Origin: Halomonas sp. MCCC 1A13316
GTDB taxonomy: Bacteria > Pseudomonadota > Gammaproteobacteria > Pseudomonadales > Halomonadaceae
Direction: 5' to 3'
Length of the DNA stretch: 64,000 bases
NCBI RefSeq assembly: GCF_014931605.1
Contig: NZ_CP053382.1
Location: 3,596,001 to 3,660,000, forward strand
The position numbers and the translations under genes are program-made. The notes beneath the pieces are model-generated. The model made no database searches. It saw nothing but the letters and a program-made list of their open reading frames with translations, and was not told where the DNA came from. Numbering within the stretch: the first letter of the stretch is position 1; each line of letters opens with the position of its first letter. This document shows, in pieces, positions 1 to 64,000 of the stretch.

Positions 1-70
1 CCTCTCGGATATCCTCGGGCAGGTCGTCGATCGATTCGGGCACGGGAAAGCGGCTGAGTGGGGCTGACAT
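1..70 (-). CDS. Peroxidase-related (carboxymuconolactone decarboxylase-like) protein, N-terminal fragment
   Basis: Only the first 23 codons lie in the window; the gene runs off the left edge. The peptide starts MSAPLSRFPVPE and continues with an acidic DDLPEDIRE stretch. From memory this opening is typical of the AhpD-like 'uncharacterised peroxidase-related enzyme' family. The ATG at position 70 is preceded by AGGAG with a 7-base gap, which fixes the start. The catalytic CxxC region would lie outside the window, so the function is tentative. Confidence 0.5.
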   Translation of the reverse strand, partial: MSAPLSRFPVPESIDDLPEDIRE

Positions 71-98
71 GACGTTCTCCTGGGCGTTGTCGTTCTTG

Positions 99-1140
99 TC
101 ACGTCACAGTTAACGTCAACGTCAACTTGCTGTCCATGCGACCTCCGTCATGTCCCCGACAGCAGGGAACCACTCGATTGCGGTCGGTTGCCTTGGCTTC
201 GTACATGGCCTTGTCGGCAAGATGGTAGAGAGCCTGAACATCACGCACGGCCTCGCAACCCTGACAGGCCACCAAGCCGAAGGAGGCCGTGATCACTCCA
301 TGGCGTGACGCCTCGTGCGGTATTCCCAACCCTTGGAGAGCCTCGCGATACCGCTCCAGCAACTGCTTGCCCGCTTGGAGGGAGTCGACCTCGAGCAGCA
401 AGCCGAACTCCTCCCCACCCAGGCGGAACAGCCGGTCGCCGGCACGCCGAAAGTGGTCCAGAAGTAGCGTCGCCAACCGCATCAGCACCTCGTCGCCAGC
501 CCTGTGGCCTTAAGTGTCGTTGTAGAGCTTGAAGCCATCAATATCCATCACCGCGAACAGCAAGTCTGTCCGCTGCGCCGCCGACGCTGCATTTCCTGAT
601 CCACCAGTTCGTGGAACTGGCGCCTGTTCAACAAACCTGTCAACGGGTCGGTTCGCGCCAGGATCGTGAGCTGCCGGTTGGCCCTCTCCAACTCTTGGGT
701 GCGTTGCAGTACCTGATCTTCCAGGCGCTGGTTGAGCGAACGCTGCAGCTCGACGGTGGCGCGCTCGGCGGCGAGTTTCTCGTTCTTGAACTGATTGATC
801 TTCCAGGCCAGTCCCAGGGAGAGCAGCAGGAACTCGATTCCCGAACCGACCTGGACGGCGTACTCGGTGACGATGTTGTACGGCAGGATGCCGGCCACCC
901 GCAGGAAGTACAGCGCACCCGGGTCGCCCGCGGGGCATGCTGGCGAAGGCTCATGAAACTGTTGCTGAAGACAGCAAGCATGAAGGCGAAGATACCGATG
1001 TTGATCGGCACCAACTGGTTGTTGAAGGTTGGCAGTGTCGGCCACCAGTACTGGAACGCAAAACCTCGCGCCGTGAACATCAGAACGAAAAAGGACCCGA
1101 GGTAGACCACATAGAGCAACAGAGAGCGCTCACGGGTGTA
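99..1140 (-). pseudogene. Broken membrane diguanylate cyclase (7TM sensor plus GGDEF)
   Basis: Pieces of one protein appear in successive reading frames. They are membrane segments like the 7TMR-DISM sensor (FFVLMFTARGFAFQYWWP, about 1119-960), a further helix and coiled coil (about 960-600, ending LARTDPLTGLLNRRQFHEL), VMDIDGFKLYNDT (about 550-513), and a GGEEF catalytic segment (488-99, RLFRLGGEEFGLLL). At least two frameshifts separate them. A TAA at about 510-512 stands where the family has Tyr or His in the D-T-x-G-H motif. The extracellular N-terminal domain is missing, because the frame runs straight into the mmsA terminator. It would have made cyclic di-GMP at the inner membrane; it cannot encode a full enzyme now. 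Confidence 0.85.
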
Positions 1141-1143
1141 AAC

Positions 1144-1179
1144 GCAAGCGCCCCCACCGGAAACGGCGGGGGCGCTTGC
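1144..1179 (-). terminator. Intrinsic terminator-like hairpin after mmsA
   Basis: GCAAGCGCCCCC (1144-1155) pairs perfectly with GGGGGCGCTTGC (1168-1179), and an inner CCG/CGG extends the stem. It lies just past the mmsA stop codon on the minus strand. The following U-tract is weak (GTTTAC). Confidence 0.75.
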
Positions 1180-1192
1180 TGGCTCTAGCTGA

Positions 1193-2692
1193 TCAGCTCA
1201 GCGAAATAGTGCTGTTGATACCGCTGGAGACATTCTCCGGCTCGAACCAACGCGCGGTCACAGTCTTGGTCTGGGTCCAGAACTGGATCGCCTGCTTGCC
1301 GTTGGGGCCCAGGTCGCCCAGCTTGGAGCCGCGCGAGCCGGTGAAGCTGAAGTAGGCCACCGGCACCGGGATCGGCACGTTGATACCCACCTGGCCGACA
1401 TCGATATCGGTCTCGAAGCGGCGTGCCACCCAGCCGGAGTTGGTGAAGATCGAGGTGCCGTTGCCGTTGGGGTTGGCGTTGATGAACGCGATCGCTTCAT
1501 CCAGCGTATCGACACTGACCACGCACAGTACCGGGCCGAAGATCTCCTCGCGGTAGATGGTCATCTCCGGCTTGACGTCGGCAAACACGGTGGCGCCGAC
1601 GAAGTTGCCGTCCGGGTAGCCCTCGACCTGGTAGCCACGGCCGTCAACCAGCAACTTGGCGCCCTCTTTCTCTCCGGCGTCGATCAAGCGCTCCACACGC
1701 TCCTTGGCGGCCGGGGAAACCAGCGGGCCGAGATCGGCGTCGCGCTGGGTGCCCGGGCCCACCTTCATGTTGCGTGCCCCCTCGACGATGTCGTCGAGCC
1801 ACTGGTTGGCCTCGCCCACCAGTACCACCACCGAATTGGCCATGCAGCGCTGCCCCGCGGCGCCGAAGGCGGAACCCAGCAGGTTGTTGATCGCCTGGCT
1901 GCGGTTGGCGTCCGGCATCACCACACAGTGATTCTTGGCACCCATCATGGCCTGCATGCGCTTGCCGGCCACGGCGGCACGATTGTAGAGCAGCGAGCCC
2001 ACGTGGCTGGAGCCGATGAACGACAGTGCCTTGATGTCGGGGTGATCGGCAATCTGATTAGCCACATCCGGGCCGCCGTGGACCACGTTGAGCACACCGG
2101 CCGGCACGCCCGCCTCATGGGCCAGCTCGACCAGGCGCATGGTGGAGCTGGGGTCCTGCTCGGAGGGCTTGAGTACGAAAGTGTTGCCACTGGCTATGGC
2201 CAACGGGAACATGAAGCACGGCAGCATGATCGGGAAGTTGAAGGCGGTGATGCCGGCACCCACGCCCAGCGGCTGGTTGAGGGTGTAGACGTCGACCTCG
2301 TTGGCCGCGTTCTCGGCCAGCTCGCCGAGCTGCAGTGAGGTGATCGAGCAGGCGTGCTCCACCACCTCCAGGCCGCGCCCCACTTCGCCGGCGGCGTCGG
2401 GCAGGGTCTTGCCGTGCTCCTCGGTAATCAGCGCGGCGAGTTCCTCGGTTTGCTCGCGGATCAACGCCTGCAGCGAGAGCATGATGCGCATGCGCTTGGC
2501 CAGCGGCGTCTTGCGCCAGGTCTTGAACGCCTCCTTGGCGCTGGCCACGGCGCGGTCGACCTCCTCAGCGGTGCAGAATGGCACCCGCGCCACCACTTCC
2601 TGGGTAGCGGGGTTGACTACGTCACGCCACTCCTGGCTCGTAGAGGGGACGGCCTGGCCGTCGATGTACATGGGGATTTCGCGAACGGACAT
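1193..2692 (-). CDS. mmsA: Methylmalonate-semialdehyde dehydrogenase (CoA-acylating)
   Basis: The 499-residue protein belongs to the CoA-acylating branch of the aldehyde dehydrogenase superfamily. It oxidises methylmalonate or malonate semialdehyde to propionyl-CoA or acetyl-CoA with NAD+, in valine, inositol or beta-alanine breakdown. Visible signatures are the N-terminal MYIDG, the [15 protein letters not shown] region (151-165), IGSSHVG in the nucleotide-binding fold, and the nucleophile in GQRC (Cys283). Length is normal. It stands alone on this strand, ends in a strong hairpin, and faces a LysR gene across a 200-bp gap containing a long dyad, so LysR control is likely. The gene name is a family call; the exact semialdehyde is not shown by sequence. 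Confidence 0.93.
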
Positions 2693-2823
2693 GGCGATAT
2701 GCTCCTCTCGTGCTTGTAGTCGTTATATGGCTGAGATGGGTTACATTAGACTTTATGTGTAGATTTACACGAACCTCAATGAATTCGAGTCTATAGAGCC
2801 GTCCTGCAACGTGACAATGCGCA

Positions 2824-2848
2824 CTTCTTCACAAGTTTTGTGCAAGAA
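2824..2848. promoter_or_regulatory. Dyad in the mmsA/lysR intergenic region, candidate LysR operator
   Basis: The core CACAAGTTTTGTG (2830-2842) is a perfect odd-centred palindrome. It is flanked outward by TTCTT on the left and AAGAA on the right, with one base of offset. It sits between two divergently transcribed genes, the usual position for a LysR regulator site. Confidence 0.5.
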
Positions 2849-2893
2849 TGCACAACCAGCCAATAAGGATAAAGTTACAGCGAAGGTGGCGCC

Positions 2894-3838
2894 GTGCTCG
2901 ACTGGCAGGACATTCAGATCTTTCTCGAAGTCGCCCGCAGCCAGCGGCTGACCGACGCTGCCCGGCGCCTGGGCCTGGATCACTCCACGCTATCGCGGCG
3001 CACCCGACGCTTCGAGCAGAAACTCAACACCCAGCTCTTTGAGCGTAGCACCCACGGCTACCATCTGACCGAAGCCGGCCAACAGCTACTGGCCCACGCC
3101 GAAGAGATGGCCCGTCACGCCTTCGAGGCAGGTGAGAACCTGGCCGACAAGAACCGCCAGCTCAGCGGACAGATTCGCCTGGGCGTGACCGAAGGCTTCG
3201 GCACCTGGATCATCGCCCCACTACTCTCCGCCTTCTGTGAGCAGCACCCCGGCATCACTCTTGACCTGCTTGCCCTGCCCCGGGTGGTCAACCTGAGCCG
3301 CCACGAGGCGGACCTGGCGATCACCGTGGAGCGGCCCGCAAGCCAGGGGCTGGTGATCTCGCGACTGTGCGACTACCGGCTAAGGCTCTACGGCAGCCAG
3401 AGCTACTTCCAGCGCCACGGCCGCCCGGGGCGCCTCGCCGAACTCGGTGAACACCGCCTGATCGGCTACGTCGACGATCTGATCTTCAGCGAGCAGCTCA
3501 GCTACCTCGACCCTCTGCTTGACCCCGCGGTGGTTGGCACGGCACCGCACTTCTCGATCCGCAGCACCAGCGTCACCACCCAGCACGCCGCCGCCCTGCA
3601 GGGGGCCGGGCTCGCCGTGCTGCCCTGCTTCATGGCCGAAACCGGCGACCGGCTAGAGAGCGTGCTGAATGGCGAAGTGGAGATCGTGCGTCAGTTCTGG
3701 ATCACCGCGCGCCAGGAGCAGCGCCGCCTGGCGCGGGTGCGGCTACTTTGGGATTTTCTGCGTGAGGCGCTGGAGCTCAATCGCGCCCTGCTGATGGGCG
3801 AGGCGGGGAAGTTGGTGCTGCCCGACCCCACGCCATAG
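2894..3838 (+). CDS. LysR-family regulator, divergent from mmsA
   Basis: The 314-residue protein has an N-terminal winged helix-turn-helix (residues 1-60, with LTDAARRLGLDHSTLSRRTRRFE) and a LysR substrate-binding domain from about residue 90. The start is GTG at 2894, preceded by AAGGTGG. Divergent orientation and the shared intergenic dyad suggest that it controls mmsA. Its 3' end lies 16 bp from the end of the convergent flavin dehydrogenase gene. The inducer cannot be read from sequence. Confidence 0.9.
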   Translation: MLDWQDIQIFLEVARSQRLTDAARRLGLDHSTLSRRTRRFEQKLNTQLFERSTHGYHLTEAGQQLLAHAEEMARHAFEAGENLADKNRQLSGQIRLGVTEGFGTWIIAPLLSAFCEQHPGITLDLLALPRVVNLSRHEADLAITVERPASQGLVISRLCDYRLRLYGSQSYFQRHGRPGRLAELGEHRLIGYVDDLIFSEQLSYLDPLLDPAVVGTAPHFSIRSTSVTTQHAAALQGAGLAVLPCFMAETGDRLESVLNGEVEIVRQFWITARQEQRRLARVRLLWDFLREALELNRALLMGEAGKLVLPDPTP

Positions 3839-3854
3839 CATTGCGACTGGGACC

Positions 3855-5267
3855 TCAAGCAGCCGATTCGCGCCCCAGCTGACGAGCCGCCTCGCGCCCG
3901 GCGATGGCGCCCAACACCACGGCGCTGAGCAAGCCGTTGCCGGAGAGGTAACCGCTGTCGCCTGAACCGGAGACACCTCTCGCCGCGCCACCGGCGGCGA
4001 ACAGGTTGGCGAAGGCAGCACCATTCTGGCGTAGCACCCGCGCCTGGGCGTCCACCTCGAGCCCGCCTTGGGTATGGAACAGCGCGCCGGTGACCTTGAT
4101 AGCATGAAAAGGCGCCACCAGTTGGTCCGCGGCATTGAAGCTGCGGCCGAAGCCGTCGGCTTCGCCGCTCTCGGCCAGGGCGTGCATCTCGGCGAAGGTT
4201 TCACGCAGGGCTTCCAGCGGCAGAGCCAGACCGGTAGCCATGGCTTCGAGGCTGTCGAAAGTGCGCACCGCCCCTGCCGTATCGGCATTGCGATAGTCCT
4301 CGAACTCCAGCGCTGCCTGGTGGATGCGTTCGTCGAACAGATTCCAGGCAATGCCGCCCGGCTGGGCCAGCACCTTGGCCGCTTGCTCTGAGTAGCCGCC
4401 ATGCTCGTTGGCGAAGCGTCGCCCCTCGGTATTGACTTGCACGCCGCCGCGCATCATCACCGCCCAGGTGATCAGGGTCTGGTGCGGCATGGCCAGCGAG
4501 CCGTGGCCCTGGCAAGCGCCCAGGTCCTTGAGGCTGGCGCCCATGGCCTCGCCCCAAAGCAGGGCATCGCCCTGGTTGCCCTCGTGGCCGAAATAGAGGG
4601 CCCCCTTCAGCGTCGGCAGGTGGCGTGCCACCAGCTCGGTATTGCCGCCATAGCCGTTGCAGGCCAGGATCAGCGCATCGCAGCCAATCGATTCCCGGCT
4701 GCCGTCGGGGCGCTCCAGGGTCACGCCATGCACGCGCCCCGTGTCGTCCGCATGCAGCTCCACGACTCGAGCCTCGGTGAGCAGGTCGATGCCCGCCGCC
4801 TCCACCGCGTTGAGCAGGCTGCCCATCAGCTCCTCCCCGGTGCGCCGCGGCGTGGCGTGCATGCGCATACGGCTGTGGCCGGGGTAGAGGAAGCCCTCCA
4901 CCAGGTCGAAGGGCACGCCGTGGGCGTCGGCCAGCCACTCCACCACGCCGGCGGAGGCCTCGGTCAGGGCACGCACGATGGCCGGGTCCGCCTGATGACC
5001 GTTCTTGTGCTGAATGTCCTGACCCATTAGTTCAGGGCTGTCTTCGACCCCTTTTTCGGCCTGAAAGCGCGAACCCGCCGCGGGGATGAAACCCTGGGAC
5101 ATCGAGGTGCTACCCCTTGGCAGCGCATCGCGCTCCAACACCACCGAATCTGCGCCGTACTGCCTGGCAGCCAATGCCGCCACCAGGCCGCAGGCTCCCG
5201 CGCCGATGATCACCAGCGGCACGTGTGCCTCGAATTCCTGCCCGTCATGAAAGGCCACGATAGCCAT
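3855..5267 (-). CDS. FAD-dependent dehydrogenase of the fumarate reductase/3-ketosteroid dehydrogenase family
   Basis: The 470-residue protein has a Rossmann FAD motif GAGACG (22-27) followed by the ribose-binding acidic residue in VVLERD. It has the GSTSMSQG segment typical of this family and a C-terminal FAD-sealing stretch (GDSGYLSGNGLLSAVVLGAIAGREAA). Relatives desaturate or reduce C=C bonds next to carbonyl groups. The ATG at 5267 follows GAGGAG; an open frame upstream lacks a ribosome site and overlaps the neighbouring gene. It is the last gene of the leftward catabolic arm, 11 bp after the NodB-like gene. It may introduce or remove the double bond of the ring substrate (inference). Confidence 0.85.
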   Translation of the reverse strand: MAIVAFHDGQEFEAHVPLVIIGAGACGLVAALAARQYGADSVVLERDALPRGSTSMSQGFIPAAGSRFQAEKGVEDSPELMGQDIQHKNGHQADPAIVRALTEASAGVVEWLADAHGVPFDLVEGFLYPGHSRMRMHATPRRTGEELMGSLLNAVEAAGIDLLTEARVVELHADDTGRVHGVTLERPDGSRESIGCDALILACNGYGGNTELVARHLPTLKGALYFGHEGNQGDALLWGEAMGASLKDLGACQGHGSLAMPHQTLITWAVMMRGGVQVNTEGRRFANEHGGYSEQAAKVLAQPGGIAWNLFDERIHQAALEFEDYRNADTAGAVRTFDSLEAMATGLALPLEALRETFAEMHALAESGEADGFGRSFNAADQLVAPFHAIKVTGALFHTQGGLEVDAQARVLRQNGAAFANLFAAGGAARGVSGSGDSGYLSGNGLLSAVVLGAIAGREAARQLGRESAA

Positions 5268-5278
5268 GGTGAGACTCC

Positions 5279-6214
5279 TCAGTCGTTGTCGCCGGCCTGC
5301 TTGCGGTAGGCATCGAGTATCTCGCCGGCCGGCGCCTGCCATACGTCGTCATGTCCGGCGATATGGTCGAGCACCGCTTCCAGGCAGCCGATACGATGCG
5401 GCTGACCGACGAGCCAGGGGTGCAGGTTGAGCGCCAGCAGCCGGCCACCCTGCGCTCGGCCCTCCTCCAGCAGGAAATCGAAAGCGTCCGTCACCTGGTT
5501 CACCCAGCTGTCCTCCGAATGCAGGTTCTGGCACATCACGAACTGGTCTTCGATCTCGGTGGAGAGCGGCATCATGGTCAGTTCGCCGCGCTCAGTGGCG
5601 AAGGCGTAGGGCATGTCGTCGTTGACCCAGTCGCAGCAGTACTCGATGCCGTTCTCGGCGAGCAAGTCCGGCGTATTCCAGCTCTGATGCTTGGCCGGGC
5701 TCAGCCAGCCGCGAATGGGTTGGCCGGTCAGCTCGCGCAGGGTCTCGACCGAACGCCGCACGATTTCGGCCTCCTCGTCGCGATCCTGGCCGCCGTAGTG
5801 CAGGTGATCCATGTTCCAGCCGTGGCACAGGAACTCGCCGCCGTAGGCCTTGAGCCGCTCCAGCAGATAGGGGGTCTGCTCGGCGAGTTGAGCATTGATT
5901 GCCCAAGTGGGGCGAATGCCGCGCTGCTCGAAGGCCGCCAGCATGCGGTAGATGCCCACCCGGTTGCCGTAGTCGCGCAGCGAGGAGTGGCGCAGATCCG
6001 GATACGGCATGGTCATGCCGTTGGGCACCTTGAACGGCACGCCACGCTGATTGAGCGGGTAGAACTGCAGCGACACGTTGATCCATACCGCCAACGGCTT
6101 GCCACCAGGCCAGTGGACCGGCTTGCGATTGGCAAGCATGGACCAGGCGTAACGGTCATGGTCGTAACCGTAGCGACGCCAAGGGTAGGAGAGGTAACCC
6201 GGGTCGAGTGACAT
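5279..6214 (-). CDS. Polysaccharide-deacetylase-fold (NodB/PuuE-like) hydrolase 1
   Basis: The 311-residue protein has a NodB-type fold with RDYGNRVG (80-87), CHGWNMDH (130-137), GWLSP (about 170) and a C-terminal LHPWLVGQPHRI. These features place it with allantoinase PuuE and cyclic imide hydrolases rather than with true chitin or peptidoglycan deacetylases. It has no signal peptide, so it acts in the cytoplasm. It lies 3 bp downstream of a second paralogue and upstream of the flavin dehydrogenase. A likely role is hydrolysing a cyclic amide or imide C-N bond; the substrate is inferred from context. Confidence 0.85.
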   Translation of the reverse strand: MSLDPGYLSYPWRRYGYDHDRYAWSMLANRKPVHWPGGKPLAVWINVSLQFYPLNQRGVPFKVPNGMTMPYPDLRHSSLRDYGNRVGIYRMLAAFEQRGIRPTWAINAQLAEQTPYLLERLKAYGGEFLCHGWNMDHLHYGGQDRDEEAEIVRRSVETLRELTGQPIRGWLSPAKHQSWNTPDLLAENGIEYCCDWVNDDMPYAFATERGELTMMPLSTEIEDQFVMCQNLHSEDSWVNQVTDAFDFLLEEGRAQGGRLLALNLHPWLVGQPHRIGCLEAVLDHIAGHDDVWQAPAGEILDAYRKQAGDND

Positions 6215-6217
6215 GGC

Positions 6218-7180
6218 TCAGTTCCTCCCGGCCGCGACGGCCTTGGCGTCGATATCGCGCACGGCATCATCGTAGTGGTGCGCAAGATAGTGGCTGGCGA
6301 TCTCGCGGCCGGTGGCGAGCCAGACGTCGCTGTGGCCGGTGATGTACTCCAGCGCTTCCTCGAAGGCCTTGATGCGGTGCGGGCAGCTGACCTGGTAGTT
6401 GTGGGTGGGTATGCACATGACCGTGCCCGATTCGGCGCCCTCGGCGTAAAGCCGGTCGAAGTGGCGCTTGAGCATGGTCAGGTAGTGGCGCGGCTCCACC
6501 TTGTTCACCGCGTAGACGATGGTGTCGTTCATCTCCAGCGAGTAGGGCACGGAGAGAAAGCGCCGCCCCGAGCGCAGATGAATCGGCGTGGGTTGATCGT
6601 CGTGAAACAGGTCGCAGGTATAGATGCCGCCTTCCTCACCGAACAGCTCCTGGCCCACCTCGGCGAACAGATCCAGGGTGTGCTCCGAGTGAGACAGGGC
6701 CGGCGCCAGATAGCCGGCGCACTTCTGCCCGGTATGGCGATGTATCGTCTCGATGCCGTCGCGGATCATCTCCCGCTCCTGGGCCTCGCTCAGGCCGTAG
6801 GTGTAACGGGTGTTGTAGACCCCATGGCTGAAGAACTCCCAATCGCGCTCGCGGCACATCTCGATGATCTCGGGATGGTGCTCGCACAGCGCCACCGACA
6901 GCGATACCGAACCGCGAATGCCGTACTTGTCGAGCAGTGCCATCTGGCGCTGGTGGCCGACCCGGTTGCCGTAGTCACGGATACTGAAGCCGGGCACCGA
7001 GGGGTGCGGCGTGGGCCACGGCTTGCGCTGCGGATTGAGCGGCGGATCGAGCTCGTAGTATTCGATGTTGGGGGCCACCCAGAAGGCGACCCGGGCGCCG
7101 TTCGGCCAGGTGATCTTCGGGCGGTTCTCGTAGGGCCAGTAGTCGTAGGCACCCAGTCGCTCTTTCAACTCAGCCTTCAT
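6218..7180 (-). CDS. Polysaccharide-deacetylase-fold (NodB/PuuE-like) hydrolase 2
   Basis: The 320-residue paralogue of the next gene shares RDYGNRVG (68-75) but has SHGVYNTRYTYG (118-129) where the other has CHGWNMDHLHYG, and PTHNYQVSCPHRI near the C-terminus. The active-site surroundings therefore differ, which suggests different substrates or a heteromeric enzyme. There is no export signal. It sits between the isochorismatase-type amidase and paralogue 1 with only short gaps, so co-transcription and a shared pathway are likely. Assignment as imide or lactam hydrolase is inference from the PuuE/imidase relationship. Confidence 0.83.
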   Translation of the reverse strand: MKAELKERLGAYDYWPYENRPKITWPNGARVAFWVAPNIEYYELDPPLNPQRKPWPTPHPSVPGFSIRDYGNRVGHQRQMALLDKYGIRGSVSLSVALCEHHPEIIEMCRERDWEFFSHGVYNTRYTYGLSEAQEREMIRDGIETIHRHTGQKCAGYLAPALSHSEHTLDLFAEVGQELFGEEGGIYTCDLFHDDQPTPIHLRSGRRFLSVPYSLEMNDTIVYAVNKVEPRHYLTMLKRHFDRLYAEGAESGTVMCIPTHNYQVSCPHRIKAFEEALEYITGHSDVWLATGREIASHYLAHHYDDAVRDIDAKAVAAGRN

Positions 7181-7198
7181 GTCGCTCTCCTCGCCGGC

Positions 7199-7873
7199 TC
7201 AGACCGTTTCCGCGGCACGCTTCTCGAGCCAGGCCAGCACATCCGCCACCGGCATCACGTCGGCGTACTTCAGATGCAGGTCGGTGAGGTTGGCGTAGTG
7301 GTAGCTCTCGTGCTTGTCGGCCACGCACTCCATGGGCACGATGGTGCGGTAGCCACGCGACAGGCTATCCACCGCGGTGGCGCGAATGCAGCCGGAGGTG
7401 GAGCCACCGGTGACGATCACAGTGTCCACCTGGTGCCACACCAGCAGCGACTGCAGCGGCGTCTCGAAGAAGGCCGACGGCATGCGCTTGGTGTAGACGA
7501 CGTCGCGCGGATCGATCTCCACCCGCTCGTCGAAGGCGGCGCGATCGGAGCCGTACTTGATGTTCTGCAGCGAATCGGGCGTATCGGTGCGAGTGCCCCA
7601 GACGCCGGCATCCTCGGCAGAGTCGAGGAAGGCCACATGCGTCCACACCACCGGCCAGCCGAGCTTGCGGATGCCGCTCGCCAGTTGATTGACGTACTCG
7701 AGCTGGCTGGGGTCGGTCTCGTAGGCGGTCTTGTAGAGATCGGTGCGGGTATAGGCCTTCTGCGGGTCGACGTTGACCAGCACCGCCTTGTTGCCGAAAC
7801 CGAACGGCACGCGCTGCGGGTTGGCCATTACCTCGGCGAATATTTCCTTGGCGGTCTTGTCGGTCGTGATCAT
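7199..7873 (-). CDS. Isochorismatase-family amidohydrolase (maleamate amidase/N-carbamoylsarcosine amidase type)
   Basis: The 224-residue cysteine hydrolase shows a complete Asp-Lys-Cys triad: D36 (NVDPQKAY), K129 (VVYTKRMPSAFF) and C162 (GGSTSGCIRATAVD). The TSGCIRA stretch resembles maleamate amidase NicF and N-carbamoylsarcosine amidase. Such enzymes turn a half-amide into an acid plus ammonia. The position beside two ring-opening-type hydrolases fits a half-amide hydrolysis step after imide opening. The exact substrate is unproven. Confidence 0.88.
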   Translation of the reverse strand: MITTDKTAKEIFAEVMANPQRVPFGFGNKAVLVNVDPQKAYTRTDLYKTAYETDPSQLEYVNQLASGIRKLGWPVVWTHVAFLDSAEDAGVWGTRTDTPDSLQNIKYGSDRAAFDERVEIDPRDVVYTKRMPSAFFETPLQSLLVWHQVDTVIVTGGSTSGCIRATAVDSLSRGYRTIVPMECVADKHESYHYANLTDLHLKYADVMPVADVLAWLEKRAAETV

Positions 7874-7903
7874 GCGCTCTCTCCTGAAGGGGGTCTGTCC
7901 TTG

Positions 7904-8782
7904 TTATCGACGGCTGTCGTACTTCTGGCCCAGCTCGAGCATGGCCTGGGTGCCGATCACCTCGTTGAGCTGACGGAAGTCGAGCATGCGCTCGCGGAAG
8001 GCATCGGTGCTGCCATCTCGGCGCAGGGTGTCGAAGAACTGTTGCGCCATATGGGTAAAGGCACGCACCAGGGCACCGGGGAAGATCACCAGCGAGAAGC
8101 CCATGTCCTGCAGCGCCTGGGCATTCTGCAGCGGGGTGTCGCCCCCTTCCACCATGTTGGCCATGATCGGAATCTGACCGCGGAACTCGGCCATGATGCT
8201 GGCGATGTCATCGTCGCTGCGAATGCCTTCGATGAACAGCATGTCGACGCCCGCTTCGCGATACGCCTGCGCGCGCTCGATGGCACGCTCGGTTCCCTCC
8301 ACCGCCACGGCATCGGTACGCCCTATGATCAGAGTTGCATCGCTCTCACGGGCATCCAGCGCGGCCTTGAGCTTGCCAACCATCTCCTCCTGGGCGACCA
8401 GTGTCTTGCCACGCAGGTGACCGCAGCGCTTTGGGTAGGTCTGGTCCTCCAACTGGATGGCATTGGCTCCCGCACGCTCCAGCATGCGCACGCTGCGCAT
8501 CACGTTCATGGCATTGCCGAAACCGGTATCGCAATCGACCACCACCGAAAGCTCGGTGCGCTCGCGGATGTGCGACATCACGTCGTTGACCTCACTGAGG
8601 CTGACCAGACCGATGTCGGGACGTCCGAGCTGGGTGTAGGCGATACTGGCCCCTGAAAGATAGACGGTATCGAAACCGGCATCGGCGGCGAGCGAGGCGC
8701 TCAAGGCATCGTAGACGCCCGGTGCGACGACGATCTCCGGGGCGTGCAGCTTGGCCTTGAGGTCGCTGGCGGAAAGAGTCAT
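7904..8782 (-). CDS. Isocitrate lyase/PEP mutase superfamily C-C lyase (2,3-dimethylmalate lyase-like)
   Basis: The 292-residue TIM barrel has the metal-binding VDCDTGFGN segment (82-90) and the loop YPKRCGH with catalytic Cys120. That cysteine marks C-C bond lyases (isocitrate, methylisocitrate and dimethylmalate lyases) and is absent from PEP mutase and phosphonopyruvate hydrolase. The product would be a 2-oxoacid plus a carboxylate. The ATG at 8782 follows GAGGAA; an upstream in-frame extension lacks a ribosome site. The nearby LeuC/LeuD-like hydratase would supply a 2-substituted malate, so a dimethylmalate- or methylmalate-type substrate is favoured over isocitrate (inference). Confidence 0.87.
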   Translation of the reverse strand: MTLSASDLKAKLHAPEIVVAPGVYDALSASLAADAGFDTVYLSGASIAYTQLGRPDIGLVSLSEVNDVMSHIRERTELSVVVDCDTGFGNAMNVMRSVRMLERAGANAIQLEDQTYPKRCGHLRGKTLVAQEEMVGKLKAALDARESDATLIIGRTDAVAVEGTERAIERAQAYREAGVDMLFIEGIRSDDDIASIMAEFRGQIPIMANMVEGGDTPLQNAQALQDMGFSLVIFPGALVRAFTHMAQQFFDTLRRDGSTDAFRERMLDFRQLNEVIGTQAMLELGQKYDSRR

Positions 8783-8836
8783 GACAATAGGGTTCCTCAA
8801 ACGGTCGGGTAAGGGATAAAGGGCCACAGGCCTGGT

Positions 8837-9412
8837 TCAGGAGCGCGCCAGCGCCAGGTCGTTCCAGACCTGCTGACGCAGGAGCCTGCCGTGGCGCAGC
8901 TCGAAGCGATCGATGAAGCGCACGCCGGCAAAGGGCGTGCCGTCGGGCCACTCGCCGTGCAGTTCACCGTGGCAGACTACCGTCACGTAATCGCCCTCGT
9001 CGCAGGTATCAAAGGCATCGATGCGCTTGCGCACGAAGCGATAGCGCTCGCCGGCCCAGACCACCAATTCTTCCAGGCGCGTCATCTCGACGCCGCCGGG
9101 GAAGGTCATGGTGAAGTCCTCGTCGAGCAGGCGTTCGGCACGTGGCATGTCGCGCGCCTCCATGGCCTCGAGAAAGCTGCGCACCACGTCCGCGGGCGCC
9201 TCGCCTACCGCTTCGTCGTCGCTGGCGCCGCCCGGTGTCCGGGGCCGCCCGCCGCGCATGTAGGCATCGGGCTCCACCTCGTGCAGCAGCACGGTGATGC
9301 CATCCGGATCCGCGGCGATGCTGTGCCGTACGGCGTCAGTAAGCTGCTTGCACAGGCGCTGCTTGAGTTCGCCGGAATAGCCACGGATCAGGCTGACCTG
9401 AATGACGGGCAT
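8837..9412 (-). CDS. Tautomerase-SnoaL (NTF2-like) fusion protein
   Basis: The 191-residue protein has two domains. Residues 1-62 resemble a 4-oxalocrotonate tautomerase (MPVIQVSLIRGYSGELKQRL), with the catalytic proline exposed once Met is removed. Residues 75-190 form an NTF2/SnoaL-like cone (FLEAMEARDMPRAERLL, then FIDRFELRHGRL). The fusion suggests keto-enol or double-bond isomerisation linked to a second small-molecule pocket. It is the first gene of the leftward arm, facing gntR. Which domain is catalytic in this pathway is unknown. Confidence 0.8.
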   Translation of the reverse strand: MPVIQVSLIRGYSGELKQRLCKQLTDAVRHSIAADPDGITVLLHEVEPDAYMRGGRPRTPGGASDDEAVGEAPADVVRSFLEAMEARDMPRAERLLDEDFTMTFPGGVEMTRLEELVVWAGERYRFVRKRIDAFDTCDEGDYVTVVCHGELHGEWPDGTPFAGVRFIDRFELRHGRLLRQQVWNDLALARS

Positions 9413-9480
9413 GAAAGAATCTCCAAGGAAGCCTTTATCGTTGTTTGGCGCTATTCTTCAGAATGCATGGCACACAAAGC

Positions 9481-9498
9481 TGTCCTATGCATAATACA
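9481..9498. promoter_or_regulatory. Candidate GntR operator 1
   Basis: TGTCCTATGCATAATACA lies between the divergent tautomerase gene and gntR. It shares the left half TGTCCTAT, and the AT two bases further on, with the stronger dyad at 10423-10440. Confidence 0.5.
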
Positions 9499-9580
9499 TT
9501 TCTATGTCTACTGCGTGCACCACGTCAAGCACTTCATCAATCCGCTCATAACGATCCGCCACGAGAACAAGGACCGAACC

Positions 9581-10396
9581 ATGAACGATACGCATGCGAA
9601 CGCCGTCGGGGGCACCAAGTCCCATCGCATCTATCTGCTGCTCAAGGATGCAATCCTCAGCGGCCGGCTGGCACCCGGGCGCAAGCTACCCGGCGAGCTG
9701 AAGCTGGCGGAGCAGTACGGCGTTTCGCGGGTCACGGTCAGGCGCGCCATGCAGGCGCTCAACGAGGCGGGGCTGGTGGCACGCAAGCCCGGATTGGGCA
9801 CCGTGGTGCTGGAACAGCCACTGGACGCCACGGTGATGACCGCCAGCGTCGCCAACCTGATGCCCAATCTGGTCAAGATGAGCAAATCGTCACGGGTGCG
9901 GCTGCTGGAGTTCTGCTACGTCAAACCGACGGAGCCGGTGCGCGAAGGCCTCGGGCTGCGCGACGGGGAACGCGTACAGCGCTCGATCCGCGTACGCATG
10001 GCCGACGACAAGCCGCTCTCCTACCTCGTCACCCACGTACCGGAGCACATTGCCCTGCACTACAACGAGGCGGACCTGGCGCAGACCCCCCTGTTCGCCC
10101 TGCTCGAACGCAGCGGCGTGAAGGTCGACCATGCGGCCCAGACGATTTCGGCTACCCTGGCCACCCATGAGGTCGCCGAAGCGCTGGACGTCTCGGTGGG
10201 CTCGCCGCTGATCTCCCTGACCCGCGTGGTGTACGACGAGGAGGGGCGTGGCGTGGAGCATCTCGATGCGCTCTACCGCCCTGACCGCTACCGCATCCAG
10301 ATCGACCTCAACCGCACCGGCGACGAGGCGGCTCGCTACTGGGAGCCTGTGGCCACCGAGTCTCAGCATGCGCAGGCGGAGCCCCACGAGGCATGA
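9581..10396 (+). CDS. GntR-family regulator, HutC/UTRA type
   Basis: The 271-residue protein has an N-terminal winged helix (residues 13-78, YGVSRVTVRRAMQALNEAGLV then KPGLGTVV) and a C-terminal UTRA ligand-binding domain (about 105-250). The ATG at 9581 was chosen because translation of the longer upstream frame would run through the divergent gene. It lies at the hub of the cluster, with the enzymes to the left and the hydratase plus TRAP carrier to the right. Related 18-bp dyads on both sides suggest that it represses both arms until a pathway intermediate binds. Confidence 0.9.
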   Translation: MNDTHANAVGGTKSHRIYLLLKDAILSGRLAPGRKLPGELKLAEQYGVSRVTVRRAMQALNEAGLVARKPGLGTVVLEQPLDATVMTASVANLMPNLVKMSKSSRVRLLEFCYVKPTEPVREGLGLRDGERVQRSIRVRMADDKPLSYLVTHVPEHIALHYNEADLAQTPLFALLERSGVKVDHAAQTISATLATHEVAEALDVSVGSPLISLTRVVYDEEGRGVEHLDALYRPDRYRIQIDLNRTGDEAARYWEPVATESQHAQAEPHEA

Positions 10397-10422
10397 CCGC
10401 CCGGATATTCCTGCTCGCCAAA

Positions 10423-10440
10423 TGTCCTATTTATGGGACA
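10423..10440. promoter_or_regulatory. Candidate GntR operator 2, upstream of the leuC-like gene
   Basis: TGTCCTATTTATGGGACA is an 18-bp dyad that matches its own reverse complement at 14 of 18 positions. It lies 26 bp after gntR and 149 bp before the leuC-like start, and resembles the site at 9481. Confidence 0.6.
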
Positions 10441-10589
10441 GATTAAAAAGACAATAAAATACATTTGACCTGTGGTATGCGCTTGAGATAGTTGTATGTA
10501 GACAGCGATATGTAGATCGCTGGAAAAACAACGACACGCGAAGTGGCCGAACGCCACTCACTTGACGCAGCCGCGGCGAAGCGAACGAT

Positions 10590-11999
10590 ATGACCAAGCC
10601 AAAGACCCTGTTCGACAAGGTGTGGGACGCCCACGAGATCCTTCGCAGCGAGAGCGGCCAGAGCCTGGTGTGGATCGATCGGCACTTCGTGCACGAGGGG
10701 TCCTTCCATGCCTTCAACAAGCTGCGTGAGCGCGAACTCTCGGTGGCTCGAGCCGACCTGACCTTCGGAATCGCCGATCACTACGTGCCCACCCTGACCC
10801 GCCACCTCGAAGACATCGGCGACGCCAAGGTCCGCGGCATGATAGAGCAGCTCGCCGCAAACACCCGCGAGCACGGCATCACACTGTTCGGCCTCGACGA
10901 CCCGCGCCAGGGCATCGTGCATGTGCTTGGCCCGGAGCAGGGGCTGACCCAGCCCGGGCTGACGATGGTGTGCGGCGACAGCCATACCTCCACACACGGC
11001 GCCTTCGGCTGCATTGCCTTCGGCATCGGTGCATCGGAAGTGGCTCATGTGCTCGCCACCCAGACCCTGTGGCAGACCCGGCCGAAGAAGATGCGCCTTA
11101 CCGTCGAAGGCGAGTTGGCTCCCGGCATTTCAGCCAAGGATATCGCGCTGACCTGGATCGCCCGCCTGGGGGCGGATGGCGCCCGCGGATACGCCATCGA
11201 ATACACCGGCAGCGCCATTCGCGGCCTGTCGATGGAAGCGCGACTGACGCTGTGCAACCTCTCCATCGAGGGCGGCGCCCGCTGCGGCATGATCGCCCCC
11301 GACGAAATCACTTTTGACTACCTGCGTGAGCGCCCCTTTGCTCCCCGGGGCGAGCAATGGGACCAGGCGCTAGCCTACTGGCAGACATTGCAGAGCGACC
11401 CCGACGCCCGATTCGATAGGGAAGAGACATTGGCGGCCGCCGAGATAGCCCCCACCGTGACTTGGGGCGTCTCGCCGGAGGAGGCACTGCCCATCGACCA
11501 GTGCGTTCCCGACCCGTCGCGTATCGAGGACGCCGCGCGTGCCCGACAGGCACGCGACAGCCTGGACTACATGGGCCTGGCGCCCGGCCAGCCGCTCACC
11601 GATATCGCCATCGACCGCATCTTCATCGGCTCCTGCACTAACGCCCGCCTGGAGGACCTGCGCGCCGCCGCCGAGATTCTGCGCGGCCGCCGCAGCAAGG
11701 TGCCGGGCATCGTCTCACCCGGATCCACCCAGGTGAAGCGCCAGGCGGAGGCCGAAGGGCTGGACTTCGTGTTTCGCCAGGCGGGGCTGGAGTGGCGAGA
11801 ATCCGGCTGCTCCATGTGCGTGGGCATGAACGGCGACCTGGTACCGCCGGGAGAGCGCTGCGCCTCCACCACCAACCGTAACTTCAAGGGCCGCCAGGGG
11901 CCGGGCGCCAGGACCCACCTGATGTCGCCGGCCATGGTCGCCGCGGCGGCCGTGGCCGGGCACCTGGCCGACGTCCGCGAGCTGTCAGGAGCCTCATGA
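10590..11999 (+). CDS. Aconitase-family hydratase, large subunit (LeuC/DmdA-like)
   Basis: The 469-residue protein is the [4Fe-4S] subunit of a two-piece dehydratase. Cluster ligands are Cys349 (IGSCTN), Cys407 and Cys410 (GCSMC). MVCGDSHTSTHGAFG (126-140) is the conserved substrate/cluster loop. Compared with biosynthetic LeuC, the early motifs are altered: RHFVHEGSFHAF replaces the usual HLVHEVTSPQAF type, and GIADHYVPT replaces a VDHNVPT type. No leuA or leuB is nearby, while a KRCGH lyase and a TRAP carrier are. A dimethylmaleate or citraconate hydratase role is therefore more plausible than leucine synthesis. It overlaps the next gene by 4 bases. Confidence 0.88.
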   Translation: MTKPKTLFDKVWDAHEILRSESGQSLVWIDRHFVHEGSFHAFNKLRERELSVARADLTFGIADHYVPTLTRHLEDIGDAKVRGMIEQLAANTREHGITLFGLDDPRQGIVHVLGPEQGLTQPGLTMVCGDSHTSTHGAFGCIAFGIGASEVAHVLATQTLWQTRPKKMRLTVEGELAPGISAKDIALTWIARLGADGARGYAIEYTGSAIRGLSMEARLTLCNLSIEGGARCGMIAPDEITFDYLRERPFAPRGEQWDQALAYWQTLQSDPDARFDREETLAAAEIAPTVTWGVSPEEALPIDQCVPDPSRIEDAARARQARDSLDYMGLAPGQPLTDIAIDRIFIGSCTNARLEDLRAAAEILRGRRSKVPGIVSPGSTQVKRQAEAEGLDFVFRQAGLEWRESGCSMCVGMNGDLVPPGERCASTTNRNFKGRQGPGARTHLMSPAMVAAAAVAGHLADVRELSGAS

Positions 12000-12637
12000 T
12001 GGAACCGATCAAGACACTCGATGCCCTGGCCTGCCCGCTGCCGCGGGCCAACGTGGATACCGACCAGCTGATCCCGGCACGCTTCATGAAGGAGCCGCGC
12101 AGCGTCGGCTACGGTCAGTTCCTGCTCCATGACCTGCGCCATGACGAGAGCGGCCGGCCAATCGAGGGGTTTATCCTCAACCATCCTGAGGCGGCACAGG
12201 CGAAGACGCTGGTGGCACGCCGCAACTTCGGCGCCGGCTCATCACGAGAAGCCGCGGTCTATGCTCTGGTGGACTATGGCTTTCGCTGCGTGATCGCCCC
12301 GAGCTTCGGCGACATCTTCGCCTCGAATTCAGTCAACAACGGCCTGCTGCCGGCCACGGTCAGCGAGGAGGATGCCGAAACCCTGCTCGCGGCCCTGGGC
12401 GAGGCGCCCGGCTCGCTGCACATCGACCTGGAGGCGCAGCGCATCAGCGTCGGCGACCTGAGCGTTGCGTTCAGCATCGCCTCGACCTGGCGCACCAAGC
12501 TGCTCAACGGTTGGGACGATATCGACATGACCCGACAGCACGCGCGGGCGATCCAGCGCTTCGCTGACGAGTACTCACGGCAACACCCCTGGCTCAACGT
12601 GACAGTACCCGCCGGGAAGATCATTTCCCGGGGCTGA
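11996..12637 (+). CDS. Aconitase-family hydratase, small subunit (LeuD/DmdB-like)
   Basis: The 213-residue swivel domain has the conserved VARRNFGAGSSREAAVYAL stretch, and DTDQLIPARFM near the start. It partners the large subunit, whose stop overlaps its ATG (ATGA), implying coupled translation and a 1:1 complex. The length is close to LeuD. The substrate follows that of the large subunit. The gene is 67 bp upstream of the TRAP binding-protein gene, so hydratase and transporter are probably one operon. Confidence 0.88.
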   Translation: MMEPIKTLDALACPLPRANVDTDQLIPARFMKEPRSVGYGQFLLHDLRHDESGRPIEGFILNHPEAAQAKTLVARRNFGAGSSREAAVYALVDYGFRCVIAPSFGDIFASNSVNNGLLPATVSEEDAETLLAALGEAPGSLHIDLEAQRISVGDLSVAFSIASTWRTKLLNGWDDIDMTRQHARAIQRFADEYSRQHPWLNVTVPAGKIISRG

Positions 12638-12704
12638 CGCTTAACCGCCCCATGGGGCAAAAATAAGCAGCGCTACGAACTCGATGTCCACAAGGAGAAC
12701 AATC

Positions 12705-13706
12705 ATGAACAAGCCTCTCATCGCCTCTCTCGGCCTGGCCACGCTGATGGCCTCCGGCCACGCCCTGGCGGTCGACCGCATTACCGCCGTTCACGCCTTC
12801 CCGCCGTCGCTGATCTATACCCAGAGCTTTCTCGAGTTCGTCGACAAGGTGAACGAGCGCGGCGAGGGCGTGGTGCAGATCGACGTGCGCGGCGGCCCCG
12901 AGGTGATCGGGCTCTCCGAGCAGCCCGACGCCGTGCGCAACGGCGTGGTCGACATGGCCTACACCGCCGCCAGCTTCTATGCAGGCACCGTGCCCGAGCG
13001 CGACGCCCTGGTGGCCTCCAACACCAACGCCATCCACGCCCGCGAGAACGGCGGCATCGATCTGCTCAACCAGATCCACCAGGACAAGATGGGCGTCTAC
13101 TACCTGGGTTGGTTCGACAGCGGGGTCAGCTACAACCTGTATACCATCGACGAACCGAGCCTGGACGAAGAGGGCAACCTCAGCGTTTCCGGGCTGACCC
13201 TGCGCAGCAACCCGGTGTATGACGCCTTCTTCCAGGACTACCTCGGCGCCCAGCCGATCAGCCTGCCCACCACCGATGTCTACTCGGCGCTCGAGCGCAA
13301 TGTCGTCAATGCCACCGGCTGGACCCAGATCGGCCTGAAGGACCTGAACTGGGACCGCTTCCTCAACTACCGCATCGATCCGGCCTTCTTCTCCACCGAC
13401 ATGGGCGTGATCGTCAATCAGGAAAGCTGGAACGGCCTCAGTGAGGAAGCCCAGCAGATCCTCCAGGAAGTCGCCATTGAGCACGAGCATGCCAGCGCCG
13501 AGCGCTTCGAGGTGCTGGCGGAAGAGCAGCAGGCCGAACTGGAGTCCGACGGCATGCAGGTCTTCCGCCTGGAGGGCGAAGCCGGCAAACGCTACTCCGA
13601 AGCCGCCCGCGAAGCCACCTGGGAGCGCATGCGCAGCCAGATGGAGCGTCATCCGACGGGCCTGGAGCACTACGAAGAGTTGATCGAAAAGTTCAACGAC
13701 CTGTAA
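12705..13706 (+). CDS. TRAP transporter substrate-binding protein (DctP family)
   Basis: The 333-residue periplasmic protein has a Sec signal peptide (MNKPLIASLGLATLMASGHALA). The DctP fold follows (ITAVHAFPP start; VYSALERNVVNATGW about 207-221, the conserved hinge region). The ATG at 12705 follows AAGGAG. It would capture a carboxylate and deliver it to the QM membrane pair encoded next. A GC-rich hairpin separates it from the membrane genes. Its position after the hydratase genes suggests that its ligand is the pathway substrate or a diacid intermediate. Confidence 0.92.
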   Translation: MNKPLIASLGLATLMASGHALAVDRITAVHAFPPSLIYTQSFLEFVDKVNERGEGVVQIDVRGGPEVIGLSEQPDAVRNGVVDMAYTAASFYAGTVPERDALVASNTNAIHARENGGIDLLNQIHQDKMGVYYLGWFDSGVSYNLYTIDEPSLDEEGNLSVSGLTLRSNPVYDAFFQDYLGAQPISLPTTDVYSALERNVVNATGWTQIGLKDLNWDRFLNYRIDPAFFSTDMGVIVNQESWNGLSEEAQQILQEVAIEHEHASAERFEVLAEEQQAELESDGMQVFRLEGEAGKRYSEAAREATWERMRSQMERHPTGLEHYEELIEKFNDL

Positions 13707-13713
13707 GCGTCGC

Positions 13714-13740
13714 GGGGCCGGCCGCCATGCAGCCGGCCCC
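13714..13740 (+). promoter_or_regulatory. Intercistronic hairpin between TRAP P and Q genes
   Basis: GGGGCCGGC (13714-13722) pairs perfectly with GCCGGCCCC (13732-13740) in the 78-bp gap. No U-tract follows, so it probably stabilises the upstream message or attenuates readthrough, making binding protein exceed membrane subunits. Confidence 0.6.
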
Positions 13741-13784
13741 ATAGTTTCACTCGCTCCGACACTCCTTCGCCTTCGGGTATTCCT

Positions 13785-14291
13785 ATGCATTACGCGAGTC
13801 GTGCTTATCGGCTATTGCTCAACGGCATGGCCCTGCTGGCCGCCATCATGCTGGTGTGGTTGATGGTTGCCATCGTGCTCTCCGTGGTCATCCGCAACCT
13901 GGGCCTGCAGCCCTCGGCGTGGTTCTTTCTCTCCACCGAGTACGCCATGTTCTACCTGACTCTGCTGGGGGCCCCCTGGCTGGTCAGGCACAAGGGGCAC
14001 GTTCACATCGAACTGCTCACGTCGATCCTGCCGCCGCCAGCCCTTCAGGTGTTGAGCCGCCTGGTCGCCCTGCTGTGCGTGGCGGTGTGCGCGGTGCTGG
14101 CCTGGAAGGGCTATGACCTGGTGTCGATGAACCTGGCACGCAGCGACTACGACGTGCGCGCCTTCTTCGTGCCGAAGTGGATCCTCACCATCGCCTTCCC
14201 GGTGTGCTTCACCATGATGGCCATCGAATTCGCCCGCTTCGTGGTCGGGCGGGACATCCTTCACAGCGGCGAAGCGGGGATCAAGGAATAA
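13785..14291 (+). CDS. TRAP transporter small membrane subunit (DctQ family)
   Basis: The 168-residue protein has four predicted membrane helices (about 12-35, 47-65, 85-106, 128-150). The typical loop WLVRHKGHVHIELLT lies between helices 2 and 3. It forms the membrane complex with the large subunit. Its stop codon shares one base with the next start (TAATG), indicating translational coupling. Confidence 0.9.
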   Translation: MHYASRAYRLLLNGMALLAAIMLVWLMVAIVLSVVIRNLGLQPSAWFFLSTEYAMFYLTLLGAPWLVRHKGHVHIELLTSILPPPALQVLSRLVALLCVAVCAVLAWKGYDLVSMNLARSDYDVRAFFVPKWILTIAFPVCFTMMAIEFARFVVGRDILHSGEAGIKE

Positions 14292-15604
14292 TGGAATGGT
14301 ATCTGGCCCTGGCCTTTCTGCTGGCCCTCATTCTCGGCTTCATGACCATCGGCACGCCCATCGCCCTGGCTTTCCTGGCGGCCAACGTCATCGGTGCCTG
14401 GCACTTCATGGGCGGTCAGAACGGCCTCATTCAGCTGTTGAACAACGGTTTCGGCGCGCTGTCCAGCTTCAACCTGGTGCCCATACCGTTGTTCCTGCTG
14501 ATGGGTGAGCTGTTCTTCCGCACCGGCCTGGGCATGCGCATGTTCAATGCCATCGATCAATTGATGGGCAAGGTTCCCGGGCGGCTCTCCTACGTGACCG
14601 TCGTCGGCGGCACCGGCTTTTCCACCCTGAGCGGCTCGTCGATGGGTTCCACCGCGCTGATGGGTTCGCTGCTGGTGCCGGAGATGGAGCGACGCGGCTA
14701 CAAGAAGCACATGGCCATCGGGCCTATCTTGGGCACCGGGGGGCTTGCCATCATCATCCCGCCTTCGGCGCTGGCGGTGCTGCTGGCCACGCTAGCCAAG
14801 GTCGACATCGGCGCCCTGCTGATCGCCGGCATCCTGCCGGGCCTGGTGCTGGCCGGCCTCTACATGGCCACGATCTGGACCCAGACCCGCATCGACCCCG
14901 AGGCGGCGCCCAACTACGAACTCGAGCCGGTGCCGTTCGCCCAGAAGCTGAAGCTGATCACCACCGACATTTTGCCGATGATCAGCGTGATGGTCTTCAT
15001 CGTGGCGCTGATGCTGATAGGCTTCGCCACGCCCTCAGAGGCGGCGGCGTTCGGCGCCCTGGGCGCCATCGTGCTGGCGGCGATCTACCGCTGTATGACC
15101 TGGGAGGCGTTCAAGCTCTCGGTCATCGGCGCGCTGAAGGTCACGCTGATGGCCTACCTGATCGTCTTCGGCTCCGCCACCTTCAGCCAGCTGCTGGCCT
15201 TCTCGGGCGCTTCCAGCGGGCTGATCCAGTGGGCTACCAGCTTCGACCTGGCGCCGATCCTGATGCTGCTCGCCATGTTCGCCGTGCTGCTGGTGCTCGG
15301 CACCTTCATGGAGCAAATCTCGATCATGATGCTGACGGTGCCGTTCTTCTTTCCACTGGCTCAGGTGCTGGGTTTCGATCCCATCTGGTTCGGCATCATC
15401 ATGCTTCTGGCGCTGGAGATCAGTTTCTCCACCCCACCGCTGGGGCTGCTGCTGTTCGTGATGAAGGGCGTGGCGCCCAAGGGCACTACCATGCGTGAAA
15501 TCTACTCGGCTGCCATTCCTTACATCCTCTGCTCGATGCTGCTGGTTGCCATCCTGATCATGTTCCCCGGTATCGCCACCTGGCTTCCCGGCATGATCAA
15601 TTGA
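14291..15604 (+). CDS. TRAP transporter large membrane subunit (DctM family)
   Basis: The 437-residue polytopic protein starts MEWYLALAFLLALILGF. It has the DctM pattern of about 12 helices, including the GGTGFSTLSGSSMGSTALMGS segment (about 100-120) and the C-terminal NxE-like region (LALEISFSTPPLGLLLFVMKG). It is a sodium-coupled translocation subunit. The start overlaps the dctQ stop. A perfect hairpin follows 12 bp after the stop and closes the operon. Confidence 0.92.
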   Translation: MEWYLALAFLLALILGFMTIGTPIALAFLAANVIGAWHFMGGQNGLIQLLNNGFGALSSFNLVPIPLFLLMGELFFRTGLGMRMFNAIDQLMGKVPGRLSYVTVVGGTGFSTLSGSSMGSTALMGSLLVPEMERRGYKKHMAIGPILGTGGLAIIIPPSALAVLLATLAKVDIGALLIAGILPGLVLAGLYMATIWTQTRIDPEAAPNYELEPVPFAQKLKLITTDILPMISVMVFIVALMLIGFATPSEAAAFGALGAIVLAAIYRCMTWEAFKLSVIGALKVTLMAYLIVFGSATFSQLLAFSGASSGLIQWATSFDLAPILMLLAMFAVLLVLGTFMEQISIMMLTVPFFFPLAQVLGFDPIWFGIIMLLALEISFSTPPLGLLLFVMKGVAPKGTTMREIYSAAIPYILCSMLLVAILIMFPGIATWLPGMIN

Positions 15605-15615
15605 GACCGATCCAT

Positions 15616-15641
15616 CCAGGGCGGCTCGGCAGCCGCCCTGG
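15616..15641 (+). terminator. Terminator-like hairpin after the first TRAP operon
   Basis: CCAGGGCGGCT (15616-15626) and AGCCGCCCTGG (15631-15641) form a perfect 11-bp stem with a 4-base loop. The U-tract is poor (TTCGATCAT). Confidence 0.65.
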
Positions 15642-16135
15642 TTCGATCATGCCGATATTTCAGTGTAATTGGACGCCGTTTCAACCTATTCGCCACAAAT
15701 TGGACTTTTTGATGCTGGGTCCGTAGGGTATATGGCCCTTGGTTCAGACAAAAACACTGACAACGAACCTTGGGCAGATCCCGCCTTGGGACATCCTGGT
15801 CTTGCCTCCATGCAGACTGGATCACCGCTACTCTCGACTGCACGTCGTCGACGCCATCGATAGAGAAGGAATCCATGTCGCGCCACTACGCCGATGAAGG
15901 ACGGTGCATGCCGCGCCGCCCGCCGCCTGCCCCCTCTGCGGGGTAATGCCTGACTGACGGCAGCATCTTGCCGTGCCCGATCGCTAGCACTCGAGGTTGC
16001 GCCACACTGGCGTCAGCCTACCTGTGTCTGTGCCTATGCACTGCCCGCCTTCTGGCCTAGCTACCCCCTAGCTCCGTCACTGCGCTCGGCATGTCGGCTG
16101 CCCGACCTGCCCGGGTGTGTCCGTTCCATCTAACG
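15642..16135. other. Gene-poor stretch between the TRAP operon and the symporter
   Basis: Roughly 500 bp. Short open frames occur on both strands (for example 15669-15863 and 15686-15886), but they have no ribosome sites and no recognisable domain, and they stop within 120 residues. I found no transposase signature or inverted repeats. The right end must hold the symporter promoter, but no clear -35/-10 pair stands out. Confidence 0.5.
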
Positions 16136-16146
16136 AGGGATTGCCC

Positions 16147-17844
16147 TTGAATAGCGAATCGCTCTATCAGTTTTCGACCCTGACCGTCATATTGCTGCTG
16201 CTCGCCTTCTACGGCGGCACCTACCTGATGACGCTCGGCATCCGCAAGAAGAACGAAGACGCCGATGCCTTCATGGTTTCCAATCACCGCGTTGGCTTCG
16301 GTATGGGTGCTGCGAGCATGACGGCCACCTGGATCTGGGCCGCTTCCTTCTACGCCGCGGCCACTTCCGGCTATACCTACGGCGTCTCGGGCCCCATCCA
16401 CTACGGGCTATGGGGCGCGCTGATGATCCTGTTTATCTACCCCTTCGGCCGGCGCTTTCGCAAGCTAGCTCCCAATGCTCATACCTTGGGCGAGCTGATC
16501 CACGCCCGGCATGGCGCCTCCAGCCAGCTGATCCTTGCCCTTTCCAACGTACTGGGCAGCGTAATCAGCTTGATGGTCAACTTCACCGCCGCCGGGGCGC
16601 TGGTCGCGGTGCTCTCGCCGCTCACCTTCCAGGCCGGTGTGATCATCGCCGGCACCGGCGTGCTGTTCTACACCCTCTGGTCCGGGTTCCGCGCCTCGGT
16701 GCTGACCGACTTCGCCCAGTTGGTGGCCCTGATGGCCATCGCCGTAGTGATCATACCCGCGGTGTTCTTCGCCATGGGCGGCCCCACCCAACTCGTGGCG
16801 GGCCTGGATAACCTCACCGCCGAGCAGGCCAACTTCTTTTCGATGGATGCCATCCTCAACCAGGGCGCGCCTTTCTTCGTCGCCGTGCTGGCCTACGCCA
16901 TCGGCAACCAGACCATTTCCCAGCGCCTGTTCGCGGTGAACGAGTCGCACATCAAGCCGACCTTTCTCACCGCCACCATCGGCTACGGTGCCATCGTCAT
17001 CGGGCTGGGCATGATCGGGCTGATGGCGCTGACTCTCGGAGTCGAGCCTATGGGCGGCGACATGAACAACCTGATTCCGCAGATGGTCTCCAGCTATCTG
17101 CCGCCTGTGTTCATTGCGCTGTTCTTCATCCTAGTGATCGGCTCGCTCTCCTCCACTGCTGACTCCGACCTCTCGGCGCTGTCGGCGATCATGATGGCTG
17201 ACGTCTACGGCAAGAACATCGCTCGTGGCAAGGCCGACCCCAAGCGCATGTTGCTGATCGGTCGACTGACCATGATCGTCGCCACCGTGGTGGGCATCAT
17301 CTTCGCCAGCTTCTCGCTGGATATTCTGGTGATGCTGGTGTTCGTCGGCGCGCTATGGGGAGCCATCGTCTTTCCGGTCATCGCCAGCTGCTTCTGGAAC
17401 CGGGTGACCAACCAGGCCTTTACCACCTCGGTACTGGTGGCCATGGTGCTGTTCTGCCTGGCGCGCTTCGAGCTGTTGCCTCTGGATGGTATAAGCGGCC
17501 TGTTCTTTGAGCTGCTGGCGTGCATCGGTGGCGGCGTGATCATCGGACTGATGGTGTTCGGCTTCCTAGGCCGTATCGCCGGGTTCATCGCCGCCGCACT
17601 GGCGCTGATGGCAATGCTATTCTTTGCCACCGACTTCCTGCGAGACTACACCGTGCTGCTGGCCTCGCTGACTGCCTACGGCGCCAGCACCCTGGTTTGC
17701 GTAGTGATGAGCCTGTTGAGCCGCCAGCCGGACTTCGACTTCGCCTCCATTGGCGAACAGGTGGGCAACTACGATGCACCCCGTCCCGAACCCGTCACGC
17801 AAGGCGGCCAGACCGCTTCGGCCAATGTGGCCATCCAACGCTGA
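16147..17844 (+). CDS. Sodium:solute symporter family (SSS) permease
   Basis: The 565-residue protein has about 13 hydrophobic helices and SSS hallmarks: the early helix pair (LLLLAFYGGTYLMTLGIRKK, then DADAFMVSNHRVGFG), the conserved WIWAASFYAAATSGYTYGVSGP region, and the LSSTADSDLSALSAIMMADVY segment with sodium-site serines. The best start is TTG at 16147, because GAGGGA lies 6 bases upstream; a GTG at 16117 is an alternative. A 42-codon membrane gene follows 62 bp later. The solute is unknown; relatives carry amino acids, urea or carboxylates. Confidence 0.9.
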   Translation: MNSESLYQFSTLTVILLLLAFYGGTYLMTLGIRKKNEDADAFMVSNHRVGFGMGAASMTATWIWAASFYAAATSGYTYGVSGPIHYGLWGALMILFIYPFGRRFRKLAPNAHTLGELIHARHGASSQLILALSNVLGSVISLMVNFTAAGALVAVLSPLTFQAGVIIAGTGVLFYTLWSGFRASVLTDFAQLVALMAIAVVIIPAVFFAMGGPTQLVAGLDNLTAEQANFFSMDAILNQGAPFFVAVLAYAIGNQTISQRLFAVNESHIKPTFLTATIGYGAIVIGLGMIGLMALTLGVEPMGGDMNNLIPQMVSSYLPPVFIALFFILVIGSLSSTADSDLSALSAIMMADVYGKNIARGKADPKRMLLIGRLTMIVATVVGIIFASFSLDILVMLVFVGALWGAIVFPVIASCFWNRVTNQAFTTSVLVAMVLFCLARFELLPLDGISGLFFELLACIGGGVIIGLMVFGFLGRIAGFIAAALALMAMLFFATDFLRDYTVLLASLTAYGASTLVCVVMSLLSRQPDFDFASIGEQVGNYDAPRPEPVTQGGQTASANVAIQR

Positions 17845-17906
17845 TTTCCTTCTACCTACGTTAAAAGCGGTGCCGATGCTCGCCACCGCTCACGGGAGAA
17901 TTCGCC

Positions 17907-18035
17907 ATGACAATGCTCTATGGTTTCTACGTTCTGATCTGGCCTGCCCTCACTCTGGGGGTTCTGGTGCTGATCTGCCGCGCGGTGTTGCACGATTGGC
18001 GCGCAGCGCGTAAGGAAAAGCGCGAGCTAGTATGA
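17907..18035 (+). CDS. Small single-helix membrane protein paired with the SSS symporter
   Basis: The 42-residue frame (MTMLYGFYVLIWPALTLGVL...) has one hydrophobic helix (residues 5-25) and a strongly basic tail (HDWRAARKEKREL). It has a good ribosome site, GGAGA, 7 bases before the ATG. It begins 62 bp after the symporter stop on the same strand. From memory, proteins of this size annotated 'putative transporter small subunit' accompany SSS permeases in marine bacteria. Its role is likely structural or regulatory. Confidence 0.75.
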   Translation: MTMLYGFYVLIWPALTLGVLVLICRAVLHDWRAARKEKRELV

Positions 18036-18189
18036 GCTACCTGAAGGACAGCGACCCTGGTGACTGGGTCCGTCTCGTTTCCGCTGTGCGCTTTTCGGGA
18101 GAACTACTCCCCGCCGCTGCTTGGTGTGTACTCACAGAGCGATGACCGTGCGTGTAAGCAAGCTGAGCCATCTGATGGCACAAAATAAC

Positions 18190-19512
18190 TCATGTCACCG
18201 CACCGCGCTGCTGGAAGCGCGGCTCCAGGTACTCTGTTGCGGCTAGCACCTCTCGCAGGTGCCGAGCCGCCTGCCAGACATCCTCGTGGCTGAGGTAGAG
18301 TGGCGCGAAGCCGAACCGCATCAGCCCCGGTTCGCGGTAATCGCCGACCACCCCACGCTCGATCAGCGCCTGGACGATGGCATAGCCATGCTTCGGGGCG
18401 TTGGAAGAGCCATGCTTCGGGGCGTTGGAAGAGCCATGCTTCGGGGCGTTGGAAGAACCATGGTCCGGTTTCACCAACCCGACCTGGCTGCCCCGCTCCG
18501 CCTCGGACGGTGTAATGTCCGTTATGCCGTGCTCATCCAGGCAGTCGCCCAGCGACTCGCGGAAGAGCTCGATCAGCCGCTGGCTCTTGCGGCGAAGCGC
18601 AGCGAGGTCGACCTCTTCCCACAGCGTCAGCGACGCCTCCAGCGCCGCATAGGCGAGAGGCGAATGGGTACCGGTGCGAAACCGCGAGATGCCCGGCGCC
18701 GGCGTATAATCGGCCTCGAAGGCGAACGGCGACGCATGCCCCAGCCAGCCCGATAGCGGCTGCCAGGCGCGGTCCTGGCAGTCGCGCCGCACATAGAGAA
18801 AGGCCGGCGCCCCCGGGCCGCCGTTGAGGTACTTGTAAGTACAGCCCACGGCGTAGCGCACGCCACAGGTGGCGAGATCCACCGGCAGGGCACCGGCCGA
18901 GTGGGCCAGGTCCCAGATGATTTCGGCGCCGCCGGCATGTACCTGCCGCGTGATTGCCGCCATGTCACGCAACCTGCCAGTGCGGTAGTGCACGTGGCTG
19001 AGCACCACCACCGCTACGCGGTCGTCGAGATACGCATCCAGCGCTTCCCCTTCCGGCACGACTCGATGCTCGAAACCGCCAAAGCGGCAGAAGCCCTGGG
19101 CGATGTAGCCATCGGTGGGAAAGTTGCCGCCTTCGCTGAGGATCACCGGGCGTGCCCGGCCCTGCCCTCCGGTGATTCCCTGCCCTTCGGTGATATAGCC
19201 CAGCAGCTTGAACAGGTTGTGGGTAATGGTATCGGTGACCAGCACCTCGCCCAGCTCGGCCCCGAGCAGACCAGCCAGCCGATTACCGAGTCGCTCGGGC
19301 GCTTCGAACCAGCCCTGGTTCCAGCCCTGGATGAGCTTATCGCGCCACTGCGCCATCAAGGCCTCCACAGCGTTGGTGGCGGCTGCAGGCTGGGCTCCCA
19401 GGGAATTGCCGTCTAGATAGATCGTTCCGGCAGGCAGGGCAAAGCGTGACTTGAAAGAGGCCAGTGGATCCTGGCGATCCAGCTCGCGGACGTCATCGAG
19501 GGTCAGGGGCAT
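18190..19512 (-). CDS. kynU: Kynureninase with an in-frame octapeptide repeat
   Basis: The 440-residue PLP enzyme cleaves kynurenine to anthranilate and alanine. PLP-binding features are WDLAHSAG (Asp201, His204) and the Schiff-base lysine in CTYKYLNGGPGA (Lys227). IYLDGNSLGAQP is the N-terminal substrate loop. The ATG at 19512 has GGAG at 6 bases; the TTG 15 bp upstream does not. Near the C-terminus, between GSQVGLVKPD and YAIVQALIERG, three copies of HGSSNAPK are inserted. Relatives have only a few residues there. It is the last gene of kynA-kynB-kynU. Confidence 0.93.
   Translation of the reverse strand: MPLTLDDVRELDRQDPLASFKSRFALPAGTIYLDGNSLGAQPAAATNAVEALMAQWRDKLIQGWNQGWFEAPERLGNRLAGLLGAELGEVLVTDTITHNLFKLLGYITEGQGITGGQGRARPVILSEGGNFPTDGYIAQGFCRFGGFEHRVVPEGEALDAYLDDRVAVVVLSHVHYRTGRLRDMAAITRQVHAGGAEIIWDLAHSAGALPVDLATCGVRYAVGCTYKYLNGGPGAPAFLYVRRDCQDRAWQPLSGWLGHASPFAFEADYTPAPGISRFRTGTHSPLAYAALEASLTLWEEVDLAALRRKSQRLIELFRESLGDCLDEHGITDITPSEAERGSQVGLVKPDHGSSNAPKHGSSNAPKHGSSNAPKHGYAIVQALIERGVVGDYREPGLMRFGFAPLYLSHEDVWQAARHLREVLAATEYLEPRFQQRGAVT
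18385..18468 (-). repeat. 24-bp tandem repeat inside kynU, 3.5 copies
   Basis: Exact 24-bp units span 18385-18408, 18409-18432 and 18433-18456, with a degenerate partial fourth to about 18468. The unit length is a multiple of 3, so kynU stays in frame and gains HGSSNAPK per copy. Confidence 0.95.
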
Positions 19513-19572
19513 GGTCGGCTCCGGCAAGGAGGGAAAGGATCGGGCAAGCGGTCAATCCAGCTCGCGCAGCTA

Positions 19573-20202
19573 TTAACCCAGCTCACGCAACAGGGCACGC
19601 ACCGGCGCGGCGTCGGCCCCGGCCAGCTTCAGCGGCGGGGCGATCAGCTCATAATGGCCCGGTGGCACGGCGTCCAGCACCAGCCCTTCGAGAATGGCCA
19701 TGCCGTGATGGTGCACCCGCCGGTGCGCCAACAGCGCGCTGTCCACTTCGGGGTCGAGCGAGGGAGCATCCACGCCGATCAGCCGGGCACCACGCTCGGC
19801 CAGCAGGTCGATGCTCTCCGCGGCGATGGTGGTGAAATCGCTGCACCATTCGTCGTGAGGAAAGCGCGTCCAGGTGCGCAGCAGCACCCGCTCGACCCGC
19901 GAAGGCAGCACAGGCAACAGATGCTCGGGCTCGACTCTCGGCCCGGCGTGGGTCATGTCCAGTACCACGCAGGGACCGAGGTAGCAGACCAGGTCCACCG
20001 CATCGATGGTCTGTCCCTCGGCGGCGAAGTGGCTCGGCGCGTCGGCATGGCTACCGCTGTGGGTGGAAAGCACCAGCCGCGAAACGTTGACCGGACAGCT
20101 CTCGCCGAGCATCCAGGTCGGCTCGGCCGCGAAGGCGGTATCGCCGGGCCAAACCGGCATGCCGGGGCGCAGCGTTTGGGAGATGTCGTAGAGCCGGCTC
20201 AT
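19573..20202 (-). CDS. kynB: Kynurenine formamidase (arylformamidase)
   Basis: The 209-residue cyclase-fold hydrolase converts N-formylkynurenine to kynurenine and formate. The metal-binding motif is seen as STHSGSHADAPSHF (about 51-64). The start MSRLYDISQTLRPGMPVWPGD is typical of KynB. The ATG at 20202 overlaps the kynA stop (ATGA), so the pair is translationally coupled. The stop is 60 bp upstream of the kynU start. Confidence 0.95.
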   Translation of the reverse strand: MSRLYDISQTLRPGMPVWPGDTAFAAEPTWMLGESCPVNVSRLVLSTHSGSHADAPSHFAAEGQTIDAVDLVCYLGPCVVLDMTHAGPRVEPEHLLPVLPSRVERVLLRTWTRFPHDEWCSDFTTIAAESIDLLAERGARLIGVDAPSLDPEVDSALLAHRRVHHHGMAILEGLVLDAVPPGHYELIAPPLKLAGADAAPVRALLRELG

Positions 20203-21071
20203 GAGGTGCCCTCCTCGAGGGTGGTACGCACCGACCACAGCTCGGGGAAGAACTGCAGGTCCAGCGCCTTGGCCAGGAAGGAGACGCCACCGGTGCCGCC
20301 GGTGCCGGGCTTGTGGCCGATGATGCGCTCCACCGTCTTGAGATGGCTGAAGCGCCACTGATGGAAGTGGTATTCGGTATCGACCAGCTTCTCGGCCAGC
20401 TCGTAGAGCTCCCAGTGATGCTCGGTATCGCGATAGATCGCCGCCCAGGCCTGCTCCACCTCGGCGCAGGGCTGGTGGGGCTCCGACCAGTCCCGCTCGA
20501 TCACCGACTCGGGAAGCTCGAACCCGCGCCGTGCCAGCAGCTGCAGGCTGACGTCGTAGAGGCTCGGTGCGTGCAGTACCTCCTTGAGCCGCTGGTAGTG
20601 AACCGGGTGGCGGCGGTGCACCTCGACCATGGCCGCGTTCTTGTTGCCGAGCAGAAACTCGAGTTCACGATACTGGAAGGACTGGAACCCTGAACTCTGG
20701 CCCAGGCTGTTGCGAAAGCGCGCATAGTCCGCCGGCGTCATACTTGCCAGCACTTCCCAGGCGTTGATCATCTGGGCCTGGATCCTCGCCACCCGCGACA
20801 GCATCTTGAACGCCGGGCGCAACCGATCGGCAGCAACGTGGGCGGCGGCGGCGTGGGCCTCGTGCAGACACTGCTTGAGCCACAGCTCCGAGACCTGATG
20901 AATGACGATGAACAGCATCTCGTCATGCTCTTGGGTACCCGGCTGCTGCGCCGACAGCAGCGGCCCCAGCTGAAGGTACTCGCCGTAGCTCATCGGCTGG
21001 TCCCAGTGCACCGCCTCTTGCGAGAGGTCCACCGTGGCACCGCGTGCCGGCGCTTCATCGTGCCTGGCCAT
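20199..21071 (-). CDS. kynA: Tryptophan 2,3-dioxygenase
   Basis: The 290-residue haem dioxygenase opens the tryptophan indole ring to N-formylkynurenine. The family signature FIVIHQVSELWLKQCLHEAH contains the haem- and substrate-contact residues, and the C-terminal GTGGTGGVSFL loop is present. It is the first gene of kynABU and faces a LysR gene across a 127-bp AT-rich region with strong dyads. The products enter anthranilate metabolism encoded elsewhere. Confidence 0.96.
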   Translation of the reverse strand: MARHDEAPARGATVDLSQEAVHWDQPMSYGEYLQLGPLLSAQQPGTQEHDEMLFIVIHQVSELWLKQCLHEAHAAAAHVAADRLRPAFKMLSRVARIQAQMINAWEVLASMTPADYARFRNSLGQSSGFQSFQYRELEFLLGNKNAAMVEVHRRHPVHYQRLKEVLHAPSLYDVSLQLLARRGFELPESVIERDWSEPHQPCAEVEQAWAAIYRDTEHHWELYELAEKLVDTEYHFHQWRFSHLKTVERIIGHKPGTGGTGGVSFLAKALDLQFFPELWSVRTTLEEGTS

Positions 21072-21154
21072 GGCTGCCCTCCTGTCTTGTCATTGTTTCT
21101 TCGAATGGTTTCTGCGAGTTGTGCTTATGAACAGTTTACGAGGGGCCTCCATGC

Positions 21155-21190
21155 ATTTAAATTTTATTTAAATACGACATTTCATGAAAT
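21155..21190. promoter_or_regulatory. Dyads between kynA and the LysR gene
   Basis: ATTTAAAT occurs at 21155-21162 and 21166-21173, 11 bp centre to centre (one helical turn). ATTTCATGAAAT at 21179-21190 is a perfect 12-bp palindrome. They fit a LysR recognition and activation site pair. Confidence 0.55.
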
Positions 21191-21198
21191 AAATTAAT

Positions 21199-22101
21199 AT
21201 GACGACGCGACTCAGCATTCGCCAGATGCAGATGATGGTGGCCATCGCCGACGCCGGCAGCGTATCCGATGCCGCCGTTCAGCTCGGCCTGACCCAGTCG
21301 GCCCTGAGCCACCGGCTCAAGGAGGCGGAACGCCTGCTGGGCGCTGCGCTGTTCGCCCGCGGCCAGCGCCGGCTCAACCCGACGCAGGCGGGCAGGCGGC
21401 TACTGCATGCCGCTCGCGGTGTACTGGCCGAGCTGGAGCGCACCGAACGCGACATCCATCGCTTGTCGGTAGGCATCGAAGAGGTGGTGCGTCTGGGCGT
21501 GGAAGCGTGCGGCGGCTACCACTGGCTACCCGACGGCCTGGCCGCCTTCGCCGAAGGCCATCCAAGCATCGGCGTGGAGATCGTGCCGGATATCTCGCTG
21601 GATCCCTGCCGGGCTCTGCGACAGGGCCACCTCGACCTGGCCCTGGTTGCCGGCAATCATCCGCCCATCGGGTTCGAGGCCATCTCGCTGCGCCGCGACG
21701 AGCTACGCCTGGCGGCACCTTGGGATCATGCCCTGGCCCAGCGCGACTGGGTCGACGCCGAGGAAGTGGCTGCCGAACCCTACGTCGCCTACCACACCAC
21801 GCCCGAAAAAGGTCGCGAGTACGAGCAGCTGTTCAGCCCCGCCGGCGTGCTGCCGGCCCGGGTGATCAGCGCCGGGGTGACCGACGCCGTGCTGGCGCTG
21901 GTACGCGGCGGCCTGGGCGTCAGCATTCTGCCGGCATGGACCCTCGCACCGCACTTGGCGCCAGGCGGGCTGGCCTCCGTCGCCCTGACCGCCAACGGGC
22001 TCCAGCTGAACTGGTACCTGGTGATGCGCCAGGGCGAAGCCGAGGTGTCGGCCGCCAGGCAGCTGGCCCGCACGCTGCACGATCTGCTCGGCGAGAAATG
22101 A
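21199..22101 (+). CDS. LysR-family regulator of the kyn operon (probable)
   Basis: The 300-residue protein has a winged HTH (residues 4-63, VSDAAVQLGLTQSALSHRLKEAE) and a C-terminal effector domain with the WLPDGLAAFAEGHP start and VRGGLGVSILPAW signature. The HTH resembles the MetR/TrpI type. It is divergent from kynA and shares the dyad-rich gap, so activation of kynABU by kynurenine or tryptophan is the simplest model. It ends 4 bp from the convergent selO stop. Confidence 0.9.
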   Translation: MTTRLSIRQMQMMVAIADAGSVSDAAVQLGLTQSALSHRLKEAERLLGAALFARGQRRLNPTQAGRRLLHAARGVLAELERTERDIHRLSVGIEEVVRLGVEACGGYHWLPDGLAAFAEGHPSIGVEIVPDISLDPCRALRQGHLDLALVAGNHPPIGFEAISLRRDELRLAAPWDHALAQRDWVDAEEVAAEPYVAYHTTPEKGREYEQLFSPAGVLPARVISAGVTDAVLALVRGGLGVSILPAWTLAPHLAPGGLASVALTANGLQLNWYLVMRQGEAEVSAARQLARTLHDLLGEK

Positions 22102-22105
22102 GCGG

Positions 22106-23584
22106 TCAAGTCCCGCAGAAAGTGCGGAAAACCCGCTCGGTGGGCTCGGCAGGGCGCGCGTACTCCTCGAAGCCGGGCTGATCGCCGAAGGGCCGGGTGA
22201 CGATTTCGAGCAGCGTCTCAAAGGGACCGAAGTCGTTCTCATCCATGGCTGCGGTGAGCGCCTGCTGCACGCGGTGGTTGCGCGGTATGAAGGCGGGGTT
22301 GGTCAGGCGCATCTGATGCGTTCGCTCACCTTCGGGCAGCGGCTCCTGGGCGAGCCGCTTGCGCCACTCCTCGAGCCAGCCGCCGATTTCCTCGGGGCGT
22401 TCGAAAAGGGCCACCAAAGAAGCCTCCGCCTCGGCGTTCTCGGCGGCATCCGCCAGGCGGCGGAAGGTCAGGGTGAAGTCGGCACGACCACGATGCATGG
22501 ACGCCAGCAGCGCCTCGACCAGCGCCTTGTCCCCTGGCTGTGCCTGCTGCAGGCCGAGCTTGGCCCGCATGACCTCGAGCCATTCGGCCTCGTGCTGCCC
22601 GGGATAGCGATGCAACAGCTCGGTGGCGCGCTCGATCGCGCGGTCGCTATCGTCATCGATCAGCGGCAGCAGGGTCTCGGCCAGCCGCGCCAGGTTCCAC
22701 TGGGCGATCCACGGCTGATTGGAATAGGCGTAGCGCCCACCCTCGTCGATGGAACTGAACACCATTTGCGGGTCGTATTGCTCCATGAAGGCGCAGGGGC
22801 CGAAGTCGATGGTCTCGCCCGAAATCGAGGTATTGTCGGTGTTCATCACCCCGTGAATGAAGCCCACCCCCATCCACTTGGCGATCAGCGCCGCCTGGCG
22901 CGCCTGCACCGCTTCCAGCAGCCCCAGGTAGCGCTCGCCGCCCTCACGCTTGGCGAGCTCCGGATAGTGGCGCTCGATGGTGTGGTCGGCCAGTTCGCGC
23001 ACGCCCTCGAAGTCACCGCGGGCGGCGAAATACTGGAAGGTGCCCACGCGGATGTGGCTGGCGGCCACCCGGGTGAGGATGGCCCCCGGCTCGGGGATGC
23101 CGCGCACCACCCGTTCGCCGGTGGTCACCGCAGCAAGCGCGCGGGTAGAGGGAATGCCCATGGCGTGCATCGCTTCGCTGACCAGGTACTCGCGCAGCAC
23201 CGGCCCTAGCGGTGAACGACCGTCGCCACCGCGGGAGAACGGCGTACGCCCTGCGCCCTTGAGCTGGATGTCACGCAGCCGGCCGTCGCGGTCGGTCACC
23301 TCGCCCAGCAGCACCGCGCGGCCATCGCCCAGCCGCGGCACGAAGCCGCCGAACTGGTGCCCGGCATAGGCCTGCGCCAGCGGTTCCGAACCACGCGGCA
23401 CCACGTTGCCGGAAAACCATCCCGCTACCTCTTCGGTATCGAAGACGGCAAGATCGAAGCCGAGTGTCTCAGCCAACGGCTGGTTGAAGGCGATCAGATG
23501 CGGCTCACGCACGGGTACCGGTTCGAAGCGTTCGAAGAAACGTTCCGGCAGGCGAGCGTAGCGAAGGGTAAAAGGGGGAAACAT
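22106..23584 (-). CDS. selO: Protein adenylyltransferase SelO (YdiU/UPF0061)
   Basis: The 492-residue pseudokinase transfers AMP to protein side chains. Conserved stretches are YAGHQFGGFVPRLGDGRAVLLGE (glycine-rich loop), QLKGAGRTPFSRGGDGR, HGVMNTDNTSISGETIDFGPCAF (catalytic and metal-binding region) and the terminal FRTFCGT. That C-terminal cysteine sits where eukaryotic SelO has selenocysteine. The ATG at 23584 has GGAG 5 bases upstream; an earlier GTG/ATG pair lacks one. It appears monocistronic. Confidence 0.93.
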   Translation of the reverse strand: MFPPFTLRYARLPERFFERFEPVPVREPHLIAFNQPLAETLGFDLAVFDTEEVAGWFSGNVVPRGSEPLAQAYAGHQFGGFVPRLGDGRAVLLGEVTDRDGRLRDIQLKGAGRTPFSRGGDGRSPLGPVLREYLVSEAMHAMGIPSTRALAAVTTGERVVRGIPEPGAILTRVAASHIRVGTFQYFAARGDFEGVRELADHTIERHYPELAKREGGERYLGLLEAVQARQAALIAKWMGVGFIHGVMNTDNTSISGETIDFGPCAFMEQYDPQMVFSSIDEGGRYAYSNQPWIAQWNLARLAETLLPLIDDDSDRAIERATELLHRYPGQHEAEWLEVMRAKLGLQQAQPGDKALVEALLASMHRGRADFTLTFRRLADAAENAEAEASLVALFERPEEIGGWLEEWRKRLAQEPLPEGERTHQMRLTNPAFIPRNHRVQQALTAAMDENDFGPFETLLEIVTRPFGDQPGFEEYARPAEPTERVFRTFCGT

Positions 23585-23662
23585 GGCGACTCCACTGACG
23601 TTCATGCCCGTCACTGTAGGCGCGCGGAGGGCGAAAATCGAGCGCGGCGGCGCCGTCGCGCC

Positions 23663-24346
23663 CTAGCCGGTGGCCGTGGCGGGTTTTTCGAACTCACGAA
23701 TGCTGGCCACGAAGTCGCTGAAGCGTTCGCCCTGGATCAGCACGTGGTCACGCAAGGCATGCTCCGCCGCTTCCGGATCGCCGGCTTCGATGGCCGCCAC
23801 CACGGCCCGGTGTTCGCGTAGAGAACTGTGCATGCGCTGGCGCACCTGCAGCTGCAAGCGCCGGTACGGCTTGAGTCGTTGCTTGAGCTGGCGTGCCTCG
23901 CCCAGCAGAAAGCCATTGTGGCTGGCGCGATAGATGCAGTCGTGGAAGGCCTCGTTCTCGTAGTAGTACTCGTCGGTATCGCCGGCCAGGGCAGCGGCCT
24001 CGCAGCGCTCCAGCGCCCCGCGCAGCTCGGCGAGCTCCGCATCGTTGATGCGCCGTGCCGCCAGGCGACCGCACATGCCTTCGAGTTCGGCCATGACCTC
24101 GAACATCTCGATCAGCTGGTCGATGCCCACTCGCGCCACGAAGGTGCCCTTTTTCGGCGTGACCGTGACCAGCCCGCTGGCCACGAGCTGCTGGATCGCC
24201 TCGCGTACCGGCGTGCGCGAGACGTTGAACTCGCGACCCAGCGCCTCGGGGTCGAGCCGCTCGCCCGGCGCCAGGCGGCCATTGATGATGGCGTTCTCCA
24301 GGGAATCGCGCAGGCGCTGTGCACTGGAGCGCTTGGGGCTGGTCAT
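23663..24346 (-). CDS. matR: GntR/FadR-family (FCD) repressor of malonate genes
   Basis: The 227-residue protein has a winged HTH (10-75, FNVSRTPVREAIQQLVASGLV) and an all-helical FCD domain with likely metal-site histidines (NEAFHDCIYRASHN; SLREHRAVV; EHALRDH). The ATG at 24346 follows AGGAGG. It is divergent from a TRAP-MCD-malonyl-CoA synthetase operon. This is the arrangement of matR in rhizobial malonate loci, which is why the symbol is offered. Paired GTATAC sites in the shared promoter region are its likely operators. Confidence 0.85.
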   Translation of the reverse strand: MTSPKRSSAQRLRDSLENAIINGRLAPGERLDPEALGREFNVSRTPVREAIQQLVASGLVTVTPKKGTFVARVGIDQLIEMFEVMAELEGMCGRLAARRINDAELAELRGALERCEAAALAGDTDEYYYENEAFHDCIYRASHNGFLLGEARQLKQRLKPYRRLQLQVRQRMHSSLREHRAVVAAIEAGDPEAAEHALRDHVLIQGERFSDFVASIREFEKPATATG

Positions 24347-24414
24347 GGTCACCCTCCTTCCTTACACGGCATCTTGAGAACGGCCGTTTTTCGCGTCTTT
24401 TTACTGTAACGGAT

Positions 24415-24450
24415 TTGACAAGCGTATACGTAAGCGCTATTGAAGTATAC
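24415..24450 (+). promoter_or_regulatory. Promoter and paired MatR-like operators of the malonate operon
   Basis: TTGACA (24415-24420) and TATTGA (24438-24443) are spaced 17 bp. GTATAC occurs in the spacer (24424-24429) and just after the -10 (24445-24450), 21 bp apart, i.e. two helical turns. This geometry suits repression by an FCD-type dimer. Confidence 0.6.
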
Positions 24451-24517
24451 ATCAGCTCGTCTGATAAACATCACAAAACCCTTTCTACTACATAAGAACA
24501 ACCCGTGGAGACGCCAA

Positions 24518-25513
24518 ATGCAACGCCACATCCTCACTCCTCTCGCCGTAGGCCTGGCCCTCGCTTTCAGCGGTGCCGCCTCTGCCGAAACCGTCCTTCG
24601 CGCCTCGCACCAGTTCCCCGGCGGACAGGGTGACGTACGCGACGAGATGGTCCAGCTGATGGCCGACAAGGTCGCCGAAGCCGATGTCGATCTGAAGATC
24701 GAGGTCTATCCCGGCCAGTCGCTGTTCAAGGCTAAAGAGCAGTGGGCGGCCCTGTCTCGCGGTCGCCTCGACATTACCGCCCTGCCGCTCGATTACGCCA
24801 GTGGCCGACACCCCGAGTTCTCCGCCACCCTGATGCCCGGCCTGGTGCGCAACCATGAGCACGCTCAGCGCCTCAACGATTCCGAGTTCATGGGCATGAT
24901 CAAGGAGGTGATCCAGGAAGGCGGCGCTCGCGTGCTGGCGGACGCCTGGCTGGCCGGTGGCTTCGCCTCCACCGAGAACTGCATCACCTCGCCCGAGAGC
25001 GTCGACGGCCAGACCTTCCGCGCCGCCGGCCCCGCCTTCGAGCAGATGCTGGAAACCGCCGGCGCGTCGATCGCCTCGATGCCCTCCTCCGAGATCTACA
25101 CCGCGCTGCAAACCGGCGTGCTGGACGCCGCCAATACCTCGTCGATGTCCTTCGTCTCGTACCGCATCTACGAACAGGTCGACTGCCTGACCGAACCCGG
25201 CGAACACGCCCTGTGGTTCATGTACGAGCCGATCCTGATCTCCGAGCAGGTCTGGCAGGGTCTCAATGAGGAGCAGCAGCAGGCCCTGACGGAGGCCGCC
25301 CAGGCCGCCGAGGAGTTCTTCGCCGCCGAGGCCGCCGGCCTCGACCAGCAGATGGTCGACGCCTTTAGCGAGAACGGCGTCGAGGTCGTCAGCATGAGCG
25401 AGGCGGATTACAACGCCTGGCTGGAGATCGCCAAGCAGAGTTCCTACAAGAACTTCGCCGAGAACGTCCCCAACGGACAGGCCCTCATCGACGCCGCCCT
25501 GGCCGTCGAGTGA
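24518..25513 (+). CDS. TRAP transporter substrate-binding protein, probable malonate carrier
   Basis: The 331-residue periplasmic protein has a signal peptide (MQRHILTPLAVGLALAFSGAASA). The mature part starts ETVLRASHQFPGG, and the conserved DctP hinge lies at EIYTALQTGVLDAAN. The ATG at 24518 follows GTGGAG. The operon with malonyl-CoA decarboxylase and synthetase points to malonate as ligand (MatP role; inference from context). Confidence 0.9.
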   Translation: MQRHILTPLAVGLALAFSGAASAETVLRASHQFPGGQGDVRDEMVQLMADKVAEADVDLKIEVYPGQSLFKAKEQWAALSRGRLDITALPLDYASGRHPEFSATLMPGLVRNHEHAQRLNDSEFMGMIKEVIQEGGARVLADAWLAGGFASTENCITSPESVDGQTFRAAGPAFEQMLETAGASIASMPSSEIYTALQTGVLDAANTSSMSFVSYRIYEQVDCLTEPGEHALWFMYEPILISEQVWQGLNEEQQQALTEAAQAAEEFFAAEAAGLDQQMVDAFSENGVEVVSMSEADYNAWLEIAKQSSYKNFAENVPNGQALIDAALAVE

Positions 25514-25533
25514 AGCGGATTCGTTCAGCCATC

Positions 25534-25558
25534 GGCACCGGCCACAGCGGCCGGTGCC
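25534..25558 (+). promoter_or_regulatory. Intercistronic hairpin between the malonate TRAP P and Q genes
   Basis: GGCACCGGCC (25534-25543) and GGCCGGTGCC (25549-25558) form a perfect 10-bp stem in the P-Q gap. There is no U-tract. The other TRAP operon in this window has a hairpin at the same place. Confidence 0.6.
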
Positions 25559-25578
25559 CCTGACTCCGGGAGGACGAC

Positions 25579-26100
25579 ATGGCCATGGCCAATACCCCAC
25601 CTCTTGCCAGGCGCTTGCCGCTCGTCGCGGGCTACATTCGCCTGACGGACGGCGTTTCACGCTTCGCCGCCTACCTGGCTGCCGCCATGTTCATTGCCGG
25701 CGTGATGGCCATCTGCCACATGGTCTTCGTGCGCTACGTGCTAGGCATGAGTACCAGTTGGCAGACCGAGTTCACCGTGTTTTCAGTAACGGGCGCCATG
25801 CTCATGGGCAGCGCCTACGTGCTCATGACCGGCGGCCACGTTGCCATCACCATCTTGCCCGACCTGATGGGCGGCATCGGTCGACGGATCATGCTGTGGA
25901 TCGCCTCGCTGTTCGGCCTGGCTTTCTGCGCGGCGCTGACTTACGGCAGCTGGCTCTACACCGCCGAGGCCTGGCACGGCCAGTGGACCACCGGCACGGT
26001 ATGGAACCCGCCGCTGTGGCCGGCGCTGATCCCCGTCGCCGTGGGCACGACCCTGCTGACGCTGCAGTACGTCGCCGAAATACTGCGCGGAGAGAAGTGA
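25579..26100 (+). CDS. TRAP transporter small membrane subunit (DctQ family)
   Basis: The 173-residue protein has four hydrophobic helices; MAICHMVFVRYVLGMSTSWQTEF and GSAYVLMTGGHVAITILPDL are the typical helix-loop segments. GGGAGGA gives a strong ribosome site before the ATG. Its stop is 1 base from the next ATG (TGACATG). It is part of the probable malonate carrier. Confidence 0.9.
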   Translation: MAMANTPPLARRLPLVAGYIRLTDGVSRFAAYLAAAMFIAGVMAICHMVFVRYVLGMSTSWQTEFTVFSVTGAMLMGSAYVLMTGGHVAITILPDLMGGIGRRIMLWIASLFGLAFCAALTYGSWLYTAEAWHGQWTTGTVWNPPLWPALIPVAVGTTLLTLQYVAEILRGEK

Positions 26101-26101
26101 C

Positions 26102-27438
26102 ATGGATCCCATTACCCTAGGCATCATCGTCGCCGTCGGTCTCGTCGTGCTGATGGCCATCGGCACGCCCATCGCCTTCGCCCTGGGCGGCGTCTCGCTG
26201 CTCGCCCTGCTCTACGACCGAGGGCTGCCTGAACTCACCTACTTCGGCGAAACCTTCTTCGAACGCATCGCCGAGTTCGGCTTCGTTGCCATTCCCATGT
26301 TCATCCTGATGGGCGCGGCGGTAGCATCGTCGCCGACCGGCCGCGATCTTTACCGTTCGCTGGACCTGTGGATGGGCCGCCTGCCTGCGCGGGCCTGGCG
26401 GTATCCAACATCGGCGCCTGCTCGATCTTCGCCGCCCTCTCCGGCTCCTCGCCGGCCACCTGTGCCGCCATCGGCAAGATGGGTATTCCCGAGATGCGCT
26501 CGCGCGGCTACCCCGACGGCGTCGCCGCCGGTTGCATCGCCGCCGGCGGCACCTTGGGCATCCTGATCCCGCCCTCGGTGACCATGATCATCTACGGCAT
26601 CGCCAGCGAGACGTCGATCGGTCGGCTGTTCATTGCCGGCGTGGTGCCGGGCTTCATGCTGGCGGGGCTGTTCATGATCTGGACGGTGATCGCCTGCCGG
26701 ATGGCAGGAGGCTACGCCAACCCGCTGGCCCAGGCCGCCAGCCAGATGAAAGAGACCGTCAAGGCCAACGTCGACACCAACATCAAGGCGCTGATCCGCG
26801 TGCTGCCCTTCCTCGCCGTGGTGGTGGGCATCCTGTTCGCGCTCTACGGCGGCGTGGCCACGCCCTCCGAAGCGGCGGGGGTGGGCGCCTTCCTGTGCCT
26901 GGCACTGGCCATCATCATCTACCGCATGTGGCAATTGGGGCCGCTCAAGCTGATCATGCGCGACTCGCTGCGCGAGAGCGTGATGATCATGCTGGTGATC
27001 GCCTGCGCCGAGGTGTTTGCCTACGCGCTCTCCTCGCTGTTCATCACCCAGACCGTGGCCGGCGCCATCGCCGACCTGGAGGTCAACCGCTGGGTGCTGA
27101 TGGGCGTGATCAACCTGTTCCTGCTGGTCGCCGGCTTCTTCCTGCCGCCGGTGGCGGTGATCGTGATGACCGCGCCGATCCTGCTGCCGATCATCCTGTC
27201 CGCCAACTTCGACCCCTACTGGTTCGCGGTGATCCTGACCATCAACCTGGAGATCGGCCTGATCACCCCGCCAGTGGGTTTGAACCTGTTCATCATCAAG
27301 GGCATCGCGCCGGACATTTCGCTGCGCGACATTCTGATGGGGAGCCTGCCTTACGCGCTATGCATGGTGCTGGCCATCGTCCTGCTGTGCTTCTTCCCGG
27401 GCATTGCCTTGTGGCTACCCAACCTGATCATGGGCTGA
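26102..27438 (+). pseudogene. TRAP transporter large membrane subunit (DctM family), frameshifted
   Basis: The first 95 codons (MDPITLGIIVAVGLVVLMAIG to LDLWMGRLP) are in one frame. The remainder, from AGLAVSNIGACSIFAALSGSSPATCAAIGKMGIPEM to the end, is in another. The break lies at 26387-26391 in a GCGCG run. Removing one GC dinucleotide would restore an uninterrupted family-typical protein of about 445 residues. Everything else, including the C-terminal helices and stop, is intact. Either the strain has lost this carrier subunit or the base call is wrong; the flanking genes look fully functional. Confidence 0.85.
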
Positions 27439-27451
27439 AGAGAGTGGAATC

Positions 27452-28831
27452 ATGAACATGACTTTCCTGCAGGAGCTGTTCAACAGCATCACCCAGCGCG
27501 ATGCCCGGCTCTGGCGCCGGCAGGGCGAGCTTACCGCGCCCGACCACGCCCAGATGCTGGCGGCCTGCCGGGCGCTGCTGGAAAGCGACGGCGAGGCTTC
27601 GAGCATCAGCCTGGCCAGCCGCGCGCTATCCATGTACAACCGGCTGACGGAAGACGAACGCACCCGCTTCTTCGAGGGGCTGGCCAACGAATTCGCCGCC
27701 GACCCGGGGCGTATCGACGCGGCCTACGAGGCTTATCGCGAACGCCGCGATAACCCGAGCCTGCACGCCCTGTTCGATGCCTGCGAGCCGCGCCGACAGG
27801 AGCTGTTCCGGCGTCTCAACCTGGCCAGCAACGGCACTTACGAACTGGTGCGCATACGCGAGGGGCTGCTGGCCCGGTTGCGCGACCGGGACGCAGAAGG
27901 CAGGCAGGAGCTGGGCGCCATCGACGCCGACTTCGCCCACCTGTTCGGTTCCTGGTTCAACCGCGGCTTTCTGATGCTCAAGCGCATCGACTGGAATACC
28001 CCGGCCTCGATCCTGGAAAAGATCATTCGCTACGAAGCAGTACATGAGATCCGCGACTGGGACGACCTGCGCCGACGCCTCGACGCCCGCGACCGCCGCT
28101 GCTTCGCCTTCTTCCACCCCGCCATCGGCGACGAGCCGCTGATCTTCGTCGAGGTGGCGTTGTGCAAGGGCCTGCCCGACCGCATCCAGCCCATCCTGTC
28201 CGGCGAAAGTGCCGGCGAGCGCAGCATCGACGACCCCGAGGCCGCCGACGCCGCCGCCTTCTTCGGCATCAGCAACTGCCAGACCGGCCTGCGCGGCATC
28301 TCCTTCGGCAATTTCCTGATCAAGCAGGTAGTGCAGGAGCTCAAGCTGGAGCTGCCGCAGCTCAAGCACTTCGTCACGCTGTCGCCGGTGCCGGGCTTCG
28401 CCCACTGGCTCGCCGAGCAACGCAACGACGACGCGCTGCCCGACGAGCTGAGCCAGGTGCTGCACGAACTCGATGCCCCCGACTGGCATCTCGACCCGGC
28501 CCAGAGCGAACGCCTCAAGGCCGTGGTCAAGCCGCTTGCGGCCCGCTACCTGGTCGAGGAGAAGAACTCACGCGGCCTGCCGCTCAACCCGGTGGCACGC
28601 TTCCATCTGGGCAACGGCGCCGAGCTGCATCGCATCAACTGGCTCGGCGACACTTCGCTCAAGGGCGTGAAGCAGGCCGCCGGCCTCATGGTCAACTATC
28701 TCTACGTGCTCGACGACATCGAGCGCAATCATGAGAACTACACCGCCAACGCCACCGTGGTCTGCTCCAATGAAGTCCGCGATCTCAATCGCCGCGCCCG
28801 GAAAATGGCCAAGGGAGAGCCTGCCAAATGA
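27452..28831 (+). CDS. matA: Malonyl-CoA decarboxylase
   Basis: The 459-residue protein belongs to the MCD family, which converts malonyl-CoA to acetyl-CoA and CO2. It has the N-terminal helical domain (SRALSMYNRLTEDERTRFFE) and the acetyltransferase-like catalytic part with HFVTLSPVPGF (catalytic Ser region) and RFHLGNGAELHRINWLGD (catalytic His region). The frame overlaps matB by 4 bases (ATGA). It lies 13 bp after the TRAP M gene, so it is part of the malonate utilisation operon. Confidence 0.94.
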   Translation: MNMTFLQELFNSITQRDARLWRRQGELTAPDHAQMLAACRALLESDGEASSISLASRALSMYNRLTEDERTRFFEGLANEFAADPGRIDAAYEAYRERRDNPSLHALFDACEPRRQELFRRLNLASNGTYELVRIREGLLARLRDRDAEGRQELGAIDADFAHLFGSWFNRGFLMLKRIDWNTPASILEKIIRYEAVHEIRDWDDLRRRLDARDRRCFAFFHPAIGDEPLIFVEVALCKGLPDRIQPILSGESAGERSIDDPEAADAAAFFGISNCQTGLRGISFGNFLIKQVVQELKLELPQLKHFVTLSPVPGFAHWLAEQRNDDALPDELSQVLHELDAPDWHLDPAQSERLKAVVKPLAARYLVEEKNSRGLPLNPVARFHLGNGAELHRINWLGDTSLKGVKQAAGLMVNYLYVLDDIERNHENYTANATVVCSNEVRDLNRRARKMAKGEPAK

Positions 28832-30345
28832 GTCACAACCTCTTCGAAACCTTCGCCGCCCGCATGCGCGACCGCGGCGATGCCGATTTCATCACCACCC
28901 GCGAAGGCCGCCGCTACTCCTATCGCGACACCCTGGAGGCCAGCGCCCGCCTGGCCGGTGCCCTGGTCGAGCTGGGCGTGGCCCCCGGCGACCGGGTCGC
29001 GGTGCAGGTCGACAAGAGCCCCGAGGCGATCCTGCTCTACCTCGCCTGCCTGCGCATGGGCGGCGTCTACCTGCCGCTCAATACCGGCTATACCGCCGAC
29101 GAAATCCGCTACTTCCTGACCGACGCCGAGCCGGCGCTGTTCGTGTGTCGCCCCGCCGCCCTCGAGGAGGCGCGCGAGGTGGCCAGAGAGAGCGGCTGTC
29201 CGGCGGTTGAAACGCTCGGCACCGATGCCGACGGCGGCCTGATGGCGCGCGCCGAGCGGGCCGAGCCGTACAAGGGTATCGAGCCGCGCGAAGACGACGA
29301 TCTGGCGGCGATCCTCTACACCTCGGGCACCACCGGGCGCTCCAAGGGCGCCATGCTGACCCACCGCAACCTGGGCTCCAACGCCGCCACGCTGAAGGAG
29401 GCCTGGCGCTTCAGCGCCGAGGACCGCCTGATACATGCGCTGCCGATCTTTCATACCCACGGCCTGTTCGTCGGCTGCAACGTCACCCTGATGACCGGTT
29501 CGAGCATGCTGTTCCTGGCCAAGTTCGATGCCAACGTGATCTTCGAAGAGTTGCCCCGCGGCACGGTACTGATGGGCGTACCGACCTTCTACACCCGCCT
29601 GGTGGCGGACGAGCGGCTCACGCCCGAGGCTACCGCCAACATGCGCCTGTTCGTCTCCGGCTCGGCGCCGCTCACCGCCGAGACCCACCAGGCCTTCCAG
29701 GCCAGAACGGGACACGCCATTCTTGAGCGCTACGGCATGACCGAGACCAACATGAACCTCTCCAACCCCTACGACGGCGAGCGCCGTGCCGGCACCGTGG
29801 GCATGCCGCTGCCGGGGGTGGAGTATCGCATTACCGATCGCGAGACCCACGAAGTGGTGCCGCAGGGCGAAATCGGCATGCTCGAGATCCGCGGCCCCAA
29901 CGTCTTCATCGGCTACTGGCGCATGCCCGAGAAGACCCGCGAGGAACTGCTCGAGGACGGCTTCTTCATCACCGGCGACCTGGCCATGACCGACGAGCAG
30001 GGCTACGTGCACATCGTCGGTCGCGACAAGGACCTGGTGATCTCCGGCGGCTACAACGTCTACCCCAAGGAGGTCGAGCAGGTCATCGACGAGCTGGAGG
30101 GCGTGGTGGAGTCGGCAGTGATCGGCCTACCGCATCCCGACTTCGGCGAGGGCGTAACCGCCGTGGTGGTGCCGGAGCCGGGCGCCGCGCTCAAGGAACA
30201 GCAGGTACTCGATCATCTAGAAGGGCGTCTGGCGAAGTACAAGCAGCCCAAGCGGGTGTTCTTTGCCGAGTCCTTGCCGCGCAACACCATGGGCAAGGTG
30301 CAGAAGAACGAGCTGCGCAAGCGCTACCAGGACACCTATCGCTGA
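28828..30345 (+). CDS. matB: Malonyl-CoA synthetase
   Basis: The 505-residue AMP-forming ligase activates malonate to malonyl-CoA for the decarboxylase encoded just upstream. Visible motifs are YTSGTTGRSKGAMLTHRNL (P-loop, A3), YGMTETNMN (A5), GDLAMTDEQGYVHIVGRDKD (A7/A8), and PRNTMGKVQKNELRK (A10 with the catalytic lysine). The length matches MatB. Translation is coupled to matA. A strong hairpin 14 bp after the stop ends the operon. Confidence 0.94.
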   Translation: MSHNLFETFAARMRDRGDADFITTREGRRYSYRDTLEASARLAGALVELGVAPGDRVAVQVDKSPEAILLYLACLRMGGVYLPLNTGYTADEIRYFLTDAEPALFVCRPAALEEAREVARESGCPAVETLGTDADGGLMARAERAEPYKGIEPREDDDLAAILYTSGTTGRSKGAMLTHRNLGSNAATLKEAWRFSAEDRLIHALPIFHTHGLFVGCNVTLMTGSSMLFLAKFDANVIFEELPRGTVLMGVPTFYTRLVADERLTPEATANMRLFVSGSAPLTAETHQAFQARTGHAILERYGMTETNMNLSNPYDGERRAGTVGMPLPGVEYRITDRETHEVVPQGEIGMLEIRGPNVFIGYWRMPEKTREELLEDGFFITGDLAMTDEQGYVHIVGRDKDLVISGGYNVYPKEVEQVIDELEGVVESAVIGLPHPDFGEGVTAVVVPEPGAALKEQQVLDHLEGRLAKYKQPKRVFFAESLPRNTMGKVQKNELRKRYQDTYR

Positions 30346-30359
30346 CGTAAGCCACACCA

Positions 30360-30393
30360 GGCGCGGCCGGCCGGAACACCAGCCGGCCGCGCC
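30360..30393 (+). terminator. Hairpin at the end of the malonate operon
   Basis: GGCGCGGCCGGC (30360-30371) and GCCGGCCGCGCC (30382-30393) form a perfect 12-bp GC stem with a 10-base loop. No U-run follows. Confidence 0.65.
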
Positions 30394-30422
30394 GCAGGCT
30401 GCACCCAGCGGCGCAATTATAT

Positions 30423-30437
30423 TGAGAATGATTATCG
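30423..30437 (+). promoter_or_regulatory. Fur box upstream of the siderophore-interacting protein gene
   Basis: TGAGAATGATTATCG matches the 7-1-7 Fur consensus TGATAATNATTATCA at 12 of the 14 fixed positions. It ends 42 bp before the start codon, so it would cover the promoter and repress under iron sufficiency. Confidence 0.75.
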
Positions 30438-30479
30438 TGAATGCTAGCCTGCTGCCATCTCAAGCGGAGTCACGGCGCC

Positions 30480-31403
30480 ATGGCCAAGCAGAGCTATCGA
30501 GTTTTCGACATCACCCTTTCCCGCCGGACCCAGGTCAGCCCTTCGCTGGTCAGGTTCACCTTCACCGGCCCCGATGTATCGCGCATGGCCACCTACGCGC
30601 CGGATCAACGCATCAAGCTGTTCTTTACCACCGAGAGCGGCAGTCTCGATGCCCTGTTCTCCTGCATAGCAGGCGAGCCCGATGACTGGTACGCGGCCTA
30701 TCGCGCCCTGCCCGACGACCTGCGCCCGCCGATGCGCACCTACACCATTCGCGAACTACGAGCAGCGCAGGGCGAGGTCGACGTCGAATTCGTGCTGCAC
30801 GGCGACAAAGGCCCCGCCTCGCGCTGGGCCATGCATGCCCGGCCGGGCGAGCGTCTGGCCATGACTGCTCCGACCGCTGACGTGGAGAACGCCGGCGTGG
30901 GCTACGAATGGAAACCGCCCCGCGGCGTGAAGCGAATCCTGGTGGTGGCCGACGAAACCGCCCTGCCGGCGGCTGCCGGCATTCTGGAAGAGCTCGCCGT
31001 GCATGCCGATCGCCCGCAGGTGGAAGCCCTGATCGAAGTACCGCTGGGCGGCGATGCCCAGGCACTTCCTGCGTCGGCCAAGGTCAGCTGGCTGCCGCGC
31101 GATACCACGTCCGGCTGCGCCCATGGCGAGCGGCTGCTGCGCGCCGTGCGCGACATCGACCTGCGCGCCGAGGTCGCCCACCTGGGCGGCAAGCCCGAGG
31201 TCGTCGAAGCCCATGACGAGCCGGGCGATGAGCTGCTCTGGGAAGCCGCAACGGCCGACGACGGCGCCCCCTTCTACGCCTGGATCGCCGCCGAAAGCAA
31301 AGTGGCCCTGGGCATCCGACGCTACCTGGTCAACGAATGCGGGCTGCCCAAGCGCTATGTCAGCAGCATGGGTTACTGGCGCGAGGGCAAAGTGCTGGGC
31401 TGA
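30480..31403 (+). CDS. Siderophore-interacting protein (ferric-siderophore reductase, ViuB/YqjH type)
   Basis: The 307-residue flavoprotein reductase has an FAD-binding N-terminal domain with RPPMRTYTIRE (the R-x-Y-T/S flavin motif, about 83-93) and HGDKGPASRWA. The C-terminal SIP domain is marked by ILVVADETALPAAAGILEEL and by FYAWIAAESKVALGIRRYLVNE. It releases iron from siderophores in the cytoplasm by reduction with NAD(P)H. The ATG at 30480 was chosen because a longer upstream frame runs through the Fur box. Iron regulation is therefore expected. No siderophore uptake genes adjoin it. Confidence 0.92.
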   Translation: MAKQSYRVFDITLSRRTQVSPSLVRFTFTGPDVSRMATYAPDQRIKLFFTTESGSLDALFSCIAGEPDDWYAAYRALPDDLRPPMRTYTIRELRAAQGEVDVEFVLHGDKGPASRWAMHARPGERLAMTAPTADVENAGVGYEWKPPRGVKRILVVADETALPAAAGILEELAVHADRPQVEALIEVPLGGDAQALPASAKVSWLPRDTTSGCAHGERLLRAVRDIDLRAEVAHLGGKPEVVEAHDEPGDELLWEAATADDGAPFYAWIAAESKVALGIRRYLVNECGLPKRYVSSMGYWREGKVLG

Positions 31404-31500
31404 GCGCCCCGCACGCCTCACGATAAAGGTAAAAACAAGACACCCGGACGCGGGCGAGCTAGCCTCATGAAACCGTAGGAACGGAAGCTAGGAGTCCTTT

Positions 31501-32103
31501 ATGCCCAAGTGCATTACCTACTACTTCAGCCCGGTCTCGCCCTGGACCTACCTGGGCCATGCCCGTCTCGGCGAGATCGCCGCCCGCCACGGTGCCACGA
31601 TCGACTACGTGCCGGTCACGGTCAGCGCGGTCTTCCCCAGGACGGGCGGGCTGCCGCTGCCCAAGCGCGCACCCGAACGCCAGGCCTATCGCCTGGCGGA
31701 GCTGCGACGCTGGCCGCGCCTACTGGGCGTGCCGCTCAACGTGGAACCGAAGTTTTTCCCTGCCGACGATCGCCCGGCGGCGCGCCTGGCGCTGACCGCC
31801 AAGGCCCGGGGCCACGACATCGCCGAGCTGACGCTGGCCATACTTCGGGCCTGCTGGGCCGAGGAGCGCGACATTGCCGACCTCGCCACGCTGGGCGAGA
31901 TCGCCGACGCCTGCGGACTGGATGGCAAGGCGTTGCTGCAAGAGTCGGAAGAAGAGCCGGGCCATCAGCGCCTCGAGGATGCCTGCGAACAGGCTATTGG
32001 CGCCGGCTGCTTCGGCGTTCCCTGGTACGACGTCGAAGGGGAGCCATTCTGGGGCCAGGACCGACTCGACCTGGTGGAAAAGAAGCTGGCCGGCGAGCTG
32101 TGA
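31501..32103 (+). CDS. DsbA-fold 2-hydroxychromene-2-carboxylate isomerase family protein
   Basis: The 200-residue kappa-GST-like protein starts CITYYFSPVSPWTYLGHARL, where a serine pair replaces the thioredoxin CxxC. GAGCFGVPWYDVEGEPFWGQDRLDLVE matches the C-terminal signature. Family members isomerise hydroxychromene carboxylates with glutathione in naphthalene breakdown, but many are of unknown use. The ribosome site is AGGAG. It overlaps or abuts the following gene, so they may be co-translated. No aromatic pathway is nearby, so the real substrate is unknown. Confidence 0.8.
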   Translation: MPKCITYYFSPVSPWTYLGHARLGEIAARHGATIDYVPVTVSAVFPRTGGLPLPKRAPERQAYRLAELRRWPRLLGVPLNVEPKFFPADDRPAARLALTAKARGHDIAELTLAILRACWAEERDIADLATLGEIADACGLDGKALLQESEEEPGHQRLEDACEQAIGAGCFGVPWYDVEGEPFWGQDRLDLVEKKLAGEL

Positions 32104-32114
32104 GTCGAACCGTC

Positions 32115-32693
32115 ATGCCTTCACTCAGCCCCCAGGGACTCGCCCTCGTCGACGACCTCGTCGAGCGCCACGATTTCAGTCGCGACGCCATTGCCCACAT
32201 GGTATCGGCCGTGGCCGACGGTAATGGCCAGATGGCGATGTTCTCGCATCCCGAGTTCGGCGGCCCCGGCCAATGGATGCAGGGCGGCATGCTGATGCTG
32301 AGCGATCCTTTCAACCATGCCTTGAACGCTCGCGTGGATGCGCTATGCCACGAAATCGGGGATATGATAGGTGAGAAAGCGGGTGAGATGGTTGCTCCGC
32401 AGCCGGGCTGGCCCCTCGCGGAAGATAACACCGCCTGGTGGCCGGCGGAACTCGGCGCACCCAACGCGACCGGCGAACAGAACGGCTTGCGCTATGCCTA
32501 CTTTGCCCAGGCTCGACGCCTCGTCGTGCAGACCGAAGAGGCCATCCAGGTCTATGACACCCTCGACCATCGCATCGGTGGGTTTGCCCAGCAGCAGGGA
32601 AGCCGGAGCCGGTTTACGCTGATCAGCCAGCACGGGCAAGTCGACCTGGCGAGCCTGCCGGTCATATCCACCGACAGGCGCCCGCCGAACTAG
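32115..32693 (+). CDS. Conserved hypothetical protein (resembles SHOCT-annotated proteins)
   Basis: The 192-residue protein starts MPSLSPQGLALVDDLVERHDFSRDAI. It carries MFSHPEFGGPGQWMQGGMLMLSDPFN, later AWWPAELGAPNATGEQNGLRYAYFAQARRL, and HRIGGFAQQQGS. From memory this pattern recurs in proteins annotated with a SHOCT domain; no enzymatic motif or membrane helix is visible. A GTG at 32100 that overlaps the previous stop would add five residues and is a possible coupled start. Confidence 0.6.
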   Translation: MPSLSPQGLALVDDLVERHDFSRDAIAHMVSAVADGNGQMAMFSHPEFGGPGQWMQGGMLMLSDPFNHALNARVDALCHEIGDMIGEKAGEMVAPQPGWPLAEDNTAWWPAELGAPNATGEQNGLRYAYFAQARRLVVQTEEAIQVYDTLDHRIGGFAQQQGSRSRFTLISQHGQVDLASLPVISTDRRPPN

Positions 32694-32701
32694 AAAGCGC
32701 T

Positions 32702-34129
32702 TTAGAGCACGAAAGGATCTAACGGCGTGCACGGCCCGAATGCGGCCTCGATGACCTCAGCAGCCTTCAGCACCAAGTCATCGCGAAAGCGGTCGGCATA
32801 CAGCTGAACGGTCATCGGTGCGTTGTCGATCGGCCGGGTCGGCACCACCACAGCGGGGAAGCCGAGCAGATTGGCCGGAGTCACGAACCACTGCATGTCC
32901 AGCATCAGATCACTGCCGGCGGGCGTTGCGACATCGGCATCGTGCACGAACGGTGCCGATGGCCATACCGGCCCCAGAACGATCGGATACTCCGCAAAGA
33001 ATGCCGCCCAGGCCCGGCCGAGGCGCGAACGCTCCTGATGCAGCGCGGCATGCGTCACGGTCGGATCGATCCTGGCGATAAGGGCATCCATGAGCATGGC
33101 GGCCTCGGCGCTGAGCACGGGGCGCATCGACTCGGCCGTGAGACTCAGGTCGGACATCTGGAATTGCGTCCAGAGATGGTTGATCAGCTCGATTTCCGGC
33201 GGTATCGCCTCCTCCACCTGATAACCGGCCGCCGCAAGCGCTTCGCCTGCCGCCCGTACGCTGGCGATGATGGCCGGCTCGATAACTGTGCCGGGCAGCG
33301 ATGTCACCATGGCAACACGACGCGGGACTCGCGGGCCTTCCAGTGCCACCGTGACCGAGCGAGGGTCGCGCACGTGCTGCCCGTGGACCTGCCCCAGCAC
33401 GAGCCTGAGATCGGCCACGCTGCGAGCGATGGGGCCATCGGTCAGCATCACCTGGGCACTCAGGTAACCGTCGCCGGCGCCACCGAAGGGAACGCGCCCC
33501 TGGGTCGGCTTCAATGCCGCGACACCGCAGCAGAACGCAGGATTTCTCAGTGACCCACCGATGTCATTGCCGATGCCGAGCGGCGACATACCGGACGCCA
33601 CGGCCGAGCCTTCGCCACCACTGCTGCCCCCCGCGGTCAGCTGTGCGTTCCACGGATTGCGCGTCAGTCCCCTGAACGGGTTACTGGTGGAGACCCGCAG
33701 GCCCATTTCCGGCATGTTGGTGCGCCCTATGGGAATGGCGCCGGCGGCGCGCATCCGCTCGACCACCGGGGCATTCTGCTGTGGCAACGCATTGGCGTTT
33801 GCTGCCAGGCCGAAAGTGGTCGGGGTGCCGAGGCAATCGATATTCTCCTTTACCGTAATCGGCACCCCGTGCAGGGGCGGTAGATCGCGTTCCCCCATTT
33901 TTTTGCGACGTGCATCCGCCGCGCCCGCCGCCTCACGGGCCGACGTCTGCAGCATGACGGTGACGGCATTGAGCGCCGGATTGACCGCCTCGATCCGCGC
34001 CAGATGCGCATCGATCACCTCGCGGCTCGAGACTTCCCCGGTTCGAATGAGAGCCGCTAATGTCGTGGCCGACTGCCGCCAGAGATTCTGCGAACGGCCC
34101 GGGTCCTGGGGCGAAGAACGCTTGTTCAT
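32702..34129 (-). CDS. Amidase signature family hydrolase
   Basis: The 475-residue enzyme has the Ser-cisSer-Lys triad: lysine in GVPITVKENIDCLG, the middle serine in LTAGGSSGGEGSAVASG, and the nucleophile in GNDIGGSLRNPAF. The C-terminal NLLGFPAVVVPTRP is typical of aryl-acylamidases and amidases of this family. The ATG at 34129 has AAGGA 8 bases upstream. The open frame continues to 34294, but that part is a decayed copy of another gene and not amidase. No partner genes suggest a substrate. Confidence 0.9.
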   Translation of the reverse strand: MNKRSSPQDPGRSQNLWRQSATTLAALIRTGEVSSREVIDAHLARIEAVNPALNAVTVMLQTSAREAAGAADARRKKMGERDLPPLHGVPITVKENIDCLGTPTTFGLAANANALPQQNAPVVERMRAAGAIPIGRTNMPEMGLRVSTSNPFRGLTRNPWNAQLTAGGSSGGEGSAVASGMSPLGIGNDIGGSLRNPAFCCGVAALKPTQGRVPFGGAGDGYLSAQVMLTDGPIARSVADLRLVLGQVHGQHVRDPRSVTVALEGPRVPRRVAMVTSLPGTVIEPAIIASVRAAGEALAAAGYQVEEAIPPEIELINHLWTQFQMSDLSLTAESMRPVLSAEAAMLMDALIARIDPTVTHAALHQERSRLGRAWAAFFAEYPIVLGPVWPSAPFVHDADVATPAGSDLMLDMQWFVTPANLLGFPAVVVPTRPIDNAPMTVQLYADRFRDDLVLKAAEVIEAAFGPCTPLDPFVL

Positions 34130-34220
34130 GATGTCACTTCCTTTGTGGCCGTGCCCCGGCAACTGAGGCGGCACGGGATGCGATCCTGCATCGTCAAGAC
34201 GTGTTGGCTTAGGCGCGGCA

Positions 34221-34288
34221 AGTCGTCCGCAGAACCGCCGATAGTTGGCCCGCTGCTCAGCGGCGCCTCTTCCAGAGGATAGTCGCTC
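34221..34288 (-). pseudogene. Decayed copy of the 5' end of the flavin reductase gene
   Basis: The 68 bases on the minus strand align with codons 1-23 of the intact flavin reductase gene (minus strand from 36152). Shared runs include CCGCTGAGCAGCGGG and CTGGAAGAGGC. There are about ten differences and one deleted base. The start ATG is lost (CTAG in its place). Homology fades after the FCG codons. It is a duplication scar upstream of the amidase gene. Confidence 0.75.
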
Positions 34289-34460
34289 TAGCATTGACGG
34301 TACCTGTCTGGCGATTCGCTACGACCGCGCGAAGACAGCAGAAACGTGCAAACCGCCGCATGCCTGGGCAAGCCACGCCGGTGGCTACCTCTCATCATGA
34401 AGTCGACGAGTTCGGCATACCGACTCGATCACCCACCGGCACATGATAGGAGGCAATACC

Positions 34461-34742
34461 ATGAAACTTCGCGTGCTCGCGCTCTTGTTAGCGCTGGCCA
34501 TCATTCCGGGCGCGGCGTTCGCCGATCGTCCTTCTCCCGAGGATGGGCCCCTGATGACCCGGGCCACCGGCAGCACGACACCGTTGCTCAAACGCAGTTT
34601 CGACGAGCTGGATAGCGACCGCGACGGTCGGCTGTCACCTGCCGAGACCGCTCAGGTGTCTCTGCTCGATTCATTCTGGGAACTGGACCGCAACCGCGAC
34701 GGATTTCTCAATCGTCAGGAGCATGACTATCACCCGAACTAA
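34461..34742 (+). CDS. Exported EF-hand calcium-binding protein
   Basis: The 93-residue protein has a signal peptide (MKLRVLALLLALAIIPGAAFA) and two canonical EF-hand loops, DSDRDGRLSPAE (about 57-68) and DRNRDGFLNRQE (about 78-89). Asp/Asn/Glu ligands are present at positions 1, 3, 5 and 12 of each loop. It would bind Ca2+ in the periplasm. AGGAGG lies 8 bases before the ATG. A 10-bp perfect hairpin follows the stop. Confidence 0.88.
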   Translation: MKLRVLALLLALAIIPGAAFADRPSPEDGPLMTRATGSTTPLLKRSFDELDSDRDGRLSPAETAQVSLLDSFWELDRNRDGFLNRQEHDYHPN

Positions 34743-34764
34743 TGGCTTGTTCCAGCCCCCCGGC

Positions 34765-34790
34765 AACGCGAGTGCCTGGCCACTCGCGTT
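34765..34790 (+). terminator. Hairpin after the EF-hand gene
   Basis: AACGCGAGTG (34765-34774) pairs perfectly with CACTCGCGTT (34781-34790) around a 6-base loop, 22 bp past the stop. There is no clear U-tract. Confidence 0.6.
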
Positions 34791-34952
34791 GATAACTGGT
34801 GAGATTTTCCATCCCGCTCGCAGCATCGGGGAAGCGCTGGGCCTCGATGGTGGTGGCCTATACTTATGGGGTGCGTTAACCCAGGCCAAGCCCTCCGAGC
34901 GACGTTGACATCCAGCCGCACCCAGGACTTCCGACTCTATCGGAGCGATGTG

Positions 34953-35492
34953 ATGCCCCCGCTTACGTCCAGGCTTCCCGAGGCACCGAGATCATTTCTC
35001 GAGATGCGAGAACGACTGGTTGAACTGCTTGATGACGCGGATGCAGCCTTGACCCGCGACCAACTTTCGGCACATGCCAGCCTCGCCCAGGCCCTTCTAC
35101 TGCTCAGTCAGGCGTCATTGGAAACACAGCCGGAGTCAAGTCTTCATGGCGGGCTGGTCAATTGGCAGATCAAACGCGTGGTCACCTTCGTCGATGCGCA
35201 CCTTGATGCGTCGATCCACGTAAAGGAACTCGCGCAGGAAGCGCGTCTGAGCCTCAGTCATTTTTCACACGCGTTCAAGCAGAGCTTCGGCGAGCCGCCG
35301 CTCGCCTACGTGACCCGACGCCGCCTGGCCCGGGCCTGCGACATGATGTTGGCCAGTGATGAACCGCTGTCCTGGATCGCGCATGAATGCGGCTTCTACG
35401 ACCAGTCACACTTCACCCGGCACTTCCACCGCCGACTGGGCAACACCCCGCAGAACTGGCGGCGCCTGCACGCCCAAGGCCCGTTGGACTGA
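34953..35492 (+). CDS. AraC-family regulator lacking a classical sensor domain
   Basis: The 179-residue protein has a C-terminal AraC/XylS DNA-binding domain (about 75-175) with both helix-turn-helix units: VKELAQEARLSLSHFSHAFKQ, and LSWIAHECGFYDQSHFTRHF followed by R-x-x-x-G-x-x-P-x-x-W. The N-terminal 70 residues are helical and too short for a cupin sensor. The ATG at 34953 has GGAG at 8 bases. No target is obvious; the EF-hand gene lies upstream and the flavin reductase converges. Confidence 0.85.
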   Translation: MPPLTSRLPEAPRSFLEMRERLVELLDDADAALTRDQLSAHASLAQALLLLSQASLETQPESSLHGGLVNWQIKRVVTFVDAHLDASIHVKELAQEARLSLSHFSHAFKQSFGEPPLAYVTRRRLARACDMMLASDEPLSWIAHECGFYDQSHFTRHFHRRLGNTPQNWRRLHAQGPLD

Positions 35493-35539
35493 GCTGGCAG
35501 CCCCGGCCTGCTTGTCGCCGCAGCCAATGCCACGCCCCG

Positions 35540-36154
35540 CTATGTCGGCCTTTCCATCCCGAACAGGTCGGTCGTACGGGCATAGTCGCTGCCCGCCATG
35601 CGCCCGATGGGCTTGAGCGCCTCGACGCTCACGTGACGCCCGTTCCAGATGGCATCGTCGATGTGGATCGAGATCACCTCGGCCAGCACCAGGCAGCCCG
35701 CCATGGGCTGATCACCGAAGCGCAAGATCTCACGCAGCCGGCAGCCGAAGGCCACCGGGGCAGCCGCCACCCGCGGCACCGACAGCCCCGGCATGGCCAG
35801 CTTCTCCAGCCCCGCCAGGGCGAATTCGTCCTCCCCCGCCGGCAGGCTGGCGCTGGTGGCGTTCAGCGCTTCCACCAGCGCTTCGCCGCTGATGTGCACC
35901 ACGCACTCCGGCACCTGCTCCAGGTTGCGGATGGTGTCCTTGGGCTGGCCTTCGCCGTTGAGCAGCGGCGAGAAGCCCAGCACCGGCGGCGCCACGCTGA
36001 CCACGTTGAAAAAGGAGAACGGCGCCAGGTTGGTGTTGCCGTCGAGATCCTGGGTCGAGACCCAGGCGATGGGCCGCGGGCAGATCGCCCCACAGAACAG
36101 GCGATAGATGGCCCCGCTGCTCAGCGGTGCCTCTTCCAGCAGATAGTCGCTCAT
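35540..36154 (-). CDS. Flavin reductase-like (DIM6/NTAB) FMN-binding protein
   Basis: The 204-residue split-barrel protein starts MSDYLLEEAPLSSGAIYRLFCG, continues CPRPIAWVSTQDLDGNTNLAPFSFFNVVS, and has the family's PPVLGFSP and KDTIRNLEQVPECVVH. It binds FMN and may reduce flavin or act as an oxidoreductase. The start at 36154 follows AAGGG. A decayed copy of its 5' end lies 1.9 kb to the left, and a broken 5'-nucleotidase gene lies immediately upstream. Confidence 0.88.
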   Translation of the reverse strand: MSDYLLEEAPLSSGAIYRLFCGAICPRPIAWVSTQDLDGNTNLAPFSFFNVVSVAPPVLGFSPLLNGEGQPKDTIRNLEQVPECVVHISGEALVEALNATSASLPAGEDEFALAGLEKLAMPGLSVPRVAAAPVAFGCRLREILRFGDQPMAGCLVLAEVISIHIDDAIWNGRHVSVEALKPIGRMAGSDYARTTDLFGMERPT

Positions 36155-36220
36155 GGGCAGCCCTTGTTGCATTCGGTGACGGCCTTCCATCCTACACCCG
36201 TCGCGGAACCGCTCAATGCG

Positions 36221-36426
36221 TCAGCGCCAGCCCCGCCGCAATGACAGCAGACGCTTGATGAAGGGGAAGGCAACGCCGGTACCGAGTGGAACGTTCTCGT
36301 TATGTGCTGGTAGATGCGATAGGACGCCTCCCCCTGATCGCGAAAGACCCGGTCGGATTCGGCCAGATCGAACAGGGCGCTGGATGCCACCCCGATTACC
36401 AGGCGTTCGCTGAGATCGTAGGCCAT
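36221..36426 (-). pseudogene. Truncated, frameshifted 5'-nucleotidase remnant
   Basis: MAYDLSERLVIGVASSALF, then DLAESDRVFRDQGEASYRIYQ, matches the N-terminus of the cytosolic 5'-nucleotidase family as I remember it. After a frameshift near 36310 the same protein continues in another frame as HNENVPLGTGVAFPFIKRLLSL and stops. A normal member has about 300 residues; only about 65 remain. It is not expected to be functional. Confidence 0.75.
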
Positions 36427-36532
36427 GGTCTTCCTTGAGGGAGAAGTGCAACGCACGCTCTCCAGACCATGCCTCAGAGCTTTCGGCCAGACAAGCGCAA
36501 GCCGCCTGGCTCAGCGCGACCCAGCCCTCGGC

Positions 36533-37222
36533 TCAGTCCATCCGATGCTCGAAAACCTCCAGTACATGGGTAACCCTCTGCGCCTTGCCATCCCACACAT
36601 AGCGGAAATGCGGACCCTGCACGGGGATGCTCAGCGCCGGCGGTCGGAATACCGCTGCGCACTCGTGCCCCGGCTGCCTGACGCTGTGGTAGAGAATGCC
36701 CCACGCCCCTTCCGCTCTCAGGCGCGAAGCGAACGCCTGCCCCTGGGGATAAGTGCCCGGGTCCGGGTCGTGCAGCTCGGGATACCCTTCACGCACGTCA
36801 TGCAGCGCCTGGGTGATCGTGTTGATGTAGGTGCTCATGGTGATCTCGACGCTGCCCTCACGGGTTGCCGCCAGAAACTCGGCCATGTGAAAGCAGGTTT
36901 CGGCGATGGCCGCATCCAGCGTACTTGCGCAGTAGTAGACTCCGTAGCTGCCGTCGGTGAATCGCGATGGCCGGCCGATATGGGTAAAGGACGCCATGAT
37001 GGGAGAGGAGCCGGGCCCCGCAACCCGATCATGGGGCGGCACACGGTTCAACTGCCCGGCCTCCTCGAGCAATCTGTCGTTGGTCATCGCCTCTATCGCG
37101 AAGGCCAATTCCAGGTCTTCGGCATCCAGAGTGTCCTCGAACACGGCGATGGGCGGGTAGGCGCTGTTGATGATGCGATAAGCATTGCGCCACGCCGGCA
37201 GGTAGGTCGCCGGCCCGCTCAC
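36533..37222 (-). CDS. RES-domain toxin of a type II toxin-antitoxin system
   Basis: The 229-residue protein has the RES fold signature: an N-terminal arginine (AYRIINSAYPP, Arg16), then FTDGSYGVYYCASTLDAAIAET with tyrosines 96-97 and Glu108, and a later GAWGILYHSVRQPG. RES toxins such as MbcT and ParT break down NAD+ or modify enzymes by ADP-ribose chemistry. The GTG start overlaps the antitoxin stop by 4 bases (GTGA). Antitoxin-first order and coupling are standard for this family. Confidence 0.88.
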   Translation of the reverse strand: MSGPATYLPAWRNAYRIINSAYPPIAVFEDTLDAEDLELAFAIEAMTNDRLLEEAGQLNRVPPHDRVAGPGSSPIMASFTHIGRPSRFTDGSYGVYYCASTLDAAIAETCFHMAEFLAATREGSVEITMSTYINTITQALHDVREGYPELHDPDPGTYPQGQAFASRLRAEGAWGILYHSVRQPGHECAAVFRPPALSIPVQGPHFRYVWDGKAQRVTHVLEVFEHRMD

Positions 37223-37620
37223 CCCCGAACGCCATCCAGATAGCGACGGGTGTCAGCCAGGTCGACGACGCGCCCGTGCAGCATGTACTCGAGTGCCGAC
37301 TGGCCATTGAATGGCGCTGCGGTATTCGCCTTGTGCACCCACTCGTAGGCCTTGTCGGGGCTGCTGCTGAAGAGGATACGCAGCGCCTTGTGAATCCCCA
37401 TGAGGTAGGAGATTCGCTCCAGGGTGTCGTGGGGCAGCCGCACCTGGGGAAGCTTCTTGTACTTGTGGTAGGTGGTATTACCGATGCCGCCCAGCAGTAT
37501 GCGCTGTTGGGCCGGTGAACAACCCCACAGCTGCATGATGTTGAAGAAGAACTTCAATGCGACGCGACCGGCTTCGGGGCTGGCCGTATCGGGGCGCTCG
37601 GGCAGCTGTTCTGCGTTCAT
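37219..37620 (-). CDS. Xre/MbcA/ParS-type antitoxin
   Basis: The 133-residue protein has an N-terminal Xre-like helix-turn-helix (about 20-75, FFNIMQLWGCSPAQQRILLGG) and a C-terminal MbcA/ParS/Xre (DUF2384-type) part (YEWVHKANTAAPFNGQSALEYMLHGRVVDLADTRRYLDGV). It neutralises the RES toxin encoded next. The ATG at 37620 has AGGAG at 8 bases. A TATAAT box and an adjacent CACATGTG palindrome upstream suggest autorepression. Confidence 0.9.
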   Translation of the reverse strand: MNAEQLPERPDTASPEAGRVALKFFFNIMQLWGCSPAQQRILLGGIGNTTYHKYKKLPQVRLPHDTLERISYLMGIHKALRILFSSSPDKAYEWVHKANTAAPFNGQSALEYMLHGRVVDLADTRRYLDGVRG

Positions 37621-37646
37621 GGAATTGCTCCTGCAATACAACGATT

Positions 37647-37661
37647 CACATGTGGATTATA
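37647..37661 (-). promoter_or_regulatory. Promoter -10 and operator of the RES/Xre pair
   Basis: On the minus strand a perfect TATAAT (37661-37656) is followed at once by CACATGTG (37654-37647), the centre of a 14-bp near-palindrome (12 of 14). Repressor binding there would block initiation. The -35 is weak. Confidence 0.6.
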
Positions 37662-37767
37662 GATAACTTTTAATTCTTATACGGATCTGGTCTCATCGAC
37701 GCGTTTATCCGCCTTATGTTTTACGGCACCATGAGGGCTCGCCAGATTTCCTGAGCAAGGACCCGCC

Positions 37768-40700
37768 ATGCCGTTCGCCTCCCCCCAGGAGAATACCCTC
37801 ACCCCCGGCTTCATGGTCGTTCACGGCAACCGCCTGGAGGATCTGCGCGGCGTGGCGGTGGAGTGGATGAAGCGCCACCCGCTCGCGCCGCTGGAGAACG
37901 AGACGATCCTGGTGCAGAGCAACGGCATCGGCCAGTGGATGAAGCTGGCGCTGGCCGCCGACGAGGCCGATAGTGGCAGCGGCATCGCCGCCGCGCTCGA
38001 CGTCACCCTGCCGGCGCGCTTCCTGTGGCAGGCCTACCGCGCCGTGCTCAACCACGTGGAAGGCGACCTCAACGCGGTGCCGGCGACCTCGCCCTTCGAC
38101 AAGTCGCACCTGATCTGGCGGCTGCTGCGCCTGTTGCCGGAATTGATGCCGCGCGACGAATTCGCCCCGCTGCGCCGCTTCCTCGAAGGCGACAGCGACT
38201 TGCGCAAACACCACCAGCTTGCCGAGCGGCTGGCCGACCTGCTCGACCAATACCAGGTGTACCGCGCCGACTGGCTCGAGGCCTGGGCCCGCGGCGAGGA
38301 CGTGCTGGTCTCCGCTCGCGGCCAGGCCCAGGCGCTTCCCCACACCCAGCGCTGGCAGCCCGCCCTGTGGCGCGCACTGATCGAGGACGTAGGCGACGAC
38401 GGCGTAGCCTCCAGCCGCGCCATGGTGCACCGGCGTTTTCTCGAGGCCTCACGCTCGCTCGATTGCGACAACCGCCCCGCCGGCCTGCCGCGGCGGGTGA
38501 TGGTGTTCGGCATCTCCTCGCTGCCTCAGCAGGCGCTGGAAGCGCTGGCCGCCGTGGCCCGCTGCAGCCAGGTGGTGCTGTGCGTGCACAACCCCTGCCA
38601 GCACTACTGGGCCGACATCATCGAGCACAAGGACCTGCTCCGCGCCGCGCGCTACCGCCAACAGCGCAAGCAGGGCATGCCCGCCCGGCTCGACGTGCTC
38701 GGCGATGGAGATGGCGAAGAGAGTCTTCACCTGTACGCCCAGCCGCTGCTGGCCGCCTGGGGCAAGCAGGGCCGCGACTACCTGCGCCTGCTCGACGAGC
38801 ACGACGACGCCCAGCAGTACGAGCGCCTGTTCACTGCCGATTCGCTGCGCATCGACCTGTTCGAGCCCTTCGTTCGCGAAGGGGAAGGCTGCCTGCTACA
38901 GCAATTGCAGGACGACATCCGTGAGCTGCGTCCGCTGCACGAGACCCGCGAGACCTGGCCGGCGGTGGACTCGAGCCGCGACGACTCCATCGTCTTCCAT
39001 GCCGCCCACAGCCCCCAGCGCGAAGTGGAGATACTGCACGACCAGCTGCTCGCCGCCTACAGCGCCGACCCGAATCTCAAGCCGCGCGACATCATCGTGA
39101 TGGTGCCGGACATCGACCACTACGCCCCGCACGTGCAAGCGGTTTTCGGCCAGTTGGAACGCGACGACCCGCGCTACATCCCCTTCACGCTCTCCGACCA
39201 GGGCAGCCGCCACCGCCTGCCGCTGCTGATCGCGCTGGAGAAGCTGCTGCGCCTGCCGGAGCTGCGCCTCTCGGTGAGCGACCTGCTCGACCTGCTCGAC
39301 GTCCCCGCCCTGCGCGCACGCTTCGGCATCCAGGAAGACGACGTACCCACCCTGCGCCGCTGGATCGAGGGCGCCGGCATCCGCTGGGGACTCAACGCCG
39401 GCCAGCGCGGCAGCCTCGACCTGCCCGCCGGCATGGAGCAGAACACCTGGGCCTTCGGCCTGCGCCGGCTGCTGCTGGGCTACGCCGTGGGCGAGGCCAC
39501 CAGCGGCCCGTGGCAGGGCATCGAACCCTTCGACGACATCGGCGGGCTGGAGGCGGCGCTGGCTGGCCCCCTGGCCGCGCTGCTGGAAACGTTGGAAACA
39601 CAGTGGCGCAGCCTGCGCGAACCTTCCGACGTGAGCGGCTGGGTGCAGCGCCTGCGCGACCTGCTTGAAGCGAGCTTTCTCACCGACGCCCCCGAAGACA
39701 GCCTGATGCTGGCCCAGCTCGAACAGAAGCTGCAGGAGTGGCAGGAGAGCGCCGAGGAGGCCGGACTGACCCGCGAGCTTCCGCTGTCCGTGGTACGCGA
39801 GCACTGGCTGGGGCAGATCGACGAGCCGAGCCTGTCGCAGCGCTTCATGGCCGGCGCGGTGAACTTCGCCACGCTGATGCCGATGCGCGCCATCCCCTTC
39901 AAGCGCGTCTGCCTGCTGGGCATGAACGACGGCGACTACCCGCGCAGCCAGCCGCCGATGGATTTCGACCTGATGAACGGCGACTACCGCCCCGGCGACC
40001 GCTCGCGCCGCGAGGACGACCGCTACCTGTTCCTCGAAGCGCTGCTCTCCGCCCGCGAGCAGCTCTACGTCAGTTGGGTGGGACGCAGCATCGTCGACAA
40101 CAGCGAGAAACCGCCCTCGGTGCTGGTCGGCCAGCTGCGCGACCACCTCCAGGCCGGCTGGCACATCGCAGACAATGAAGAACGCGACGGCAGCGGCCTG
40201 CTCGACGCTCTTACCACCGAGCACCCGCTGCAGCCGTTCAGTCGCACCTACTTCCCCACCGAAGCGCAGCAAACCGAGCGCGACGTGGCGGCCCGGCGAC
40301 TGTTCACCTACGCCCACGAATGGCGCGCTGTGCATGGTGAAGTGGCTGCGGAGGAGGCGCCCCTTGAACTGGGTGAATTCAAACAAGAGAGCCCGCTGAC
40401 GCTTATCCAGCTCGGCAATTTTCTGCGCGACCCGGCCCGCGCCTTCTTCACCACCCGCCTCAAGATCTTTCTTGAGCGCGAAGACATCGTCAGCCTCGAC
40501 AACGAACCCTTCGACCTTGACGGCCTCGCCAACTGGCAGCTGCAGGATCTGCTGATTCGCGAGCAGCGCCGCGCCGTAGACGAAGGCCGCGAGCGCATGC
40601 CCGCCATGCTCGACACCCTCGACCGCCTGCAGGGCCAAGGCGTACTGGCCATGGGCGCCTTCGGTGAGCGCATGCGCGAACAGCTCACAGAACCGATGGA

Positions 40701-41400
40701 AGCGCTGTTCGAAGCCTACGAGGAAGCCCTGGAAACGTGGCCCCATGCCATCGACGAGCCCGAGCCGGTGCAGCTCAGCATGCCCGGGGCTCCACCTATT
40801 GAGGATTGGCTCGATGAGCTGCGCGTGAGCGAATCAGGCGAGCGCTGCCGCCTGGTGCTCACCAGCAGCAGCTTGGTCAAGAAAGGCAAGTACCGCTGGT
40901 CGCACATCCTGCGCCACTGGGTCGCGCACCTGGCCGGGCACCTGAACGACAAGCCCATGACCACACTGCTGATCTCCAAGGCCGGCCACGTCACCCTGCC
41001 GCCGCTCGACCCGGAAGCCGCCCGTGGGCACCTGCGAGAGATCCTCAAGACCTGGCAGGCCGGCATGCAGGTGCCGCTACCGCTCGCCTGTGACACCGCC
41101 TTCGTCTGGCTGAGCAAGCTGGGAACGCCTGACACCGAGCGCGACAGCGACGCCTGGCGCGCCGCCGCCAGCACCTACTACGGCGACGACTTCAACGCCG
41201 GCGAGGCGGGTCGCAACGCCTACCTCGCCCACCGCTGGCCGAGTTTCACCGCCCTGTATGAAGCCCGCCAGGACAAGCTCGGCTTTGCCGAACTCACCGA
41301 ACGCCTGCTCGCCCCGGTGCACCTGGCCGTCAAAGGCGACAAGAAAGAAGAAGGGAAGGGCAAAGAAGGAAGAGGGAAGACAACGGGGAGCCAGGCATGA
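37768..41400 (+). CDS. recC: RecBCD exonuclease V, RecC subunit
   Basis: The 1210-residue protein is the Chi-recognition and scaffold subunit. The start (PGFMVVHGNRLEDLRGVAVEWM), then PLENETILVQSNGIGQWMKLALA, is typical. RAIPFKRVCLLGMNDGDYPRSQPPMDFDLM and REDDRYLFLEALLSAREQLYVSW are the conserved inactivated-helicase segments. It has a lysine/glycine-rich tail (GDKKEEGKGKEGRGK) that looks non-conserved. The ATG has AAGGA upstream. It overlaps recB by 4 bases, so subunit synthesis is coupled. Confidence 0.96.
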   Translation: MPFASPQENTLTPGFMVVHGNRLEDLRGVAVEWMKRHPLAPLENETILVQSNGIGQWMKLALAADEADSGSGIAAALDVTLPARFLWQAYRAVLNHVEGDLNAVPATSPFDKSHLIWRLLRLLPELMPRDEFAPLRRFLEGDSDLRKHHQLAERLADLLDQYQVYRADWLEAWARGEDVLVSARGQAQALPHTQRWQPALWRALIEDVGDDGVASSRAMVHRRFLEASRSLDCDNRPAGLPRRVMVFGISSLPQQALEALAAVARCSQVVLCVHNPCQHYWADIIEHKDLLRAARYRQQRKQGMPARLDVLGDGDGEESLHLYAQPLLAAWGKQGRDYLRLLDEHDDAQQYERLFTADSLRIDLFEPFVREGEGCLLQQLQDDIRELRPLHETRETWPAVDSSRDDSIVFHAAHSPQREVEILHDQLLAAYSADPNLKPRDIIVMVPDIDHYAPHVQAVFGQLERDDPRYIPFTLSDQGSRHRLPLLIALEKLLRLPELRLSVSDLLDLLDVPALRARFGIQEDDVPTLRRWIEGAGIRWGLNAGQRGSLDLPAGMEQNTWAFGLRRLLLGYAVGEATSGPWQGIEPFDDIGGLEAALAGPLAALLETLETQWRSLREPSDVSGWVQRLRDLLEASFLTDAPEDSLMLAQLEQKLQEWQESAEEAGLTRELPLSVVREHWLGQIDEPSLSQRFMAGAVNFATLMPMRAIPFKRVCLLGMNDGDYPRSQPPMDFDLMNGDYRPGDRSRREDDRYLFLEALLSAREQLYVSWVGRSIVDNSEKPPSVLVGQLRDHLQAGWHIADNEERDGSGLLDALTTEHPLQPFSRTYFPTEAQQTERDVAARRLFTYAHEWRAVHGEVAAEEAPLELGEFKQESPLTLIQLGNFLRDPARAFFTTRLKIFLEREDIVSLDNEPFDLDGLANWQLQDLLIREQRRAVDEGRERMPAMLDTLDRLQGQGVLAMGAFGERMREQLTEPMEALFEAYEEALETWPHAIDEPEPVQLSMPGAPPIEDWLDELRVSESGERCRLVLTSSSLVKKGKYRWSHILRHWVAHLAGHLNDKPMTTLLISKAGHVTLPPLDPEAARGHLREILKTWQAGMQVPLPLACDTAFVWLSKLGTPDTERDSDAWRAAASTYYGDDFNAGEAGRNAYLAHRWPSFTALYEARQDKLGFAELTERLLAPVHLAVKGDKKEEGKGKEGRGKTTGSQA

Positions 41401-44400
41401 GCGACGTCTCTCAACTGAATCCGCTCGATTTTCCTCTGCACGGCAGTCGCCTGATCGAGGCGAGTGCGGGAACGGGCAAGACCTTCACCATCGCCCTGCT
41501 CTACGTGCGCCTGGTTCTCGGCGCCCGCTCGGAGGCCGACGACGCCGCATTCGAGCGCCCGCTCACGCCGCCCGAGATCCTTGTCGTTACCTTCACCAAT
41601 GCCGCTACCCAGGAGCTGCGCGAGAGGATTCGCGCGAGGCTGGTGGAAGCTGCAGATGTCTTCCTAAAAGAAGCGGCTCCCAAGGCTGACGCCGGATCAG
41701 CCCCGACACAACAAGATCCGCTGCTACTAGCACTGCGTGATCAATACGATCCCGCCACTTGGCCCGCCTGCGCCCGGCGCCTGCAGCTCGCCGCCGAATG
41801 GATGGACGAGGCCGCCGTCTCCACCATCCACAGCTGGTGCTACCGCATGCTGCGCGAGCACGCCTTCGACAGCGGCAGCCTGTTCTCGCTCGACCTGGAA
41901 AACGACCAGACCGAGCTGGAACTCGACGTGGTGCGCGACTACTGGCGCAGCTTCTACTACCCGCTGAACCTCGACGAGTTGGCCACCGTGGTGCGCCACT
42001 GGAGCACGCCCGAACAGCTGCACACTGCCGTGCGCGGGCTGATGCCCGAAGCGGAAGCGCTGAACAAGGGCGCCCCGCCCCCCGCCGAAACGGTCGCCAA
42101 CGCCCAGCATGAAACCGTCGAGCGCCTGGCCCAGCTCAAGGCCCCCTGGCCCGCATGGTTGGACGAGTGCGAGGCGCTGTTCGAGGAAGCCGCCCAGCAG
42201 AAGGCCTTCAAGGGCCAGAGCTTCAACGCCAAGAGCCGTGCCAACTGGCTCGGCGCGCTGCGCGAATGGTGCCAAGGCGAGGCCACCTGGCCAGGCCTGA
42301 CCGATGCCGCCTGGAAGCGCCTCACGCCCCAGGGCATGGCCGATATCTGGCTCAAGGGCGAGCCGCCGAACCACCCGGCGCTGGCCGCACTGGAAGCACT
42401 GCAGGACGAACTTCGCGCCCTGCCCGACCCCTACGCCGACTTGCTTACTCATGCCGTGCACTGGTGCCGCGCGCGGCTCGACCGCGAGCAGGAACGCCGT
42501 GCCGAAATGGGCCCCAACGAGCTGCTCACGCACCTCGACCGTGCGCTCACCGGCCCCAACTGCGAGGCGCTGGGCGCACAGATCCGCCGCCAGTTCCCGG
42601 TCGCCCTGGTTGATGAATTCCAGGACACCGACCCGGTGCAGTACCGCATCTTCGACTGCGTATACCGCATCCGCGAAAACCGCCGCGAGTGTGGAGTCTT
42701 CCTGATCGGCGACCCCAAGCAGGCGATCTATGCCTTCCGCGGCGCCGACATCTACACCTACCTGCGCGCCCGCCGCGACACCCAAGGCCGCCACGTCACC
42801 CTGGGCACCAACTTCCGCTCCAGCAGCGAGATGGTCGAATCGGTGAACCGCTGCTTCGCATTCGCCGAGGCGCACCCGCCCGGTGCGTTTTTGTTCAACT
42901 CGCCCCAGGGAAACCCCGTACCGTTTCTGCCCGTCGGCGCGAAAGGGCGCAAGGACTCACTCACCCGCCAGGGCACCCCGTTGCCGGCCATGACCCTGTG
43001 GCAGCTCGATAGCGACGAGCCGCTCTCCAAGACCGCCTATCACGGCGTGATGGCCGAGCGCTGCGCCTCCTATATGGTCGAACTGCTCAACGAGGGGCAA
43101 GCGGAGCGAACTGGCTTCCAGGGTGAAAGCACCTTCAAGCCACTCAAGCCCTCCGATATGGCGGTGCTGGTCAACGGCCTGGGCGAGGCGCGGGCGATTC
43201 GCCAGGCGCTGGCCCGGCGCGGGGTGAAGAGCGTCTACCTCTCCGACAAGGACAAGGTGTTCGCCTCGCCGGTCGCTGCCCAGCTCGACGCCTGGCTGCG
43301 TGCCTGTGCCGAACCCGAGGATGACAGATTGCTGCGCACCGCCCTGGCCTCCCCGGTGCTGGGGCTCGATATCGCCACCTTGGATCGGTTGAACGAGGAT
43401 GAGCTGGCCTGGGAAAGCCGCGTACTGCAGTTCCGCGACTACCATCGCCTATGGCAGCGCCAGGGCGTGCTGCCGCTGGTGCGCAAGATCATCCACGACT
43501 TCGACGTGGCCACGCGGCTGCTTTCGAGCGGGCCCGTCAGCGAGGGTGAGCGCTTCCTAACGGATCTCCTTCACTTAGGCGAACTGTTGCAGCACGCCAG
43601 CCAGGAGCTCGACGGCGAGCACGCACTGATCCGCTTTCTCGCCGAATCCATCGCCCACCCCGAAGGCCAGGGCGACACCCACAAGCTGCGCCTGGAGAGC
43701 GATGCCGACCTGGTGCAGGTCATCACCATTCACAAGTCCAAGGGGCTGGAGTACCCGCTGGTGTTCCTGCCCTTCATCTGTAGCCACCGCCCGACGAAGA
43801 AGGACGACTCGCCGCTGCGCTGGCACGACGCCGAAGGCCGGCTGCGCATCAGCCTGGAGGCCGACGAGGAGACCCTGGCCACCGTCGACCGCGAACGCCT
43901 GGGCGAGGACCTGCGTAAGCTCTACGTAGCCCTGACCCGTGCGCGCCACGCTACCTGGCTCGGCATGGCGCCGCTCAAGGGCGGCGAAGGCAGCGCCATC
44001 GGCCAATTGCTGGCCAACGGCGAGCCGTTGAGCCCGACAGGTTTCGCCAGTGCGCTCACCCAGCTCAAGAGCGACTGCGCCGCCATCGAGATCGCCCCGG
44101 CGCCATCGGCCCACGCCCAGATCGTCACCCAGACAGAACGAGAGACCAGCCTCGGCGAAGCACGCACACCCATGCGCCCCGCCCGCGAGCAATGGTGGAT
44201 CGCCAGCTATTCAGCGCTGCGCCTCTCGGGAGAAATGGTAAGCGCCCCAGTAAGGGCTGACTTACCGCCGAGCCCGCATGAAAGCGAAGCGCAGCGAAAC
44301 GGCAACCTGCCCGAGCCGGCCACCGCCATGGAAGCCACGGCGTTGGAAGTGATCGAAGAGCCGCACGACAGCGGCCAGAGCGAACCGCTGCCCTCTCTGC

Positions 44401-45188
44401 ACAGGTTTCCCCGCGGGCCCGAGCCCGGTACGTTTCTACATGGCATTCTCGAGTGGGCCGGCGAGCACGGCTTTGCCCGCGTTGCCCGCGACCCCGCCCT
44501 GCGCGAGGAGACCCTGGCCCGGCGCTGCCAGGTGCGCGGCTGGCAGCCGTGGCTGAATACCCTGCACGCCTGGTTCGGCACCCTGCTCGCCGCCCCGCTG
44601 CCGCTGCCCAATGGCGCGGGCAGCCTTACGCTCGAAACGCTGACGAGCTACCAGGTGGAGATGGAGTTCTGGTTCGCCTCGCGCCAGGTCGACACCCGCC
44701 GGCTGGACGCCCTCGTAAGTGCTTACACACTCCCCAGCCCGGATGGCAGCTCAGGCGCCAGCCTGCCGCGCCCCGCGCTGGATGCCGACACCCTCAACGG
44801 CATGCTCAAGGGCTTCATCGATCTGGTGTTCGAGCACGAAGGGCGCTACTACGTGGCCGACTGGAAATCGAACCACCTGGGGCCGGACGACAGCGCCTAC
44901 AGCCCCGAGGCGATGCGCCAGGCGGTGGCCGAGAAACGCTACGACCTGCAGTACGCGCTCTACCTGCTAGCCCTGCACCGGCTGCTCAAGGCGCGCCTGC
45001 CGGAGTACGACTACGACCGCCACATCGGTGGCTCGCTTACCGTCTTCCTGCGTGGCGCCAATGCCGAGAGCCGCGGCGTGCACGCCGAGCGCCCCCCGCG
45101 CCAATTGATCGAAGCGATGGACGCGCTGTTCCAGGGCGACGCCCGAGCGGCGAGCGCCGCCACCCAGGCAACGGAGGCGCCGGCATGA
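41397..45188 (+). CDS. recB: RecBCD exonuclease V, RecB helicase-nuclease
   Basis: The 1263-residue SF1 helicase has Walker A ASAGTGKT (22-29), VALVDEFQDTDPVQYRIF (motif II), LIGDPKQAIYAFRGADI (motif III), VITIHKSKGLEYPLVFLPF (motif V) and LYVALTRARHATWLG (motif VI). The C-terminal RecB nuclease has YYVADWKSNHLG (Asp1155, Lys1157). It unwinds and degrades linear DNA and loads RecA after Chi. Both junctions with recC and recD are ATGA overlaps. Confidence 0.97.
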   Translation: MSDVSQLNPLDFPLHGSRLIEASAGTGKTFTIALLYVRLVLGARSEADDAAFERPLTPPEILVVTFTNAATQELRERIRARLVEAADVFLKEAAPKADAGSAPTQQDPLLLALRDQYDPATWPACARRLQLAAEWMDEAAVSTIHSWCYRMLREHAFDSGSLFSLDLENDQTELELDVVRDYWRSFYYPLNLDELATVVRHWSTPEQLHTAVRGLMPEAEALNKGAPPPAETVANAQHETVERLAQLKAPWPAWLDECEALFEEAAQQKAFKGQSFNAKSRANWLGALREWCQGEATWPGLTDAAWKRLTPQGMADIWLKGEPPNHPALAALEALQDELRALPDPYADLLTHAVHWCRARLDREQERRAEMGPNELLTHLDRALTGPNCEALGAQIRRQFPVALVDEFQDTDPVQYRIFDCVYRIRENRRECGVFLIGDPKQAIYAFRGADIYTYLRARRDTQGRHVTLGTNFRSSSEMVESVNRCFAFAEAHPPGAFLFNSPQGNPVPFLPVGAKGRKDSLTRQGTPLPAMTLWQLDSDEPLSKTAYHGVMAERCASYMVELLNEGQAERTGFQGESTFKPLKPSDMAVLVNGLGEARAIRQALARRGVKSVYLSDKDKVFASPVAAQLDAWLRACAEPEDDRLLRTALASPVLGLDIATLDRLNEDELAWESRVLQFRDYHRLWQRQGVLPLVRKIIHDFDVATRLLSSGPVSEGERFLTDLLHLGELLQHASQELDGEHALIRFLAESIAHPEGQGDTHKLRLESDADLVQVITIHKSKGLEYPLVFLPFICSHRPTKKDDSPLRWHDAEGRLRISLEADEETLATVDRERLGEDLRKLYVALTRARHATWLGMAPLKGGEGSAIGQLLANGEPLSPTGFASALTQLKSDCAAIEIAPAPSAHAQIVTQTERETSLGEARTPMRPAREQWWIASYSALRLSGEMVSAPVRADLPPSPHESEAQRNGNLPEPATAMEATALEVIEEPHDSGQSEPLPSLHRFPRGPEPGTFLHGILEWAGEHGFARVARDPALREETLARRCQVRGWQPWLNTLHAWFGTLLAAPLPLPNGAGSLTLETLTSYQVEMEFWFASRQVDTRRLDALVSAYTLPSPDGSSGASLPRPALDADTLNGMLKGFIDLVFEHEGRYYVADWKSNHLGPDDSAYSPEAMRQAVAEKRYDLQYALYLLALHRLLKARLPEYDYDRHIGGSLTVFLRGANAESRGVHAERPPRQLIEAMDALFQGDARAASAATQATEAPA

Positions 45189-47617
45189 GCAAGCGCAGCA
45201 AGCACCACGACGACGCCACCCCCGACCTGTTCGCCGATCTCGGTGAGGAATCAGCAGGCGACGCACCCGACAAGAGCGAACCTGCCAAGCCGGAACTGCC
45301 CCAAGCCGCGCAGGGCAACGTAAAAACCGCGCTTCACGACACCCAAGCGCTGTTCGCCCTGCTCGACCGCTGGGTGGAGCGCAGCTGGCTGCGCGCGCTG
45401 GACCGCGCGCTGGCCAGCTTCTTCCAGCGCGAGGTGAGCGACGCCCCTCCCCTGCTGCTGCTCGCCGCCGCCCTTGCCAGCCATCAGCTGGGCCGCGGCC
45501 ATGTTTGCCTCGACCTCGCCCAGACCTTGGCCGCTCCCGACTTGGCGCTCTCGCTACCGCCGGAAGGCGACGACCTGAGCGACCCGCCACCGCTGCCCAG
45601 CGACCTGCTGGCAGGGCTGGAACTCGCCACCTGGCGCGACGCCCTGAACCACCCCGCCCTGGTGGCCGACGGTAGTGGTCCAGGCAACACTCCGCTGGTG
45701 CGCAGCGAACACGACGGCAACGTGCGGCTCTACCTACGTCGCTACTGGCAGTACGAGCAGGACATTCGCGGGCTGATCGGTTCCCGGCTCGAGGCTCCCG
45801 CTCAGGCAGAAGCCGACACCGCCACCCTGCCCCGGGCGCTGGCCGCACTGTTTCCCCAAAGCCATGCGCTCGACTGGCAGCAGGCCGCCTGTGCACTGGC
45901 CAGCCGCTCTCGCTTCGCGGTGATCACCGGCGGCCCAGGTACCGGCAAGACCACTACCGTGGTCAAGCTGCTCGCCCTGATCCAGGCGCTGGCCCTGGGC
46001 GAAACCACACAACCCGGCTCAGGTGCCCCGCGCCCGCTGCGCATCCGCCTGGCCGCCCCCACCGGCAAGGCCGCCGCACGGCTCAACGAATCCATCGCCA
46101 AGCAGGTGAATGCGCTCAAGCTAGAGGGCCTGGTCGATGCGACAGGTCTTACCGCTCAGCTTGAGCGCGTAGCGAGCGAAGACGAGACAAGGCGGAGCCC
46201 GACGAAAACGCGGAGTTTACGGGACGTAAATGAGCAGTTTGAGGAGGACTCCAACGCCGTATCGTCGAGCGCAGTAGCGCTGCTCCAAAACAGCATTCCC
46301 ACCGAAGTCACCACGCTGCACCGCCTGCTGGGCTCGCGACCGGACACTCGCCACTTTCGCCACCACGCCGGCAACCCGCTGGCGCTGGACGCCCTGGTGA
46401 TCGACGAAGCCTCGATGGTGGATATCGAGATGATGGCCGCCGTGCTCACCGCCCTGCCGCCCAGGGCGCGGCTGATCCTGCTCGGCGACAAGGACCAGCT
46501 CGCCTCGGTGGAAGCCGGCGCCGTACTCGGCGACCTGTGCCAGCGCGCCGAAGGCGGCCACTACACCCCGGCCACCTGCGACTGGCTGGAACGCGTGATC
46601 GGCATGCCGATACCCGAACGATACTGCGACGAAGCAGGGCAGCCGCTGGACCAGGCCATCGCCATGCTGCGGGTAAGCCACCGCTTCGATGCGAAAAGCG
46701 GCATCGGCCAGCTCGCCGAGGCGGTCAATCGCCCACTTGGTTCCGATCATGGTCAGAAGGAAAAGAAACGCGCCGTACGCCAGATCTTCCAGAAGGATTA
46801 CGCCGATATCGCCCGCCTCGCCCTGGCGGACGCCGACGATCCGGCGCTGGACCGCCTGGTGGTAAACGGCAACCCGGCCGGTTTCGCCAACAGCGGTGAA
46901 GGCCGACACGACCGCCGCGGCGAACCCATCGCCCCGCCGGTCGGCTACAGCCACTACCTGGAAGTGATGAAATCAGCGCGCCCCGCGCAGCCCTACTTCG
47001 GCGAAGGCGAAGCCCGCCAGCCCTATGACGACTGGGCGCGCCAGGTGCTCGCCGCCCACGGCCACTTCCAGTTGCTGTGCGCCCTCCGGAAAGGCCCCTG
47101 GGGCATACAAGGACTGAACCCGCGCATCGGCCGCGCGCTGCGCCGCGCCGACTGGCTCAAGGCCAGCGACCTGGAGCTGGAACAGGGCTGGTTCGAAGGC
47201 CGCCCGGTGCTCGTCACCCGCAACGACTACGGCCTGGGGCTGATGAACGGCGATATCGGCATCACCCTCGCCGTACCCGAAGCCCGCAGCGTCATTGATT
47301 CGCCCGGCAGCACCCTGCTACGCGTCGCCTTCCCGGCCAGCGACGGCAGCGGTAACATCAAGTGGGTGCTGCCCAGCCGCCTGCAGGCGGTGGAGACCGT
47401 GTTCGCCATGACGGTACACAAATCCCAGGGCTCTGAATTCACTCACACCGCCCTGCTGCTCCCCGACGCCCCCAACCCCATCCTCACCCGCGAGCTGGTC
47501 TACACCGGCATCACCCGCGCACGGGACTGGCTCACGCTGGTGGAGACGGGGCGCGGCATGCTGGATGAAGCGGTGACGAGGGAGGTGGTCAGGGTGAGTG
47601 GGTTGGGGAGGTTGTAA
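45185..47617 (+). CDS. recD: RecBCD exonuclease V, RecD helicase, with an in-frame insert
   Basis: The 810-residue 5'-3' helicase has Walker A ITGGPGTGKTTTV (about 247-259), VIDEASMVDIEMM (motif II), LLGDKDQLASVEAGAVLGDLC (motif III), and FAMTVHKSQGSEFTH plus LVYTGITRARDWLTLVE at the C-terminus. It is about 200 residues longer than E. coli RecD. Part of this is a stretch between motifs I and II (about residues 325-370, RVASEDETRRSPTKTRSLRD...) encoded by repeat-like DNA. The ATG overlaps the recB stop; the much longer upstream open frame is a shadow of recB. Confidence 0.94.
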   Translation: MSKRSKHHDDATPDLFADLGEESAGDAPDKSEPAKPELPQAAQGNVKTALHDTQALFALLDRWVERSWLRALDRALASFFQREVSDAPPLLLLAAALASHQLGRGHVCLDLAQTLAAPDLALSLPPEGDDLSDPPPLPSDLLAGLELATWRDALNHPALVADGSGPGNTPLVRSEHDGNVRLYLRRYWQYEQDIRGLIGSRLEAPAQAEADTATLPRALAALFPQSHALDWQQAACALASRSRFAVITGGPGTGKTTTVVKLLALIQALALGETTQPGSGAPRPLRIRLAAPTGKAAARLNESIAKQVNALKLEGLVDATGLTAQLERVASEDETRRSPTKTRSLRDVNEQFEEDSNAVSSSAVALLQNSIPTEVTTLHRLLGSRPDTRHFRHHAGNPLALDALVIDEASMVDIEMMAAVLTALPPRARLILLGDKDQLASVEAGAVLGDLCQRAEGGHYTPATCDWLERVIGMPIPERYCDEAGQPLDQAIAMLRVSHRFDAKSGIGQLAEAVNRPLGSDHGQKEKKRAVRQIFQKDYADIARLALADADDPALDRLVVNGNPAGFANSGEGRHDRRGEPIAPPVGYSHYLEVMKSARPAQPYFGEGEARQPYDDWARQVLAAHGHFQLLCALRKGPWGIQGLNPRIGRALRRADWLKASDLELEQGWFEGRPVLVTRNDYGLGLMNGDIGITLAVPEARSVIDSPGSTLLRVAFPASDGSGNIKWVLPSRLQAVETVFAMTVHKSQGSEFTHTALLLPDAPNPILTRELVYTGITRARDWLTLVETGRGMLDEAVTREVVRVSGLGRL
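46160..46290 (+). repeat. Repeat-like DNA element inserted in frame in recD
   Basis: About 130 bp with unlike composition and codon use: GAGCG...AGCGAGCGAAGACGA on the left, AAACGCGGAGTTTACGGGA then CGTAAATGAGCA in the middle, and TCGTCGAGCGCAGTAGCGC on the right, giving dyad-related ends. It resembles dispersed intergenic repeats of marine gammaproteobacteria as I remember them. No second copy lies in this window. Confidence 0.55.
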
Positions 47618-47678
47618 TAAAGCCCAAGGGGTGTCCTGAAAATCGACATGTATAGTTATCAAAGCAAGGGAGTTGCCA

Positions 47679-48440
47679 ATGAAGCACTACCGAAAAATCA
47701 AACATGTGAAACGCCACGGCCTTTCCCTGATGGCTCGGCTCGGCCGCTACGAGTTGGCAGTGCTGCTGTGCGTCTCGGTACTTTCCGGCGGGGTCTGGGG
47801 GTTCATCGAGCTGGCCGATGCCGTCACCGAGGGAGAGACCCAGAGCATCGACGAGACCCTGTTGCTCTCCCTGCGCAACGCTGCCGATCACACTGATCCG
47901 CTCGGCCCAGGCTGGGTCGAGGAAATGGGGCGGGACTTTACCGCGCTCGGTGGGGTCGGCGTGCTTGTCGTGATCACCCTTGGCGCCCTGGGCTACCTGC
48001 TACTCGCCCGGAATTATCGCGCGGCGCTCTTTGCCTCGGTTGCGGTGCCCGGCGGCATGCTGCTCAGTACGCTGATGAAGATGGGCTTCGATCGTCCTCG
48101 GCCCGACCTCGTGCCGCATGAAGCCATGGTCTACACCGCAAGCTTCCCCAGCGGCCACTCGATGATGTCTGCCGTGACCTACCTCACCCTGGCCGCCCTG
48201 CTCATCCGTGTACAGCCAGCGCTGAGGCTGAAGGCTTACCTGCTGATACTGGCGATACTGCTCACCCTGCTGGTGGGTATGAGCCGTGTCTACCTCGGCG
48301 TGCATTGGCCGACGGATGTACTTGCCGGCTGGACCGCCGGAGCGGCCTGGGCCGCGCTGTGCTGGCTGGTGATGCGCTGGTTGCAGCGGCGCGGGCAGGT
48401 AGAGACAGAGCAGAGCAGCTCGGGCACCGACGCCGAGTAG
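47679..48440 (+). CDS. PAP2-family membrane phosphatase
   Basis: The 253-residue protein has a cytoplasmic basic N-terminus and about five or six helices. The three PAP2 motifs are KMGFDRPRPD (motif 1), SFPSGHSMM (motif 2) and SRVYLGVHWPTDVLAG (motif 3), with catalytic histidines in motifs 2 and 3. It would dephosphorylate a lipid such as phosphatidylglycerol phosphate or undecaprenyl diphosphate. The ATG at 47679 has GGGAG at 6 bases. It lies between the recD end and a second, diverged copy of the recD end, so it looks like an inserted cargo gene. Confidence 0.88.
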   Translation: MKHYRKIKHVKRHGLSLMARLGRYELAVLLCVSVLSGGVWGFIELADAVTEGETQSIDETLLLSLRNAADHTDPLGPGWVEEMGRDFTALGGVGVLVVITLGALGYLLLARNYRAALFASVAVPGGMLLSTLMKMGFDRPRPDLVPHEAMVYTASFPSGHSMMSAVTYLTLAALLIRVQPALRLKAYLLILAILLTLLVGMSRVYLGVHWPTDVLAGWTAGAAWAALCWLVMRWLQRRGQVETEQSSSGTDAE

Positions 48441-48496
48441 GTGCCCAAGCGTTGGGAGCCGGAGCATCAAGACAGTGCTGCGGCTGCCAGCGCCTT

Positions 48497-48634
48497 AACC
48501 CCATCATCACCCGGGAACTGGTCTACACCGGCATCACCGGGGTAAGGAACTGGCTGACACTGGTGGAGACGGGCCGTGGGAGTCTGGATGAGGCGGTGAC
48601 GAGAGAGGTGGTAAGTGTGAGTGGGCTGGGTTGA
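48497..48634 (+). pseudogene. Second, diverged copy of the recD 3' end
   Basis: NPIITRELVYTGITGVRNWL, then TLVETGRGSLDEAVTREVVSV, corresponds to the last 45 residues of RecD at 47474-47617. By hand alignment 114 of 135 bases match, and 14 of the 21 differences are at third codon positions. The helicase upstream of this piece is absent. It cannot be a gene by itself. Confidence 0.88.
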
Positions 48635-48778
48635 ATGTAAAGGAGCCGATATCCCCATGCTGGTAATTTCGGCTTTCGGCCAAGAGAGTTTATTTAGGAT
48701 ATGCTGATTTAACGTCTGGGTTCAACCGCTGGTTTGGAGCGGCAATAAAAACTGGTCGACTGCAGCCCCTGGTTAGCT

Positions 48779-49336
48779 TCAATTGCAAAGACTCTCTGAC
48801 CTCTCGATCTTACTAACGTCCGTAGCTGACCCCGCAACTGGAATTATAAGAAATCCAGTGCCCGCAAAGGCAACCGATTGGCTCACTCGGCCTTGACCAT
48901 AATCATCAAGGCCTAAAACCGTTTGACCTGTCCCAAAACCGATGAAAACATTTCCGGGCTCACCTGCCCCGGATGCTATGTATTCTCGGTCCAGCTCAAT
49001 GCGGCCGTTTTTGAAATTAAAGTCTTTTCCGGCTTCGAACGAGGATTTTTTGACAGCCACTCCATTAGATATCGCAGAAACCACTAATACATTACTGCCT
49101 TCCTGCTCGATGAAAATTGCCTCAGGCTTGCTTTTTATCTCAAACCTTTTCGGCCATATTATATCGCTCAGGCAGGCCGATGCTGAGCCATCCGAAGGGT
49201 CGCTACAGTTTTTATAGCAACCTTCAAAAGCCTTTAGGTCGGCCAGCTCAGCGAAACCTAAGTCATTATCAGGACCTGTCGTGGACGCACAGCCAGTAAA
49301 AAATAGCATTGGCAGAAAAAGCATAATTCGGTTCAT
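48779..49336 (-). CDS. Putative lipoprotein, AT-richer than its neighbours
   Basis: The 185-residue protein has a lipoprotein signal (MNRIMLFLPMLFFTGC, lipobox FTGC with the lipidated Cys16) and a small beta-rich remainder (KDFNFKNGRIELDREY; NVFIGFGTGQTVLGLDDYG). No domain is recognised. Codon use favours A/T endings (AAA, GAA, ATA), unlike the GC-rich genes around it, which suggests acquisition by transfer. It lies just beyond the duplicated recD tail. Confidence 0.75.
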   Translation of the reverse strand: MNRIMLFLPMLFFTGCASTTGPDNDLGFAELADLKAFEGCYKNCSDPSDGSASACLSDIIWPKRFEIKSKPEAIFIEQEGSNVLVVSAISNGVAVKKSSFEAGKDFNFKNGRIELDREYIASGAGEPGNVFIGFGTGQTVLGLDDYGQGRVSQSVAFAGTGFLIIPVAGSATDVSKIERSESLCN

Positions 49337-49529
49337 GCTTAGTGATCCTATCCACAAATGAAAGACAACTAACTGACGGGTCCCTGATGATCAATCACAC
49401 GGGATCCGACGCATATGGGCCATCCCTGTGCGCATGGACGTGTCGTTATGTGTTCTTGTGTTTCAGCCTAGCACTGGAGCATGGCTTTTCCCATGCGCTG
49501 AATCAACGAAGTCCAGCCAGAGCTGTTCG

Positions 49530-50393
49530 CTACGGAAACAGAAACCGTACCTCTTCCACCCTCGCCCGGAAGAACGGAAAGTACGCCTCCGTGCCGAAGT
49601 GATTGCCGCCGTCGACTCTGGTGGGCAGGGTGAAACCATCGAAGTTACGGAAGTCGTCGAGATAGCCGCCGAAGGGCTGAAGCCGCCACTCCTTCTCGGG
49701 TTTGGCGTTGCTCCAGCGCTGGAACTGTACCCAAATCGGGCGGCCGTCTTCGGCCACGGCGATCTCTATCGCTTGCTCCAGGGTGCCGTGGGTGATGACC
49801 GCTCGTGCCAGGTTTGGCTCGTCGGTCTCTTCCCAGCGCACGCCATGTTGCGGTAGCAGGCCGGCGGGTGTCCAGAAGGCGGCCTCCCCTGCCACACGGC
49901 CGAACGACGAGCGTAGGTGGTTGTCGTCGCTTCCTGCCCGGGCGACGGGTAGCGTGCCGTTGAGCCAGAAGCGCGTCCAGGAACGGCCGTTGGCCATGCC
50001 GTCCGAACCGCTGAGTTGCATGAATCCCGAACCGGCCCGAATCCGCCAGATGAAGCCGTGGGGCGGGGCGAGTATCTGGTGGGCGCGCATGGGGCGATAG
50101 CCCGGCGCTTGCTTGTCGCCCAGGCCGAGCTCGCCGGTCATATGGATCTCGCTGACCACATGCAGCGGTGTGCCCGGGGCGATGGTATAGAGGAAGTAGC
50201 GACGGGCGGCGTCGGGCAGGCCTTCGACCATGGCGGGATCGAACGTTTCGACGGTGGCGGGCGCCTGGGATTGCAGCCAGGCCCAGGCCGTGTCCATCGC
50301 GCGATTATCGGCCAGGCGCCAGGCCTGCATGGCCAGTACGCCTGTGAGTACCAGCGCCAGCAGCAGGCCAGCGGCCACTCCGAAGTAGGCCAT
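49530..50393 (-). CDS. DUF6544-like membrane-anchored protein
   Basis: The 287-residue protein has one N-terminal membrane helix (YFGVAAGLLLALVLTGVLAM) and a large extracytoplasmic domain containing GLPDAARRYFLYTIAPGTPL, HQILAPPHGFIWRIRAGSG and RWSNAKPEKEWRLQPFGGYLDDFRNFDGFTLPTRV. That pattern matches the DUF6544/DUF6920 family of unknown function as I recall it. The ATG at 50393 has AGGAG at 7 bases; the frame extends to a GTG at 50414 without one. Confidence 0.7.
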   Translation of the reverse strand: MAYFGVAAGLLLALVLTGVLAMQAWRLADNRAMDTAWAWLQSQAPATVETFDPAMVEGLPDAARRYFLYTIAPGTPLHVVSEIHMTGELGLGDKQAPGYRPMRAHQILAPPHGFIWRIRAGSGFMQLSGSDGMANGRSWTRFWLNGTLPVARAGSDDNHLRSSFGRVAGEAAFWTPAGLLPQHGVRWEETDEPNLARAVITHGTLEQAIEIAVAEDGRPIWVQFQRWSNAKPEKEWRLQPFGGYLDDFRNFDGFTLPTRVDGGNHFGTEAYFPFFRARVEEVRFLFP

Positions 50394-50482
50394 TCGGTTT
50401 CTCCTGCGTTTCACCTGGCGCTCTTCCTCTCGTCGGTGCGGCGAGCAAACTCAGCGTACCGGGTGAAACGCGAGAGGCAGCT

Positions 50483-51313
50483 TTATAGACCAAAGGTTTC
50501 CTTTACCTTCGCTTCGAACGCCTTGTCATCCATCTCCCTGCGCAGTGGCACGAACAGTTCCGCCTCCTGGCCGACCTTGACGGCGATTTCGCTGTCCTCA
50601 TTCTCGATGATGCTCTTCACCGCCAGTGCGATGGGCTGTGGATCCGGGCCTTCATTGATGGCTTTGGCCACGATCGGCACGAAATGGGCCACCAGCTCCT
50701 TGTAGGGAGAGTCGTCACCGGTCGTTTGGCTGTTGGCGACAAGCCCTTTTTTGACGAAATTGGTGCCAAAAAGGCCGGCAAGAACGGAGTGAACCCGTAT
50801 TCCGAAAGGCGCCACCTCGAATCTCAAGGAATCGGTGATCCCTTCCACCGCGTATTTGCTGGCATTGTAATGCGAGAGCAGAGGCAGCCCCATCCTGCCC
50901 AGGAAGGAAGAGATATTGACGATAACGCCGCTACCCGCCTTGCGCATATGGGGAAGAACTTCTCTGGTCATCTTGATGAGACCAAAAACATTCACATCGA
51001 ATTGCTTGAAGATTTCTTCATCGGTGCCTTCTTCAAGGGTGGCAAGAAGACCGAAGCCTGCATTATTGACCAGCACATCGATCTTTCCTTCCTTCTCGAT
51101 GACGTGCTGAACGGCGTTTTGTATCGACGCGGTATCCTGCACATCGAGAGACACGGTGTTCAGCTCGAGACCGCGCTTGCCCGCCTCCTCCATCAGTTCG
51201 TGGCTGTCACTCCTGACGCCGGCGTACACGGTGTAACCCTGTTCGGCGAGTAGCAGCGCCGTTGCCTTGCCCATGCCAGATGCCGCGCCAGTGATCAAAA
51301 CGGTCTTGTTCAC
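50483..51313 (-). CDS. Short-chain dehydrogenase/reductase
   Basis: The 276-residue classical SDR has the cofactor motif TGAASGMG (residues 8-15), NNAGFG, and the catalytic Ser-Tyr-Lys set in VNISSFLG and YNASKYAVEG. The arginine in GVRSD after strand 2 hints at NADP(H). The GTG start has AAGGA at 8 bases; an ATG 42 bp upstream is an alternative. The substrate is unknown; relatives act on alcohols, ketones or fatty acyl chains. Confidence 0.85.
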   Translation of the reverse strand: MNKTVLITGAASGMGKATALLLAEQGYTVYAGVRSDSHELMEEAGKRGLELNTVSLDVQDTASIQNAVQHVIEKEGKIDVLVNNAGFGLLATLEEGTDEEIFKQFDVNVFGLIKMTREVLPHMRKAGSGVIVNISSFLGRMGLPLLSHYNASKYAVEGITDSLRFEVAPFGIRVHSVLAGLFGTNFVKKGLVANSQTTGDDSPYKELVAHFVPIVAKAINEGPDPQPIALAVKSIIENEDSEIAVKVGQEAELFVPLRREMDDKAFEAKVKETFGL

Positions 51314-51451
51314 AATGCAATCCTTTTCTGAGTTGTCAGGCAGTGCCCGAGACATTCCCTTGCAGTATGGAGAAACAGGATTGAAAGAGAATTGCCGGCA
51401 CGCAGGGATCGGTGGTTACCGGGATAATTGTGCTTCTTCCTTGATCTTGGT

Positions 51452-51478
51452 CAGCGCCACGCCTTTGGCATGGCGCTG
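51452..51478 (-). terminator. Terminator-like hairpin after the GFA gene
   Basis: CAGCGCCACGCC (51452-51463) and GGCATGGCGCTG (51467-51478) form a 12-bp stem with one mismatch and a 3-base loop, just past the end of the minus-strand GFA gene. There is no strong U-tract. Confidence 0.5.
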
Positions 51479-51483
51479 GTCAT

Positions 51484-51882
51484 TCAACGGGGGAACTCGG
51501 GAAACTTGAGCAGCTCATCGGCAAGCTCGAACCACTCGGCCTTGGAAGAGACCCAGGCGTGGTAGCGCTTGTTGGGCGTTATCGGCGTATCGAGGGTGCC
51601 CAGCCGCAGCCGCTTGGCTTCGGGCAGGTCGTTGCGGGCGCTGTAGATCGGGCTGCCGCACTCGGCGCAGAACACCCGCACCTTGTTAGGCGTGGCGCGG
51701 TACTCCTTGAGGTATTCCGCGCCCTGGGTGATGCAAAAGTCGGCCGAACGGATGGGCGACACGGCGGCAAAGGCGGAGCCTTGGGCCTTCCGGCACTGTT
51801 GGCAGTGGCACATGGAGACTTCATCGATCTCGCCGCGGTACTCGTACTTCACTTTCCCGCACAGGCAGCTTCCCTGGTGCAT
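51484..51882 (-). CDS. GFA (glutathione-dependent formaldehyde-activating/CENP-V) family protein
   Basis: The 132-residue zinc protein has the full set of cysteines: SCLCGKVKY (Cys6, Cys8), MCHCQQCRKAQG, and VFCAECGSPIY. The family was named for glutathione adduct formation with formaldehyde, but most members have no proven activity. It appears monocistronic and is divergent from the DsbA-like gene. Confidence 0.88.
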   Translation of the reverse strand: MHQGSCLCGKVKYEYRGEIDEVSMCHCQQCRKAQGSAFAAVSPIRSADFCITQGAEYLKEYRATPNKVRVFCAECGSPIYSARNDLPEAKRLRLGTLDTPITPNKRYHAWVSSKAEWFELADELLKFPEFPR

Positions 51883-52007
51883 CGGCGTCTCTTCCCGGTG
51901 GCTTTCGCTTACGATAGCCCTTCCGGTATCCGATGGCTGTAACCAGCGTCAAACGCGAGCAGGAGATGGTAGGGTTCGAGGGAACCCTACCCAATGGCTC
52001 CGCGACC

Positions 52008-52649
52008 ATGCCCCACGTCGACATCACCGTGATCTACGATGCCATCTGCCCGTGGCGCTACATCGGCAAACGCCACCTCGACCTCGCCCTGGCCGAAGTG
52101 CCCGAGGAGATCAGCGTATCGGTGGCCTGGCACCCCTTCGAGCTCAACCCCGACATGCCCGCCGGAGGCCTGTCGCGGCGTGACTACCGCACCGCCAAGT
52201 TCGGATCATGGGAGCGCTCCCAGGCTCTCGACGCCCAGGTGGAGGCTGCCGCCGCCCAGGCCGGTCTCGAGATTCACCACGAACGCATGCAGCGAACGCC
52301 CAATATCTTCGACGCCCACCGGCTGATCTGGCTCGCTGGGGAGTATGGCGTTCAGTCGGCGGTGGTCGCAGCACTCTTCCGGCGCTACTTCGTCGAGGGT
52401 GAGGACATCGGTGACAGAACGGTACTGGCCAACGCCGCCCGAGACGGCAGGCTAACGGATATCGACATAGCCGCCTTCCTGGCCAGCGACCAGGGTCGGG
52501 CCGAGGTAAAAGCCGGCCTCGCCGAGGCGCGGCGCCTGGGCGTGAGCGGCGTGCCCACCTTCATCATCAACGGCACCACGGGCCTCTCGGGCGCCCAACC
52601 GCCCGAGGCACTGCGCCAGGCGATTCTCGAGTCGACCGGCAGAAGTTGA
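52008..52649 (+). CDS. DsbA-family (FrnE-like) oxidoreductase with CPWR active site
   Basis: The 213-residue thioredoxin-fold protein starts MPHVDITVIYDAICPWRYIGKRHLD and has the C-terminal cis-proline loop GVSGVPTFIINGTTGLSGAQPPE. Relatives carry CPWC; here the second cysteine is arginine, so disulfide exchange by the usual mechanism is unlikely and a glutathione-type or isomerase role is possible. No signal peptide is present. Longer in-frame starts at 51933 and 51966 exist; 52008 gives the family-typical N-terminus. Confidence 0.83.
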   Translation: MPHVDITVIYDAICPWRYIGKRHLDLALAEVPEEISVSVAWHPFELNPDMPAGGLSRRDYRTAKFGSWERSQALDAQVEAAAAQAGLEIHHERMQRTPNIFDAHRLIWLAGEYGVQSAVVAALFRRYFVEGEDIGDRTVLANAARDGRLTDIDIAAFLASDQGRAEVKAGLAEARRLGVSGVPTFIINGTTGLSGAQPPEALRQAILESTGRS

Positions 52650-52771
52650 AGGCTATCCGATCAAGGGGACGAGCGCCGGGCTGAACCCGCCTCTACAGGC
52701 TTGCCCCCTGTCGGCGTCGGTGTCATCGTCTTGCGGTCACCATTGGCTGCCAGACCACAAGGAGCAATATC

Positions 52772-53101
52772 GTGTTCATCGCCATGAACCGTTTTCGGGT
52801 CAATCCCGAGCGAGTGGAAGAGTTCGAGCAGATCTGGCTGGAGCGGGAGACCCACCTGCAGGGCCTGCCCGGCTTCGTCGAATTTCATATGCTGCGCGGC
52901 CCCGAGAAGGAGGATCACGTGCTCTACGCCTCGCACACCATCTGGCGCTCGCGCGACGACTTCGAGGCCTGGACCCACTCCGAAGCGTTCCGCAAGGCGC
53001 ACGCCAACGCCGGCCAGAGCAAGCGCGAGGGACTCTACCTGGGCCCGCCGAACTTCGAGGGGTTCGAGGTCATCCAGACGGTCGGCAACGCGAGCGAATG
53101 A
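52772..53101 (+). CDS. Antibiotic biosynthesis monooxygenase/HmoA-like protein
   Basis: The 109-residue ferredoxin-like barrel starts MFIAMNRFRVNPERVEEFEQIW and has FVEFHMLRGPEKEDHVLYASHTIWRSRDDFEAW. The NRF start and W-x-S-x-x-x-F-x-x-W pattern match the ABM family that includes the haem-degrading IsdG/HmoA enzymes. The GTG start has AAGGAG at 7 bases. It overlaps the nucleosidase gene by 4 bases (ATGA). Confidence 0.85.
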   Translation: MFIAMNRFRVNPERVEEFEQIWLERETHLQGLPGFVEFHMLRGPEKEDHVLYASHTIWRSRDDFEAWTHSEAFRKAHANAGQSKREGLYLGPPNFEGFEVIQTVGNASE

Positions 53102-53757
53102 TGAGCGCGGTAAAGCCCACACCGCCAGCGCTGACTCAACTGGGCGGTTGCGAGATCCTCTTCGCGATGGCCGCCGAGGCCGAGTACGGGCCGCACCTCA
53201 AGCAGCGTTTCGCGCCGTTCATGACCGGCGTCGGCCCGGTGGAGGCGGCGGTGGAACTCACCGCAGCCTTGGCCGCCCTCGCCCGAAACGGACGCCTGCC
53301 GGACCTGGTAGTGTCGCTGGGCTCGGCCGGTAGCCGTTCGCTCGAGCAGACCGAGATCTATCAGGCGAGCTCTATCGCTTACCGCGACATGGACGCCTCG
53401 CCGCTGGGTTTCGAGAAAGGCACTACGCCTTTTCTCGACCTGCCGGCGATCCTTCCGCTGACGCTGCGCATCCCCGGCATTGCCGAGGCTACGCTCTCTA
53501 CCGGCGCCAATATCGTTTCGGGCGAGGCCTATGCCGCCATTGCCGCCGAGATGGTGGACATGGAGAGCTACGCCTGCCTGCGCGCCTGCATGCGCTTCGA
53601 CGTGCCGCTGATCGTGCTGCGTGGCATTTCGGACGGCAACGCGGAGCTGCACCACGTCGACGACTGGACGGAGTATCTGCACGTCATCGACGAGAAGCTG
53701 GCCGGCGCCGTCAACCGCCTCGGCGAGGCGCTCGCCGAGGGGCTGTTGTCGCGCTGA
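53098..53757 (+). CDS. MTA/SAH nucleosidase-like protein (PNP/UDP family)
   Basis: The 219-residue protein has MTAN hallmarks: TGVGPVEAAVEL (glycine-rich ribose loop), VSLGSAGS, AEMVDMESYAC (the DME motif) and LRGISDG with the catalytic aspartate. It would hydrolyse methylthioadenosine or S-adenosylhomocysteine to adenine. The N-terminal glutamate is in MAAEAEYG. Two consecutive ATGs are possible; the first overlaps the upstream stop. Linkage to an ABM protein is unexplained. Confidence 0.85.
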   Translation: MMSAVKPTPPALTQLGGCEILFAMAAEAEYGPHLKQRFAPFMTGVGPVEAAVELTAALAALARNGRLPDLVVSLGSAGSRSLEQTEIYQASSIAYRDMDASPLGFEKGTTPFLDLPAILPLTLRIPGIAEATLSTGANIVSGEAYAAIAAEMVDMESYACLRACMRFDVPLIVLRGISDGNAELHHVDDWTEYLHVIDEKLAGAVNRLGEALAEGLLSR

Positions 53758-53769
53758 CGCTTGCTTCTT

Positions 53770-53965
53770 CTAGAGCAGGTGCGGCTCGAGCCAGCGCTTG
53801 AGCTGCCCCGCCTGCATCAACCCGGCCTGGCGGGCGTTCTCACGCCCTTCCTTGAACACGATCAGCATGGGAATGCTGCGAATGCCGAAGCGCCCGGCCT
53901 GGGCCGGTCCCGCCTCGGTGTCGAGCTTGGCGAAGCGGATGCGCGGCTCGCGATCGACGGCGGCC
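53770..53965 (-). pseudogene. 3' fragment of a thioredoxin gene (TrxC-like)
   Basis: The minus strand encodes RIRFAKLDTEAGPAQAGRFG, then IRSIPMLIVFKEGRENARQAG, ending WLEPHLL and TAG. This is the C-terminal half of thioredoxin, with the cis-Pro SIPM loop. The N-terminal half with the WCxxC active site is absent, because the frame stops being thioredoxin at about 53962, where a hipA fragment begins on the other strand. It is not functional. Confidence 0.88.
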
Positions 53966-54250
53966 TATGACATCTGCCCCCAATCGAAAACCAGAGGAGA
54001 AGCTACTCAGGCGATGCTGTTGCACGGTCAGGAACGTCGCAGCCAGCTTGTCCGTTGCCTGGCAGCGGCGGAACATCTGGGGTTAACCCGAATACAGGCC
54101 AAAGAGATCATCGACCACCAACTCGCCACGATCCGGGAACGGTGGGAGAGCGTGTGCGATGAAGCCGACTTGAGCAAAGTCGACCGGGGCTATCTTTGGG
54201 GCAGGCAGTTTCTCAATCCCTTCGCGCTGGAGGGTTATCGCGAGTCTTGA
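53960..54250 (+). pseudogene. 3' fragment of a hipA-type toxin gene
   Basis: The plus strand encodes AAYDICPQSKTRGEATQAML, then AEHLGLTRIQAKEIIDHQLA, and DRGYLWGRQFLNPFALEGY. These match the C-terminal end of HipA Ser/Thr kinases. The kinase core is missing, and the piece abuts the trxC fragment with almost no space. An internal ATG at 54014 could open a 78-residue frame, but no function is expected. No hipB is near. Confidence 0.82.
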
Positions 54251-54368
54251 GGCAATGGAGCCAGGGAGTTGGCATAACCGCTCATGCAAGATAGCCGGGC
54301 GTAACAACTCGATTGCGCATTTTTCAGGGTTGCCGTGGATAGCTAGCTGTCCACACTGCGGTGCAGCT

Positions 54369-55400
54369 TCACGCTGGGCTTGACGGAATGAGGACCGCTT
54401 CCACCGGCCGCCGCAGCGAACGCGGCATCGCCTTGCCTCGCCCGAACCGCACCACCAGGTCGGGACGCCCACCCACTAGACCCAGTGCCTCGGTGAACAC
54501 AGGGCGAACGCTCGCCTCTTCGATTGGCTGGTTGATGAAGGCATTGCAGATGCCGAGTGCCGTCGCCTGCAGGGCGAAGCGCTGGTAGCAGCGGCCGGCT
54601 TCCACCCAGTGCGCCCTGTCGTCGCTTTCCGAGATGAACACGGCAATTCCGGCGGAGCTGCGTACCTGACGAGCCACCTTGGCATTTTCGACGCCTTGCC
54701 GAAACAGGCTGCGGAACAGCCACCTGCCCAGCCAGCGCGGGGTGGCGGGGCTGCCCATCGAGCGCGCGAAAAGCCCGTCGCCGGCTTCGACTGCCTCTCG
54801 GTCGCCGAAGCGGATCCAGTTCTCGAGTTCCTGCCGGAATGACCGGTTGCCGATCTGCAGGCTGTTGGCCTGGAGCACGAACTCCAGCACTTTTTCCATC
54901 GCTTTGCGCTCGGTCAGTAGGCTGATGGAAACGCCCTTCCCGGTTCCCGCGGCCTGCAGCAGACTCAACTCGTTATCGGTAAGGGGCGTGCCGTCGTAGT
55001 CGGTGCGCGTACACTGCCGCGCCGGGATGGCCTCGAACAGTGGGGAGAGTTCCGGCTGGCAGGGTGTCAGCGTAACGCGCACCTCTCCGTCGCCTTCGGG
55101 ATGGAAGGTCACCTCGCCTGACAGCCCGGAAGCTTGCGCCGCCAGGCTCAGGTTCTCGGCGGCACATCCCAGCGAAACGTAGAGGTGGTGGTCGTCCGGG
55201 TCGACGACCGGAGTACGCCGCGAGAGGTCCGGCAGGATAGCGATGGCATCGTCAGTGACTCTGAATCGCCAGCACTGGGTGTTGTGGCCGGAAGGGGCCA
55301 GGGTGGCATAGCGAATGAGCTCCTTCAGCCTTGCGGCACGATCGGACGCTTGCCCATCGCCATGGCGCCAGAGGATCTTCACAGATTGTTCGTAAGTCAC
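54369..55400 (-). CDS. Acg-like nitroreductase-family FMN oxidoreductase
   Basis: The 343-residue protein starts MTYEQSVKILWRHGDG and contains LIRYATLAPSGHNTQCWRFRV, the nitroreductase FMN-binding opening. SLGCAAENLSLAAQASGL and WVEAGRCYQRFALQATALGICNAFINQP are also present. Length and duplication-like architecture fit the Acg subgroup of unknown or dormancy-linked function, where the fold is a single-chain pseudo-dimer. The start is GTG. It is divergent from the PPOX-like stress protein gene. Confidence 0.82.
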   Translation of the reverse strand: MTYEQSVKILWRHGDGQASDRAARLKELIRYATLAPSGHNTQCWRFRVTDDAIAILPDLSRRTPVVDPDDHHLYVSLGCAAENLSLAAQASGLSGEVTFHPEGDGEVRVTLTPCQPELSPLFEAIPARQCTRTDYDGTPLTDNELSLLQAAGTGKGVSISLLTERKAMEKVLEFVLQANSLQIGNRSFRQELENWIRFGDREAVEAGDGLFARSMGSPATPRWLGRWLFRSLFRQGVENAKVARQVRSSAGIAVFISESDDRAHWVEAGRCYQRFALQATALGICNAFINQPIEEASVRPVFTEALGLVGGRPDLVVRFGRGKAMPRSLRRPVEAVLIPSSPA

Positions 55401-55607
55401 CGCCCGCCCTCGCTAGCCGCAGCCCCTCGCTTATCTCAGTTTAGCGTCAACACTGCCCGCGAGGGCATGACTCGCAACATGTTTCTGCTCTGCCAACGGC
55501 AGGGCATTTGCTGGGGTGGCTCCGGGTAACTAGGCTGATCTCGTCATGTTCGGCATTGCCGGCGTGATACCTATTAGCCGCACCGTTTTCGACAGGAGGT
55601 TGAAACC

Positions 55608-56096
55608 ATGTCCAGCCCGGAGCATAAGCAGAAAATCTGGAAGATGATCAAAGACATCAAAGTCGGCATGCTGGTGACGCTGGATGGCGAGACGCCTCGC
55701 GCCCGGCCGATGCACCTGGTGCAGGATGAGTATGACGGCACCCTGTGGTTCTTTACCCGCCGAAGTGCCGAGAAGGTTTCCGAGACCAGCCGCGACCACG
55801 ATGTCTGCCTCAGTTTTTCCGATCAGGAAGAGGGCGTGTACGTGTCGCTCTCGGGCAAGGCCAACCTGACCGCTGACCGCGAGCTGGTCGAGAAATACTG
55901 GAACCCGTTCGTCGCCGCCTGGTTCCCCGACGGCAAGGACGACCCGGACCTCGCCCTGCTGGAGATCAAGGTGACCATGGGCGAGCACTGGAAGGCCAAG
56001 GAGAGCAAGGTGTTCCAGCTGTATGAGTTCGCCAAGGCCAATGTCAAGAAGGACGCTACCCCGAACTTGGGCGAGAACGAGAAGTTCGGTGGCTGA
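55608..56096 (+). CDS. Pyridoxamine 5'-phosphate oxidase-fold general stress protein (GS26-like)
   Basis: The 162-residue split-barrel protein starts SSPEHKQKIWKMIKDIKVGMLVTLDGETPRARPMHLV and has GTLWFFTRRSAEKVSE and LSFSDQEEGVYVSLSGKANLT. This is the general stress protein 26 pattern, which binds FMN or FAD. It probably has a redox or detoxifying role in stress. AGGAGG lies upstream of the ATG. Confidence 0.88.
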   Translation: MSSPEHKQKIWKMIKDIKVGMLVTLDGETPRARPMHLVQDEYDGTLWFFTRRSAEKVSETSRDHDVCLSFSDQEEGVYVSLSGKANLTADRELVEKYWNPFVAAWFPDGKDDPDLALLEIKVTMGEHWKAKESKVFQLYEFAKANVKKDATPNLGENEKFGG

Positions 56097-56180
56097 CATC
56101 GTGCACCGGCAGCGTCTGTAAGGTGAAAGGCCATCTCTCGCCACTACCTCTGGAGCGTTGATTCGCGAGGAGGTGAACCA

Positions 56181-56303
56181 GTGATTCCGACGAGATGGGC
56201 CTCGCTGCCGAGCAACACCGCCGTGGCGGCCCAGGGTGTGCGCGGGTGCCCTTATGGCGTGCCTTTTTTCATTGAGCTCGCCGCCCTGTCTCAGGCAGGA
56301 TGA
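56181..56303 (+). CDS. Possible 40-residue small protein
   Basis: A GTG-started frame (VIPTRWASLPSNTAVAAQGV, ending ELAALSQAG) has an excellent ribosome site, GGAGG, 7 bases upstream. No homology is recognised and no membrane helix is evident. It could be chance; the only support is the ribosome site in an otherwise empty 260-bp gap. Confidence 0.25.
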   Translation: MIPTRWASLPSNTAVAAQGVRGCPYGVPFFIELAALSQAG

Positions 56304-56357
56304 AGAAAGGAAGTAGGTTGGCAGAGACAAGCAACGGCATACCGCTGGAGGAGCCAC

Positions 56358-56693
56358 ATGCAACCGCTGAGCTATTACTACTATAACGTGTTGGAAGGTC
56401 TCGAAAAGCCGTGCGACGTACCGTCGGCTCAGCTGCAGGAGGGCTACGACATCCTGTATCGACATGGCGGCCGCATCGAGATTGACCTGATGCGCAAGAC
56501 CGAGGATAGCCATGCCCAGGGCATGCCCTACCACTGGTACGAGGCCCTGGATGAAGAGCAGCGGGCGAAACTGCACAAGGCCCTGAATGACGAAGATCCC
56601 GCGAAGATTCTCAAGATCATTCAGCGTAACGGCTATGCCGGCGTGCTCTATCACCATGCCTGGCATAACTTCCGGGAGTCGGGAGCCGCCTAA
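56358..56693 (+). CDS. Conserved-looking hypothetical protein
   Basis: The 111-residue soluble protein starts MQPLSYYYYNVLEGLEKPCD and is rich in aromatic residues and histidine (MPYHWYEALDEEQRAKLHKAL; YAGVLYHHAWHNF). It has a strong GGAGGAG ribosome site and a true intrinsic terminator after it, so it is expressed alone. I do not recognise a family. Confidence 0.7.
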   Translation: MQPLSYYYYNVLEGLEKPCDVPSAQLQEGYDILYRHGGRIEIDLMRKTEDSHAQGMPYHWYEALDEEQRAKLHKALNDEDPAKILKIIQRNGYAGVLYHHAWHNFRESGAA

Positions 56694-56735
56694 GAACTGA
56701 CATGCCGGCTGATTGATCAGTAAGCCTAATGTGCA

Positions 56736-56765
56736 GGGCCGCTTTCCCAGGAAAGCGGCCCTTTT
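56736..56765 (+). terminator. Intrinsic terminator
   Basis: GGGCCGCTTTCC (56736-56747) and GGAAAGCGGCCC (56750-56761) form a perfect 12-bp stem with a 2-base loop, followed by TTTTA. It is the clearest rho-independent terminator in the window. Confidence 0.9.
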
Positions 56766-56818
56766 ACTTATCGTTTGACACAGGCTGCTCTTCTGGTCTT
56801 AGATGTGATTGCATTTAG

Positions 56819-56832
56819 ATAGATCGGTCTAT
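56819..56832. promoter_or_regulatory. TetR-type operator upstream of the tetR-MFS pair
   Basis: ATAGATCGGTCTAT is an inverted repeat (ATAGA/TCTAT, 4-base spacer) ending 14 bp before the regulator's start codon, in the right place for autorepression. Confidence 0.6.
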
Positions 56833-56846
56833 ATAGGAGCATGCCC

Positions 56847-57413
56847 ATGCCAGCCTCCAAGCGTGACCAGTTGCTCGCCACGGCCGAGCGACTCTTCTAT
56901 GAGCAGGGCTTTCACGCCACCGGCATCGACCGCATCGTGGCGGCCGCCGGGGTGGTACGCATGACGCTCTACAACCACTTCGCCTCCAAGGAAGCGCTGG
57001 TTTCGGCCGTGCTGCAGGCCCGCCATGAACGCTTCGTCGCCAGCCTGGATGCGGCAATGTCCGCCGCTTCACCGGGCCAGGCGACGCGGGCGCTGGTCGA
57101 TGCCCATGGCCGCTGGCTGGAAGCCTATAGTCCGCATGGCTGCATCATGACCAAGGCGATGGGCGAGTTCGCCGAGCACAGCGCCGAGATCCATGCCTTG
57201 GCGAGATCTTCCAAGCGCGACCTGCTGACACGACTCGAAACCGCTGTGGCACTCGATGGCCTGGGCCACCACCCGGATCTGGCGAGACGCCTCTTCCTGG
57301 TGCTGGAAGGCTGTAATACGGCGGTGCTGCTGCTGGGCATGCGGACGGCCTTAGCTGACACTCGGTCGGTAGTCGATGCCCTTCTCGCTGCGGCTTGGAG
57401 CAAGGATCAATGA
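56847..57413 (+). CDS. TetR-family repressor
   Basis: The 188-residue protein has an N-terminal HTH (residues 3-48: AERLFYEQGFHATGIDRIV then RMTLYNHFASKEALV) and a helical ligand-binding domain. GGAG lies 7 bases before the ATG at 56847; the ATG at 56841 is too close. Its stop overlaps the MFS start (ATGA), so it most likely controls that exporter in response to its substrate. Confidence 0.92.
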   Translation: MPASKRDQLLATAERLFYEQGFHATGIDRIVAAAGVVRMTLYNHFASKEALVSAVLQARHERFVASLDAAMSAASPGQATRALVDAHGRWLEAYSPHGCIMTKAMGEFAEHSAEIHALARSSKRDLLTRLETAVALDGLGHHPDLARRLFLVLEGCNTAVLLLGMRTALADTRSVVDALLAAAWSKDQ

Positions 57414-58735
57414 GAACCTTGTCGAATATGGGATTTGCTTTTTTCGGTGCCGCGTTAATCGCCATCAGCTTCGGGCTTGCACGCTTTGCTTTTGGCCTGT
57501 ACGTACCTTCCATCAGCACCGACCTGGAACTGACGGCCTACCTGATCGGTATCATCGGGGCACTGCCGTTAATCAGCTTCGTACTTGCCACGCTGGTCGC
57601 ACCGTTTGCCGCTGATCGCCTTGGTGCTCGTTTGCTGGCGGTACTCTCGAGTGGTTTCGGTGCAGTCGGCCTTGCATTGATCAGCCTGGCCTCAGATGCG
57701 CTATCGCTTGGTGTTGGTGTGTTCGTCTGCGGCATCTGTACCGGTTTGATGATGCCGGCACTAACCGCTGCCATGCAGGCAATGGTGAGCCGCACGATGC
57801 ACGGGCGAGTGAGCTCGATCATGAACGCAGGTACAAGCATCGGTATCATCGTCGCGGTACCTACTGTTGTGTTCCTCTCCAATGCATGGCGTTTCACTTA
57901 TACAATGTTCGCCATGCTGGCAGGCATCGGTGTCGTTGCGGCGTGGTACTTCCTCCCCTCGGTATCACGGATCATGCCAGCAAACGCCGCGCCACCGCCC
58001 CCTATCAGCAGGTTGCAGTGGTCGCGTCTCATCCGGCTCACGTTGTTCGCCTTTGCCATGGGCTTTATTGCGGCGCCTTACTGGCTTTTTGCCCCGGACC
58101 TGACGGTTACCCTCGGCGACCTGCACCCCGGCCACACCGGTTGGCTATGGTTCGCGGTCGGTATTGCTGGGCTCGGTGGAGCCATGGTGAGTGACCTGGC
58201 TGACCGTAACAACCCGCCTATTACGCAAGCATTGATGCTGATGATGCTTTCCTCGAGCCTGGTATTGCTTGCCGCGAGCCCAAGCCAGCTAGGCCTGGCA
58301 ATGTTCTCAGCGCTGGTCTTCGGCCTTGCCTATATGAGCCTTACGGGGCTGTACCTGATGACCGGCATCCGCCTGCTGCCGGGTCGACTCTCGATGGGGC
58401 CGGTGTTGCCTTTCATGGCGGTAGCACTGGGGCAAGCTACGGGATCACCCATTGCAGGCATGCTGGTAGACGGCTTCGGCTATGCCTATGCGTTTTCGAT
58501 TTTCTCGGTTATCGGCATCGTGGTAGCGATTCTGTCGCCGATATATCCGGGCCACATCGATTATTGGGCAGACTGGGCCGAGGAAACTGCAGGAGAACCA
58601 CAGGAGGAGCAGGTGTCGGTTGAAGATACCGGTCTCCAGGCAGCATATGATCAACAGTTGCTGGATGAAAATGGCGAGCCGGTCGAACCCGTTGCGGAGG
58701 ATGAAGATAGCCCGAGTACGCCACGCCTTCTGTAG
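57410..58735 (+). CDS. MFS transporter
   Basis: The 441-residue permease has 12 predicted helices. The first two are MGFAFFGAALIAISFGLARFAFGLYVPS and LIGIIGALPLISFVLATLVAP, followed by the MFS loop DRLGARLLAVLSSG. A long acidic, proline-containing C-terminal tail (residues about 390-441) is unusual. Coupling to TetR suggests drug or metabolite efflux; the YbfB/AraJ-like opening is only a resemblance. Lower GC at third positions than the neighbours may reflect transfer. Confidence 0.88.
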   Translation: MRTLSNMGFAFFGAALIAISFGLARFAFGLYVPSISTDLELTAYLIGIIGALPLISFVLATLVAPFAADRLGARLLAVLSSGFGAVGLALISLASDALSLGVGVFVCGICTGLMMPALTAAMQAMVSRTMHGRVSSIMNAGTSIGIIVAVPTVVFLSNAWRFTYTMFAMLAGIGVVAAWYFLPSVSRIMPANAAPPPPISRLQWSRLIRLTLFAFAMGFIAAPYWLFAPDLTVTLGDLHPGHTGWLWFAVGIAGLGGAMVSDLADRNNPPITQALMLMMLSSSLVLLAASPSQLGLAMFSALVFGLAYMSLTGLYLMTGIRLLPGRLSMGPVLPFMAVALGQATGSPIAGMLVDGFGYAYAFSIFSVIGIVVAILSPIYPGHIDYWADWAEETAGEPQEEQVSVEDTGLQAAYDQQLLDENGEPVEPVAEDEDSPSTPRLL

Positions 58736-58797
58736 CATATCCTTGAGCGGCGCGAGGGGTTGCGCAGTGTTTCAACGCCATTCTGTGAGTACTGGCC

Positions 58798-59745
58798 ATG
58801 TTACGACTCCCATCCCTGATTGCACTTCACTATTTCGAGGTCGCCGCGCGAACCAAGAGTTTCGCTGCGGCCGCCAAAGAGCTCAATGTCACACCGGCGG
58901 CGATCAGTCACCAGATCAAGGCTCTCGAGGAGTATCTCGGTGTCGACCTGTTCATCCGCCACCATCGGCGGGTAAGTCTGACCCCAGCCGCACGCGTAGC
59001 CCTGCCGGAGCTGCAAGAGGGGTTTCAGGCTCTTGGCCGCGGGGTGGACAAGATCCGCTCCTATGGCGAAGAGAGCCTGATCGTTACCGTATGCGCAGAA
59101 CCCCTCTTCGCCACCAAATGGATAGTGCCACGCCTGCACCGTTTCTATGCCCGTTGTCCGGAAGCCGAAGTGAGGCTTCAGGCAAGCCTGCATACGGTGG
59201 ATCGCTCACGTGATAGCGTCTTCGGAGTCACCGATCTCAAGCGCGCCGGCATCGACGTTTCCGTGCGCCTTGGCTACGGCAACTACATGGGATTAGAGCC
59301 CCAGCGTCTTATGAACCTGGATCTGGTGCCTCTCTGCACACCGGAACTGGCCGCCACCGTGGACGATATCGATACTCTGCGCGGGCTGCCGTTGCTGTGC
59401 GACAGCACACTCACCCGTTTCGACGAGCCCTACGGGTGGAGAGAATGGTTCAAGCAACAGGGGTATGACATCGGAACGCTGCGGGAGCTGCGATTCGGCA
59501 ACGGCCTTCTCGCGCTGGAAGCGGCAATTACCGGTCAGGGCGCCCTTCTCGGCAGTCGGGATCTACACCAGGCGGAGCTGGTTGCCGGAAAGCTGACGGT
59601 ATTGGCCGACCGCCCCCTGGACTGTGACCAGGCTTACTACGTGGTAAGTGCGGGCGAAGGTCTGGAGCGACCGATCGCCGGACGATTTCGCGAATGGTTA
59701 CTGGAGGAAGCCAATATACCCTCACCCAGTTCAGGCTCTGTTTGA
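58798..59745 (+). CDS. LysR-family regulator (GcvA type)
   Basis: The 315-residue protein starts MLRLPSLIALHYFEVAARTK and has the HTH AAAAKELNVTPAAISHQIKALEEYLG. This is the GcvA/AmpR subgroup opening. The effector domain follows (FATKWIVPRLHRFYARCPEAEVRLQ). It converges on the metF-like operon 141 bp away, so it may regulate it or another target; there is no divergent neighbour to settle this. Confidence 0.88.
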   Translation: MLRLPSLIALHYFEVAARTKSFAAAAKELNVTPAAISHQIKALEEYLGVDLFIRHHRRVSLTPAARVALPELQEGFQALGRGVDKIRSYGEESLIVTVCAEPLFATKWIVPRLHRFYARCPEAEVRLQASLHTVDRSRDSVFGVTDLKRAGIDVSVRLGYGNYMGLEPQRLMNLDLVPLCTPELAATVDDIDTLRGLPLLCDSTLTRFDEPYGWREWFKQQGYDIGTLRELRFGNGLLALEAAITGQGALLGSRDLHQAELVAGKLTVLADRPLDCDQAYYVVSAGEGLERPIAGRFREWLLEEANIPSPSSGSV

Positions 59746-59886
59746 AGAGTTGACGAGCAACGGCCATACAAGGCAGAAATTCGTCGCTCGGCAAGCGCTT
59801 CCAGGGAAGCGCGACCAGGTTGGCACTATCCGGCGAACAGTAGAGACGGTCGCCAGGCAACGTCCCGGTGTCACTATCCAGTTCCA

Positions 59887-60933
59887 TCACGTTAACGGCA
59901 AGGCGCCGGGGGATTCAGGGTTGAGCGCTTTCGGGTCGTCGCGTCCTGGGTACCAAGGCACGCGGCCTTCGAGCACCCCCGTCGTCTCGATGATCTCCGC
60001 CACACTGTGCTCCTGGCGGTAGGCCATGATGTGGGCGCCGCTGACTCCCGGAATCTCGCGAATTGCGTGAAGCAGGTCCATGCACAGCCGCTTGCCCTCC
60101 TCCTTCTGGTTCTCGGCCCCCTCGAGCCGATTGATCACCGCGTCGGGGATATGCACCCCGGGGACATTTTCGCGGATCCAGCGGGCGCTGCGTGCCGAAG
60201 CCAGCGGCCCGATCCCGGGCAGGATGAATACGCGGTCAGGGCCTTCCAGCAGGCCGAGGTCGTTCACCTTGAGCATGAAATCGCGCAACCGCTCGATATC
60301 GAAGCAGTACTGCGTCTGGATGAACTGGGCACCGGCCGCCACTTTCTTGGCCAGCCGATGCGGCCGCCAGTCCAGCGGCGGTACGAAGGGATTCTCGGCC
60401 GCACCGAGAAAGATCCGCGGGGGCGTCTCGATGCGCCGCCCGCTCTCGAAGCGGTGCGCGTCGCGCATGTTGCGGGCAATCTGCAGCAGCGACATGGAGT
60501 CGAGATCGAATACCGGCTTGGCTTGGGGATGGTCGCCGGCCTGCACACCGTCACCGGTCAGGCACAGCAGGTTGCAGGCGCCCATGGCCGCTCCACCGAG
60601 GATCTCGCCCTGTATGGCGATGCGATTACGGTCACGGCAGGATATCTGCATGATGGTGGCATAGCCGACCCGGGTCAGCAGTGAGCAGACCCCGGCGCTG
60701 GACATATGGCAGTTGGCACCGGAGCCGTCCGTCGCGTTAATGGCATCGACATAGCCATCGAAGATTGCCGCCCGCTTGAGCACCTCTGCCGGGTCGGCAG
60801 AGTCCGGCGGGTCGATCTCGCTGGTGATGGCGAACTTGCCCGCGCGCAGAACCCTCTCCAGACGCCCGGGGGAGACATGGCCGGGCAGGATCGGCAGGGA
60901 GTAGCCCGGGACGGGCTCGTCATCGAACTTCAT
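59887..60933 (-). CDS. Methylenetetrahydrofolate reductase family protein (MetF-like)
   Basis: The 348-residue TIM barrel has the opening FAITSEIDPPDSADPAEVLKRA, NATDGSGANCHMSSAGVCSLL, CRDRNRIAIQGEILGGAAMG, CLTGDG, and AAGAQFIQTQYCFDIERLRDF. These are the MetF flavin and folate features, but the protein is longer than E. coli MetF and is paired with a separate cysteine-rich protein. It interconverts methyl- and methylene-THF. The ATG at 60933 overlaps the upstream stop by 4 bases. The direction in vivo may be oxidation of methyl-THF from demethylation (inference). Confidence 0.87.
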   Translation of the reverse strand: MKFDDEPVPGYSLPILPGHVSPGRLERVLRAGKFAITSEIDPPDSADPAEVLKRAAIFDGYVDAINATDGSGANCHMSSAGVCSLLTRVGYATIMQISCRDRNRIAIQGEILGGAAMGACNLLCLTGDGVQAGDHPQAKPVFDLDSMSLLQIARNMRDAHRFESGRRIETPPRIFLGAAENPFVPPLDWRPHRLAKKVAAGAQFIQTQYCFDIERLRDFMLKVNDLGLLEGPDRVFILPGIGPLASARSARWIRENVPGVHIPDAVINRLEGAENQKEEGKRLCMDLLHAIREIPGVSGAHIMAYRQEHSVAEIIETTGVLEGRVPWYPGRDDPKALNPESPGALPLT

Positions 60934-61412
60934 CTTGTTGTCTCTCTGTTGGCGGTTGAAGAGGAGGTACCGTCCTGCTGGCGAACCACGCGAAGCCAGG
61001 ATGAGCTTCCCTTGAGACGATGGTCGACCGGCAACTGGACAGCGTGGATATGATCGTCCTGCTTCATGCGACGACTTCCTTCCCAGGCATCGACCCAGAC
61101 ACACATCATGTCTGGCTTCACCTCGCAATGCCCATTGGCACGCACCCCGCCACAGGGGCCGTTGCGTAGTGTCTTGGGGCAGTTCATGGGACAGGACATG
61201 CCGGTGGCAGAGAGAATGCACTGACCGCACATCTGGCAATCGAAAAGCGCCCCCTTGGCGGCCTTTTCCACTATCCTCATCGGCGCCTCGACGCGGTCGT
61301 GACCCAGTCGCCTCCACACAGGGGCGAGCTTGACGAGTACCGGCTCGAAGCGTCGGTAGATCATCTCAAAGGCTCTGGAATGACGAACCACCCAGCGACG
61401 CATCCTGTACAT
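60930..61412 (-). CDS. MTHFR C-terminal/MetV-like zinc protein
   Basis: The 160-residue protein contains a cysteine-rich block, FDCQMCGQCILSATGMSCPM, then NCPKTLRNGPCGGVRANGHCEV. It matches the methylene-THF reductase C-terminal domain that acetogens encode as MetV. It partners the MetF-like enzyme, with which it is translationally coupled. The last 40 residues look unconserved. AAGGA lies 8 bases before the ATG. Confidence 0.85.
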   Translation of the reverse strand: MYRMRRWVVRHSRAFEMIYRRFEPVLVKLAPVWRRLGHDRVEAPMRIVEKAAKGALFDCQMCGQCILSATGMSCPMNCPKTLRNGPCGGVRANGHCEVKPDMMCVWVDAWEGSRRMKQDDHIHAVQLPVDHRLKGSSSWLRVVRQQDGTSSSTANRETTR

Positions 61413-61488
61413 GATAGTTTCCTTGTTTGTTCGAGGGTCAGTGTCCTCACTCCGCCAACCCCGTTGCTTCCTCTACTCCTCGATCGAA

Positions 61489-63129
61489 TCAGGCCGAGGG
61501 AGCAGTCTCAAGCTGCTTGCGCAACAGGAACTTCTGGATTTTCCCCGTGGGAGTAGTCGGCAAGGGGCCGAAGATCACCTTCTTGGGAGCCTTGAAGCGG
61601 CTGATATTCTCCTTGCAGAAGCTGATCAACGCGTCTTCGCTTAGCTCACTGCCGGGGCGCAACTGGACGAAGGCCGCGGGAACTTCGCCCCACTTGGCAT
61701 CCACCATCGCCACGACCGCCGCGAGTTCGACCTCTTCATGCCGCTGAATGATCTCCTCGACTTCCATCGAGGAGATATTTTCCCCGCCAGAGATGATCAC
61801 GTCCTTCAGTCGGTCGCGAATCTTGATGTAGCCATCCGATTCCACTACGCCAAGGTCACCGGAGTGAAACCAGCCGCCGGCAAAGGCTTCGCTGGTTGCA
61901 GCCTCGTTACGCAAATATCCCTTCATGACGATATTGCCTCGAAACATGATCTCGCCCACAGTCTCACCGTCGGCAGGGACGGGCTCCAGCGTGGTCGGGT
62001 CGAGTACCGCGATGCCCTCCTGCAGGGTATAAGTGACCCCCTGGCGTCCGTTGAGCCGGACTCGCTCCTCCAGGGGACGTTGGTCCCAGCCATCCTGCTT
62101 GGCACACACCGACGCGGGGCCATATGTCTCGGTCAGTCCGTAGACGTGGGTAATCTCGACACCGAGCTTCTCCATCCGCTCTAGCACGGACGCCGGCGGC
62201 GCCGCACCGGCGATCAGCCCCGACACCTTATGATCGATCGTTGCCTGCGCAGCATCGGCGGCATCGGCGATCATCGAGTGGACAATGGGCGCACCGCAGT
62301 AGTGACTGACCCGATGCTGCCTGATCAGGTGCAAGATCACCTCCGGGTCGACCCGGCGCAGACAGACGCTGGTCCCGCCGATCGCCGCCAGTGTCCACGG
62401 GAAACACCAGCCGTTACAGTGAAACATCGGCAGGGTCCACAAGTAGACCACGCTGGAAGGCAAATTCCAGGACAGCACATTACTGACCGCATTCAGGTAA
62501 GCACCCCGATGGTGGGTGACAACCCCCTTGGGATTGCCGGTAGTGCCTGACGTGTACCCCAGCGCAATCGCATCCCACTCGTCGACCGGCAGCCGCCAGT
62601 CATCCAGCGCCGGTTGCTCGGCCAGCAACGCCTCGTACTCCAGGTTGCCGATCAAACGCTCTTCACCCTGGCTCGGGTCGGATACGTTGATCACCTTGGG
62701 TGCCGGCCCCTCGAGCCGGGCCAAGACCTTTTCGACCACGTCCACGTACTCGGGGTCCACCAGCAGCAGTCGCGAGCGGCTATGCTCGAGGATAAAGGCC
62801 ACCGCCTCGGGATCCAGGCGAATGTTGATCGCATTCAACACCGCGCCCACCATGGGAACCCCAAAGTGGGCTTCGTACATGGCCGGGACATTCGGCAACA
62901 TGACGGCCACCGTATCGCCCCTTTTGATACCGAAATGTTTCAGCATGGCTGCCAGTCGACAACAGCGGGCATAAGTCTGCTGCCAGCTGTAGCGCGTCTC
63001 GTTGTAGATCAGCGCTGTCCTGTCAGGATAAACGGCAGCAGCCCGTTTGATGAAGCTTAAGGGTGACAGTGGTACATAATTCGCCGCCGTTTTCTCGAGA
63101 GCATCATTGAAATGGCAAAGATCACTCAT
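61489..63129 (-). CDS. AMP-forming acyl-CoA synthetase (DmdB-like)
   Basis: The 546-residue ligase has GYTSGTTGNPKGVVTHHRGAYLNAVSN (A3), HVYGLTETYGP (A5), GWFHSGDLGVVESDGYIKIRDRLKD (A7/A8) and PTTPTGKIQKFLLRK (A10). The HHRGAYLN variant is shared with short/medium-chain and 3-methylmercaptopropionate CoA ligases. It sits between a crotonase gene and the MetV/MetF pair, a grouping that fits DMSP demethylation; this is inference, as dmdA and dmdC are not in the window. Confidence 0.88.
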   Translation of the reverse strand: MSDLCHFNDALEKTAANYVPLSPLSFIKRAAAVYPDRTALIYNETRYSWQQTYARCCRLAAMLKHFGIKRGDTVAVMLPNVPAMYEAHFGVPMVGAVLNAINIRLDPEAVAFILEHSRSRLLLVDPEYVDVVEKVLARLEGPAPKVINVSDPSQGEERLIGNLEYEALLAEQPALDDWRLPVDEWDAIALGYTSGTTGNPKGVVTHHRGAYLNAVSNVLSWNLPSSVVYLWTLPMFHCNGWCFPWTLAAIGGTSVCLRRVDPEVILHLIRQHRVSHYCGAPIVHSMIADAADAAQATIDHKVSGLIAGAAPPASVLERMEKLGVEITHVYGLTETYGPASVCAKQDGWDQRPLEERVRLNGRQGVTYTLQEGIAVLDPTTLEPVPADGETVGEIMFRGNIVMKGYLRNEAATSEAFAGGWFHSGDLGVVESDGYIKIRDRLKDVIISGGENISSMEVEEIIQRHEEVELAAVVAMVDAKWGEVPAAFVQLRPGSELSEDALISFCKENISRFKAPKKVIFGPLPTTPTGKIQKFLLRKQLETAPSA

Positions 63130-63192
63130 GCTTTAATCCCTATTATGAACCGCGGCCTGACCGGTATCACGGTTATATGACGTGTAGTGAAG

Positions 63193-63993
63193 CTAGCGGC
63201 CTGGCTGTTCCCAGATAGGTTTACGCTTGGAGAGAAAGGCATCGATCCCCTCGCCTGCGTCAGCGCTCAACATGTTTTCGGCCATCACATCGCCGGCAAA
63301 GTCGTAGGCGTCCTCGAGGGCCATTTGACGCTGGGGGTGGAACATGGACTTTCCGAAACGCACCGCCGCGGGGCTCTTGCTCCGGATCTGTGCCACCTTG
63401 TCGGCCACGGCAGCGTCCAGGTCGGCATCGTCGGTGACGCCACTCAACAGCCCCCACTCCAATGCCGTATCCGCATCGATGAAGTGGCCAGATATCAGCA
63501 TGTCGAACGCCCGCTTGGGGAATATATTGCGCGACAGCGCCACGGCGGGGGTCGAACAGAACAGGCCCACGTTGATGCCCGATACCGCGAAGCTGGCTGA
63601 TTGGGCGGCGATGGCGAGGTCGCAGCTGGCTACTAACTGGCACCCCGCCGCCGTGGCCATACCCTGGACGCTGGCGATGACAGGCACTGGCAGGGCGACG
63701 ATACTCTGCATCACTCGGCTGCAACGACGAAACAACGCCTGGTAATAGGACTGTTCAGGATTGGAACGCATTTCCCTCAGGTCGTGACCGGCGCAAAACC
63801 CCCGCCCCTTGCCACCGATTACCACACAGCGAACGGCAGGATCGACGGCGATCGCATCCAGCTCCCGCTGCAACGCAGTCAGCATCGCCTCGGAAAGGGT
63901 GTTGAACTTATCCGGCCTATTCAACGTGAGATAGACAGCCCCGTCATTATCCTCTCTGAGAAGCACACTTTCAGAAGATTGATTGTTATTCAT
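63193..63993 (-). CDS. Enoyl-CoA hydratase/isomerase (crotonase) family protein
   Basis: The 266-residue crotonase has the oxyanion-hole stretches GKGRGFCAGHDLREM and ASVQGMATAAGCQLVASCDLAIA, and SGINVGLFCSTPAVALSRNI. Position 2 of the usual catalytic glutamate pair is replaced by non-acidic residues in GLFCSTPA, as in the ECHDC3-like subgroup, so classical hydratase activity is doubtful. It is the first visible gene of the operon with the acyl-CoA synthetase and MetV/MetF. The promoter lies beyond the window edge. Confidence 0.85.
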   Translation of the reverse strand: MNNNQSSESVLLREDNDGAVYLTLNRPDKFNTLSEAMLTALQRELDAIAVDPAVRCVVIGGKGRGFCAGHDLREMRSNPEQSYYQALFRRCSRVMQSIVALPVPVIASVQGMATAAGCQLVASCDLAIAAQSASFAVSGINVGLFCSTPAVALSRNIFPKRAFDMLISGHFIDADTALEWGLLSGVTDDADLDAAVADKVAQIRSKSPAAVRFGKSMFHPQRQMALEDAYDFAGDVMAENMLSADAGEGIDAFLSKRKPIWEQPGR

Positions 63994-64000
63994 AATCTAC

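Follow-up and report, generated by a model that had tools for sequence, protein, structure and literature searches.

A conserved halomonad gene block as a candidate alkyl-maleimide catabolic unit, with a possible link to tetrapyrrole breakdown

Why should a halomonad gather, around a single regulator, two NodB-fold hydrolases, an amidase, a hydratase pair, a carbon-carbon lyase and a carrier? The earlier note on this DNA took the set for an undescribed route for a cyclic imide or alkyl-maleate. The reading favored here, for which the balance stands about level, is that the block would be a regulated catabolic unit for alkyl-maleimides, most likely the mono-pyrrole imides that come from oxidised tetrapyrroles (chlorophyll, heme, bilins).

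The window is the whole stretch of DNA analysed, 64,000 nucleotides from Halomonas sp. MCCC 1A13316; the domain scan covered its frames between positions 1193 and 21071. Open frames and Pfam domains delimit a block of 12 genes in two divergent arms. Between the arms lies a GntR/UTRA regulator (9581..10396, + strand; GntR 3.6e-20, UTRA 1.7e-34), within a longer frame (8891-10396) and with a likely start at 9581; its place at the center of the gene set, as the earlier note had it, is borne out by the arms on either side, and each enzyme the note named was found where it had been placed. Next to the regulator on the minus strand is a tautomerase-SnoaL fusion (8837..9412, -; Pfam Tautomerase + SnoaL_2). 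The plus-strand arm ends in a TRAP carrier: the substrate-binding protein DctP (12684..13706, +; Pfam 1.6e-27), the small membrane subunit DctQ (13785..14291, +; 1.1e-20) and the large membrane subunit DctM (14291..15604, +; 1.6e-73; open frame from 14177, likely start 14291).

Is this a chance neighborhood? Relatives of NodB2 were sought in genome contigs, the best 80 of 449 being kept, and a gene was counted as present where a tblastn hit covered at least 40% of the query. The gene set is not a chance neighborhood, because 44 of the 49 nearest loci (L024-L072) carry all 11 core genes; conservation as a block in other genomes, which the earlier note had proposed to look for, is there. We regard the block as almost certainly one functional unit. 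The five incomplete loci are four with stretches of only 5.4-11.5 kb (L031, L046, L065, L066) and one of 16.5 kb (L061), in which no GntR match was found. The FAD enzyme gene is found throughout the 44 complete loci; the tautomerase fusion is accessory (37 of the 44). Carriers are Halomonadaceae, Marinobacter, Alloalcanivorax, Saccharospirillum and Terasakiella, and also MAGs labelled Paracoccus, Hydrogenophaga, Methylocystaceae and Rhodovibrionaceae; alpha- and betaproteobacterial records are among them.

The two arms also share a short sequence. The exact 9-mer AATACATTT lies in the divergent tautomerase/GntR intergenic region (9493..9501) and again upstream of leuC (10458..10466); across 45 stretches it stands upstream of GntR in 42 and upstream of LeuC in 41. 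The background is 47 of 1960 random windows from the same loci, real sites being left in among them. In the 31 further triad loci described below, the exact 9-mer was found upstream of the isochorismatase in none. We consider it a candidate operator before both arms.

The hydrolases form a triad on the minus strand: an isochorismatase-family amidase (7199..7873, -; Pfam 1e-28) and two PuuE-like NodB-fold hydrolases, NodB2 (6218..7180, -; Polysacc_deac_1 5e-7) and NodB1 (5279..6214, -; Polysacc_deac_1 8e-9), NodB1 coming after NodB2 in triad loci. PuuE allantoinase 3cl6 matches NodB2 (E 1.6e-24), and 3qbu and PuuE are among the solved relatives of both. The superfamily is shared; identity as a PuuE allantoinase was rejected, NodB1 scoring 128 and NodB2 116.8 bits against a curated cut-off of 424.6 (TIGR03212). 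The full set of D-K-C residues that the earlier note saw in the amidase is confirmed (D36-K129-C162, invariant across an 80-row alignment, gaps set aside). Its solved relatives include N-carbamoylsarcosine amidohydrolases; PRK11440, biuret amidohydrolase and RutB were rejected as identities (35.5, 28.8 and 27.7 bits, far below the cut-offs).

These affinities could be explained by a generalist unit for cyclic imides and ureides (succinimide, maleimide, hydantoin, oxoproline-like rings), with LeuCD and the lyase serving simple citraconate and with no special tetrapyrrole link; PuuE-like NodBs and an amidase like carbamoylsarcosine amidase would suit it. We hold it to be rather unlikely: succinimide needs no hydratase and carbon-carbon lyase, and both of these stand in the block.

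The hydratase pair consists of a LeuC-type large subunit (10590..11999, +; Aconitase 6e-159) and a LeuD-type small subunit (11996..12637, +; Aconitase_C 3e-24). Both exceed the NCBIfam isopropylmalate dehydratase cut-offs (LeuC 658.8 against 560.25 bits, LeuD 181.8 against 116.25), and the LeuC cysteines C349, C407 and C410 do not vary across a 53-row alignment once gaps are set aside. Assignment of LeuD to the LeuD/DmdB-type small subunits (TIGR02087) was rejected at 64.7 bits, under a cut-off of 108.95 that is reached in three of the further loci (L095, L098 and L106). The lyase belongs to the ICL/PEPM family (7904..8827, -; PEP_mutase 2.5e-47). Its KRCGH cysteine, noticed earlier, is confirmed at residues 133-137 and kept in 57 of the 57 alignment rows listed; its EGG (in NMVEGG) stands where four PrpB-type sequences have EFG. 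Cysteine and EGG together are as in the petal death protein 1zlp, which with dimethylmalate lyase belongs to the 2-alkylmalate lyases of this family, and we infer that EGG or EFG may divide these lyases by substrate.

It might be supposed instead that LeuCD and lyase simply form a branched-acid or methylcitrate-type module and that the hydrolases act on something unrelated; the LeuC and LeuD scores and the PrpB-like character of the lyase lean that way. We find this very unlikely. The host genome has another leuC (55% identity), in a clade with E. coli leuC, the window LeuC falling in a separate clade of the gene tree; it also has a prpB-like gene (36%) that groups with E. coli prpB. The window lyase was rejected as methylisocitrate lyase PrpB (TIGR02317, 288.4 bits against 354.4) and has EGG, not EFG. 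Block and 9-mer are conserved, and elsewhere the triad is accompanied by hydratases and lyases of several lineages.

The last enzyme, an FAD_binding_2 dehydrogenase/reductase (3855..5267, -; Pfam 7e-55; open frame to 5342, likely start 5267, giving 470 aa), is akin to fumarate reductase of the flavocytochrome c type and to urocanate reductase; among solved structures the closest to it are flavocytochrome c (E 2e-56) and urocanate reductase (E 6e-49).

What company does the triad keep elsewhere? Isochorismatase, NodB2 and NodB1 are all present in 31 of 31 further loci. LeuC occurs in 9 of these, an ICL-family lyase in 10 and either in 14; neither was found in 17, within the stretches covered. 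A hydratase (LeuC- or HacA-type), a lyase (ICL- or HMGL-type) or a CaiB CoA-transferase is near the triad in 18; LeuC, ICL-type, CaiB (c11) and HMGL (c12) were all absent from the stretches covered in 13. By gene trees the LeuC-type hydratases beside the triad stem from several lineages, the three loci over the TIGR02087 cut-off having the HacA/DmdB type, and the LeuCs of the further loci are no nearer the window LeuC than housekeeping LeuCs are. Microbulbifer has a RipB/RipC-like pair (itaconate route) with scores below its cut-offs. That hydratases, lyases and CoA-transferases of several lineages lie near the triad supports a sequence from imide through half-amide, alkyl-maleate and alkyl-malate to a 2-oxoacid plus an acid.

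Some settings would suit the generalist unit: besides the 17 triads with neither LeuC nor lyase, a distant Salipiger relative (52.6% NodB2) is found with amidase and hydantoinase/oxoprolinase genes, and on Agrobacterium/Rhizobium plasmids an amidase adjoins the NodB pair, without an adjacent isochorismatase. This last arrangement also speaks for the alkyl-maleimide reading, in that the amidase would take the half-amide step there. Other distant triads stand among acyl-CoA genes. The triads in or near the islands described next are, against that reading, among the close ones (NodB2 75-80% identical).

A different origin for the substrate is suggested by a Porticoccaceae locus (L101), in which the triad is found with GntR, TRAP DctM, FAD enzymes and a molybdenum hydroxylase: the block might serve another N-heterocycle (pyridine, pyrrole or indole type) through a substituted maleamate or maleate, as in nicotinate degradation, and a NodB-fold imidase does act in the fungal nicotinate pathway, as the available text of PMC9304392 has it. 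We judge this improbable, since L101 is the one such locus among those scanned, the Pfam scan found no ring hydroxylase or dioxygenase within the window block, and two genes nearby, for kynureninase and tryptophan dioxygenase, are not kept as neighbors (KynU in 6 and TDO in 0 of 49 loci, each no longer than 21 kb).

The alkyl-maleimide reading draws its tetrapyrrole link from Microbulbifer, Halioglobus and Litorivivens, where the triad lies in or near islands with homologs of red-chlorophyll-catabolite reductase (RCCR) and Rieske oxygenases. Near the Halioglobus triad, PF06405 RCC_reductase scores 70.7 bits against a cut-off of 24.9; the best solved relative of one Microbulbifer protein is Arabidopsis RCCR (E 4.8e-7), with a bilin reductase behind it. 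In 5 of the 31 further triad loci (four Microbulbifer, one Halioglobus) RCCR lies inside the 21-kb locus itself; in Litorivivens it is about 24 kb from the triad, and in a Spongiibacteraceae MAG and a second Halioglobus the RCCR module and triad are on separate contigs. At genome level RCCR occurs in 12 of 31 triad genomes at E <= 0.001 (9 over the cut-off), against 3 of 369. This co-occurrence is partly taxonomic, because 33 of 40 genomes of one gammaproteobacterial family have RCCR; four of the 12 match members of that family coordinate for coordinate, and the triad loci of those four showed no RCCR. RCCR islands exist also without a nearby triad: of the three class-sample genomes with RCCR, two MAGs (G369, 84% complete, and G465, 71%) gave no NodB2 match at E <= 1e-90, and in G465 RCCR is accompanied by a Rieske gene. 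The island Rieske protein matches VanA_C, its best NCBIfam model being 4-beta-methylsterol monooxygenase, under cut-off; the Abhydrolase_6 and chlorophyllase matches of the island hydrolase are both under cut-off.

Because of these islands, tetrapyrrole maleimides (hematinic acid, methyl-ethyl-maleimide) head the list of candidate substrates. Hematinic acid is an in vitro oxidation product of chlorophyll a, and an overview scheme includes methyl-, methyl-ethyl- and methyl-vinyl-maleimide (both from the available part of PMC7318184). The earlier remark that such maleimides would be natural substrates stands as the best lead, set against the lack of any RCCR match in the window's own genome; no heme-oxygenase family match was found there either, and the search for RCCR in genomes carrying the TRAP-type block came up empty in all 37 tested. 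A tetrapyrrole-derived natural substrate seems to us evenly poised.

The pathway may then be pictured as follows. Hematinic acid, methyl-ethyl- or methyl-vinyl-maleimide, or methylmaleimide would enter by the TRAP carrier; the NodB1/NodB2 pair would open the ring to a half-amide; the isochorismatase-type amidase would release ammonia and a cis-diacid such as 2-methyl-3-(2-carboxyethyl)maleate, a cis-homoaconitate bearing an additional methyl; ring-reduced (succinimide-level) substrates would be brought to the maleate level, perhaps by the FAD enzyme; LeuCD would hydrate the double bond; and the ICL-family lyase would cleave the alkyl-malate to a 2-oxoacid and a short acid. On the PrpB precedent, hematinic acid would give pyruvate and glutarate, and methyl-ethyl-maleimide pyruvate and butyrate. 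Both arms would answer to the UTRA regulator through the shared operator. Hosts of this kind would take up free maleimides, which relatives with RCC-reductase/Rieske islands would make from whole tetrapyrroles. Opening of an imide and half-amide, followed by hydration and cleavage of an alkyl-maleate, is probable. The earlier note's order of reactions draws support from the several-lineage hydratases and lyases and from a published pathway in which an amide hydrolase acts after a NodB-fold cyclic imidase (in the part of PMC9304392 available); LeuC and LeuD passing the isopropylmalate cut-offs speaks against it. Its reading as a whole is upheld in part, because those cut-offs are exceeded and the substrate is not readable from sequence, because 17 of 31 triad loci have neither LeuC nor ICL-family lyase in the stretch, and because the neighbors of distant triads point to other cyclic amides.

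A wider proposal, which we advance tentatively and rate somewhat below an even balance, is that the block could be the lower half of a complete, previously undescribed bacterial pathway of tetrapyrrole mineralisation. The upper half would reside in marine bacteria with RCC-reductase/Rieske islands, which would dismantle chlorophyll-type tetrapyrroles to alkyl-maleimides; from these, triad, hydratase and lyase would yield ammonia, pyruvate and either glutarate or butyrate. Halomonads and many others would carry the lower half as a mobile set of genes for scavenging, complete with a TRAP carrier and a UTRA sensor. Chlorophyll is made and destroyed each year in very large amounts. No bacterial route for its pyrrole end products, and, as the earlier note supposed, no pathway with this enzyme set, was found described among the papers listed by a literature search that covered a minority of subscription journals. 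If the proposal is true, candidate enzymes for degrading those end products are named, and the triad with its RCCR neighbors would supply marker genes to trace the nitrogen and carbon of pigments through sea and soil; the substrate set that can be tested is a few imides.

How does the block compare with known systems? In the nicotinate fermentation of Eubacterium barkeri, dimethylmaleate hydratase (DmdAB) is followed by 2,3-dimethylmalate lyase. The likeness would be alkyl-maleate hydration by a LeuCD/aconitase-family pair and then an ICL-family lyase, and extends to the HacA/DmdB-type subunits of L095, L098 and L106; the difference is that two NodB hydrolases and an isochorismatase-type amidase would precede the maleate in the window block, and no enoate reductase or B12 (methyleneglutarate) mutase domain was found in the frames scanned. 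The end of the methylcitrate cycle (2-methylaconitate, methylisocitrate, PrpB) would be close in its chemistry if hematinic acid is the substrate, the intermediate then being methylaconitate plus one CH2, whereas the window lyase, though PrpB-like, stays under the prpB cut-off and has EGG for EFG, as in petal death protein.

The available text of PMC9304392 describes the Aspergillus nidulans cyclic imidase HxnM as sharing 64% identity with a Pseudomonas putida imidase (AAY98498) and as resembling 3qbu/PuuE in structure; HxnM opens the imide in the fungal pathway before an amide hydrolase acts. Judged by the shared solved relatives 3qbu and PuuE, these imidases have their fold family in common with the window NodBs; the window differs in its two tandem NodB genes, its isochorismatase-type amidase and the hydration and carbon-carbon cleavage that would follow. 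The pre-PcyA bilin reductase clusters resemble the RCCR islands in bringing the bilin-reductase superfamily into nonphotosynthetic heterotrophic bacteria, but their contents are heme oxygenase, globins and V4R proteins; that study has RCCRs as its outgroup, and a catabolic cluster is not among what its available part describes (PMC10151467). A further comparison is plant chlorophyll breakdown (PaO, RCCR), which the related bacteria resemble in that their RCCR homologs occur, in or near triad loci, together with an alpha/beta-hydrolase-like protein and a Rieske oxygenase; the bacterial Rieske protein, in contrast, is VanA-like, no Staygreen match exceeded its cut-off in 15 genomes, and the genome of the window holds the lower part only.

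The block at 3855..15604 is real and conserved, and is apparently co-regulated; to judge from its sequence, it is probably a route for alkyl-maleimides. Each enzyme named in the earlier note was recovered as an open frame with its Pfam domain, and the positions agreed. The leftward arm carries, in order, a tautomerase-SnoaL fusion, an ICL-family lyase, an isochorismatase-type amidase, two NodB-fold hydrolases (NodB2, then NodB1) and an FAD enzyme; the rightward arm carries the GntR/UTRA regulator, LeuC, LeuD and the TRAP proteins DctP, DctQ and DctM. The D-K-C triad of the isochorismatase is intact, as are the cysteines of the lyase and of LeuC; gaps set aside, all of these residues are invariant across aligned relatives. 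The FAD enzyme is akin, by sequence comparison, to fumarate reductases and urocanate reductases. The host genome is a single contig of 4.49 Mb; judged by NodB2, the named species closest to it belong to Billgrantia (98% identity in B. lactosivorans), in a list that may omit the records nearest to it.

LeuC and LeuD score over the NCBIfam cut-offs for isopropylmalate dehydratase, a point against the alkyl-maleimide reading; a place in leucine biosynthesis was rejected, as the genome has another leuC and no leuA/leuB-type domain appears among the scanned frames. The methylcitrate cycle was rejected because a prpB-like gene lies elsewhere in the genome and the model score of the block lyase is too low, and allantoin degradation because the PuuE model score is far under its cut-off. 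Neighbors of the kynurenine, aldehyde dehydrogenase, LysR and SSF kinds are too sparse to count as members: among the 49 nearest loci with a TRAP-type block (L024-L072; at most 21 kb each), the numbers of loci are 11 for aldehyde dehydrogenase, 15 for a LysR match, 6 for KynU, 3 for SSF and zero for TDO. In the window, a kynureninase and a tryptophan 2,3-dioxygenase (18190-21071, minus strand) adjoin an SSF symporter, with no conserved place by the block. Positions 26368-30345, with a TRAP DctM, a malonyl-CoA decarboxylase and an AMP-binding enzyme (perhaps a malonyl-CoA synthetase), are probably a malonate-use operon; an amidase-signature protein at 32702-34294 is 17 kb away from the block.

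The idea that the genes are conserved together in other genomes held up well. All 11 core genes (the block minus the accessory tautomerase fusion) occur in 44 of the 49 nearest loci, and the fusion itself in 37 of those 44; four of the five incomplete loci offer only 5.4-11.5 kb of DNA, and the fifth (L061, 16.5 kb) has no GntR match. Hosts comprise Halomonadaceae, Marinobacter, Alloalcanivorax, Saccharospirillum and Terasakiella, along with MAGs whose labels assign them to other alpha- and betaproteobacteria. These 49 loci, and 31 further ones (L073-L103) that hold the gene triad of isochorismatase, NodB2 and NodB1, came from the best 80 of 449 NodB2 relatives, and therefore represent the closest loci rather than a random draw. 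NodB2 was found at E <= 1e-40 in 15 of 97 genomes of a sample of relatives (host included), all within the 61 genomes of the host genus; the block is therefore patchy, like horizontally moved catabolic sets.

A candidate operator, the 9-mer AATACATTT, lies before GntR (9493..9501) and before leuC (10458..10466). Of 45 loci, 42 have the exact 9-mer (or its complement) in the fixed 260-base stretch upstream of GntR, and 41 have it in that upstream of LeuC; it is found in 47 of 1960 random windows of those loci, a background that is overestimated because real sites were left among them. Upstream of the 31 further triads it is absent (0/31). The shared 9-mer would fit control of both arms by one regulator.

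In those 31 loci the triad stays together, its order kept, with other partners. Hosts include Microbulbifer, Alteromonas, Aliiglaciecola, Halioglobus, NOR5-3, Saprospiraceae and Croceitalea; identity to the window proteins is 75-80% for NodB2, 53-68% for NodB1 and 69-79% for the isochorismatase. LeuC is present in nine, the ICL-family lyase in ten and either one in 14; a CaiB-type CoA-transferase is present in nine and an HMG-CoA-lyase-type enzyme in seven, so that 18 have at least one of the four, and all four are absent from 13 stretches, some of them short. The Saprospiraceae locus L095 has on one strand an HMG-CoA-lyase type, a HacA/DmdB-type hydratase, CaiB, isochorismatase, NodB2 and NodB1. 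In Microbulbifer, a pair like RipB and RipC of the itaconate route scores 248.7 and 217.3 bits, below the cut-offs of 340 and 375. A HapK (REDY-like) family gene also lies near a Microbulbifer triad (L076:7246-7557), with homologs in two Alteromonas loci; the HapK name derives from a prodigiosin cluster. A Porticoccaceae triad locus (L101:181-4705) holds a molybdenum hydroxylase subunit and a ureidoglycolate-lyase-family gene, possibly an N-heterocycle variant. More distant triads occur with hydantoinase/oxoprolinase (Salipiger) or acyl-CoA genes (Comamonas); the hydrolase set is therefore not bound to a single substrate.

Plasmids extend the picture: 508 records matched, of which nine were examined. 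LeuC is found in five (L104, in our own frames; L106, L108, L110 and L111, annotated) and an ICL-type lyase in four (L104, L106, L108 and L110). On plasmids of Sphingobium TomTYG65 and Sphingomonas JE1, LeuCD and the lyase lie immediately past the NodB pair. In Agrobacterium and Rhizobium, the plasmid-borne NodB pair sits beside an amidase, which fits the half-amide step, with no adjacent isochorismatase (L112 has one about 7 kb off). Two plasmids typed as conjugative, Burkholderia plantarii p1 (L106) and one of Acidiphilium multivorum JZ-6 (L111), carry core pathway genes along with GntR regulators, an FAD enzyme, a porin and an MFS transporter; neither stretch has an annotated TRAP carrier, and L111 has CaiB and HMG-CoA-lyase-type genes and no annotated ICL-type lyase.

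Gene trees (support as FastTree values; the E. coli leuC yardstick partial) place the LeuC-type hydratases in several lineages, with the DmdB subfamily in L095, L098 and L106, and the lyases in at least two branches, each separate from PrpB. The strongest argument for the predicted order of imide, half-amide, alkyl-maleate, alkyl-malate and cleavage is that hydratases, and lyases of pyruvate-forming types, have come from multiple sources to stand by the same hydrolases.

The leading clue to the identity of the imide comes from the 31-locus group. Microbulbifer has an RCC_reductase gene (PF06405, 1e-12) at a distance of about 5 kb from its triad. When this gene is searched on its own, the red chlorophyll catabolite reductase (RCCR) of Arabidopsis ranks first among the solved relatives (4.8e-7), followed by a bilin reductase. 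PF06405 matches in 12 of the 31 genomes (nine above cut-off), and in three of 369 sampled Gammaproteobacteria; 14 control genomes gave no match. Physical linkage of RCCR and triad is found in five of the 31 loci and in Litorivivens, making three genera. The 21-kb stretch L092 of Halioglobus japonicus reads SDR, c25, RCCR, a VanA-like Rieske oxygenase, an alpha/beta-hydrolase-like protein, c18, a protein labelled GST-like by eye, the triad, GntR, lyase, HMG-CoA-lyase type, CaiB and LeuDC. Its hydrolase-like protein matches Abhydrolase_6 and chlorophyllase, each below cut-off; the best NCBIfam model for the Rieske protein is a sterol monooxygenase, below cut-off, and the SDR, which presumably resembles plant chlorophyll b reductase, matches generic SDR models, also below cut-off. 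The families c18 (about 323 aa) and c25 (about 200 aa) have no Pfam match at E <= 0.01, and the c18 profile has no solved relative.

The six-gene set of RCCR, Rieske oxygenase, hydrolase-like protein, c18, c25 and SDR is also present in another Halioglobus and a Spongiibacteraceae MAG, the triad being on different contigs; in Microbulbifer NKW57 set and triad are dispersed across about 60 kb, and Litorivivens has the set without c25. Such sets are candidate bacterial tetrapyrrole degradation clusters. They lie in L148/L149 (Halioglobus japonicus G116:C1:180001-220000), L141-L144 (NKW57), L145-L147 (Litorivivens) and L151-L153, some with nitrilase or TonB-receptor genes nearby. A second, divergent bilin-reductase-like family sits beside nitrilase in Litorivivens (L146:16470-17213; Fe_bilin_red E 2e-4, below cut-off) and Microbulbifer (L142:13745-14656), with further matches in L218 and L219.

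Several results weigh against the tetrapyrrole link. PF06405 has no match in the 37 genomes of TRAP-type loci scanned (of 49), while the same model matches in other genome sets; the window's genome has neither a PF06405 nor a heme-oxygenase-family match, and the substrate must therefore come from outside here. RCCR is present in 33 of 40 genomes of one family, and four of the 12 positive genomes have coordinates identical to members of it, their triad loci lacking RCCR; the genome-level link is thus partly taxonomic. Of the three class-sample genomes that have RCCR, two, both incomplete MAGs, have no close NodB2, and no Staygreen match is above cut-off in 15 RCCR-carrying genomes. Tetrapyrrole fragments are still the best candidate substrates.

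One paper showed that chlorophyll a oxidation in vitro yields hematinic acid, and its overview of heme and chlorophyll products lists methyl-, methyl-ethyl- and methyl-vinyl-maleimide (PMC7318184). Hydrolysed hematinic acid is cis-homoaconitate with one more methyl; hydration and PrpB-type cleavage would then give pyruvate and glutarate, or, with the hydroxyl on the other carbon, 2-oxoglutarate and propionate. The FAD enzyme might act on imide products with a reduced ring, oxidising them at the succinate level, the least certain of all the assignments. Literature searches brought up no publication that describes this gene set or the catabolism of maleimides by bacteria.

Known enzymes offer two comparisons. 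At the position of EFG in four PrpB-type sequences the window lyase carries EGG, and lyases of the 31-locus group have EGG or NGG; the petal death protein, an alkylmalate lyase, likewise has EGG. For the first two steps, a study of the fungal nicotinate pathway describes HxnM as a cyclic imidase that opens a six-ring imide, followed by an amide hydrolase; HxnM is 64% identical to a P. putida imidase and close in structure to 3qbu, a PuuE relative (PMC9304392). PuuE and 3qbu are among the five solved relatives of both NodB1 and NodB2, and it is through these common relatives that the window hydrolases are linked to HxnM.
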